Shown piece by piece: positions 1 through 64,000 of a DNA stretch of 64,000 nt. Below the pieces are notes generated by a model. That model was not told where the DNA came from. It did not search any database and saw nothing but the letters and a program-made list of their open reading frames with translations. Source of the stretch: Antedon mediterranea. Its lineage: Eukaryota > Echinodermata > Crinoidea > Comatulida > Antedonidae. The translations under genes and the position numbers were made by a program. Positions within the stretch are counted from its first letter, which is position 1, and each line of letters starts with the position of its first letter. The stretch spans positions 9,220,288 through 9,284,287 of the forward strand of contig NC_092676.1 of NCBI RefSeq assembly GCF_964355755.1, read 5' to 3'.

Positions 1-2740
1 TACCTCCATGTTGAGTGTAATAAAAATAACTTCAAAACTTTAAGTGTACAAACTGTACAACGTGTAAATATCACAATCTTCTTTAGCTTGAATTGTACTT
101 TAAACTTAGTACTCTTTTAGTATACCGTATATAATATATATATATATGTCTTTCAGTACTTTCAAATAGGTTCTCGAACTCAACGTTGTTCGAAATGTAA
201 AAGTATATAAAGTTGAAATTTAATTAAAGTTGGAGTGTCCAGCACGTCCGATGGCAAGAGGCAAAGAGAAAGAAATCTCCCAAAACATACCCTAATGTCA
301 TCCAAAATTGTCAAACAAGGTTTACCCCTATTGGTCCATTCTTGTTACTAGGCAAAACTCAAGAGGGGTAAATTGACCGATTGGTCAATTCCCAAATTTA
401 GGACCTCCCATTTAAATAGATAAACATGTAAGAAGATTAAAACAGAACAAAGAGAATTCTTAAAAGGATTAATTAACAAAATGATTAAAACATATGCAGT
501 TCCAAGGAAAAGCAATATAATGCAAACATCTTAATGCTATATTGATAAACAATCTTGCCCACCCACTGCACCCAGCTGCATTACATTGTAGGTACATTGG
601 AAAATAATAAAAAGTAAAGGAAAAGAAAACATGTCTAAAACATGACAGGGTTACATCCTCCCCTAACTTAAATTGCTACCTTCGGGAGCAAAAACACAAA
701 ATATCAAACATTACAAGTAGAGTCACCAGTCAAAGTGGAAAAAAAAAAAGGATTAAAATCGTATCTGTTTAATTTATCTTGGTGAACAGGAAGTGTGATA
801 TAAACTCATTCTGCCTGGACACAATTTCAGTAATATTCACAATAACTTTTTCGTTATTAAGTTGATTGCTATAGTCTTGAATTTTTTGAAGAATTATTAT
901 AGATTTTTTTGCAACAAAATCTTTCCAGTAGTTCAAAAGTTATGATAAAATATCTAATTTTTCTGAGATATCCTTGTGGCTATTCTAATTATTACACACA
1001 CCCCACTGCTCAAATGCATGTTGGCTATTCCAAACTTGCTGGCTAGTCTGAAGATAGTACAGTTGGTAGGGATTCTCATAGAGATATTTTCACTATAATA
1101 TATCTATGGCATTCTCAATGTGTACACATAAGTAATTAAATAATTCCTTGCTGTTGGAAGTTTATTTTTAATATCAATAAAGTAAATAACAAAATAAAGA
1201 ATTAGCTATAATTATAACACATTTAAAATGAATGCCTTTTATAATTAGTTACCTAAAGTAACTTTACTCCACTTTTTTTTACATATAATATAATAATTTA
1301 TTTGGAAGCTACACTTTTGAAACAGTGGCACACTTCTTGAATGAAGGTGCATCCAGAGTAAGTAAAATAAATAAATATTATTTAACAATAGGCCTATTAG
1401 TACAAGAGTCAACTTATTTGACAAAAGAACGCATTTCAATTAGTCAATTTACATGTTGAAAAATAATCAAAATATTCATTAAGTACCTAAATATAATTAC
1501 AATTTTCACTTTAATGTGTTTTTATTATTCTGTGCCTGCTAATTTTTTAGATAGACAATATAATGAACAAAGAACAGAATCCAATAAACATTAAAGGAAA
1601 TGAACTAGGCCTACAGACCTATTGTTAATTTGTAGAGTCCTATGAAAAGAAATTTGAAGAACAAAAGGCATAATGGGTGGAAACCATTATACAGAATATA
1701 ATAGATGATATCAGTAATGTGTAAATGTACTGGTGGTGTAAAGAAAAGGTAAAACAAAAAGAGATATCTTTTGATTTGTTAAATCTAGGCCAGTAGGTAG
1801 GTAGGTCTGTTACCATGTTTGTTTAAAACAATCAGGACAGACGATGGACTCGGACAGCCAGGCCCATAAATAAAATAGGGAGAGGCTTAGGCCATTCCTA
1901 GACATAACCGCAAAATAATCAATTAAACTCTTAAAATCAATCTAACCCCAATAAACTGAACTTAAATAATCTTTTCTATATCAGTAAAATCGTGCGTGAA
2001 CTATAGTCAAAACCCGCTAAAAACTCGGGCCTGTCGCGTTGGGCCCAATGTTGGTAGCAGGCTACTTATCCATGTGTGTATTATCGTTTACATTTTCGTT
2101 GGAGATTTTCAGTGTAGTTTTGAAAAGAAATGATGTTAGTCTTATACTAATACTAAATTAATTAGATTATTTTACGGAAAATATATTTTTATTAAAATTA
2201 TAATTTTAATCGCAGAAAATAAATTTTGGAGAGTTTAACATAAATAAAAAGCCTGATTGATAACAAAATAATTGCATCACCTTTTATTTTAACCCTGTGA
2301 AATGCGATTGTGTTTTGAAACTATAGGGTGGGTGTTTTCCAATGTTATTTTTAGTGCGCATATTTTGCTCACCACCGGCATCTGTGCTTATTTTTGAAAT
2401 ACTTAATAATAGATAAAATACATTTTAATATATAATAATATAAAATATATATTATATAATATAATTTTATTTATATGAATTTTATTGCGTATTTATTTTA
2501 AAATATGCAAATATGCCTCAATTATTAGTGACAAAGGACAAGGAAGCCCGGGTCAAAAACATATTCACACGTCGTCCACGATAAACACATTTTAAATTTA
2601 AAACAAAACATAGTAATTATTGTAATTTTGAATTGGTATAGGTCACATCTTTAAAATATAAGTTTCCTAATAATTATCTTCTAATGATCATGAATTATTA
2701 TTAAAATAAAATATACATGTCACATGTCGCCCTGCCAAAC

Positions 2741-2961
2741 TAAACTTTATGAAAGGAGCTTTGCGTTGCGTGTGTAAACTCTCCAGAGTCAGGAGAGTTA
2801 GCCTGCTAAACTTTACATTGGAAGAATAGGGATGGAGCTTTGCGTCCGCAAACTCTCCAGAGTCACGAGAGAGTTAGCCTGCTAAACTTTACATTGGGAG
2901 AATAGGAAATAGAGCTTTGCGTCCGCAAACTCTCCGGAGTCACGAGAGAGAGTTAGCCTGC
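2741..2961. repeat. ~76-bp minisatellite, three units
   Basis: Units start at 2741, 2807 and 2883 (66, 76 and 79 bp), with a partial fourth at 2962. Each holds a short inverted repeat (AACTCTCC and GGAGAGTT around a 7-bp spacer, exact in the first unit). The equivalent site in copy 2 (41855-42009) has only two full units, so the copy number changed after the segmental duplication. Confidence 0.85.
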
Positions 2962-3240
2962 TAAACTTTACCGGAAGAAAGGCGATTGTTTCGCCTGAAC
3001 GGTTTTCTATTCAAAGCATACAGGCAAGCATTGCACTGGTAGGTGGGGGGAAGACAACAGATAGAACAGCATTCGTGTTCTAAGATCTTGGCTCTTTAAG
3101 GAAATTAAATATACTTTTCTTACTTTCAAAATACGTTATATTTGATGGATTTTTACAAATCAAGGATAAATTTGTATGTTTTAAATACTTCTAAACACAT
3201 TTATCTTGTTTAAAGTGATGAAATATGTTTCTGAAAAAAG

Positions 3241-4560
3241 TTAGGATATGCTGTAAAAACTTGTAGTAGGCCTACACATGTTATCAGGGATGGGTTCAAC
3301 AGACTGTGAAAGTTCAGTAATAGTAGGTTCAACAATAGGTTCAATAATGGGTTCAATATTAGGTTCAATAATAGGAGTATCATTAGGTAAATCAATAATG
3401 GGACTTGGAAGAATCTCGGTATCTTCAAAACAAAGTTGAGAAACAGACACAGGCTCAGGGCAAGGTTGGAGGGATCATGGTGCGGAATCTAAACAAGATT
3501 GCGGGATGAGTAGAGGTTCAGAACAAGATTGCGGGATGAGTAGAGGTTCAGCACAAGCCACAGGAGAATCAAGAATAGTGACAGAAAGTTTAGGACTGGG
3601 TACAGATGATACTGGGGAGTCAACTACAGCTGGCTCTACATCTGTTGCAACTTCACTTGCTTCTTTAACATCAAACTCACAAAAACTGACGTGACTACAG
3701 ACTCGATGCTCTCGTCAAAGAACGCATTTACAGGACTACTATCAGTGGAAACATTTCCAGCACTAATATGAGATATATAGCAGGAGTAGTTTCATGGACA
3801 AATTCTTGGGCATCTACATTCAGCGGAAAATGGGGTGAAATGGACGAAACTGTAAACGTTTCTACAGGGAGTGTGACTGAGAAGTCTAATGAGACTAGCA
3901 TTGTAACCTCCTTCTCACTGGATTCACCACTGTCATCATGCTCGCTCTCAGTGACATGAACTTTTGCCTTAGACCGCGTGTAATAGGGCGGTTTATCTTC
4001 TGTTTAGTAGGTTTTGCTGGTGGATCTTCTTTGTTTAAATAGTCGATGGGCAGAAGTATGTTTCGATGTAGTGTTCGTAGGCCTACTCGACCACTATTTG
4101 ATTCTGGCTTCACACGGAGTCCCACTGGTCAGCGAGTTTGTGTTTACCCTGTAGTCCCAGATTTCGAATCAACACTCGATCACCTGGATGAAGATCATTG
4201 ACTCGTACTTTCAAATCATGTCGAACTTTGTTCTTGCGTGCTGACTTCGCTGCCTCTTCAGATGCCATTTGATAGGCAAGCGATAGTTGGTCTCTCAGAT
4301 CGTTGACGTACTTTATGGGGTCAGCGTTACCAAATCCATCTGGGCTAATTCCAAACCGTAAGTCAACAGGAAGTCTCGCCTCTCGTCCGAACATCAGAAA
4401 ATAAGGTGAGAAACCTGTACTGTCATGCTTCATACAGTTGTAAGCATGAACCAAAGCACTGATATAGCGACTCCAGCTTTCCTTCTTTTCGCCTTCGAGT
4501 GTATACCTAACATATTCATTAAAGTTCGATTAAAGCGTTCAGGTTGTGCTAGATTAAACT
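3241..4560 (-). pseudogene. Ty3/gypsy retrotransposon integrase C-terminal remnant (copy 1)
   Basis: On the minus strand, 4560-4110 reads as the C-terminal half of a gypsy integrase: a PERFNRTL-type motif, then HDSTGFSPYFLMFGREARLP, then a GDRVLIRNLG module. From 4125 down follow a VKPESNSG segment and RTLHRNILLP, the usual end of a Ty3/gypsy Pol. Frame changes near 4450-4500 and a 2-bp insertion near 3975 (absent from copy 2) break the frame. Beyond the integrase the frame runs into an acidic tail with 12-bp repeats encoding IIEP or NIEP. No reverse transcriptase, protease, gag or paired LTRs were found, so this is an old fragment carried inside the duplicated segment. Confidence 0.8.
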
Positions 4561-4628
4561 CACTCACTCTCTTAACTATCTTTTAACTTCCCAGAGACGA
4601 GAAGTGTTTACACCTACTTGTTCATTCC

Positions 4629-4928
4629 TTGCAAGACATGCTTCCTGATGATGTCATCATCATGTCAACCCAATCACGTGTGTCCTCCGCAAGTAAAAAC
4701 GCACTTGATGAACTAGAAAAGGAAATAACTACAAAACTTAAAATTCTAACCGCTCACAAATTTGATTACAAAGTGGAAAAAGTGAAAGATGATAAAGAAA
4801 AAAAAACAAAATCTGTAGAAGAGTGGAGGAAAGAGTTTAGACAAGACAAGAATATTTCTTACAAAAAACGCTGCTTGCTTATTTTTATTGCTAAGGTCAA
4901 GTCTGGGGGGTCACTTCATCAAGCCTAG
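4629..4928 (+). other. 99-codon open frame shared by both duplicate copies, function unknown
   Basis: A lysine- and glutamate-rich, coiled-coil-like frame with no family I recognise. The partner is at 43663-43962. In comparing the two I see four amino-acid-changing substitutions (T/P, Y/D, K/E, H/Y) and no silent ones. That is not the pattern of a gene under purifying selection. It is probably non-coding or retrotransposon debris. Confidence 0.35.
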
Positions 4929-6114
4929 ATACTTATCCTTTTACAAAAAAAAACTTCAATGGACTGTTTTGATAATAATTCAATGATTATCTGACAGTGA
5001 ATTATAGTACCCATGTAATATCATGGGACTCATAAATACCAGAAATGCTTTGGGATTTGTTATTAGACTCTTTTCCCAGCCGTTTTTTTGGATTCAATAC
5101 CTATAAATTATAGTCGAGTTTCCATTTTAACAAAAATGTCAAAGTGTAGTATTATACTGCTGCTTGATTTCATCTAATGAATGAGTTATCTCGTATGACG
5201 TAGCGGGCTAGAGCAGCAGCGTGAAAAAACTTAAAGAAGTGGAATCTTAATAAAAGTGATTGTTGCAAAAAGTGTTGTATAGAAATAGAAAGTGAAAAAC
5301 ATATGTTGTACACCTGTAACAGCATTCAATCAGATTTGAGGAAGTTCCGTAAACTGATCGGTTAAATGTATTCCGACTAATGAAACATTACGGTCAGGTT
5401 TCCCCGAGTGGTAAGACATAATTATAGGAACTCAGAACACGCTTGTTAATGAACTCATCTCTTTATTTACATTTAGTATTTACAAATCTTGCATTATTTA
5501 TAAAACAAGCAAACGGATTATCACTTGGAATTTATTTAAGATAGAACTATTTAAAAAAATTTAATTAATAAAAGCAATATTATGTTCAAAATGTAAAACT
5601 ATACAATTTTATAAAAGTACCCAAACAAAACATAATCTTATAATGCAATATACCATTTTATCATATTTATTTATATTATATCGAAACTCTTTTTAATACT
5701 GAATATCAATCTTTATATCGTTTTAGCTCTGTAATATAAATTTTCTCTGTATACATGTTTGTTTTATCTAGACTTCAACACAATTTCAAAATATTTTACA
5801 TAATCTTCCTCTGTCTGCGTAATATCACTTAAATATTCATTGATAAATAGATAGATAGACAGACATATATACTGTAACCTTCACCATATTGTTGTTTATC
5901 ATTGCAATAAAAGTGGGTTGCCCCCACAAAAGAGAAAAAAAATATATATTGCTGAAATTAAGCCTCAATAAATAATATTGTTGAGAAGAGGAACACATTT
6001 ATACAGTATATAATTATATCCCATTTTCATGCATAAAGCAATAGTATCTGCCTCTGAAGCACCACCAACAAGATATTATTTTTTTAAAATATATCCCATG
6101 TATAAGCAATATTA

Positions 6115-9100
6115 TTATCTATCTGCCTCCGACGTCTCCAAGCACCATGAACAAGCATTTTGGAACATCTTCATCCACGGTGACGCTTGTAATGTCTCCC
6201 GCCAATCTTGCGGCATCCATGGCCATTGCCACGTCAAAGTTGTACGCTCTGGATGAGGCATGATCGCCAGATGACGGCCATCTGCGGAGCAAATTGCCGC
6301 TACGCCATTGGGTGAGCCATTGGGGTTCAACGGGTATTCAGTTGTCACTTCTCCTTTGTCATCGACAAAGCGCACTGGTGCAAGATTTTCAGACAGAACT
6401 GTGTCTTTTGTTTCTTTGTTAGAAAACTTCATGTGCCCTAGAGAGAAACAATTTGAGTTGAGTAAATTTAATAACATTTTTAGTTAAATTAAAATATAAG
6501 TTTGTACTAAGCATCCATCATTATCAAGAGGTATCAATATCTAACCTTCTCCATGCTGTGTCCAGACACCAAGCACAGAGCCTTCCATTCCTTTCAGCAT
6601 TAAAGCAGGGCTTTCATTAATCTTTACAGCAACAAAACGAGACTCAAAACGCTCGGAAAGATTATGAGCAAGATGGACTCCTTGCTGAGCTGATGCTGCG
6701 TCTAAAAGACAATAACAAATAATTCATAATAAACAGTCTGTCAACAAATGGATATCAAAAAGTAGTTCATATTTTCTTTTTACTTGTCAAAGAGGCATTA
6801 CATGCTTTACACCGGTGTCCTACTACCACTACACTACTTACTAAATATACCTCATGATACCTTACCTGTAGTAAGCTCCTTGGTGACATCTGGAGCAACC
6901 CAGCCTAGCAGGCCCATTAGTTGGCAGCCATTGCATACACCCAGTGAGAAAGTGTCTTTCCTTGCTCTAAATGCATCAAACTGAGCACGCACAGCTGGGT
7001 TGAACAAAATAGTTGCTGCCCAACCTAAAATGATTAATAAACATTATTTAAATAAACTAGAATAAATATTTATTTAGGTTACTATCTGTCTAATACTAGT
7101 ATAATACTTGGTTACTGCTCCCGCATGTATTTTTGCTATGCTACAAAAAGTGCAATCAGAAAAGTATACCTTTTGCAGAACCACAAACGTCTGCAAAACT
7201 GAAGCCACCAACAAAAACTACTCCACGGAATTGATCGAGGGTGACTTTCCCGCAAGCTAAATCTTGCATATTGACGTCCCATGTTTCAAAGCCAGCCATG
7301 TGTAGTGTTGAACTCATCTCTCGATCTCCATTACTGCCTTCCTCACGGATCACAGCAACCTTTGGTTTCATTCCATCTATGGAAGGCCAATTATGATTAT
7401 GTATATGGTAACTAATGAGCCAAATTTAACTCGTATTACTTTAACAAATTAAAATTCAGAACAAGATAATCAATATTCCAAAATTGGTTCTAACCTTTAG
7501 AGCATCCCTTTTTAACAGAATTCAAATTTGTTGCAACAGGGTCAAAGGTTAATTTAAATGGTGGTGCTGTTCTATTTGCTAAATTGCGTTGCTCCACTTC
7601 AACACACTCTGGATTTGCTTGTAGTTTTTCCAGTTGAAAACTAGTCTCTTCCCACACGTCTCTAAGAACAGTCATCTTTTCATTCAAGACTTCTTTCTCA
7701 TTTACCGAGATGACAACCTATAATTTACATGTAAAATATTCAGATTCATTCTAAAAACCATCATAAATGATAAATGATCGTAAATAAATGTTCAAATATT
7801 GCTTCCATTTAAAAAAAACAAAAACTTACCATTGACCCTTGACCTGATCCACTAGAGTGACCAATTAGAGAACAAAGGACATTATTGTCACTGAACTGTC
7901 TACAAATGTCCTCACTAGCATTAGCTGTTACTTCTAACACCAGCCCTACTTCTTCAGCAAACAGAATATCAATTGCAGTTACTGAAAATAAATATATAAA
8001 GTCTTACAATGTATTATTGCTTACCAGAGGTTCTGGAACTATATGAAAGATTAAAATGACACTTTACAGATCCATTCGAGGCATTTATAGAGATAGCATA
8101 ATGCTTACCATCAGGTTCGGAAAGTTTGACGTCAATACCACAATTCCCAGAAAACGCCATTTCTAATAATGTTGTTACAATACCGCCATCACTAATATCA
8201 TGACCAGCTGATATTTTTCTATCTACAAAAGGATACAAAAGACAAAGTTGAATTCATATCTCTAAAGCTCTGTCTACACTATCAAACTTTATGTGATGTG
8301 ATATGTCCATATATGGACATGATATCATATCACTACCATTTTTGGGAATTTCACTACCCTATTTAGGCGCATCACATTTTTTTGTCAAACTAGTTTGATA
8401 GTGTAGACAGCGCTTTATATTATAACTACAAGTAAATGAATTTATTGTAAACGTCTAATTAATAAGTCTATGAAAATGACTACCTTTGATAAGATTTTGC
8501 GTTGTGTTGAAAGCCCTTACAAACGTTTCCGGTTCATCGAGATCAGGCGAGGATTGTCCGAGTTGATTATAGCACTGAGCGAGGGCACTACCACCTAACC
8601 GGTTATGCCTTTTACCAAATGAAACCCAGAGCAAAGTCCCTGAAATAGAATATGTAAAGTCTTGTTTATAAATATATTATATTTTTTGTTTGTTTAGGTA
8701 GTTAATTTAATTGTACCTAACAAAATGTGCAATGTTATATTCACTTTACCTTTACTGTCTGGACATTTAAGGTCAGGGGTCACAGTTGCAGTAATATCTG
8801 GGCATGCCACATACACAGACACAACCAATGCACCTAAAAAATTGTAATTGATATTTCATTATTAGTAAGTAAATGGAGTAAAGAAGTGTATTAGTGTATT
8901 CAAGCTTAACTTATTAAAATAATTCACAATATTGTACATCAGACTCTATACTAGTTATTAACAAGCATGAAATGTCTAACCTGGAGCTTTGATCGTTTCA
9001 GAGCCTATCCTGGCAGCCATACTCAAAGAGTCCTTCCCACCATCCACAGCAACACCCAACTTGCCCATCACCTCGCACATAGCCTCGCATGCATCATACA

Positions 9101-12100
9101 ATGCAGCACCCTCACCAGGAAGCTTCGCTGGCCACATCCAGTTACCGCTACATTTGACATCTTTAAGATCGGAGACCCTAGCAAACACAAGATTGGTAAG
9201 GGCTTCTCCTACAGACATCCTGGCACCACAGCCAGGATCGACTAACCCTTTAATAGGCTGCTCTCCAATGGCTGTAGCTGAGCCTACAGTTTCAAAGTGG
9301 GAGAGTGCGATAACAGCAACATCAGCGAGTGGTGTGTGCAGGGGGCCTACACATTGCTGCTGGGCTATCAGGCCCGTGACAGCACGATCAACCTAACAGA
9401 AACAATATATCCTGGTTATACACTTTCCATATTCCTTCACACAAATAAATTATGCAATATTAAAGATAAACAGATCTTTACCTTATTAGTCAAAAATCTT
9501 TTACTGGCTACTGAAGGTAGACGCAGAACACGGTCGAGTGCACATCGGACAGTCAACCCATCAGGTAGTGTTAACTGCTTAAGTTTTGGTTTACATCGAT
9601 CATACTTGAAAACCTGAGAGAAAAAAAAATATAATTCTATATAATTTTACAGACAGAAAGAGACACTATTATTATAACACATAATTATTTTCAATGGTTA
9701 TTTATGATGAAATCTGTGAGATTGAGAAAAGGTGACCTCAGCTGAGATTTGAACCTGGAATCTTCTGCTTGATATGCAGACATACTACCATTACACCACT
9801 GATGCATTCATGGTATGGTTCAAACTTATTACCGACACTACTCTACTATCAAGTCTCCATCATACCTTTTGCGGCATCTTCCCAAGAACCCATTCAAGTT
9901 GGAGATCAACTGGATAAGTAAGTGCTGTTCTTTTTATGCTTGGAGGTTCTGCATCACCCTTACCAGCTTCCACTTTCTTTTCCACCTCAAGACGAATCTG
10001 AAACAAAACAAAATATTTTTGTATTGCAAAACTCTTATGCACTCTATCTGTGCATGAAAAGGCATTCTTCAAAATTAGTAACACTGTAGTATTTAAATGC
10101 GTTTTTTCATACTTATCCCACAGTAAGCACAAACTTGCCAATTACAGGATGGATAAAATATTTTATAGTTTATCGTGCTTATAAACTAAGTTTTATTTCA
10201 GGCTTAGGGAGTGAAGTTGAAAGAGTCGTGAGTTACAACCCTTGACCTTGATTGAACCCTTGACCTTGGAATTGGAAGGCAAGCATGTTAAACCACCAAG
10301 CAACAGCTCCACTAAAAAAATTTAGAATAAAGTAGGTAAAAAAAATCATCCAAATATTACCTTCCCATCACCTGTAATGTCACCAACAAAAACAGCTGGA
10401 CATTTCTCTCTGTCACAAATATCTTGAAGTTTTTCTTGATCCTCAGATCGTATTAGTATGGCATTGGACTCCTGGTATTCTGCACCCCATAGTTCTAAGG
10501 TGTTGATGGTTGGATCACCTAGTTGGAATTCCTTAGCTTTTATTAGAGCACCTGCAGGTTCACATATCTCCTTTAAAACATTACCTGTACACAAAAAAAT
10601 GATTTAATTGGTCAGATGTTAGCCATAGTTTGACATAAAAATAAGTACATTTGTCTGACAAAGTGTCCCCTTAATAGGGATGTCCCAAATGAGGGGTGCT
10701 ACTGTACTTAGTAAAATAATAAAAATAAGCACATTGCATGCAAACTCACCATTGCCTCCAGCTCCTTGATCATGTATACTACATATAGGGTTTGTATCAA
10801 CCATCTCAATGCACGCCCTTATAACTCGGTTTAGTTTCTGTTCCATCTCCGCATCACCGCGCTGCACGGCTTCGAAGTCCAGTTTTTCTGTATTGTCACC
10901 TTGAACTTGAATGGAAGATGCAGCGCCCCCACCGACTCCGATGCGATAGATTGGTCCACCAAGTTTTACAATTTTCATTCCTGCATGGTAAACAATTATT
11001 GATCAGTCAATAATTAGTTTTCAATGGAGAAATAAAAACAAAATATTTTATCAGGTTACTATAATCTTATTTTATATGACAGACATATAATATCTATGTG
11101 GAGACAACAATAATAAGAAGTACAGTATTTTTTATGGTGTTGTATTTAGTTTGTTTAACAAACCTTTTTCTGCTTCGTCTTTAGTCGCATGCATACTCTC
11201 AAGCATCCCAATACCCCCGCTGAACATAATGGGCTTGACCCACTCTCTTCTGTCGCTCTCAGTAAGCATCATGCCAAATGAACGAGAGAAACCGGTTAGA
11301 ACGGGTTCACCAAACTTGTTGCCGTAGTCAGATGCACCGTTGCTGGCCTCTACAGCAACCGACAGAGCAGGCGCCATGTTGCTAGGATAAACCATATTTT
11401 TGTCCTCCCATGGAAGGTCATACCCTGTTTAAACAAATGTTCAATCAATGATAATAAATAATTAATTACACTGAATATATAACATTTATAAAAAGCAAAA
11501 TTATGTAATTAAGCAAGCAATTATGCCTGTTCACTGCATGCGTTACTTAATATCTTTCATCCCATACTCTATTTATACATATAAGTGCCAGTAAATGAAT
11601 ATCTTTTAATTGTTGTTACTTTGCAAATCTTTGATAAGGTTTATCCTTTATATTTGTATATTTGTTATGTTTTATTTTCTGTTATATTTGTATTTATTTT
11701 GATTTTTGAGCGAGTAAAGTCTGACATCAATTTTCATAAGGACTACAAAATCTAATTTTTAGATTTATATAATTTACCTGGAATGTTCAAATTTCCAAAA
11801 CAGTAGCCTGCAGTGCCAGCCACTACATGTGCCCCCTTCCCTGCAGCCTGAACATCACGTATCCTACCCCCAGTACCAGTTGTAGCCCCTGGGAAAGGTG
11901 CAACCCCAGTTGGAAAGTTATGGGTCTCTGCTGTGAAGATGATATGCCTGAGTGGTTCAGATTCCTCCATCACACTTGCTGACCCGGGATTGGCTGGTTT
12001 GAGAACTTTGACCTTATGGCCTTTGATTGCACTGAAAATCAAGTAAAGTCATCAAAGTGAGAAAAAACAGTATAGGTTCATTGACAACATTTAAAGCTCT

Positions 12101-14850
12101 GTCTGTCCCCAAATATGGTAGTGATATGACATCATCATATCCATATATGGGCACATCACATTTTTTTACATAAAAGTTGATAGTGTAGACAGAGCTTTAG
12201 GCAATACTTTGTGGTTCAACAAAATGTGAATAAATATCATTTACGATGGAAATTATGCCTGTAGTATTTTATGGGCTATTTCATGACACCCTCTAGAACT
12301 AATAATTTCAGGTATAATGCCTAATTCTGTCCAGCACAACAAGATTTATACAAGAGTCATAGACACCATTCCAGTGAACTATATCGTGATTCGATTCGGA
12401 AAATATGGATATAAATATAAAAGCCACGTAAAATGTTAAGATACCTGCTGTTATCCGAGAATTTAATGACGTTGTTATCATTGCTGGTAGCTTGCGTTGA
12501 CATCACCATCTTGAATAAAGAATGATCTTTTTCTTCTCCATCGATTACCATCTTACCCTTAAAAAACCAATGACGACTATGCTCACTAGAAAGAAGACAG
12601 AAAGCAAGAAAAAACCATTTGTGGGAATATTTTCAGGAATTTCTAAATACAGTAATGAAAGCTGAGAAATGTTGCATAGATGAAAAGAATTTAAGTAAAG
12701 AATGGTCTATGTCTTAGGATTATCCATGGTTACAAATACTATTTTACTTTATTTTAGGCTAGAAGGCAAATAGACAATGCCACAATTGTTTTTCACCTGT
12801 TTTTTTTTTCAGGTATATATTGAGGCAGATGGTATCTTTGTTCTTTTTGACTGTTTTACTTCATTTACTTTATTTTTACCTCATTTTGATTTAGCTATTT
12901 AGCATATTCTATTTATATCTCTATCCAATCACTGATAAACTCACAGCATTGCAATATTGTATTTTCAATAATTTAGGTTTGTATTAAATAAAGATATTAC
13001 TTTTACAAGACAGTAAAGAATGTAAATAAATATTCATGACCATCATTCACAGATGGTAAAACTTCATGCGACTAAAACTAAAGTGCTTTGTACCTGTTAG
13101 ACTGAGCCAAGTCAAAGAGTTCAACACTTGTTGGATTCCGTTTAACCTTTTCAATAAACATGTTGGTGTAAAAGTCTATGTCCCACGTATCAAAGGCAAG
13201 TCCTGCAGTAAGAATAATACAAAATGTTTATAATGCAATATTAATAATAGAAATCTTCATCAACCATTTATTGGTCATGATAAGCTTTGGTTTATAAATT
13301 CAATAACAATGAATTCTTAAATGAACAATGTATCCACAGACCGATTAAATAATTACTGTACAGTAATATTAACTGGTTACTAGAACACACTTAAAAGAAT
13401 ATGAAATCATGTTGGATGTTAAGCTAAATGTAATGTTAAAGACCTATTCCCTACAATTTTTGCCTTGTCTTTTCTGTTTTATGGTAAATTATGATAAAAA
13501 GAAAGAAACAATACACATGCACAATGCATGTTATGATTTATAGAAAGTCTCTAAATGATTAGAATCAATTTATTTTTCAAATTTTTAACAGTTTTAAAGA
13601 CGAAAAAGTTATTGCATACATATTTATTTTTACATTAAATGTAGTTTGTGACCTATAATTAGATCTAAAAACGTAGGAAATGGGACTTTAATCATAATAT
13701 AATGATATACAGTATCAACACAAAGTTACCTATATTAATTTTAAAGTTAAGTTAATAATAGAAAAAACTGAAATAGAATTAAAAAACACAGGAGTTTAAC
13801 ACAGTTCAAAGTTCATCTATACTTGGGGAACATGATTGAGAGTACTACAATCACCTAATTCTTTGTTTGCCTTTTCCAGAGCAACTTTCCCTTCACCTAT
13901 AACATCAATTTCAAAGACTTCTTCTGGTTTAGCTTTAATTTCAAAGCTGCTGATTGGTTCGTGGTAGTGACATTCCGTCATACGATCGTGAAGTACGGCT
14001 ACCAGTAGCTTCTCTTCCTCGGGGCTGATAGACGCAGCAATGCCATGATCGTCGGCTACGTTTATAAGATAGCGAATAGAACGCTCAATACGAGTCACAT
14101 GGTTGATTCCAGCCGATTGGCAGATTGAGACAGCATTTGTTGACCAGGCCGTAGAGAAGTTCAACCTGTGTGTATAAAAATTAAACTTATTATATCATAT
14201 ACAGTAGATAGTGTAATGTAATGCCCATGATATTAAATATACAGTCAACATATTCTGCCATGCATGTTTATGCCCACCTTTCTTAATTTATGCCTATTAC
14301 CTTGTTGAACAACAAAAATTATGACTTTTACTTTTTCAGATATTACCTACCGAATAACAAAACATACAGTATTATTTATTAATACTTATTCTCAACTGAA
14401 ACCGACACTAACACTGTACGACTAGACAAGAAGGGTAATTTGTTAATTAAAAAACATTTTCTGACCTAGGCCCAATTTCAATCAGAAGTCCATCAGGTTC
14501 TTGATCATCTTCAACTATGATTGACTTGGTCAGCAGGCTAAATTCTTCAAAAGGGGTACCTAAGATCCATTGTATTTTCTTCTGTTCTTCACCACTGAGG
14601 CAATCTATGAAAATAATACACAGTTTAATTGACATTTTCAAAATAATATTAGTTTGGCAAAACAATTTATTAAAATTTAAATTAGAAAGGAAGAGTACCT
14701 ACCTCCGTTTACTTCCACATTAAAACAAATTTCCGTTTTTAAATCTTGCAATTTAGAATTTTCCAACTGCTTTGCTAATTTCTTCCACAAAACATTTGAA
14801 GCCCCTGGGAGTAATGCCGGACTTTTATAAAACCGAGTAATGATAGTCAT
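6115..14850 (-). CDS. PFAS: Phosphoribosylformylglycinamidine synthase (FGAM synthase), complete, 21 exons
   Basis: Converts FGAR, glutamine and ATP to FGAM in cytosolic de novo purine synthesis (step 4). Exons, in order on the minus strand: 14850-14703, 14604-14466, 14165-13855, 13202-13094, 12585-12445, 12031-11778, 11424-11164, 10980-10750, 10584-10361, 9997-9866, 9613-9482, 9392-8981, 8833-8750, 8639-8484, 8222-8109, 7981-7830, 7717-7495, 7376-7170, 7024-6866, 6701-6546, 6437-6115. All introns are GT-AG and every phase joins, giving 1355 residues (vertebrate PFAS is about 1340). Visible motifs: [11 protein letters not shown] (about residue 235), [12 protein letters not shown], the PurL-type ATP-binding repeats, and a C-terminal class I glutaminase with GVCNGCQL (nucleophile Cys1174) and MPHPER (His1310, Glu1312). 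The start is the first ATG of exon 1; an upstream untranslated exon is possible. Introns carry two MITEs and two SINE-like copies. The stop lies 158 bp from segmental-duplication copy 1. Confidence 0.97.
8263..8417. mobile_element. MITE, family member 1 (PFAS intron 14)
   Basis: The ends are inverted copies of AAAGCTCTGTCTACACTATC, followed by an AAACT-type extension. The ~155-bp interior contains CCATATATGG and 'atcactacc' motifs shared with the copies at 12092, 47180, 49411 and 55008. No coding capacity. The flanking TA suggests a TA or TTA-type target, but I cannot fix it. Confidence 0.8.
9715..9812 (-). mobile_element. tRNA-like SINE or tRNA pseudogene (PFAS intron 10)
   Basis: The minus strand shows an A-box-like GTGGTGTAATGGTAG, a 5-bp anticodon-like stem (TCTGC and GCAGA) around a 7-base loop, and a B-box GGTTCAAATC. 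The T stem pairs poorly and there is no matching acceptor stem. It is therefore a tRNA-derived repeat rather than a functional tRNA gene. Confidence 0.6.
10197..10313 (-). mobile_element. tRNA-derived SINE (PFAS intron 9)
   Basis: On the minus strand a GTGGAGCTGTTGCTTGGTGG head (A-box region) is followed by a duplicated B-box-like GGTCAAGGGTTCAATC and a body ending ACTCTTTCAACTTCACTC. The plus-strand copy at 52728 has the same head and body, so the two define one SINE family. Confidence 0.7.
12092..12199. mobile_element. MITE, family member 2 (PFAS intron 5)
   Basis: Ends in AAAGCTCTGTCT and its inverse AGACAGAGCTTT, with the family interior (CCATATATGG, 'tggtagtgatatg'). The left arm lacks the ACACTATCAAACT extension, so this copy is internally deleted. 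Confidence 0.75.
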
Positions 14851-14959
14851 ATTCTTTAAAAAAATAAATTATTAAATATTAGATCTATATTATTTTATAT
14901 ATTATTATTTATTATTATTGATGTTTACACTAAAAAAGTATAACTATAAAGTATATGAC

Positions 14960-15700
14960 TTATAATAATAATAATAATAAGCTTTATTTAATCACGGATA
15001 CTTAACTTCAACTGAAAGTTGTTTTTCAGTAAGACCGTGTTTAAAGGAAAACACCAACAAAAATAAATGTAAAAAGACCTTAATTACTATCAAAAGAGAA
15101 AAAAAAAAAAAAAAACAATTACAATGAAATAAAATGAAACAAGGGTACACTTACTAACTATAAAATTAAATAATACACTACAGTACATTTAAATAAAGCT
15201 ACATGAAATTAGCAGTTAACAGTTTCTTAAAAAGAGAGACAGTGTTCACATTTTTAATATCTTCATTTAGCTCATTCCAAACAATTACAATGAAATAAAA
15301 TAAAACAAGCGTACACTTACTAACTATAAAATTAAATAATACACTACATTTAAATAAAGCTACATGAAATTAGCAGTTAACAGTTTCTTAAAAAGAGAGA
15401 CACTGTTCACATTTTTAATATCTTCATTTAGCTCATTCCTAACCTTGGCACCTCTATATGATAAGCTACGTTTTTGGTTTTGGTACTATTAAATTTGGCT
15501 TAGTTCTAATATTATAGTAATTGTTTTTGATATTGAATTTATTTTTATTAAATATGGAGGTGCAAGGTTGTTCATAATCTTAAACATAACAATAGCTTCA
15601 TTTACATATAATATTTCATCTAAGTTCATCCAATTTAGACTTTGTAGAGCTTGAGTACTAGAGTGATCTGTAATTCGCGTAGCTTCAGAGTCGATGTGGC
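14960..15700 (-). mobile_element. 5'-truncated LINE, C-terminal RT tail and 3' end (antisense)
   Basis: The minus strand reads LQSLNWMNLDEIL, VMFKIMNNLAPPYL and VSLFKKLLTANFM-stop. These are the conserved end of CR1/L2-type non-LTR reverse transcriptases. The 3' end runs into AATAAA and a (TTA)n-type microsatellite near 14960. Frames are broken. The last ~165 bp are present twice in tandem (15115-15280 and 15281-15440). The element lies just upstream of the PFAS start. Confidence 0.7.
15115..15440. repeat. ~166-bp tandem duplication within the LINE fragment
   Basis: Two adjacent copies beginning ACAATTACAATGAAATAAAA (15115 and 15281). They differ at a few bases and by a short deletion. Both contain the same C-terminal RT codons and stop. 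Confidence 0.85.
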
Positions 15701-15824
15701 AAGGTTAGATGGTGGTTGTTGTACGGTATCACCAAGCACATCAAACGTGTTACTTGAGATTGTGCTAATGCCATTTTATTTACAGTATAGAATAGGTTTA
15801 GATACAAACTTTTTGGGTATTGCT

Positions 15825-16350
15825 TTTTTTGTTGTTTGCGCTGTGAAATCAATAATTTTCCCAAAAATTGAAGTTTTTCACCCAAAAAAAAGGAAACTTA
15901 AAGGAATTTCAAATTTGTTTTCCCATAAATTGTCTCCTTATATAGTTCTAGTTGTTATCTAATCAATATTAATTGATTTAAAGGAGGTTTGCGCAGCTTT
16001 TTTTTTAGGTTTGCGCTGTGAAATCAGTAATTTTCCCAAAAATTGAAGTTTTTTACCCAAAAAAAGGCAAACTTAAAGGAATTTTAAATTTTTTCCCCAT
16101 AAATTGTCTCCCTATATAGGTCTAGTTGTGTTTTAATCAATATTAATTGATTTAAAGGAGGTTTGCGCAGCTTTTTTTGGAGGTTTGCGCTGTGAAATCA
16201 GTAATTTTCCCAAAAATTGAAGTTTTTCACCCAAAAAAAGTCAAACTTAAAGGAATTTTATATTTTTTCCTCATAAATTGTCTCCCTATACAGGTCTAGT
16301 TGTGTTTTAATCAATATTAATTTTTTTGTTGTTTGCGCAGTGTTTGCGCA
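15825..16350. repeat. ~175-bp tandem repeat, three units plus a partial fourth
   Basis: CTGTGAAATC recurs at 15841, 16016 and 16190 (periods 175 and 174), followed each time by AATTTTCCCAAAAATTGAAG. A partial fourth unit with TTTGCGCAG occurs near 16330. No coding potential. Confidence 0.85.
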
Positions 16351-16618
16351 GTTTAGCAATTACCCAACTTTTTAGGTAGTTCAAATCCAGGTTCACTTGC
16401 AATATTCTGTAAACTAAGAATTTGTTGCTCAAGAGACCAGTTTCTTTCACTCATTTCTTTAAAAGCTTTACTAAGGTGAACAAAATTTGAATGGATTTCT
16501 TGAATTAGTGTAGCTGTTGTTTTAATTCAGAAACTTTCTCATCAGTTTGCTTTATTTTCAGCTTTAGTGATGGGATCTGGTCCCATTATTTAGGTGTTTG
16601 AGTTGAACAATCAATTGC

Positions 16619-17518
16619 TTTCACAAACTCAGAGGATTTACAATTCTGACTGTAATCGTTGAGTGTTATTTCTTCAATTAACGGCGCTGTTCCAATATTT
16701 AGCTCGTCTTTTTTTATTTCCTTTCATAATCATAGCTTAATTTTCTGAATAGATCAATATTATCAGGAGTCGATGTTTCAAATGCAAGCCTATCAAAATG
16801 ACTTCTAAGTTCATCATATGCAAAGCCATAAAAGCTAGAGTTTGTTATATCTAGAATGCTTGGAGCTTTTATATGACCATAGCTAGGCCACTGGTTTTCC
16901 ATTGTTAGCTTTGTTTGAAATTGGGCGGAAAAAGCTTGTGTACTTACTTGAACAATAGAAAGCTGGTGCATCAATTGTTCTTGCTTGAGCCTAAGATCCT
17001 CAACATGAAAAAACACTTAATATCCTGCTTATAATATTGACTTTGACAATAAAAATTACATCTCCATGTTGAGAAAACAACAGTTTAGACAATTTATCAG
17101 TCACTAGGTGGTAGAAAGTTGAAAACTATTTTATGGAGAAGATTTTTCAATAGCTTTTTTCAAGAGCTTCTTGGCTTGGCTAAGTCGAAACTGGTTTTAA
17201 TTAATTAATTTTATCCTAAAAAAGTACAAGATTGCCCATATATTATTAGGCTATCTAGGACCAGGTTCTTTCTATGAATATAGGCTAGGCTATATTTATA
17301 TGTAACTCGGCGTTTACGCCAAAAAAACATGAGCCTGGTTTTTATTTAGTAGGCCTGGCCTAGTCGACAACATCATTCCCGCACTTTCATCGTTCATTTT
17401 ATAAGTTGTCCGTCCTAAATAAGGGCCTAGCTAGGCTTACCTAGCCCATTAAGCCTAGCCTAAATTGTAGTCATCAGAAAGAGCACTAATAAAAAAAACA
17501 GATGCACAATAAGTAATC
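16619..17518. repeat. ~900-bp tandem duplication, first copy (empty insertion site)
   Basis: This block starts with CACAAACTCAGAGGATTTAC and is repeated from 17519 with few changes. The second copy is split at 18064/33987 by the foldback element and resumes at 33987-34441. The uninterrupted target sequence in this first copy is at 17153-17167, which makes it an internal control for the insertion. Confidence 0.9.
16714..17016 (-). pseudogene. Gag-like or unknown open frame, copy 1
   Basis: A 100-codon open frame on the minus strand, starting with a glutamine-rich coiled-coil-like segment and containing WPSYGHIKAP and FYGFAYDELRSHFDRL. Short coding-like stretches continue down to about 16340 (for example LSKAFKEMSERNWSLEQQIL) but are broken by stops. 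The layout (coiled coil, then a tryptophan- and proline-containing segment) is reminiscent of retrotransposon gag. I cannot assign a family. A near-identical copy lies at 17610-17900. Confidence 0.4.
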
Positions 17519-17609
17519 ACAAACTCAGAGGATTTACAATTCCGACTGTAATCGTTGAGTGTTATTTCTTCAATTAACGGCGCTGTTTCAATATTTAGCT
17601 CGTCTTTTT

Positions 17610-17900
17610 TTATTTCCTTTCATAATCATAGCTTAATTTTCTGAATAGATCAATATTATCAGGAGTCGATGTTTCAAATGCAAGCCTATCAAAATGACTT
17701 CTAAGTTCATCATATGCAAAGCCATAAAAGCTAGAGTTTGTTATATCTAGAATGCTTGGAGCTTTTATATGACCATAGCTAGGCCACTGGTTTTCCATTG
17801 TTAGCTTTGTTTGAAATTTGGCGGAAAAAGCTTGTGTACTTACTTGAACAATAGAAAGCTGGTGTATCAATTGTTCTTGCTTGAGCCTAAGATCCTCAAC
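17610..17900 (-). pseudogene. Gag-like or unknown open frame, copy 2
   Basis: An 86-codon open frame, near-identical to 16714-17016 over the shared part. The main change is Q to K in the FSAQFQ/FSAKFQ segment, and the upstream start differs. It lies in the second tandem copy, 160 bp from the left end of the foldback element. Function unknown. Confidence 0.4.
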
Positions 17901-18049
17901 ATGAAAAAAACACTTAATATCCCGCTTATAATATTGACTTTGACAATAAAAATTACATCTCCATGTTGAGAAAACAACAGTTTAGACAATTTATCAGTCA
18001 CTAGGTGGTAGAAAGTTGAAAACTAATTTATAGAGAAGATTTTTCAATA

Positions 18050-18064
18050 GCTTTTTTCAAGAGC
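18050..18064. other. Left target-site duplication of the foldback element
   Basis: GCTTTTTTCAAGAGC here is repeated exactly at 33987-34001. It occurs once, uninterrupted, at 17153-17167 in the neighbouring tandem copy. Because the element ends in GCGC-like bases, the duplication can be read as 11, 13 or 15 bp depending on where the ends are placed. Confidence 0.85.
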
Positions 18065-18375
18065 GCCGTGAAGTTGGTTACTTATTCCTTATTCGACATT
18101 CGTCAATGGAAGTTGGTTCCTTATTCGACGTTCGACATTCGCTAGGCTAGGCCAAAATTTCGAAAATGATAATTTCCCAGCGGTAAATATGCCGTGCGCC
18201 ACCAACCAATCTCCTGCTGGTACTTATTCCCTATTCGACATTCATTCGTGAAGTTGGTTCCTTATTCGACGTTCGCTAGGCCGCGGCCGACCGGCTGGCC
18301 CAAATTCGTACCAAAGTAGACCTAGTGTAGATGTACCTATTTTATCACAGATTTACATTTTTTAGTTCCGATATT
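18065..18375 (+). repeat. Left terminal inverted repeat, unique outer domain
   Basis: Near-perfect reverse complement of 33676-33986. It contains four imperfect copies of a TTATTCGACRTTCG motif and a GC-rich GGCCGCGGCCGACCGGC segment. Homology between the ends extends into the first satellite unit, where both ends share the unusual CTGGAATTCCAG palindrome and a GATC-containing variant hairpin. Confidence 0.93.
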
Positions 18376-21300
18376 ACGACCATACCAACGCCTCGGGCCG
18401 GGTTCACAATAGTATAGATTGACGTAGTATGGTCCTGGAATTCCAGAAATGTGCCACTTGCCCCGACCCAGATCGGGCAAGTACGTGTTTTAACGCAATT
18501 TCAAATGCGTATTTTTAGCAATAATTTACTAAGAATTAATAGCACCACTTTTAAAGTGGCCATATGACCACACCCCGACGCCTCGGGCCGGGTACACAAT
18601 AATATAGATTGACGTAGTATGGTCCTGGCATTCCAGAAATGTGCCACTCGCCCCGGCCCAGTGCGGGCAAGTACGGGTTTTAAAGCAATTTAAAATGCGT
18701 ATTTTTAGTGTTATTTTACTAAGTATTAATAGCACCACTTTTAAAGTGGCAATATGACCACACCCCGACGTCTCGGGCCGGCCGCCGGGTACACAATAGT
18801 ATAGATTGACGTAGTATGGTCCTGGCTTTCCAGAAATGTGCCACTTGCCCCGGCCCAGTGCGGGCAAGTACGGATTTTAAAGCAATTTAAAATGCGTATT
18901 TTTGGCATTAATTTATTAAACACCACTTTTAAAGTGGCCATATGACCACACACCGACGCATCGGGCCGGGTACACAATAGTATAGATTGACGTAGTATGG
19001 TCCTGGCATTCCAGAAATGTGCCACCTGCCCCGGCCCAGTGCGTGCAAGTACGTGTTTTAAAGCAATTTCAAATGCGTATTTTTAGCAAAAATTTACTAA
19101 GAATTAATAGCACCACTTTTAAAGTGGCCATATGACCACACCCCGACGCCTCGGGTCGAGTTCACAATAGTATAGATTGATGTACAATGGTCCTGGCATT
19201 CCATAAATGTACCACTTGCCCCGGCCCAGTGCGGGCAAGTACGTGTTTAAAAGCAATTTCAAATTCGTATTTTTAGCATTAATTTACTAAGAATTAATAG
19301 CACCACTTTTAAAGTGGCCATATGACCACACCCCAACGCCTCGGGCCGGGAACACAATAGTATAGATTGACGTAGAATGGTCCTGGCATTCCAGAAATGT
19401 GCCACTTGCCCCGGCCCAGTGCGGGCAAGTACGGATTTTAAAGCAATTTAAAATGCGTATTTTTAGCATTAATTTAGTAAACACCACTTTTAAAGTGGCC
19501 ATATGACCACACCCCGACGCCTCGGGCCGGGTACACAATAGTATAGATTGACTTAGTATGGTCCTGGATTTCCAGAAATGTGCCACTTGCCCCGGCCCAG
19601 TGCGGGCAAGTACGTGTTTAAAAGCAATTTCAAATGCGTATTTTTAGCATTAATTTACTAAGAATTAATAGCACCACATTTAAAGTGGCCATATGACCAC
19701 ACCCCGACGCCTCGGGCCGGGAACACAATAGTATAGATTAACGTAGTATGGTCCTGGCATTCCAGAAATATGCCACTTGCCCCGGCCCAGTGCGGGCAAG
19801 TACGGATTTTAAAGCAATTTAAAATGCGTATTTTTAGCATTAATTTAGTAAACACCACTTTTAAAGTGGCCATATGACCACACCCCGACGCCTCGGGCCG
19901 GGTACACAATAGTATAGATTGACGTAGTATGGTCCTGGCTTTCCAGAAATGTGCCACTTGCCCCGGCCCAGTGCGGGAAAGTACGGATTTTAAAGCAATT
20001 TAAAATGCGTGTTTTTAGTGTTATTTTACTAAGTATTAATAGCACCACTTTTAAAGTGGCAATATGACCACACCCCGACGCCTCGGGCCGGATTCACAAT
20101 AGTATGGATTGACGTAGAATGGTCCGGACATTCCAGAAATGTGCCACTTGCCCCGGCCCAGTGCGGGCAAGTACGGGTTTTAAAGCAATTTAAAATGCGT
20201 ATTTTTAGTGTTATTTTACTAAGTATTAATAGCACCACTTTTAAAGTGGCAATATGACCGCACCCCGACGCCTCGGGCCGGGTACACAATAGTATAGATT
20301 GACGTAGTATGGTCCTGGCTTTCCAGAAATGTGCCACTTGCCCCGGCCCAGGGCGAGTACGGATTTTAAAGCAATTTAAAATGCGTATTTTTGGCATTAA
20401 TTTAGTAAACACCACTTTTAAAGTGGCCATATGACCACACCCCGACGCATCGGGCCGGGTACACAATAGTATAGATTGACGTAGTATGGTCCTGACATTC
20501 TAGAAATGTGCCACCTGCCCCGGCGGCCCAGTGCGTGCAAGTACGTGTTTTAAAGCAATTTCAAATGCGTATTTTTAGCAAAAATTTACTAAGAATTAAT
20601 AGCACCACTTTTAAAGTGGCCATATGACCAAACCCCGACGCCTCGGGTCGGGTTCACAATAGTATAGATTGATGTAGAATGGTCCTGGCATTCCATAAAT
20701 GTGCCACTTGCCCCGGCCCAGTGCGGGCAAGTAAGTGTTTAAAAGCAATTTCAAATGCGTATTTTTAGCATTAATTTACTAAGAATTAATAGCACCACAT
20801 TTAAAGTGGCCATATGACCACACCCCGACACCTCGGGCCGGGAACACAATAGTATAGATTGACGTAGTATGGTCCTGGCATTCCAGAAATATGCCACTTG
20901 CCCCGGCCCAGTGCGAGCAAGTACTGATTTTAAAGCAATTTAAAATGCGTATTTTTAGCATTAGTAAACACCACTTTTAAAGTGGCCATATGACCACACC
21001 CCGACGCCTCGGGCCGGGTACACAATAGTATAGATTGACGTATTATGGTCCTGGCTTTCCAGAAATGTGCCACTTGCCCCGGCCCAGTGCGGGCAAGTAC
21101 GTGTTTAAAAGCAATTTCAAATGCGTATTTTTAGCATTAATTTACTAAGAATTAATAGCACCACATTTAAAGTGGCCATATGACCACACCCCGACGCCTC
21201 GGGCCGGGAACACAATAGTATAGATTGACGTAGTATGGTCCTGGCATTCCAGAAATATGCCACTTGCCCCGGCCCAGTGCGGGCAAGTACGGATTTTAAA

Positions 21301-21640
21301 GCAATTTAAAATGCGTATTTTTAGCATTAATTTAGTAAACACCACTTTTAAAGTGGCCATATGACCACACCCCGATGCCTCGGGCCGGGTACACAATAGT
21401 ATAGATTGACGTAGTATGGTCCTGGCTTTCCAGAAATGTGCCACTTGCCCCGGCCTAGTGCGGGCAAGTACGGATTTTAAAGCAATTTAAAATGCGTATT
21501 TTTAGCATTAATTTAGTAAACACCACTTTTAAAGTGGCCATATGACCACACCCCGATGCCTCGGGCCGGGTACACAATAGTATAGATTGACGTAGTATGG
21601 TCCTGGCTTTCCAGAAATGTGCCACTTGCCCCGGCCCAGA
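18376..21640 (-). repeat. Left arm of satellite array (~17 units)
   Basis: Units of ~181-190 bp in the orientation opposite to 21641-33671. Each contains the 15-bp palindrome CCACTTTTAAAGTGG, a hairpin (CTTGCCC and GGGCAAG around an 11-bp loop) and a CG-rich block around CGACGCCTCGGGCCGG. The stacked minus-strand frames of 60-145 codons are repeats of one translated satellite unit, not genes. Confidence 0.95.
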
Positions 21641-24600
21641 TATTTCTGGAATGTCAGGACCATTCTACGTCAATCCATACTATTGTGAACCCGGCCCGAG
21701 GCGTCGGGGTGTGGTCATATTGCCACTTTAAAAGTAGTGCTGTTAATACTTAGTAAAAAAACACTAAATATACGCATTTTAAATTGCTTTAAAACACGTA
21801 CTTGTCCGCACTGGGCCGGGGCAAGTGGCACATTTCTGGAATGCCAGGACAATACTACGTCAATATATACTATTGTGTACCCGGCCCGAGGCGTCGGGGT
21901 GCGGTCATATGGCCACTTTAAAAGTGGTGTTTACTAAATTAATGCTAAAAATACGCATTTGAAATTGCTTTAAAACACGTACTTGCCCGCACTGGGCCGG
22001 GGCAAGTGGCATATTTCTGGAATGCCAGGACCATTCTACGTCAATCTATACTATCGTGAACCCGGCCCGAGGCGTCGGGGTGTGGTCATATGGCCACTTT
22101 AAAAGTGGTGCTATTAATTCTTAGTAATTATTGGTAAAAATACTCATTTGAAATTGCTTTAAAACACGTACTTGCCCGCACTGGGCCGTGGCAGGTGGCA
22201 CATTTATGGCATGTCAGGACCATTCTACATCAATCTATACTATTGTGAACCCGGCCCGAGGCGTCGGGGTGTGGTCATATTGCCATTTTAAAAGTGGTGC
22301 TATTAATACTTAGTAAAATAACACTAAAAACACGCATTTTAAATTGCTTTAAAATCCGTACTTGCCCGCACTGGGCCGGGGCAAGTGGCACATTTCTGGA
22401 ATGCCAGGACCATACTACGTCAATCTATACTATCGTGAACCCGACTCGAGGCGTCGGGGTGTGGTCATATGGCCACTTTAAAAGTGGTGTTTACTAAATT
22501 AATGCTAAAAATACGCATTTTACCCGCACTGGGCCGGGGCAAGTGGCACATTTCTGGAATGCCAGGACCATACTACGTCAATCTATACTATTGTGTACCC
22601 GGCCCGAGGCGTCGGAGTGTGGTCATATGGCCACTTTAAATGTGGTGCTTTTAATTATTCTTAGTAAATTAATGCTAAAAATACGCATTTGAAATTGCTT
22701 TTAAACACGTACTTTCCCGCAATGGGCTGGGGCAAGTGGCACATTTATGGAATGCCAGGACCATTCTACATCAATCTATACTATTGTGAACCCGACCCGA
22801 GGCGTCGGGGTGTGGTCATGGCCACTTTAAAACTGGTGTTTACTATATTAATGCTAAAAATACGCATTTTAAATTGCTTTAAAATCCGTACTTGCCCGCA
22901 CTGGGCCGTTGCAAGTGGCACATTTCTGGAAAACCAGGACCATACTACGTCAATCTATAATATTGTGTATCCGGCCTGAGGCGTCGGGGTGTGGTCATAT
23001 GGCCACTTTAAAAGTGGTGCTATTATAATACTTAGTTAAAATAACACTAAAAATACACATTTTAAATTGCTTTAAAACACGTACTTGCCCGCACTGGGCC
23101 GGGACAAGTGGCACATTTCTGGAATGCCAGGACCATACTACGTCAATCTATATTATCGTGAACCCGACCCGAAGCGTCGGTGTGTGGTCATATTATGGCC
23201 ACTTTAAAAGTGGTGTTTACTAAATTAATGCTAAAAATACGCATTTGAAATTGCTTTTAAACACGTACTTGCCCGCACTGGGCCGGGGCAAGTGGCACAT
23301 TTCTGGAAAGCCAGGACCATACTGCGTCAATCTATACTATTGTGTACCCGGCCCGAGGCGTCGGGGTGTGGTCATATGGCCACTTTAAAAGTGGTGCTAT
23401 TAATACTTAGTAAAATAACACTAAAAATACGCATTTTAAATTGCTTTAAAACACGTACTTGCCCCCACTGGGCCGGGGCAAGTGGCACATTTCTAGTAAG
23501 TCTGGACCTTTCTACGTCAATCCATACTATTGTGAACCCGGCCCGAGGCGTCGGGGTGTGGTCATATTGCCACTTTAAAAGTGGTGCTATTAATACTTAG
23601 TAAAATAACACTAAAAATACGCATTTTAAATTGCTTTAAAATCCGTACTTGCCCGCACTGGGCCGGGGCAAGTGGCATATTTCGGGAATGCCAGGACCAT
23701 ACTACGTTAATCCATACTTGTGTTCCCGGCCCGAGGCGTCGGGGTGTGGTCATATGGCCACTTTAAATGTGGTGCTATTAATTCTTAGTAAATTAATGCT
23801 AAAAATACGCATTTGAAATTGATTTTAAACACGTACTTGCCCGCACTGGGCCGGGGCAAGTGGCACATTTCTGGAAAGCCAGGACCATACTAAGTCAATC
23901 TATACTATTGTGTACCCGGCCCGAGGCGTCGGGGTGTGGTCATATGGCCACTTTAAAAGTGGTGTTTACTAAATTAATGCTAAAAATACGCATTTTAAAT
24001 TGCTTTAAAATCCGTACTTGCCCGCACTGGGCCGGGGCAAGTGGCACATTTCTGGAATGCCAGGACCATTCTCCGTCAATCTATACTATTGTGTTCCCGG
24101 CCCGAGGCGTTGGGGTGTGGTCATATGGCCACTTTATAAGTGGTGCTATTAATTCTTAGTAAATAATGCTAAAAATACGCATTTGAAATTGCTTTTAAAC
24201 ACGTACTTGCCCGCACTGGGCCGGGGCAAGTGGCACATTTCTGGAAAGTCAGGACCATACTACGTCAATCTATACTATTGTGTACCCGGCCCGAGGCGTC
24301 GGGGTGTGGTCATATGGCCACTTTAAAAGTGGTGTTTACTAAATTAATGCCAAAAATACGCATTTTAAATTGCTTTAAAATCCGTACTCGCCCGCACTGG
24401 GCCGGGGCAAGTGGCACATTTCTAGAAAGTCTGGACCTTTCTACGTCAATCTATATTATTGTGTACCCGGCCCGAGGCGTCGGGGTGTGGTCATATTGCC
24501 ACTTTAAAAGTGGTGCTATTAATACTTAGTAAAATAACACTAAAAATACGCATTTTAAATTGCTTTAAAATCCGTACTTGCCCGCACTGGGCCGGGGCAA

Positions 24601-27600
24601 GTGGCATATTTCTGGAATGCCAGGACCATACTACGTTAATCTATACTATTGTGTTCCCGGCCCGAGGCGTCGGGGTGTGGTCATATGGCCACTTTAAATG
24701 TGGTGCTATTAATTCTTAGTAAATTAATGCTAAAAATACGCATTTGAAATTGATTTTAAACACGTACTTGCCCGCACTGGGCCGGGGCAAGTGGCACATT
24801 TCTGGAAAGCCAGGACCATACTAAGTCAATCTATACTATTGTGTACCCGGCCCGAGGCGTCGGGGTGTGGTCATATGGCCACTTTAAAAGTGGTGTTTAC
24901 TAAATTAATGCTAAAAATACGCATTTTAAATTGCTTTAAAATCCGTACTTGCCCGCACTGGGCCGGGGCAAGTGGCACATTTCTGGAATGCCAGGACCAT
25001 TCTACGTCAATCTATACTATTGTGTTCCCGGCCCGAGGCGTTGGGGTGTGGTCATATGGCCACTTTAAAAGTGGTGCTATTAATTCTTAGTAAATTAATG
25101 CTAAAAATACGCATTTGAAATTGCTTTTAAACACGTACTTGCCCGCACTGGGCCGGGGCAAGTGGCACATTTCTGGAAAGTCAGGACCACACTACGTCAA
25201 TCTATACTATTGTGTACCCGGCCCGAGGCGTCGGGGTGTGGTCATATGGCCACTTTAAAAGTGGTGTTTACTAAATTAATGCCAAAAATACGCATTTTAA
25301 ATTGCTTTAAAATCCGTACTCGCCCGCACTGGGCCGGGGCAAGTGGCACATTTCTAGAAAGTCTGGACCTTTCTACGTCAATCTATATTATTGTGTACCC
25401 GGCCCGAGGCGTCGGGGTGTGGTCATATTGCCACTTTAAAAGTGGTGCTATTAATACTTAGTAAAATAACACTAAAAATACGCATTTTAAATTGCTTTAA
25501 AATCCGTACTTGCCCGCACTGGGCCGGGGCAAGTGGCATATTTCTGGAATGCCAGGACCATACTACGTTAATCTATACTATTGTGTTCCCGGCCCGAGGC
25601 GTCGGGGTGTGGTCATATGGCCACTTTAAATGTGGTGCTATTAATTCTTAGTAAATTAATGCTAAAAATACGCATTTGAAATTGATTTTAAACACGTACT
25701 TGCCCGCACTGGGCCGGGGCAAGTGGCACATTTCTGGAAAGCCAGGACCATACTAAGTCAATCTATACTATTGTGTACCCGGCCCGAGGCGTCGGGGTGT
25801 GGTCATATGGCCACTTTAAAAGTGGTGTTTACTAAATTAATGCTAAAAATACGCATTTTAAATTGCTTTAAAATCCGTACTTGCCCGCACTGGGCCGGGG
25901 CAAGTGGCACATTTCTGGAATGCCAGGACAATTCTACGTCAATCTATACTATTGTGTTCCCGGCCCGAGGCGTTGGGGTGTGGTCATATGGCCACTTTAA
26001 AAGTGGTGCTATTAATTCTTAGTAAATTAATGCTAAAAATACGCATTTGAAATTGCTTTTAAACACGTACTTGCCCGCACTGGGCCGGGGCAAGTGGCAC
26101 ATTTCTGGAAAGTCAGGACCACACTACGTCAATCTATACTATTGTGTACCCGGCCCGAGGCGTCGGGGTGTGGTCATATGGCCACTTTAAAAGTGGTGTT
26201 TACTAAATTAATGCCAAAAATACGCATTTTAAATTGCTTTAAAATCCGTACTCGCCCGCACTGGGCCGGGGCAAGTAGCACATTTCTGGAAAGTCAGGAC
26301 CATACTACGTCAATCTATACTATTGTGTACCCGGCCCGAGGCGTCGGGGTGTGGTCATATTGCCACTTTAAAAGTGGTGCTATTAATACTTAGTAAAATA
26401 ACACTAAAAATACGCATTTTAAATTGCTTTAAAATCCGTACTTGCCCGCACTGGTGGGCCGAGGCAAGTGGCATATTTCTGGAATGCCAGGACCATACTA
26501 CGTTAATCTATACTATTGTGTACCCGGCCCGAGGCGTCGGGGTGTGGTCATATGGCCACTTTAAATGTGGTGCTATTAATTCTTAGTAAATTAATGCTAA
26601 AAATACGCATTTGAAATTGATTTTAAACACGTACTTGCCCGCACTGGGCCGGGGCAAGTGGCACATTTCTGGAAAGCCAGGACCATACTAAGTCAATCTA
26701 TACTATTGTGTACCCGGCCCGAGGCGTCGGGGTGTGGTCATATGGCCACTTTAAAAGTGGTGTTTACTAAATTAATGCTAAAAATACGCATTTTAAATTG
26801 CTTTAAAATCCGTACTTGCCCGCACTGGGCCGGGGCAAGTGGCACATTTCTGGAATGCCAGGACCATTCTACGTCAATCTATACTATTGTGTTCCCGGCC
26901 CAAGGCGTTGGGGTGTGGTCATATGGCCACTTTAAAAGTGGTGCTATTAATTCTTAGTAAATTAATGCTAAAAATACGCATTTGAATTTGCTTTTAAACA
27001 CGTACTTGCCCGCACTGGGCCGGGGCAAGTGGCACATTTCTGGAAAGTCAGGACCATACTACGTCAATCTATACTATTGTGTACCCGGCCCGAGGCGTCG
27101 CGGTGTGGTCATATGGCCACTTTAAAAGTGGTGTTTACTAAATTAATGCCAAAAATACGCATTTTAAATTGCTTTAAAATCCGTACTCGCCCGCACTGGG
27201 CCGGGGCAAGGGGCACATTTCTGGAAAGCCAGGACCATACTACGTCAATCTATACTATTGTGTACCCGGCCCGAGGCGTCGGGGTGCGGTCATATGGCCA
27301 CTTTAAAAGTGATGCTATTAATACTTAGTAAAATAACACTAAAAATACGCATTTTAAAATGCTTTAAAACTCGTACTTGCCCGCACTGGGCCGGGGAAAG
27401 TGGCACATTTCTGGAATGCCAGGACCATACTACGTCAATCTATATTATTGTGTACCCGGCCCGAGGCGTCGGGGTGTGGTCATATGGCCACTTTAAAAGT
27501 GGTGCTATTAATACTTAGTAAAATAACACTAAAAATACGCATTTTAAATTGCTTTAAAACACGTACTTGCCCGCACTGGGCCGGGGCAAGTGGCACATTT

Positions 27601-30600
27601 CTAGAAAGTCTGGACCTTTCTACGTCAATCCATACTATTGTGAACCCGGCCCGAGGCGTCGGGGTGTGGTAATATTGCCACTTTAAAAGTGGTGCTATTA
27701 ATACTTAGTAAAATAACACTAAAAATACGCATTTAAAATTGCTTTAAAATCCGTACTTGCCCGCACTGGGCCGGGGCAAGTGGCATATTTCTGGAATGCC
27801 AGGACCATACTACGTTAATCTATACTATTGTGTTCCCGGCCCGAGGCGTCGGGGTGTGGTCATATGGCCACTTTAAATGTGGTGCTATTAATTCTTAGTA
27901 AATTAATGCTAAAAATACGCATTTGAAATTGCTTTAAAACACGTACTTGCCCGCACTGGGCCGGGACAAGTGGCACATTTCTGGAATGCCAGGACCATAC
28001 TACGTCAATCTATATTATCGTGAACCCGACCCGAAGCGTCGGTGTGTGGTCATATTATGGCCACTTTAAAAGTGGTGTTTACTAAATTAATGCTAAAAAT
28101 ACGCATTTGAAATTGCTTTTAAACACGTACTTGCCCGCACTGGGCCGGGGCAAGTGGTACGTTTATGGAATGCCCGGACCATTCTACATCAATCTATACT
28201 ATTGTGAACCCGACCCGAGGCGTCGGGGTGTGGTCATATGGCCACTTTAAAAGTGGTGTTTACTAAATTAATGCTAAAAATACGCATTTTAAATTGCTTT
28301 AAAATCCGTTCTTGCCCGCACTGGGCCGGGGCAAGTGGCACATTTCTGAAAAGCCAGGACCATACTGCGTCAATCTATACTATTGTGTACCCGGCCCGAG
28401 GCGTCGGGGTGTGGTCATATGGCCACTTTAAAAGTGGTGCTATTAATACTTAGTAAAATAACACTAAAAATACGCATTTTAAATTGCTTTAAAACACGTA
28501 CTTGCCTGCACTGGGCCGGGGCAAGTGGCACATTTCTAGAAAGTCTGGACCTTTCTACGTCAATCCATACTATTGTGAACCCGGCCCGAGGCGTCGGGGT
28601 GTGGTCATATTGCCACTTTAAAAGTGGTGCTATTAATACTTAGTAAAATAACACTAAAAATACGCATTTTAAATTGCTTTAAAATCCGTACTTGCCCGCA
28701 CTGGGCCGGGGCAAGTGGCATATTTCGGGAATGCCAGGACCATACTACGTTAATCCATACTTGTGTTCCCGGCCCGAGGCGTCGGGGTGTGGTCATATGG
28801 CCACTTTAAATGTGGTGCTATTAATTCTTAGTAAATTAATGCTAAAAATACGCATTTGAAATTGATTTTAAACACGTACTTGCCCGCACTGGGCCGGGGC
28901 AAGTGGCACATTTCTGGAAAGCCAGGACCATACTAAGTCAATCTATACTATTGTGTACCCGGCCCGAGGCGTCGGGGTGTGGTCATATGGCCACTTTAAA
29001 AGTGGTGTTTACTAAATTAATGCTAAAAATACGCATTTTAAATTGCTTTAAAATCCGTACTTGCCCGCACTGGGCCGGGGCAAGTGGCACATTTCTGGAA
29101 AGCCAGGACCATACTGCGTCAATCTATACTATTGTGTACCCGGCCCAAGGCGTCGGGGTGTGGTCATATGGACACTTTAAAAGTGGTGCTATTAATACTT
29201 AGTAAAATAACACTAAAAATACGCATTTTAAATTGCTTTAAAACACGTACTTGCCCGCACTGGGCCGGGGCAAGTGGCACATTTCTGGAAAGCCAGGACC
29301 ATACTACGTCAATCTATACTATTGTGTACCCGGCCCGAGGCGTCGGGGTGCGGTCATATTGCCACTTTAAAAGTGGTGCTATTAATACTTAGTAAAATAA
29401 CACTAAAAATACGCATTTTAAATTGCTTTAAAACCCGTACTTGCCCGCACTGGGCCGGGGAAAGTGGCACATTTCTGGAATGCCAGGACCATACTACGTC
29501 AATCTATATTTTTGTGTACCCGGCCCGAGGCGTCGGGGTGTGGTCATATGGCCACTTTAAAAGTGGTGCTATTAATACTTAGTAAAATAACACTAAAAAT
29601 ACGCATTTTAAATTGCTTTAAAACACGTACTTGCCCGCACTGGGCCGGGGCAAGTGGCACATTTCTGGAATGTCCGGACCATTCTACGTCAATCCATACT
29701 ATTGTGAATCCGGCCCGAGGCGTCGGGGTGTGGTCATATTGCCACTTTAAAAGTGGTGCTATTAATACTTAGTAAAATAACACTAAAAATACGCATTTAA
29801 AATTGCTTTAAAATCCGTACTTGCCCGCACTGGGCCGGGGCAAGTGGCATATTTCTGGAATGCCAGGACCATACTACGTTAATCTATACTATTGTGTTCT
29901 CGGCCCGAGGCGTCGGGGTGTGGTCATATGGCCACTTTAAATGTGGTGCTATTAATTCTTAGTAAATTAATGCTAAAAATACGCATTTGAAATTGCTTTA
30001 AAACACGTACTTGCCCGCACTGGGCCGGGACAAGTGGCACATTTCTGGAATGCCAGGACCATACTACGTCAATCTATATTATCGTGAACCCGACCCGAAG
30101 CGTCGGTGTGTGGTCATATTATGGCCACTTTAAAAGTGGTGTTTACTAAATTAATGCTAAAAATACGCATTTGAAATTGCTTTTAAACACGTACTTGCCC
30201 GCACTGGGCCGGGGCAAGTGGCACGTTTATGGAATGCCCGGACCATTCTACATCAATCTATACTATTGTGAACCCGACCCGAGGCGTCGGGGTGTGGTCA
30301 TATGGCCACTTTAAAAGTGGTGTTTACTAAATTAATGCTAAAAATACGCATTTTAAATTGCTTTAAAATCCGTTCTTGCCCGCACTGGGCCGGGGCAAGT
30401 GGCACATTTCTGAAAAGCCAGGACCATACTGCGTCAATCTATACTATTGTGTACCCGGCCCGAGGCGTCGGGGTGTGGTCATATGGCCACTTTAAAAGTG
30501 GTGCTATTAATACTTAGTAAAATAACACTAAAAATACGCATTTTAAATTGCTTTAAAACACGTACTTGCCTGCACTGGGCCTGGGCAAGTGGCACATTTC

Positions 30601-33600
30601 TAGAAAGTCTGGACCTTTCTACGTCAATCCATACTATTGTGAACCCGGCCCGAGGCGTCGGGGTGTGGTCATATTGCCACTTTAAAAGTGGTGCTATTAA
30701 TACTTAGTAAAATAACACTAAAAATACGCATTTGAAATTGCTTTTAAACACGTACTTGCCCGCACTGGGCCGGGGCAAGTGGCACATTTCTGAAAAGTCA
30801 GGAACATACTACGTCAATCTATACTATTGTGTACCCGGCCCGAGGCGTCGGGGTGTGGTCATATGGCCACTTTAAAAGTGGTGTTTACTAAATTAATGCC
30901 AAAAATACGCCTTTTAAATTGCTTTAAAACACGTACTTGCCCGCACTGGGCCGGGGCAAGTGGCACATTTCTGGAATGCCAGGACCATACTACGGCAATC
31001 TATATTATCGTGAACCCGACCCGAAGCGTCGGTGTGTGGTCATATTATGGCCACTTTAAAAGTGGTGTTTACTAAATTAATGCTAAAAATACGCATTTGA
31101 AATTGCTTTTAAACACGTACTTGCCCGCACTGGGCCGGGGCAAGTGGCACATTTATGGAAAGCCAGGACCATACTGCGTCAATCTATACTATTGTGTACC
31201 CGGCCCAAGGCGTCGGGGTGTGGTCATATGGCCACTTTAAAAGTGGTGCTATTAATACTTAGTAAAATAACACTAAAAATACGCATTTTAAATTGCTTTA
31301 AAACACGTACTTGCCCGCGCTGGGCCGGGGCAAGTGGCACATTTCTGGAAAGCCAGGACCATACTACGTCAATCCATACTATTGTGAACCCGGCCCGAGG
31401 CGTCGGGGTGTGGTCATATTGCCACTTTAAAAGTGGTGCTATTAATACTTAGTAAAATAACACTAAAAATACGCATTTTAAATTGCTTTAAAATCCGTAC
31501 TTGCCCGCACTGGGCCGGGGCAAGTGGCACATTTCTGGAATGCCAGGACCATTCTACGTCAATCTATACTATTGTGTTCCCGGCCCGAGGCGTTGGGGTG
31601 TGGTCATATGGCCACTTTAAAAGTGGTGCTATTAATTCTTAGTAAATTAATGCTAAAAATACGCATTTGAAATTGCTTTTAAACACGTACTTGCCCGCAC
31701 TGGGCCGGGGCAAGTGGCACATTTCTGAAAAGTCAGGAACATACTACGTCAATCTATACTATTGTGTACCCGGCCCGAGGCGTCGGGGTGTGGTCATATG
31801 GCCACTTTAAAAGTGGTGTTTACTAAATTAATGCCAAAAATACACATTTTAAATTGCTTTAAAATCCGTACTCGCCCGCACTGGGCCGGGGCAAGTGGCA
31901 CATTTCTGGAAAGCCAGGACCATACTACGTCAATCTATACTATTGTGTACCCGGCCCGAGGCGTCGGGGTGCGGTCATATTGCCACTTTAAAAGTGGTGC
32001 TATTAATACTTAGTAAAATAACACTAAAAATACGCATTTTAAATTGCTTTAAAACCCGTACTTGCCCGCACTGGGCCGGGGAAAGTGGCACATTTCTGGA
32101 ATGCCAGGACCATACTACGTCAATCTATATTTTTGTGTACCCGGCCCGAGGCGTCGGGGTGTGGTCATATGGCCACTTTAAAAGTGGTGCTATTAATACT
32201 TAGTAAAATAACACTAAAAATACGCATTTTAAATTGCTTTAAAACACGTACTTGCCCGCACTGGGCCGGGGCAAGTGGCACATTTCTGGAATGTCCGGAC
32301 CATTCTACGTCAATCCATACTATTGTGAATCCGGCCCGAGGCGTCGGGGTGTGGTCATATTGCCACTTTAAAAGTGGTGCTATTAATACTTAGTAAAATA
32401 ACACTAAAAACACGCATTTTAAATTGCTTTAAAATCCGTATTTGCCCGCACTGGGCCGGGGCAAGTGGCACATTTCTGGAAAGCCAGGACCATACTACGT
32501 CAATCTATACTATTGTGTACCCGGCCCGAGGCGTCGGGGTGTGGTCATATGGCCACTTTAAAAGTGGTGCTATTAATTCTTAGTAAATTATTGCTAAAAA
32601 TACGCATTTGAAATTGCTTTAAAACACGTACTTGCCCGCACTGGGCCGGGGCAAGTGGCACATTTGTGGAATGCCAGGACCATTCTACGTCAATCTATAC
32701 TATTGTGTTCCCGGCCCGAGGCGTTGGGGTGTGGTCATATGGCCACTTTAAAAGTGGTGCTATTAATTCTTAGTAAATTAATGCTAAAAATACGCATTTT
32801 AAATTGCTTTTAAACACGTACTTGCCCGCACTGGGCCGGGGCAAGTGGCACATTTCTGGAAAGTCAGGACCATACTACGTCAATCTATACTATTGTGTAC
32901 CCGGCCCGAGGCGTCGGGGTGTGGTCATATGGCCACTTTAAAAGTGGTGTTTACTAAATTAATGCCAAAAATACGCATTTTAAATTGCTTTAAAATCCGT
33001 ACTCGCCCGCACTGGGCCGGGGCAAGTGGCACATTTCTGGAAAGCCAGGACCATACTACGTCAATCTATACTATTGTGTACCCGGCGGCCGGCCCGAGAC
33101 GTCGGGGTGTGGTCATATTGCCACTTTAAAAGTGGTGCTATTAATACTTAGTAAAATAACACTAAAAATACGCATTTTAAATTGCTTTAAAACCCGTACT
33201 TGCCCGCACTGGGCCGGGGCAATTGGCACATTTCTGGAATGCCAGGACCATACTACGTCAATCTATATTATTGTGTACCCGGCCCGAGGCGTCGGGGTGT
33301 GGTCATATGGCCACTTTAAAAGTGGTGCTATTAATTCTTAGTAAATTATTGCTAAAAATATGCATTTGAAATTGCTTTAAAACACGTACTTGCCCGCACT
33401 GGGCCGGGGCAGGTGGCACATTTCTGGAATGCCAGGACCATACTACGTCAATCTATACTATTGTGTACCCGACGCGAGGCGTCGGTGTGTGGTCATATGG
33501 CCACTTTAAAAGTGGTGTTTACTAAATTAATTCTAAAAATACGCATTTTAAATTGCTTTAAAATCCGTACTTGCCCGATCTGGGTCGGGGCAAGTGGCAC

Positions 33601-33675
33601 ATTTCTGGAATTCCAGGACCATACTACGTCAATCTATACTATTGTGAACCCGGCCCGAGGCGTTGGTATGGTCGT
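21641..33675 (+). repeat. Right arm of satellite array (~64 units, higher-order structure)
   Basis: Same unit in reverse orientation, starting with no spacer at 21641. Three spacer variants occur: A ('gctattaatacttag', ~190 bp), B ('gctattaattcttag', ~190 bp) and C ('gtttactaaatta', ~181 bp). They combine into larger repeats with offsets of 932 bp (24230, 25162, 26094), 2064 bp (28238 and 30302), 2621 bp (29274 and 31895) and 5043 bp (23562 and 28605). The plus-strand 60-102-codon frames here are satellite translations. Confidence 0.95.
24230..27028 (+). repeat. 932-bp higher-order repeat (five-unit cassette, three copies)
   Basis: Cassette order is C-A-B-C-B. Copies start at 24230, 25162 and 26094; the third is 935 bp because of a TGG insertion near 26455. 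Cassette copies are far more alike than the neighbouring units within a cassette, which marks recent amplification of the cassette as a block. Confidence 0.85.
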
Positions 33676-33986
33676 AATATCGGAACTAAAAAACGTAAAT
33701 CTGTGATAAAATAGGTACATCTACACTAGGTCTACTTTGGTACGAATTTGGGCCAGCCGGTCGGCCGCGGCCTAGCGAACGTCGAATAAGGAACCAACTT
33801 CACGAATGAATGTCGAATAGGGAATAAGTAACAGCAGGAGATTGGTTGGTGGCGCACGGCATATTTACCGCTGGGAAATTATCATTTTCGAAATTTTGGC
33901 CTAGCCTAGCGAATGTCGAACGTCGAATAAGGAACCAACTTCCATTGACGAATGTCGAATAAGGAATAAGTAACCAACTTCACGGC
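33676..33986 (-). repeat. Right terminal inverted repeat, unique outer domain
   Basis: Reverse complement of 18065-18375 with very few mismatches (for example GTACTTATT against AATAAGTAAC near 33825). Ends CTTCACGGC at the right target duplication. Confidence 0.93.
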
Positions 33987-34001
33987 GCTTTTTTCAAGAG
34001 C
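33987..34001. other. Right target-site duplication of the foldback element
   Basis: Exact copy of 18050-18064. The split second tandem copy then resumes and matches 17168-17518 down to 34441, apart from the small insert at 34004-34077. Confidence 0.85.
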
Positions 34002-34003
34002 TT

Positions 34004-34077
34004 CTTTTTTTTTTTTATATGTGAACTTTATTCAATCAATTGTACATTTGTTATAATGGTAACCACAATAAGACAGT
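34004..34077 (-). mobile_element. Short processed 3'-end retroinsertion
   Basis: About 73 bp absent from the equivalent place at 17171. Read on the minus strand it ends in a ~12-nt A tract preceded by AATAAA (34032-34027) ~10 nt upstream. It looks like the 5'-truncated, polyadenylated end of an mRNA or SINE inserted antisense. The source transcript was not identified. Confidence 0.6.
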
Positions 34078-34442
34078 GGCTTGGCTAAGACTGTCGAAAC
34101 TGGTTTTAATTAATTAATTTTATCCTAAAAAAAGTACAAGATTGCCCATATATTATAGGCTATCTAGGACCAGGTTCTTTCTATAAATATATGCTAGGCT
34201 ATATTTATATGTAACTCGGCGTTTACGTCATAAAAACATGAGCCTGGTTTTTATTTAGTAGGCCTAGCCTAGTCGACAACATCATTCCCGCACTTCCATC
34301 GTTCATTTTATAAGTAGTCCGTTCTAAATAAAAGGGCCTACCCTAGGCCTAGCTAGCTAGGCTTACCTGCCCATTAGGCCTAGCCTAAATTGTAGTCATC
34401 AGAAAGAGCACTAATCAAAAAACAGATACACAACAAGTAATC

Positions 34443-35642
34443 AATGATATATCAATATTTTAACACACAAACAGAAAATGAAACCAACTTACAGTATGTT
34501 TAGAACGGGGCTAAGCTTGCAAACAAATACTGTGTAGGCCTACTACTCTCTCCGCAAGCGTAAACATTATTTAATCCACATGTGTTCGGTCATAGAGAAA
34601 AGTTTACTTTCTATTGACTATGGTTCGGTACGGTCTGATGATTTTGAAGAGCGCCACCAATAATTTAGTAAGTGAGTCAAAAGGTTGATACGAAGAATTA
34701 ATAATGTCATTGAATGATATAATAATTGCATAATAATAAAGTAATACTAATTATAATCGAATGAAGAAATGATACATTTATTCTATAATATCATTCGTAA
34801 TAAAAAAAATTTACACAATTACGATTATTGACTCATTTAAAATCATGAACGACGCGAGTTGCGAACCTTTCAATTGATTTGATTAAAAATGACTATAGGA
34901 GGCTCCAAATATCTACGAAATATGTTATCCGAGATACAGAACAAAGAATTTGTAAACCAATTGAATATTTTTAATGACAGTAAATATGAAAATGTGTGTG
35001 TTTATTGGAGTGTGCATATCCATTCAACAGTATCGACTGTAAACATCGTGAGGTGGTGGTTTCCACATTCGTATGATCAAACGGTACAGGGTATGATCAA
35101 CTAGCGTTCGTGTTCCCACCTATAATCATCCATTCATAGAAGTACTGATGAAGATATCAATCTGTGGCAACAATAGAATGGACCCGAGACCTGGCTATCT
35201 TCGACTTTTAAATAATAGAAAGTTTTGAAAAATTTGTTTCTAGAAATGTACGTTGTATGATGTATAGGCCTATGTTTATTAAAAAATTGTTGTAGTTTTC
35301 TAAATTACATTGTACAAGTTGCGAAGAGAAAACTGTTATTTGATCGTAAGTTAACGTGTACATAAAGCAAAACTATCCATCCATAGGGTCATTTATCTTT
35401 TGCTAATTAATCTCCTCTTGCTTGATTGCACTCAAGCAACAATACTACCATTGTAATAGCACAATGGAAGATTAAAAGATAAACTAAATCACACAGTACA
35501 GTCTAAATACTAAAACAACTAAAACAATTCAATACAAAACTTAATTTAAAGGTATTAGATCAGGCATCAAGTCTGCCCAAAATAATGATAAAAGTATGCA
35601 CATCACTCACCTAAAATAGAGAGCCAATATCCTCATTGAGTG
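34443..35642. other. Intergenic stretch without recognised feature
   Basis: AT-rich single-copy sequence with no recognisable coding exon on either strand. A 71-codon frame at 34889-35104 has no recognisable motif. A perfect 8-bp stem (TTGCTTGA and TCAAGCAA) occurs near 35420. I looked here for the missing 5' exons of GART and saw none. Confidence 0.5.
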
Positions 35643-35662
35643 CATGGAGGTATACCTCCATG
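35643..35662. repeat. Perfect 20-bp palindrome at the edge of segmental-duplication copy 2
   Basis: CATGGAGGTATACCTCCATG. The first base of the window aligns with 35653, exactly the centre of this palindrome. Confidence 0.8.
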
Positions 35663-37231
35663 TTGAGTGTAATAAAAATAACTTCAAAACTTTAAGTGTA
35701 CAAACTGTACAACGTGTAAATATCACAATCTTCTTTAACTTGAATTGTACTTTAAACTTAGTACTCTTTTAGTATACCGTATATAATATATATATATATG
35801 TCTTTCAGTACTTTCAAATAGGTTCTCGAACTCAACGTTGTTCGAAATGTAAAAGTATATAAAGTTGAAATTTAATTAAAGTTGGAGTGTCCAGCACGTC
35901 CGATGGCAAGAGGCAAAGAGAAAGAAATCTCCCAAAACATACCCTAATGTCATCCAAAATTGTCAAACAAGGTTTACCCCTATTGGTCCATTCTTGTTAC
36001 TAGGCAAAACTCAAGAGGGGTAAATTGACCGATTGGTCAATTCCCAAATTTAGGACCTCCCATTTAAATAGATAAACATGTAAGAAGATTAAAACAGAAC
36101 AAAGAGAATTCTTAAAAGGATTAATTAACAAAATGATTAAAACATATGCAGTTCCAAGGAAAAGCAATATAATGCAAACATCTTAATGCTATATTGATAA
36201 ACAATCTTGCCCACCCACTGCACCCAGCTGCATTACATTGTAGGTACATTGGAAAATAATAAAAAGTAAAGGAAAAGAAAACATGTCTAAAACATGACAG
36301 GGTTACATCCTCCCCTAACATAAATTGCTACCTCCGGGAGCAAAAACACAAAATATCAAACATTACAAGTAGAGTCACCAGTCAAAGTGGAAAAAAAAAG
36401 GATTAAAATCGTATCTGTTTAATTAATCTTGGTGAACAGGAAGTGTGATATAAACTCATTCTGCCTGGACACAATTTCAGTAATATTCACAATAACTTTT
36501 TCGTTATTAAGTTGATTGCTATAGTCTTGAATTTTTTGAAGAATTATTATAGATTTTTTTGCAACAAAATCTTTCCAGTAGTTCAAAAGTTATGATAAAA
36601 TATCTAATTTTTCTGAGATATCCTTGTGGCTATTCTAATTATTACACATACCCCACTGCTCAAACGCATGTTGGCTATTCCAAACTTGCTGGCTAGTCTG
36701 AAGATAGTACAGTTGGTAGGGATTCTCATAGAGATATTTTCACTATAATATATCTATGGCATTCTCAATGTGTACACATAAGTAATTAAATAATTCCTTG
36801 CTGTTGGAAGTTTATTTTTAATATCAATAAAGTAAATAACAAAATAAAGAATTAGCTATAATTATAACACATTTAAAATGAATGCCTTTTATAATTAGTT
36901 ACCTAAAGTAACTTTACTCCACTTTTTTTTACATATAATATAATAATTTATTTGGAAGCTACACTTTTGAAACAGTGGCACACTTCTTGAATGAAGGTGC
37001 ATCCAGAGTAAGTAAAATAAATAAATATTATTTAACAATAGGCCTATTAGTACAAGAGTCAACTTATTTGACAAAAGAACGCATTTCAATTAGTCAATTT
37101 ACATGTTGAAAAATAATCAAAATATTCATTAAGTACCTAAATATAATTACAATTTTCACTTTAATGTGTTTTTATTATTCTGTGCCTGCTAATTTTTTAG
37201 ATAGACAATATAATGAACAAAGAACAGAATC

Positions 37232-40200
37232 ATCATAGTTAGCTAATTCTCGTTGTGAGCGGACGTGTTCATATCGAGCTCCGCTAGGCTACCCATTGTG
37301 TGGATACTAGGCCAGTCAACGTAGGCATACTGTAGTCTACATGATGTGTTCGACCGGGCTACGTGTGCCGCTACTTATTTTGAACTTATTTCTTGGCCTC
37401 TATTTTTCAAGTTTTAATATGGGATTTTCATCCAGAAATCAATGGCTAAGGCCAGTCGATGGATACGCTGAGCCGGTAAGCTGCAACATTCCTAGCATCG
37501 TTGTATGTAAATGTTGGAATTTGTATCTATGCGGTCAAAGCAGTACGACTACGAGTGTTGTTGCATTCCAACGTAGCAGCAGACCGTCAAGGAAGATCTA
37601 CAGCGCACCACGTTTGCTCTATTCTAATTCCACTGTTACATTCTGTATTCTTTTAAGTGGCGATGTTGAATCGAATCCAGGTCCAGGTAATACTCAGACA
37701 TCTTCAGTTAAGGTATACTATCAAAACGTACGTAGCCTGAAGAATAAAATGGACGTATACAACTCAGATCTGAATGCACACCTAATTCAGAGCAATTTGG
37801 ATATTGTCGCACTTACGGAAACATGGTTAAACTGCAACGTGCTCGATTCTGAACTTTCCGTTTCTAATTACACTTTATTTCGACGCGATAGAGATACTGA
37901 TAAACGCGGTGGTGGTATCCTGATGCTAGTGAATAACAAATTTACCTGTAACCGAGTGGAACGCCTAGAAAGTGATTCAACGGAGTTCATGTGGATAGAG
38001 ATTCAACTAAAGCGGCGTAGTAGCCTACTTGTTGGATTATTCTATAGACCACCAAACGCTACACCCGATGTCCTCCGTCGTTTTACTTCGTCTGTGGAAA
38101 TCGCTATGCTCTACTACAAAAACAGTGAATTCCTCATTCTTGGAGATTTCAACCTGCCCGAAATTAATTGGAGTAGTAACCCTTATTCTGCTCCAGCTCA
38201 GTCCATGGGAGAACACTTACTTGATGTATTGCTTTCTAGCTGTGGCCTATTTCAATGCAATACGTACTGTACAAGAATGGATAAAATGCTTGATCTTGTT
38301 ATTTGTAGTAAAAACATTTCCGACAAAGTCTATACTGCTAACGATATTTTTTTATCTGACCACTCATCTTTGAGAATTGATTTCCGTTTAAATTTTGATG
38401 TTAAATGTAGTAATGATAATTTGAATCGTAAAAGTATAATTTACAATTTTAAAGCACTTGATGTCAATAATCTATGTAATACTCTTAACTGTGTTCCATG
38501 GAGTGTCTTAATTGATTTTGAAGGTGATTTAAATGAAGCTTTGGATATGTTTTATAATTTGTTAAATGCTGCCGTCAATGACACAGTGCCTAAAATTAGA
38601 AAGCGCAGAAAGCTTCCTCCGTGGTTTGACAATGAGTTGAGAAGTGCGCTTCAACTCAAAGAAAAGTATTATAGATATCTGAAAAAAAATAATAATCGGT
38701 TAGCCCAAAGTAATTTCAAATTTGCTCGCGCGTCTTTTAAAAAAATGTGCAATAAAAAGTACAAAGATTACTTGGACTCTTTGGCTAAGCAAATTGTCAC
38801 TAACAGTAAAAGATTCTGGAGCTGGATGAAAACTAAATACAAGTCAAATAATCTTCCTTCTGTCATGAGTCACGATAACATTTCATTCCAGTCTAATTAT
38901 GATAAAGCTACCACATTTAATTCTTATTTTCATTCTTTTTTCAGTGAGCCTTCTCCGGACGTTCCCCGGGACTATCCAGGTCTTCCTGACTATGCGGTGG
39001 ATAACTTAAGTTCTCTGTCTGTGAATCAGCATTCTGTGGAAAAGGCACTTAGTAACATTGATATCAATAAAGCTACTGGCATTGATCAGATTAGTAACGT
39101 TGTCTTAAAGGGTGCCTCCTCCTCACTCTCTTATCCGCTTTGCAAATTGTTTCAGCTATCTATTAATTCTGGGGTTTTTCCTTCATCTTGGAAACACGCT
39201 AATATTGTCCCAATTCACAAGAGTGGTCCCAAAAAACTAATCTGTAACTATCGTCCTATTTCGTTATTGCCTACTATGTCTAAGATTTTTGAGCGCATTG
39301 TGCATGATGGTTTGTCATCACATGTTGCTAATGCTTTAAGTCCTAGGCAGCATGGTTTTGTCTCTGGGAGATCATGTCAAACCAACCTCGCACTGCTTCT
39401 TGCTACATCATACGATGCAATTAACAGCAAGAAGCAGTGCGATGTGATTTACACTGATTTCTCTAAGGCTTTTGATTCCGTTTCCCATGATTTGCTTATT
39501 TTTAAACTTTCAAAATTTGGTTTATCCGGTTCACTGTTAAGTTGGTTTAAAAGCTATTTAACTAATATACAACAGCGTGTTGTCATTGGGGGAGAGACAT
39601 CTGATTGGCTCCCTGTGTTATCGGGCGTTCCGCAGGGCTCGATCCTGGGCCCGCTTTTGTTTAATTTATTTATCAACGATCTTCCTTTAAAATTTAATCA
39701 TTCCGAGTCTCTTTTATTTGCTGACGATCTGAAATTGTTTAAAGTGATTACCACTCCACAGGATGCTTTTTCACTTCAGGAGGATCTGGATGGTCTCGTG
39801 GAATGGACGGAGAAGTGGGGGATAAAACTTAATGCTAATAAATGCAAATATTTATCTATAACACTTAAAAAAAGGCCTGTGCTCTTCAATTATAATCTGA
39901 GTGGACATGATCTTGAGATGGTTTATGTATGGAAAGATTTAGGTATTTTTATTGATAGTAAATTAAATTTTTGTTCACATATTAATCATGTGTTGTCAAA
40001 AGCTAATAGAATGATGGGCTTAATATGGAGAAATTGTAGGTTTATGAACGACGGCAGGGCACTTTTATCTTTATACAAATCTATTATACGTCCTCACCTT
40101 GAATATTGTTCTGCAATTTTCAATTCAATTTCTCCATGTCAGGCCCGTCGAATCGACACTGTTCAACGGAAGTTTGTTCGATTCCTGTCTTATAACTGTG

Positions 40201-40700
40201 TTAATTTTGCCTTTTCCATTGATTCTGTCAGCAATCGTCGAACGATATCTGATATGGTTTTTTTATATAATATTTTAAATTCTAAATATGACTGTTCATT
40301 AATTTCACTATTTAGTTTAAATGTTCCTGGTCGTACACGAAATAGACATTTATTGCATATTCCTTTTAGCCGTGTCGACTGTACTAAGAGGGGACTTTTT
40401 CATAGACTACCTTATACATTTAATAATCTAAATAGCAATCATATCGATATTTTTAATGATAGACTTGGTTATTTTAAGAGGACGATGATGTGTTCACTTC
40501 TTGAACAGTCTGCATAACCTGTTTTAATTGAAATTTTTTATGGCATGCCAATCTATGTTTTATATATATATTTATATATTTTATCTGTATTTTATTGTTA
40601 ACCGTTTTTGATGTTGTATTGTTTTATGTTTCAAACCTGTTAGTGGCGGTATTTATCGCTGTTGGTTTTAATTGAATAAAATAAAATAAAATAAAATAAA
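37232..40700 (+). mobile_element. Apparently full-length APE-type LINE (CR1/L2-like) inserted in copy 2
   Basis: A ~110-bp leader, one long ORF, and a 3' UTR with a GGCGGTA...TCGC hairpin followed by (ATAAA)n. The empty site is 1571-1597 in copy 1. No target-site duplication is visible; up to ~8 bp of target (CAATAAAC) is missing or merged with the ATAAA tail. The insertion is younger than the segmental duplication. Confidence 0.92.
37341..40517 (+). CDS. LINE polyprotein: N-terminal leader, 2A peptide, APE endonuclease, reverse transcriptase
   Basis: 1058 residues with no stop. The first ~30 residues are hydrophobic and signal-like. At 108-115 stands DVESNPGP, the canonical 2A ribosome-skipping motif (Gly114/Pro115, codon 115 at 37683), preceded by the usual aliphatic run ILLSG. 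The APE-type endonuclease starts about residue 124 with YYQNVRSLKNK, then LTETWLN, LILGDFNLPEINW and SDHSSLRIDF. The reverse transcriptase shows GVPQGSILGPLLFNLFIND and LLFADDLKLF, with catalytic FADD at 793-796. The C-terminal tail matches CR1/L2-type elements. 2A motifs near the N-terminus of such ORFs are known from sea-urchin and other invertebrate LINEs. Translation would be expected to release a ~114-residue leader from the enzyme. All catalytic motifs are present, so the copy may be recently active. Confidence 0.95.
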   Translation: MMCSTGLRVPLLILNLFLGLYFSSFNMGFSSRNQWLRPVDGYAEPVSCNIPSIVVCKCWNLYLCGQSSTTTSVVAFQRSSRPSRKIYSAPRLLYSNSTVTFCILLSGDVESNPGPGNTQTSSVKVYYQNVRSLKNKMDVYNSDLNAHLIQSNLDIVALTETWLNCNVLDSELSVSNYTLFRRDRDTDKRGGGILMLVNNKFTCNRVERLESDSTEFMWIEIQLKRRSSLLVGLFYRPPNATPDVLRRFTSSVEIAMLYYKNSEFLILGDFNLPEINWSSNPYSAPAQSMGEHLLDVLLSSCGLFQCNTYCTRMDKMLDLVICSKNISDKVYTANDIFLSDHSSLRIDFRLNFDVKCSNDNLNRKSIIYNFKALDVNNLCNTLNCVPWSVLIDFEGDLNEALDMFYNLLNAAVNDTVPKIRKRRKLPPWFDNELRSALQLKEKYYRYLKKNNNRLAQSNFKFARASFKKMCNKKYKDYLDSLAKQIVTNSKRFWSWMKTKYKSNNLPSVMSHDNISFQSNYDKATTFNSYFHSFFSEPSPDVPRDYPGLPDYAVDNLSSLSVNQHSVEKALSNIDINKATGIDQISNVVLKGASSSLSYPLCKLFQLSINSGVFPSSWKHANIVPIHKSGPKKLICNYRPISLLPTMSKIFERIVHDGLSSHVANALSPRQHGFVSGRSCQTNLALLLATSYDAINSKKQCDVIYTDFSKAFDSVSHDLLIFKLSKFGLSGSLLSWFKSYLTNIQQRVVIGGETSDWLPVLSGVPQGSILGPLLFNLFINDLPLKFNHSESLLFADDLKLFKVITTPQDAFSLQEDLDGLVEWTEKWGIKLNANKCKYLSITLKKRPVLFNYNLSGHDLEMVYVWKDLGIFIDSKLNFCSHINHVLSKANRMMGLIWRNCRFMNDGRALLSLYKSIIRPHLEYCSAIFNSISPCQARRIDTVQRKFVRFLSYNCVNFAFSIDSVSNRRTISDMVFLYNILNSKYDCSLISLFSLNVPGRTRNRHLLHIPFSRVDCTKRGLFHRLPYTFNNLNSNHIDIFNDRLGYFKRTMMCSLLEQSA

Positions 40701-41854
40701 ATTAAAGGAAATGAACTAGGCCTACAGACCTATTGTTAATTGTAGACTCCTATGAAAAGAAATTTGAAGAACAAAAGGCATAATGGGTGGAAACCATTAT
40801 ACAGAATATAATAGATGATATCAGTAATGTGTAAATGTACTGGTGGTGTAAAGAAAGGGTAAAACAAAAAGAGATATCTTTTGATTTGTTAAATCTAGGC
40901 CAGTAGGTAGGTAGGTCTGTTACCATGTTTGTTTAAAACAATCAGGACAGACGATGGACTCGGACAGCCAGGCCCATAAATAAAATAGGGAGAGGCTTAG
41001 GCCATTCCTAGACCTAACCGCAAAATAATCAATTAAACTCTTAAAAATCAATCTAACCCCAATAAACTGAACTTAAATAATCTTTTCTATATCAGTAAAA
41101 TCGTGCGTGAACTATAGTCAAAACCCGCTAAAAACTGGGGCCTGTCGCGTTGGGCCCAATGTTGGTAGCAGGCTACTTATCCATGTGTGTATTATCGTTG
41201 ACATTTTCGTTGGAGATTTTCAGTGTAGTTTTGAAAAGAAATGATGTTAGTCTTATACTAATACTAAATTAATTAGATTATTTTACGGAAAATATATTTT
41301 TATTAAAATTATAATTTTAATCGCAGAAAATAAATTTTGGAGAGTATAATATAAATAAAAAGCCTGATTGATAACAAAATAATTGCATCACCTTTTATTT
41401 TAACCTTGTGAAATGCGATTGTGTTTTGAAACTATAGGGTGGGTGTTTTCCAATGTTATTTTTAGTGCGCATATTTTGCTCTCCACCGGAATCTGTGCTT
41501 ATTTTTGAAATACTTAATAATAGATAAAATACATTTTAATATATAATAATATAAAATATATATTATATAATATAATTTTATTTATATGAATTTTATTGCG
41601 TATTTATTTTAAAATATGCAAATATGCCTCAATTATTAGTGACAAAGGACAAGGAAGCCCGGGTCAAAAACATATTCACACGTCGTCCACGATAAACACA
41701 TTTTAAATTTAAAACAAAACATAGTAATTATTGTAATTTTGAATTGGTATAGGTCACATCTTTAAAATATAAGTTTCCTAATAATTATCTTCTAATGATC
41801 ATGAATTATTATTAAAATAAAATATACATGTCACATGTCGCCGCCCTGCCAAAC

Positions 41855-42009
41855 TAAACTTTATGAAAGGAGCTTTGCGCTGCGTGTGTAAACTCTCCAG
41901 AGTCAGGAGAGTTAGCCTGCTAAACTTTACATTGGGAGAATAGGAAATAGAGCTTTGCGTCCGCAAACTCTCCGGAGTCACGAGAGAGAGTTAGCCTGCT
42001 AAACTTTAC
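41855..42009. repeat. ~76-bp minisatellite in copy 2, two units
   Basis: Units start at 41855 and 41921 with a partial third at 42000. Copy 1 has three full units at the same site. Confidence 0.85.
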
Positions 42010-42264
42010 CGGAAGGCGATTGTTTCGCCTGAACGGTTTTCTATTCAAAGCATACAGGCAAGCATTGCACTGGTAGGTGGGGGGAAGACAACAGATAGAA
42101 CAGCATTCGTGTTCTAAGATCTTGGAAATTAAATATACTTTTCTAACTTTCAAAATACGTTATATTTGATGGATTTTTACAAATCAAGGATAAATTTGTA
42201 TGTTTTAAATACTTCTAAACACATTTATCTTGTTTAAAGTGATGAAATATGTTTCTGAAAAAAG

Positions 42265-43590
42265 TTAGGATATGCTGTAAAAACTTGTAGTAGGCCTACA
42301 CATGTTATCAGGGATGGGTTCAACAGACTGTGAAAGTTCAGTAATAGTAGGTTCAACAATAGGTTCAATAATAGGTTCAATATTAGGTTCAATAATAGGT
42401 TCAATAATAGGAGTATCATTAGGTAAATCAATAATGGGACTTGGAAGAATCTCGGTATCTTCAAAACAAAGTTGAGAAACAGACACAGGCTCAGGGCAAG
42501 GTTGGAGGGATCATGGTGCGGAATCTAAACAAGATTGCGGGATGAGTAGAGGTTCAGAACAAGATTGCGGGATGAGTAGAGGTTCAGCACAAGCCACAGG
42601 AGAATCAAGGATAGTGACAGAAAGTTTAGGACTGGGTACAGATGATACTGGGGAGTCAACTACAGCTGGCTCTACATCTGTTGCAACTTCACTTGCTTCT
42701 TTAACATCACACTCACAAAAACTGGCGTGACTACAGACTCGATGCTCTCGTCAAAGGACGCATTTACAGGACTACTATCAGTGGAAACATTTCCAGCACT
42801 AATATGAGATATATAGCAGGAGTAGTTTCATGGACAAATTCTTGGGCATCTACATTCAGCGGAAAATGGGGTGAAATGGAAGAAACTGTAAACGTTTCTA
42901 CAGGGAGTGTGACTGAGAAGTCTAATGGGACTAGCATAGTAACCTCCTTCTCACTGGATTCACCACTGTCATCATGCTCGTTCTCAGTGACATGAACTTT
43001 TGCCTTAGACCGCGTAATAGGGCGGTTTATCTTCTGTTTAGTAGGTTTTGCTGGTGGATCTTCTTTGTTTAAATAGTCGATGGGCAGAAGTATGTTTCGA
43101 TGTAGTGTTCGTAGGCCTACTCGACCACTATTTGATTCTGGCTTCACACGGAGTCCCACTGGTCAGCGAGTTTGTGTTTACCCTGTAGTCCCAGATTTCG
43201 AATCAACACTCGATCACCTGGATGAAGATCATTGACTCGTACTTTCAAATCATGTCGAACTTTGTTCTTGCGTGCTGACTTCGCTGCCTCTTCAGATGCC
43301 ATTTGATAGGCAAGCGATAGTTGGTCTCTCAGATCGTTGACGTACTTTATTGGGTCAGCGTTACCAAATCCATCTGGGCTAATTCCAAACCGTAAGTCAA
43401 CAGGAAGTCTCGCCTCTCGTCCGAACATCAGAAAATAAGGTGAGAAACCTGTACTGTCATGCTTCATACAGTTGTAAGCATGAACCAAAGCACTGATATA
43501 GCGACTCCAGCTTTCCTTCTTTTCGCCTTCGAGTGTATACCTAACATATTCATTAAAGTTCGATTAAAGCGTTCAGGTTGTGCTAGATTA
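42265..43590 (-). pseudogene. Ty3/gypsy integrase C-terminal remnant (copy 2)
   Basis: Same fragment as 3241-4560. The HDSTGFSPYFLMFGREARLP and GDRVLIRNLG parts are at 43488-43144. The C-terminal part stays open for 131 codons (43159-42764) because the 2-bp insertion seen in copy 1 is absent. The tail has one extra 12-bp IIEP unit. Upstream frames are broken as in copy 1. Confidence 0.8.
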
Positions 43591-43662
43591 AACTCACTCA
43601 CTCTCTTAACTATCTTTTAACTTCCCAGAGACGAGAAGTGTTTACACCTACTTGTTCATTCC

Positions 43663-43962
43663 TTGCAAGACATGCTTCCTGATGATGTCATCATCATGTC
43701 ACCCCAATCACGTGTGTCCTCCGCAAGTAAAAACGCACTTGATGAACTAGAAAAGGAAATAACTACAAAACTTAAAATTCTAACCGCTCACAAATTTGAT
43801 GACAAAGTGGAAGAAGTGAAAGATGATAAAGAAAAAAAAACAAAATCTGTAGAAGAGTGGAGGAAAGAGTTTAGACAAGACAAGAATATTTCTTACAAAA
43901 AACGCTGCTTGCTTATTTTTATTGCTAAGGTCAAGTCTGGGGGGTCACTTTATCAAGCCTAG
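43663..43962 (+). other. 99-codon open frame, partner of 4629-4928
   Basis: Lysine-rich, no recognised domain. Differs from copy 1 only by amino-acid-changing substitutions. Probably not a functional gene. Confidence 0.35.
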
Positions 43963-45102
43963 ATACTTAGAGTATCCTATTACAAACAAAAACTTCAATG
44001 GACTGTTTTGATAATAATTCAATGATTATCTGACAGTGAATTATAGTACCCATGTAATATCATGGGACTCATAAATACCAGAAATGCTTTGGGATTTGTT
44101 ATTAGACTCTTTTCCCAGCCGTTTTTTGGATTCAATATAAATTATAGTCGAGTTTCCATTTTAACAAAAATGTCAAAGTGTAGTATTATACTGCTGCTTG
44201 ATTTCATCTAATGAATGAGTTATCTCGTATGACGTAGCGGGCTAGAGCAGCAGCGTGAAAAAACTTAAAGAAGTGGAATCTTAATAAAAGTGATTGTTGC
44301 GAAAAGTGTTGTATAGAAAGAGAAAGTGAAAAACATATGTTGTACACCTGTAACAGCATTCAATCAGATTTGAGGAAGTTCCGTAAACTGATCGTTAAAT
44401 GTATTCCGACTAATGAAACATTACGGTCAGGTTTCCCCGAATGGTAAGACATAATTATAGGAACTCAGAACACGCTTGTTAATGAACTCATCTCTTTATT
44501 TACATTTAGTATTTACAAATCTTGCATTATTTATAAAACAAGCAAACGGATTATCACTTGGAATTTATTTAAGATAGAACTATTAAAAAAAATTTAATTA
44601 ATAAAAGCAATATTATGTTCAAAATGTAAAACTATACAATTTTATAAAAGTATCCAAACAAAACATAATCTTATAATGCAATATACCATTTTATCATATT
44701 TATTTATATTATATCGAATCTCTTTTTAATGCTGAATATCAATCTTTATATCGTTTTAGCTCTGTAATATAAATTTTCTCTGTATACATGTTTGTTTTAT
44801 CTAGACTTCAACACAATTTCAAAATATTTTACATAATCTTCCTCTGTCTGTGTAATATCACTTAAATATTCATTGATAAATAGATAGATAGACAGAAATA
44901 TATACTGTAACCTTCACCATATTGTTGTTTATCATTGCAATAAAAGTGGGTTGCCCCCACAAAAGAAAAAAAAAATATATATTGCTGAAAAATATAATAT
45001 GAATTGATAATAAAAAAGGAAAGATGATTTTTTTGAAATTGGGTTATGACATAATAATATGACAAATTTAAGTGTTTAAGAATACATTTTTTGTTTTAAT
45101 AG

Positions 45103-53567
<8,465 letters not shown>

Positions 53568-53581
53568 CTCTAGGGTGCTAG

Positions 53582-53607
53582 AATAAATTGATATTTTTCA
53601 TAATAAA
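53582..53607 (+). terminator. GART polyadenylation signals
   Basis: AATAAA at 53582-53587 and 53602-53607, 15 and 35 bp after the stop. They are close to the stop but the only canonical signals before the SINE at 53985. Confidence 0.5.
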
Positions 53608-53984
53608 GGAATAATTGTATTAGTGCTATATACTGTATTTATTAACTTTTTCATATATGAATTGCACAATTTTTAACAAATATTCACTTAAAAAATACAT
53701 ATTTGTTTTCTTATTTTGGGTTTTCTAAGTATGAACATATTCTATATATATTTTTTATTAATATAAAATGACCTATGACCTGGATTGCAATTGATAGTTG
53801 ATGTTTAATTTGGTCAAGTCAAATACAGGGTGTTATATATATATATATATTTATTAAACTATTTACAGTACTAAATACAACATAATCTGTATATATATTA
53901 GTATTTGTATGTTCTAGTGAAAACATGAATAATACCTGAAGTTTCTGCGATCTTAGCAATTTAGGTTGTCGCATCTATTTCAAC

Positions 53985-54330
53985 AATCAAATGAAATAAG
54001 GCATGTGGCGCAGTGTGTTTTGGACGTTAGACTACTAATCGTGGGTTCGATCAATGCTTGTATCCTTGGCCAAGCATGTTTGTCTCGCTCTACCATCCAG
54101 GTATACAAATGGGTACCTGGTAGAGGTCAAAACACAACGGGAAACACAACTTTGCGCTGATTACTAGTTGCATTATACGAGTTTGTTTCCATATGTGTTT
54201 GATCCAAAAATGACCAGGGTATTAATATGTACAGCGCTTACAGGTGTCTCAACACTTGGCGCTTTACAATTCACAATCAGTGTATGATGAGACATGTCGA
54301 TGATGATTACTACAATTATTAACAGATTTT
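53985..54330 (+). mobile_element. tRNA-derived SINE with conserved central domain
   Basis: The head GTGGCGCAGTGTGTTTTGGACG and a B-box-like GGGTTCGATCA are followed by CCTTGGCCAAGCATG and CCAGGTATACAAATGGGTAC. The latter is a central block shared by several SINE families of marine animals. The tail contains TACAGCGCTTACAGGTGTCT and GGCGCTTTAC. Lies between GART and the sulfotransferase gene. Confidence 0.7.
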
Positions 54331-54776
54331 CAACGAAACGAAAAAGGCTTAAATACACAATACCAGATTATGATTAATGTTAATTTTCAAATTCATTATT
54401 AAAATGTGTTTATAGTTTTACTATTGTTATTCGCTTAAATTGACAATACAGAGTAAACATTCTTTGCACTCTCAATCCAAAGTCAATCCGTTTCCACGGC
54501 ACACAAAATTAAAACCTGTCAATTTATCGCAGTTTTTTTCGTTATACACGAATCGTTTTACTTATATACTCAAACTGAAGGCCAGTATTTTTTGTTCGTA
54601 AAGTTCATCAAATTTTTCGGTTTGAGTCTTTGTAAAGTAATGTATCCAATCTCCAACTATTCCTGAAAAAAATAAATCATATCAATAATCATAAACCAAG
54701 TAAATTCTCTTCATAATACAATAATAACATTCATGTTATCAGCATGCTGATCTATATATATATATATATATATATA

Positions 54777-54852
54777 ATTATTTGTTAACTGTTTTTGTTG
54801 GTAGTGGCGGTAATTATCGCCGTTGGTTTTGATTGAATAAAATAAAATTTTA
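54777..54852 (+). mobile_element. LINE 3' tail only (same family as 37232-40700)
   Basis: TTTGTTAACTGTTTTTGTTG, then GTGGCGGTAATTATCGCCGT (a perfect GGCG/CGCC hairpin), GGTTTTGATTG and (AATAAA)n. It matches the end of the intact LINE at 40597-40690 with an internal gap. A severely 5'-truncated copy. Confidence 0.75.
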
Positions 54853-55007
54853 ACGAAAGAGCGGGTAAAATATGAATCTGGAAATTTTTTAATCGTTTTC
54901 TACATTTCCTTAGGTACTTATACGAAGATCTCTTTAAAAAGGCAAATAGTCAAAATGGAATAATAATACACCTTTTTTGAACTGCTGCTATAGTGTGACG
55001 CTTCTGG

Positions 55008-55165
55008 GAAGCTCTGTCTACACTATCAAACTTTATGCGACAATACAATTTGATGTACGTGCCCATATATGATGGACAATATCATATCACTACCATTACT
55101 TGGGCATACCACTACCGTATTTGGGAACATCACCAAACTAGTTTGATAGTGTAGACAAAGCTTTA
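55008..55165. mobile_element. MITE, family member 5 (sulfotransferase last intron)
   Basis: Left end AAGCTCTGTCTACACTATC; right end GATAGTGTAGACAAAGCTTT inverted. Interior as in member 1. Lies between the two last sulfotransferase exons. Confidence 0.8.
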
Positions 55166-55880
55166 AAAAATACTGTATACACAATTTTAACTTTAACATT
55201 TGTATGTTTATATATATATATGGCACAGATCCCTGGTTTAATAAAGGTGACTTTATTTAAATTTTAATTACACGGCCTGCTAACAAGTAGACTACAACGT
55301 ACGGTTGAACTAGTGCCATCAAAACCGTGTATAGTTTGTAATATAAAGTAATTGTAATTTAATATAAATTAATATATCTTCATAAATATTTAGCTGCTGT
55401 TACCATGCAACTACTAACCTTTCCTCATAAATGGATACGATTCAATGTTCATCAAAGGATGTTCTGAAAAGTTCACTTTACGATTTGATTTCATTGAGTC
55501 AAATGAACATTGGAGAACGATGTCAGCAAGTTTTCCATCTGGAACTGGCCAACCCAGAAACTTGGATACTTTCAAAATAACACTAGAAAGATCCTTTAAA
55601 AACATGTACGGTAGTAATTATTAATTGTGATTATAACAGTAAGATACAATTTTAGTCCCTTTTGGAACAAATCATCCCTCACACCTGAGATATTTAACAA
55701 AAAAGTAACAATTTGATTTAATTACTGTACCTAAACTTGAGTGGTGTTATGTAAATCTTAGCGCACACATTGTAAATGTTATTATAAAGTGATACAAACC
55801 TGATGCATTTCTTCATACTTGACAAACAAAACATTTTTCTGTTTACGTTGACTCCACCAGTAAGTATTCATTTCAAACCA

Positions 55881-56780
55881 GAATTTTGCCAAGTATAGTA
55901 TTCACTTTGTATGTATGTATGTATGTATGTATGTTTGTTTGTTTGTTTGTTAGCACGATAGCGCCTACAGTTTTCAAGTTATCGTTCTTCATTTTTGGGT
56001 GTAGATAGGTACAGTATATACTTTCAGACCATGCACAAATAACAAAAATGATATTATTGTCAGACCGGCTAGTGTTAAAAGATAGGAGACAATTTTCAAA
56101 AGCCGGTGAGCAGTTTTAAAGTAACAAGTAAACTGAAATTGCATTTTCTCGAGAACTACTTGTACAAAAATCCTTATTTTTAGACAAGAAGCAAGGGTTA
56201 TAATTTTTGATTTGTAATTTTAAAACATAACTTGATTTAATGTACCAGTTTTTTAATACGAGTAGTTTAAAAAAAAGCTCTTTCTTTTAAAATCCACCCG
56301 TTTGTTTTTCGCGTTGCTGTTCCATTGTTAGTCAAATGAGACTATTGTTAGTTGACCATGTCTATTGAAAATCAACAAAATTGGTTTATTAATAACTTCA
56401 CAAATAATAAAAATGATATTATTGTCAGTCCGGCTAGTGTTAAAAGATAGGAGACAATTTTTAAAAGCCGGCGAGCAGTCTTAAAGTAACAAGTGTACTG
56501 AAATTACATTTTCTCGACAACTACTTGTCTAAAAAAACTCATTTTTGGACAAGAGGCAAGAGTTATAAATTGTGATTTGTAATTTTCAAAACATAATTTG
56601 ATTTAATGTACAGGTTTTTTAATACGAGTAGTTTAAAAAAAAGCTCTTTCTTTTAAAATCCACCCGTTTGTTTTTCGCGTTGCTGTTCCATTGTTAGTCA
56701 AATGAGACTATTGTTAGTTGATAATTAGTTTTTTAGTCATTTTATTATTTCATTCTCTGCATAGGTATATACTTACTGTC
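55881..56780. repeat. Helitron-associated repeat block with two tandem ~370-bp units
   Basis: Begins AGAATTTTGCCAAGTATAGT, a (TATG)n(TTTG)n microsatellite and TAGCACGATAGCGCC, exactly like the block at 57203. It contains two copies (56030-56358 and 56370-56735) of a unit with GTCAGTCCGGCTAGTGTTAA, AAGCCGG(C/T)GAGCAG and TTTTTCGCGTTG, then ends in TGCATAGGTATATACTTAC. The same end sequence stands at 59835 just before the Helitron ORF. This block is probably a truncated copy of the Helitron 5' region. Confidence 0.65.
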
Positions 56781-57202
56781 AGAACATGCCTATTGATTTT
56801 AAGGAAAATTGATATATTGGTCATGCCACAAAAGCTTATCTTCCATCGATATATTAAATAGAACACTGTATTCTTTTAACATGAACATATTCTTTGACAT
56901 GGATCAAAATATTAGTCGACTGGCAGGGGCGCCGCAAATCGCCACAGCTTCAAGACACTCCTCGACCATTATTCTGGTCAATCTTGATTTTAGAAAGGTC
57001 ATTTTTTTGCAATTCCGGAATTGTTTGTATTAAAAAATTATTTAAACAAAATTATTAACCCCAGCAGGATTTTAACATGTAAAGCTAATACATAAAGCAA
57101 AAACAAAATGTATCTTTCAACATGCTCCCAGTCAGTGGATATATTTTGACAAGTACTTCACTCAGTTTCTGAGTGCTTTCATTTCTTTGTTTGTTTGTTA
57201 CT
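56781..57202. other. Spacer between the two Helitron-type blocks
   Basis: About 420 bp with no recognised feature. A 74-codon frame (56809-57033) has no known motif and looks like chance. Confidence 0.4.
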
Positions 57203-57755
57203 TGGCAAAAAGAATTTTGCCAAGTATAGTATTCACTTTGTTTGTATGTATGTTTGTATGTTTGTATGTTTGTATGTTTGTTTGTTTGTTTGTTTGTTAG
57301 CACGATAGCGCCTACAGTTTTCAAGTTATCGTTCTAAATTTTTGGGTGTAGATAGGTATATACCTTCAGACCATGTCTATTGAAAATCAACAAAATTGGT
57401 TTATTAATAACTTCACAAATAATAAAAATGATATTATTGTCAGTCCGGCTAGTGTTAAAAGATAGGAGACAATTTTCAAAAGCCGGCGAGCAGTCTTAAA
57501 GTAACAAGTGTACTGAAATTACATTTTCTCGACAACTACTTGTCTAAAAAAACTCATTTTTGGACAAGAGGCAAGAGTTATAAATTGTGATTTGTAATTT
57601 TCAAAACATAATTTGATTTAATGTACAGGTTTTTTTGAGACGAGTAGTTTTAAAAAACCTATTTCTTTTCAAATTCACCCGTTTGTTTTTCGCGTTGGTG
57701 TTCTATTGTTATTCAAATTAATCTATTGTTAGTTGATAATTAGTTTTTTTAGTAC
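57203..57755 (+). repeat. Helitron 5' non-coding region, left part
   Basis: Starts with the inverted repeat CTTGGCAAAA/TTTTGCCAAG, then the TTTG microsatellite and a single ~370-bp unit (57374-57752). It is interrupted by the TIR transposon at 57765-59808. The flanking sequence resumes at about 59812 (TTATTTCATTCTGTACATAG), as at 56750 in the uninterrupted block. Confidence 0.6.
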
Positions 57756-57764
57756 CAGTGTGTG

Positions 57765-59808
57765 TCTTGGGTAGTAACAAAGTGCGAGGCAGCGAGGCAG
57801 GGAAGGCATGCGAGGCAAGTCAGAAATTTATGCGAGGCATCGTTTTACCATCATCAAAAAATGCGAGGCATCATTTTATCATTTCTCAAAATTGCAAGGC
57901 AGGAAATCACCGAAATTGAAGTAGCCCAGGCCTAGGTCCGCTAGGCTAGTTTTCTTTTGCACCTGCCTTGTATTTTAACCAACTTTATCCTGAATACCAC
58001 AGCTTAGAATTAGTAGGCCTACTTTAATGAAGAAAAATCACATAAAAGTAACAATAAATCCATTAAATTGGTGATTTTACAGACGTTGTTTTTCTCGCAT
58101 TTCGCACACTCAATGTTCAATATTTTGGTTTCTATGGAACGCCAAAAGAGCAAAATTAATTAAAGGGCTAAAAACTCTGTGGAATCCATTTATATTTAAC
58201 GCATTATTTGGTGAAAATCAAGTACAATTTCAATAGATTTTGTCACTGTCAGTAAGGAAAAATGTTACTGTTGATAATGTACACGGTTTCGTTAACCTTT
58301 TAAAGAATAAAATAGAAAAATTCATCATAATATCCTTAGTAGGATGTCCTAGGTCTAGACTAGGTAGTGATGTTGATTTAGGATCGATTATTATTCTTTG
58401 AAAACAGAACAGTATCAGCAGTAACATATTACAACATTTTTATTGACAAATTAACAAATATATTGAAATAAAACGTATTTTTCACCAATAAATGCATGAG
58501 AAATTGACGCATTCCACTGAGTTTTAGTCCTCTATTATCGTTGCTCTTTTGGCGCTCCATAGAAACAAAAATATTGAACATTGAATAAGTGAAATTAGCG
58601 AACAGTGTGCGAGAAACACGCCTGTAAAATCATTAATTTAAAGATTTATTTGTTACTTTTTATGTGATTCTTTCATTAAAGTACTCATGAGGTATACTTC
58701 TAAGGTGTGGTATTCACACGATAAAGTTAGTTATCAAATTTGGAGTAAAAATACAAGCAAAGGAAACTAGCGCCAGGTTTATTAGTACGTACATGGACAA
58801 CAATAAATAAAAATCGTTCGTAATATACCTAGCTTACTAAAACAGGAATAGTGTATCATTATTAAATATTACACCAATTATTATTTTATCAAAATTGATT
58901 AAATTATTTTCTACATAGGCCTCTTATCTAGGTTAGGGCTAAGCATATTAGCTAAAGTTTAATTTTAGGCCTAGTATTACAATTGTCGGACGTAAGTCTT
59001 TTTTCACACGCGCTCCAGAATTCTGTCGCAATTTTTTTCTTTGCGGCATGTTATTGGATCGGCATATAAGTTACCTTTTATTCACCGCCAGTTATTGAAC
59101 TTGTCCTGGCAATCGCTGTTCACCTTGTTTGCGAGAGAGGTACACGTGTTGTTCCTAGAGAATGGAATGTCAAAAATGTCTTTGGCACGCCGCTCAGAGA
59201 GAAGTCTGTGCGTTGCTGCTGAAACCACGTGCTATAGGAGGGGAATGCACCACAATCCTCTGAGCTGAGGGCTGAATCATTCCGCTACCTGCTAAATAGT
59301 AAAGAGGGATTTTCCATCTCTCGGGTCTACCGGATCTAGGCGCAGGGGTGTGACAAAATATTATTTTCACTCTGCTATGTTCGAGAGACATGTGAGTGAA
59401 CACGCTCGAAATGCCAACAAACATTGCAGTCATTTGATGAGTGTGTCGCTATAACAATTATTGTTTATCGAAAGTTGAAGACTGTCGTTCAGATTTTTGA
59501 ACCGTAGTTTGGGCACTTTTGTAAAAGTAAAATTTGACACGATATGACTTAAATGAAAAAACAATCGTTACATAAAAATAAACAACATGATGAATGTATA
59601 CACGAATCTATTTAGATACGCTTGTATCGATTGATTATTAGGCCTATAATATAGCATAATAGCACGTTAAGATATGCCTCGCACCTTTTTAAAATTGTAA
59701 ACTATATGCCGCGCATGCCTCGCACTTTTGGAAATGATAAAATGATGCCTCGCACAAATATTTGGCATGCCTCGCGTGCCTCGCTGCCTCGCACTTTGTC
59801 AACACTCT
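57765..59808. mobile_element. TIR DNA transposon, non-autonomous, ~2 kb, nested in the Helitron 5' region
   Basis: Both ends carry ACAAAGTGCGAGGCAGCGAG in inverted orientation, followed over ~130 bp by about six spaced GCGAGGCA motifs on each side. A possible 7-8-bp target duplication is TGTGTCT (57760 area and 59809-59816), which would suit hAT-like elements. The uninterrupted site is near 56740. No transposase reading frame was recognised inside. Confidence 0.72.
57945..58775. repeat. Large imperfect palindrome inside the TIR transposon
   Basis: Arms of ~230 bp (57945-58175 and 58535-58775) are inverted copies with a ~360-bp loop. Paired landmarks are GTGGTATTC with GAATACCAC, and CTATGGAACGCCAAAAGAGC with GCTCTTTTGGCGCTCCATAG. 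Confidence 0.75.
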
Positions 59809-60021
59809 GTGTCTTTCCTTATTTCATTCTGTACATAGGTATATACTTACAGAACGTGCCAGTCTCAGTACACCTGCACAATCTTATTTGCATAACAATG
59901 ATTGCATAACAATGCACGGCATACCAAGCCGACTACGATGAAGAACGAACGTAACAAAGAGAGCTATTAATTACAGAGAAAAACGTTGTGTGCGCCTGTT
60001 TAATGTTTTATACTTTAAAAA

Positions 60022-62393
60022 ATGCCTCGAACAAAAAAGAAAAGTGCAGATCAACGGAGAAAAGAATCGAGGTCATGTATGGCCAAGACTCGAGATAAGG
60101 AAACCACTGAGCACAAACAAGAGAGACTGGCCAAAGTAAAAACGAATGTTACAAGATCCCGAAGTAAGGAAACAACGGAACAAAAAAATGAAAGACTGGC
60201 CAAAGTAAAAACGAATGTTACAAGATCCCGAAGTAAGGAAACAACGGAAGAAAAAAAAGAGAGACTGGCCAAAGTAAAAACGAATGTTACAAGATCCCGA
60301 AGTAAGGAAACAACGGAAGAAAAAAAAGAGAGACTGGCCAAAGTAAAAAAGAATGTTACAAGATCCCGAAATAAAGAAACAACGGAACAAAGAAATGAGA
60401 GACTGGCCAAAGTAAAAGCGAGTGTTACAAGATCCCGAAATAAGGAAACAACGGTACAAAAAAATGAGAGACTGGTCAAACTAAAAACGAATGTTACAAG
60501 ATCCCGAAATAAGGAAACAACGGAACAAAAAAAAAGAGAGACTGGCCAAAGTAAAAACGAGTGTTACAAGATCCCGAAATAAGGAAACAACGGTACAAAA
60601 AAATGAGAGACTGGTCAAACTAAAAACGAATGTTACAAGATCCCGAAATAAGGAAACAACGGAACAAAAAAAAGAGAGACTGGCCAAAGTAAAAACGAGT
60701 GTTACAAGATCCCGAAATAAGGAAACAACGATACAAAAAAATGAGAGACTGGTCAAACTAAAAACGAATGTTACAAGATCCCGAAATAAGGAAACAACGG
60801 AACAAAAAAAAGAGAGACTGGCCAAAGTAAAAACGAGTGTTACAAGATCCCGAAATAAGGAAACAACGGTACAAAAAAAATGAGAGACTGGTCAAACTAA
60901 AAACGAATGTTACAAGATCCCGAAATAAGGAAACAACGGAACAAAAAAAAGAGAGACTGGCCAAAGCAAACCAAAATATAAAAAGAACTCGAAGTGTGGA
61001 AACTGCTGTTGAAAAGCGTGCACGACGTGACAAGGTGCGTGAGAATGTAAAAAACCAACGTCAGAAAAGACACTTAAGCATTACAAGTAGTGCAGAAGTA
61101 ATTGCTAATTTTCATAAACATGTGAAAGATGCTTCTGATTATATTTGTTGTTCGTGTCACAGATTATTATATCGGTGTTCAGTAGTACAATTTAAACCAC
61201 TGAATTATCAAAAGCTGAAAAGACAGATTTTTAATGCTATTTGTGGTTACAGAAGAACATCAATGGATAACAAAGAATGGATTTGTCACACATGTCATAA
61301 ATCCATAAAAAATGGGAAAATGCCATGTCAATCCAAAGCCAACAACTTACAACTTGCAGATCAGCCTCCAGAGTTGAAACATTTAAACCCACTTGAACTA
61401 CGACTTATTTCTCAAAGAATTCCTTTCATGAAACTGGTAGGATTACCACGTGGAAGGCAACATGCAATCCATGGTCCTGCAGTAAATGTCCCAGCAAAAG
61501 TGGACACTGTTTGTAAGTTGTTTCCGCGACTGCCTTCACAGAGTCAGTTATTGCCACTGAAGTTTAAACGGAGAAGAAAATACAAGTCATATTACATGTA
61601 TGATTATGTAAACCCTCAGAAGGTCCTGTCGGCACTTCGGTGGCTGAAACAAAACAATCCACATTACAAGAACATTAATATAAATCAAAACTGGACAGTT
61701 GAAGCGAAAACAGATAATAAGGAACTCTGGAAAGCGATGACTTGTGCTGATAATGAAAGTAATTTTTTTCAGGATCAAGTGGACCGTAGTGACATTGGTC
61801 GTGTTGCTGATGATGAAAGTAATTATTTTCCCGATCAAATGGATATTAGTGACATTGGTCGTGTTGCTGATACAAGTAATTATTTTCCGGATCAAGTTGA
61901 CCGTAGTGACATTGGTCGTGTTGCAGATGTAATTCACATGAGAGTAGTTGATGTGCCACGAGATGGCGACTGTTTATATTCAGCAGTATGTCATCAGTTA
62001 GAAAGCCTAGGAATCCATAAAACAGATCCTAAGTCTTTACGTCAACATACTGCAATATATATGTCAAAATATCCTGACTTTTACAAAGACTTTGTTTCTA
62101 ATCGTGTAGCTGACAGTGACCTGACTAATGCAGACACTGAACAACCCACGATCGCAGATGTTGTTATAGCACAAGTCAGTGACGCAGATACTCAGAGTGA
62201 AATTAGATGGCTCAGATATTTAGATGGAGTAGAGAATGGTTCCCAGTGGGGAGATCACATAGTGTTGCAAGCGATTGCAGATCAGTTCTCATTGAAAGTA
62301 CATGTACATACGACAAATAGCGTCCATGTAGAGAAAGTATGTTCAAGGGTTAGAACAGCTCATGAATTTCAAAACCACTTGGTGAAGTTGTAG
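60022..62393 (+). pseudogene. Helitron polyprotein N-terminal part (repeat region, DUF6570-like, OTU domain)
   Basis: Starts MPRTKKKSADQRRKESRS. Up to ~60980 it is a basic coiled-coil-like array of 23-residue repeats. The frame changes by +1 at 60528 (nine A's where sister units have eight) and again at 60872 (eight instead of seven), then stays open to 62393. Cys-x2-Cys pairs (CCSCH near 61150 and CHTCHK near 61285) suggest zinc binding. A DUF6570-like block (LISQRIPFMKLVGLPRGRQH) follows at about 61400-61700. Three ~63-bp repeats (DRSDIGRVAD) lie at 61776-61930. The OTU cysteine-protease domain has DGDCLYSAV (61962) and WGDHIVLQAIAD (62248) with the expected Cys and His. The stop at 62391 falls where a deletion seems to have joined OTU to Rep. 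Confidence 0.85.
60110..60990 (+). repeat. 69-bp in-frame tandem repeat (23-residue unit), ~13 copies
   Basis: Unit consensus RNKETTEQKKERLAKVKT, then (N/S)VTRS. From about 60430 two variants (EQKKERLAKVKT and VQKNERLVKLKT) alternate, so the later part is a 138-bp dimer array. The last units decay into the unique part of the protein. Antisense frames here are shadows. Confidence 0.93.
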
Positions 62394-64000
62394 ACTATGT
62401 ATCAAGAATAGAGTTTCAGGCACGTGGTTCGCCACATGCACACATGATACTATGGGTAAAAAATTCCCCCAAACTAGATGTGAACTCAGATGCCGAAATT
62501 TGTGCATTTTTAGATGAACGAATCTCTTGCACTCCTCCAGACAATGACCCTGATTTGCTTGAGCTTGTAGAGAACTTACAAGTACACAAACATTCAGCAT
62601 ATTGTCGCAAGAAAGGCTCTTGTAGATTTCACTATCCTCGACCTCCTAGTTCCAGAACACTTTTAGCCCGAGAACCTAATGACGAGCTTGCCCCTGCCAA
62701 AAAAAAAGGCTGCTAAACATGTGCTTGGTGCTGTACTTGATGTTATGATGGATGAGAACACAGATGTTAATAGTTCACTTTCACAGTTGTGTGAAACAGC
62801 AAAAACAGATGAAGTTGAATATATGAAATCACTCAGTATATCACAGAAAGGTACAACCATAATTATGGAAAGAACTTCATCAGAGCAATGTGTAAACACG
62901 TACAACCCTACTGTGTTAAAAGCATGGAAAGCCAATATTGACATACAATTCATTCTGGATGCCTTTGCTTGTGTAGTGTATGTGGCTTCCTACATGACTA
63001 AAAATGAAAAGGGCATGGGAGAACTGCTTAAACAAGCATGCAAAGAACACCAAGATAAAGAGGTGAAATCTGTGTTAAGACAGGTTGGTTCAGTGTTTCT
63101 GAATCACCGTGAAGTTAGTGCTCAAGAATCTGTCTACAGATTATTGTCAATGCCAATGAAAAAGGTTAGCAGAACTATAGTATTTATCAATACAGATCCA
63201 AAGAAAAGTAGAGCTGTGGTTTTGAAAAATGCTGACCAGTTGGAAAGTTTAGATGATGATCATGAAGATATTTTTCAAATGAGTATTGTGGATAGGTATG
63301 AACACAGACCAACCAGTCTAGAAAACATGTCACTGGCAGAATTTGCTTCTACATACACTGCAGATTACAAAGAGAAAAATAGAGACACAGATGACAGTGT
63401 TCCTGTTGTTTTTGATGATCCAGAAATACAATATGAAAAATGTTTTCCAAAGTACATCAAACTGAAAAACCAAAAAGGTTCTATGCGAAAACGCCGTCGA
63501 CCAGCAGTCATACGTTTTCGAAAGTTCAATGTTGACAAAGACCCGTCTAACTTTTACAGAGCCAAACTGATGCTTTATTTTCCATGGAGAAATGAGGACA
63601 ATGATCTTCTTGCTGGATACGATGAGTATAAAGATCATTATGAAGTAGTTTTTAAACAAGCTCTTGAAATAGAAGCCAAGTATTCTGTAAATGTCGATGA
63701 AATTGATCAAGCTGTACAAAGTGTAGAAAATGGCCCACCACAACATGTGTGGGACCTTCTAGCACCAGGGGCTGAACATGCCAATTTAGAAGATCAAGGT
63801 CAGGGATTTAGTGTTGAAAGAAACCTACAACAAGAAGACCTTGATGCAAATACAGAGTTATTTCAAAGGGCAGAAAATACAAGCAACAGTCGTGATATTA
63901 GTTATCGCTATGAACTGGAGGAAAACAGAGAAATTCTTAGCCCCAGTCAGTACAGACACATGATGCGCACCCTTAATACCAAACAAAGACAAGTGGTTCT
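62394..64000 (+). pseudogene. Helitron Rep (HUH endonuclease) and start of Pif1-like helicase
   Basis: The Rep frame opens at the 62390 junction with GEVVDYVSRIEFQARGSPHA; the HUH motif is His-Ala-His at 62435-62443. The usual ~100 or more residues of Rep before this motif are missing. After a +1 shift in a nine-A run (62699-62707) the frame is open to the window end. It includes YNPTVLKAWKANIDIQFILD and the two-tyrosine motif YVASYMTKNE (codons at 62979 and 62991), and it reaches the helicase start. Catalytic residues are present, but the first part of Rep is lost. Confidence 0.85.

Follow-up and report, generated by a model that had tools for sequence, protein, structure and literature searches.

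Can a satellite array form the body of a transposon, and does such a transposon then release satellites into its genome? The question was raised by a stretch of 64,000 nucleotides (contig 7:9220288-9284287, referred to below as the window) in the 354-Mb assembly of Antedon mediterranea. An initial annotation had recognized in it a foldback transposon that was built from units of satellite length and showed higher-order structure, and had suggested that the element could seed satellites across the genome. We showed that the element is a transposon with a family of copies, that its arrays moved along with it, and that in the assembled DNA they travel as transposon cargo and not as seeds of free satellites.

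Structure of the element in the window

The foldback element occupied positions 18062-33989 (~16 kb) and consisted almost entirely of ~83 copies of a 186-bp repeat. The annotated ends, 18065 and 33986, were each 3 bp short. Comparison of the flanks revealed the target-site duplication that had been reported, 9 bp long (TTTTTCAAG), on the left at 18053-18061 and on the right at 33990-33998. The element started with AGCGCCGTGAAGTTGG and its other end was the reverse complement of this start, the inverted repeat opening with AGCGCCGTGAAG. Terminal inverted repeats had been annotated at ~310 bp; they were present but measured 326 bp, with a left outer domain at 18062-18387 (+ strand) and a right outer domain at 33664-33989 (- strand), which were 99.4% identical to each other. 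The left outer domain carried GAAGTTGGTT(A/C)CTTATTCG motifs, repeated close to the end.

The ~80 units in two opposed arms of the initial annotation were confirmed as 18 units in + and 65 in - by unit-by-unit counting, with a spacing of mostly 181/190 bp and a dimer of 371 bp. Tandem Repeats Finder gave 17.4 copies of 190 bp, or 8.7 of the 371-bp dimer, for the left arm (18388-21639, + strand), and 64.3 copies, again with a dimer of 371 bp, for the right arm (21642-33663, - strand). The arms met at 21640-21641 with no spacer. The sister copy at C8:13419835 retained at its centre an almost perfect palindrome whose loop measured 11 bp; the window copy had lost 10 bp of this palindrome centre. 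No open reading frame of 150 aa or more was found in 18062-33989, and the unit had no match to the outer domain of the element.

Other repeats and reading frames were observed elsewhere in the window. A 174-bp unit, present three times in tandem at 15822-16322, lay ~2 kb upstream of the element and had a consensus unlike that of the element's units. At 37341-40517 lay an apparently intact LINE-type open reading frame, whose 1058 aa included endonuclease and reverse-transcriptase domains. The reading frames at 60022-62393 contained 69-bp (23-aa) in-frame tandem repeats followed by DUF6570 and OTU domains, and are reminiscent of Helitron/Helentron-type proteins. The 30-bp tandem repeat AACAAGATTGCGGGATGAGTAGAGGTTCAG occurred at 3492-3557 and at 42528-42593, 39 kb apart, and the two sites are perhaps copies of one repeat element.

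Copies of the element and their insertion sites

The family of the window element (the first family) had at least eight full copies in the genome, of 7.8-20.4 kb and 29-106 units. Besides the window element, the outer-domain search returned seven further full copies (C8:13419.8k, C8:10120.8k, C5:8649.4k, C1:25603k, C1:34353k, C1:2305k and C3:36281k), a rearranged copy at C6:27395k and degenerate relics. The outer domains of the eight were near-identical (at least 98.5% identity, except for one interrupted end of one copy), and it was the arms that differed, from 9 to 85 units. Seven copies held 18/65, 18/72, 38/68, 9/65, 85/9, 44/36 and 14/15 units per arm, while in the eighth 45 versus 31 units were detected together with a 2.66-kb interruption. 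The C6 copy had no right end and was rearranged around an ALKBH2-like gene; an ALKBH2-like exon, recognized from its translation, lay at C6:27400000-27401000 between two pieces of the element and is a sign of rearrangement around it. At C4:12969236, a degenerate outer domain of the same kind (77%) was followed by a third, unrelated tandem unit of ~171 bp.

The copies were inserted independently. In the first family and a second one described below, 9-bp target duplications were exact in 14 of 16 copies and matched at 7 of 9 positions in the other two, while mispaired flanks used as control matched at no more than 6 of 9. The flanks of the copies were unrelated between loci, and the duplications were private where checked. 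Moreover, C5:8649k and C1:2305k had each inserted into a ~1-kb repeat whose ends are inverted (e.g. C1:306783-307762); this repeat occurred in about 450 other places, and its end motif had 913 genome occurrences. When joined, the flanks of these two copies aligned to the uninterrupted repeat with a single 9-mer, giving two paralogous empty sites; at C5:8649k the left 9-mer had mutated since insertion (AGACACAAA vs AGACCCAAC). Long inverted termini composed of an outer domain and tandem repeats, with little or no middle, and independent insertions with target-site duplication identify the window element as a transposon, and its description as a foldback with higher-order satellite structure stands.

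A second family and smaller elements with the same ends

The terminal motif had 61 genome matches (up to 3 mismatches) versus 0 for the reversed control. The second family had its terminal ~30 bp (ACCGGCGTGAAGTTGG...) in common with the first, and its unit, ~192 bp long with a 388-bp dimer, was unlike the first-family unit. It comprised twelve full-length convergent pairs of ends, 12-24 kb apart, and a further, rearranged pair of 3.9 kb. All interior samples (600-1000 bp) were second-family satellite, with orientations fitting a single inversion point; C7:30277k, complete by matches, comprised a + arm of about 7 units and a - arm of about 57.

The units of both families had a 49-bp box in common, which scored 51 against at most 28 in 100 shuffles and may be a protein-binding site or may simply reflect common ancestry. 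Within families the box did not stand out, and it was not accepted as a proven site, its conservation in the first family being 0.958 versus 0.930 elsewhere in the unit and ranking 49th of 189 windows.

A third group of smaller elements (ATGTCTGTGAAGTTGGTTAC..., about 0.7-6 kb) carried the same 14 bp at the ends, and of five copies inspected, three had target duplications of 9 bp as read from the flanks. Two members, C8:22622788 and C7:3953337, had their own tandem repeat with a spacing of ~90-150 bp, which included GTTACTTATTCG, a terminal-repeat motif. Three copies of the terminal motif on C3 (20.77M, 20.90M and 22.93M) were set aside as part of a longer dispersed repeat, which is not a terminal-repeat family.

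The arrays moved with the elements and were then changed by blocks

Although located at different target sites, the window copy and C8:13419.8k agreed at ~99.8% throughout the left arm and the initial ~7 kb of the right arm. Beyond that point they differed by gaps of 175, 560, 380, 181 and 365 bp, each corresponding to about 1-3 units. Central junctions were shared in three groups, namely the window copy with C8:13.42M, C1:25.6M with C1:34.35M (flipped), and C5:8.65M with C1:2.3M (flipped) and C6:27.4M, while those of the C3 copy and of C8:10.12M were unique. The central junction is thus a lineage mark. Since junctions and unit order were common to copies at unrelated loci, the elements carried their arrays along. 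Units of one copy had a mean identity (0.902-0.911) equal to that of units from different copies (0.904-0.911), therefore the unit variants predate dispersal. The nearest units within a copy were found at copy-specific lags of 5, 9, 11, 13 or 17 units. Later change of the arrays thus proceeded by multi-unit block duplication and deletion, which gave each copy its own higher-order repeats. Whole-element insertion with a 9-bp duplication, an inherited centre and block-wise array change together make up the observed history, although part of the interior similarity could stem from gene conversion between copies and not from movement of the complete array.

The arrays might instead have grown separately at each site after a small foldback had inserted. 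Such growth would suit the arm lengths, which range from 9 to 85 units, and the block duplications, whose lags of 5, 11, 13 and 17 units are particular to single copies. Central junctions and long runs of unit order are, however, common to different loci, and units are no more alike within than between copies, which independent expansion would not produce; we regard this reading as improbable. A considerably fainter chance is given to the view that satellite arrays were copied by segmental duplication or ectopic recombination and not by transposition: the C6 copy, with its rearrangement around a gene and its absent right end, resembles such a product, yet the flanks are unrelated, and the private duplications and two empty sites already refute this view. 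An assembly artefact, with the array collapsed or inverted, is equally hard to credit, for although near-identical units are difficult to assemble and our basis was an assembly rather than reads, two independent families showed one architecture at 20 loci with distinct arm lengths, exact target duplications in the copies checked and lineage-shared junctions.

Search for a transposase

An autonomous partner was searched for using the terminal motif at three stringencies, MULE domains and interior samples. No transposase was found in the elements or within 8 kb of the listed termini (100 of 116 and 100 of 214), nor in the 800-bp mid-samples of the smaller elements C8:2632k, C8:5411k, C8:18705k, C7:3953k and C7:6632k. 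The genome contained 36 MULE-domain matches; among the termini listed, the shortest distance to one of them was 20 kb, from a degenerate relic. The genome did have MULE-domain genes whose frames stayed open for 586-707 aa, none of them linked to the ends of the elements. The candidate at C2:20075390, with a Myb/SANT-like exon downstream, was rejected because it led into a Gypsy-like element.

Target duplications of MULEs are 8-11 bp, usually 9 bp, and those of Rehavkus 9 bp (PMC6446971). The duplications here, of 9 bp, fall inside that range, and as in Rehavkus they accompany satellite-length units in both inverted termini. The PHD-finger transposase of Rehavkus was absent between the termini, as judged from the reading frames of 18062-33989 and from the second-family interior samples. 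The 9-bp duplication length and the composite termini suggest the Mutator-like group, so that the mobiliser is probably a Mutator-like (MULE/Rehavkus-type) transposase, an assignment made from duplication length and structure only.

We are confident, if short of certain, in the following reading: a non-autonomous foldback mobilised in trans by a MULE/Rehavkus-type transposase, whose array moves whole and whose arms then change by blocks. The trans-acting enzyme would recognise the outer domain, and the element inserts whole, together with its satellite array. After insertion multi-unit blocks are gained or lost, so that the arms lengthen or shorten, and the inverted centre is passed on through transposition within each lineage. 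The long arrays may owe their length to many binding sites, or may simply be a tolerated expansion.

Distribution of the satellite unit

The commonest 28-mer of the unit had 396 exact occurrences in the genome, and 390 of them lay in nine sequenced elements (assembled DNA). The search with this 28-mer found no free satellite arrays outside transposon copies in the assembly, and only degenerate relics were observed elsewhere; the proposed seeding of satellites across the genome thus received no support in this assembly.

Discussion

The closest known systems overall are Tetris of Drosophila virilis and Rehavkus-1_TC of Tribolium castaneum, and Tetris is the nearest known foldback. It is non-autonomous, with a flanking domain and ~220-bp tandem units in inverted arms, makes target duplications of 8-10 bp, has its ends in common with the DAIBAM element family, and its transposase was not found (PMC4079207). 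Intact Tetris elements have few units, inverted repeats of up to 1.7 kb and a middle domain, while its large arrays, which reach 66 units and resemble satellites, are believed to disrupt the element, and its authors proposed that foldbacks disrupted by large arrays release satellites (PMC4079207). Like Tetris, the present elements are foldbacks with inverted tandem arms and ends shared with another family, and no transposase was found for them. Unlike Tetris, intact elements here hold 29-106 units, have no middle domain and a unit that does not match their own outer domain, and no free arrays were found. Rehavkus-1_TC, of 9.5 kb, has a 164-bp unit in tandem in its inverted termini, as short arrays that mostly count five and eight monomers (PMC10218199), and Rehavkus elements as a group encode a PHD-finger transposase and make 9-bp duplications (PMC10218199, PMC6446971). 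The first family resembles it in the 9-bp duplications of the group and in a satellite-length unit in the inverted termini, and differs in lacking a gene and in arms that reach 85 units.

Foldback (FB) of Drosophila and Tm1 of root-knot nematodes have composite inverted termini with tandem repeats; Tm1 has 9-bp duplications and units of ~14 bp, and some members of the FB/Tm1 group have a Mutator/Phantom transposase (PMC3169594). The elements of the first family are far larger than either, and like Tm1 they have 9-bp duplications and tandem-repeat inverted termini. The tandem units of FB are also short, and Galileo of Drosophila belongs to the P superfamily and makes 7-8 bp duplications, unlike the 9 bp found here. 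Galileo is similar to our elements in its long, internally repetitive inverted termini, where added repeats hold extra transposase-binding sites (PMC3573991, PMC3688188).

A link between foldbacks and satellites is not new, being already known from Tetris (PMC4079207). The present elements stand apart from the known ones in being larger, array-only and mobile without loss of the array: the array accounts for almost the entire length of an intact element, and its unit was not found as free arrays. Tentatively, and with the odds rather against it, we suggest a satellite that has the transposon as its only habitat: the array would be a working part whose length is maintained by selection on transposition, and it would disperse as intact arrays of 8-24 kb without giving rise to free satellites. 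It might, for example, offer many putative binding sites for a transposase or host factor, the 49-bp box of both families among them.

Arrays of up to 106 units in intact copies that have moved mean that a long array need not end the mobility of an element. This genome offers a clean natural experiment in satellite expansion, higher-order repeats and dispersal by transposition: its young copies are near-identical, junctions are shared among them, the units differ between two sister families, and two empty sites are present.
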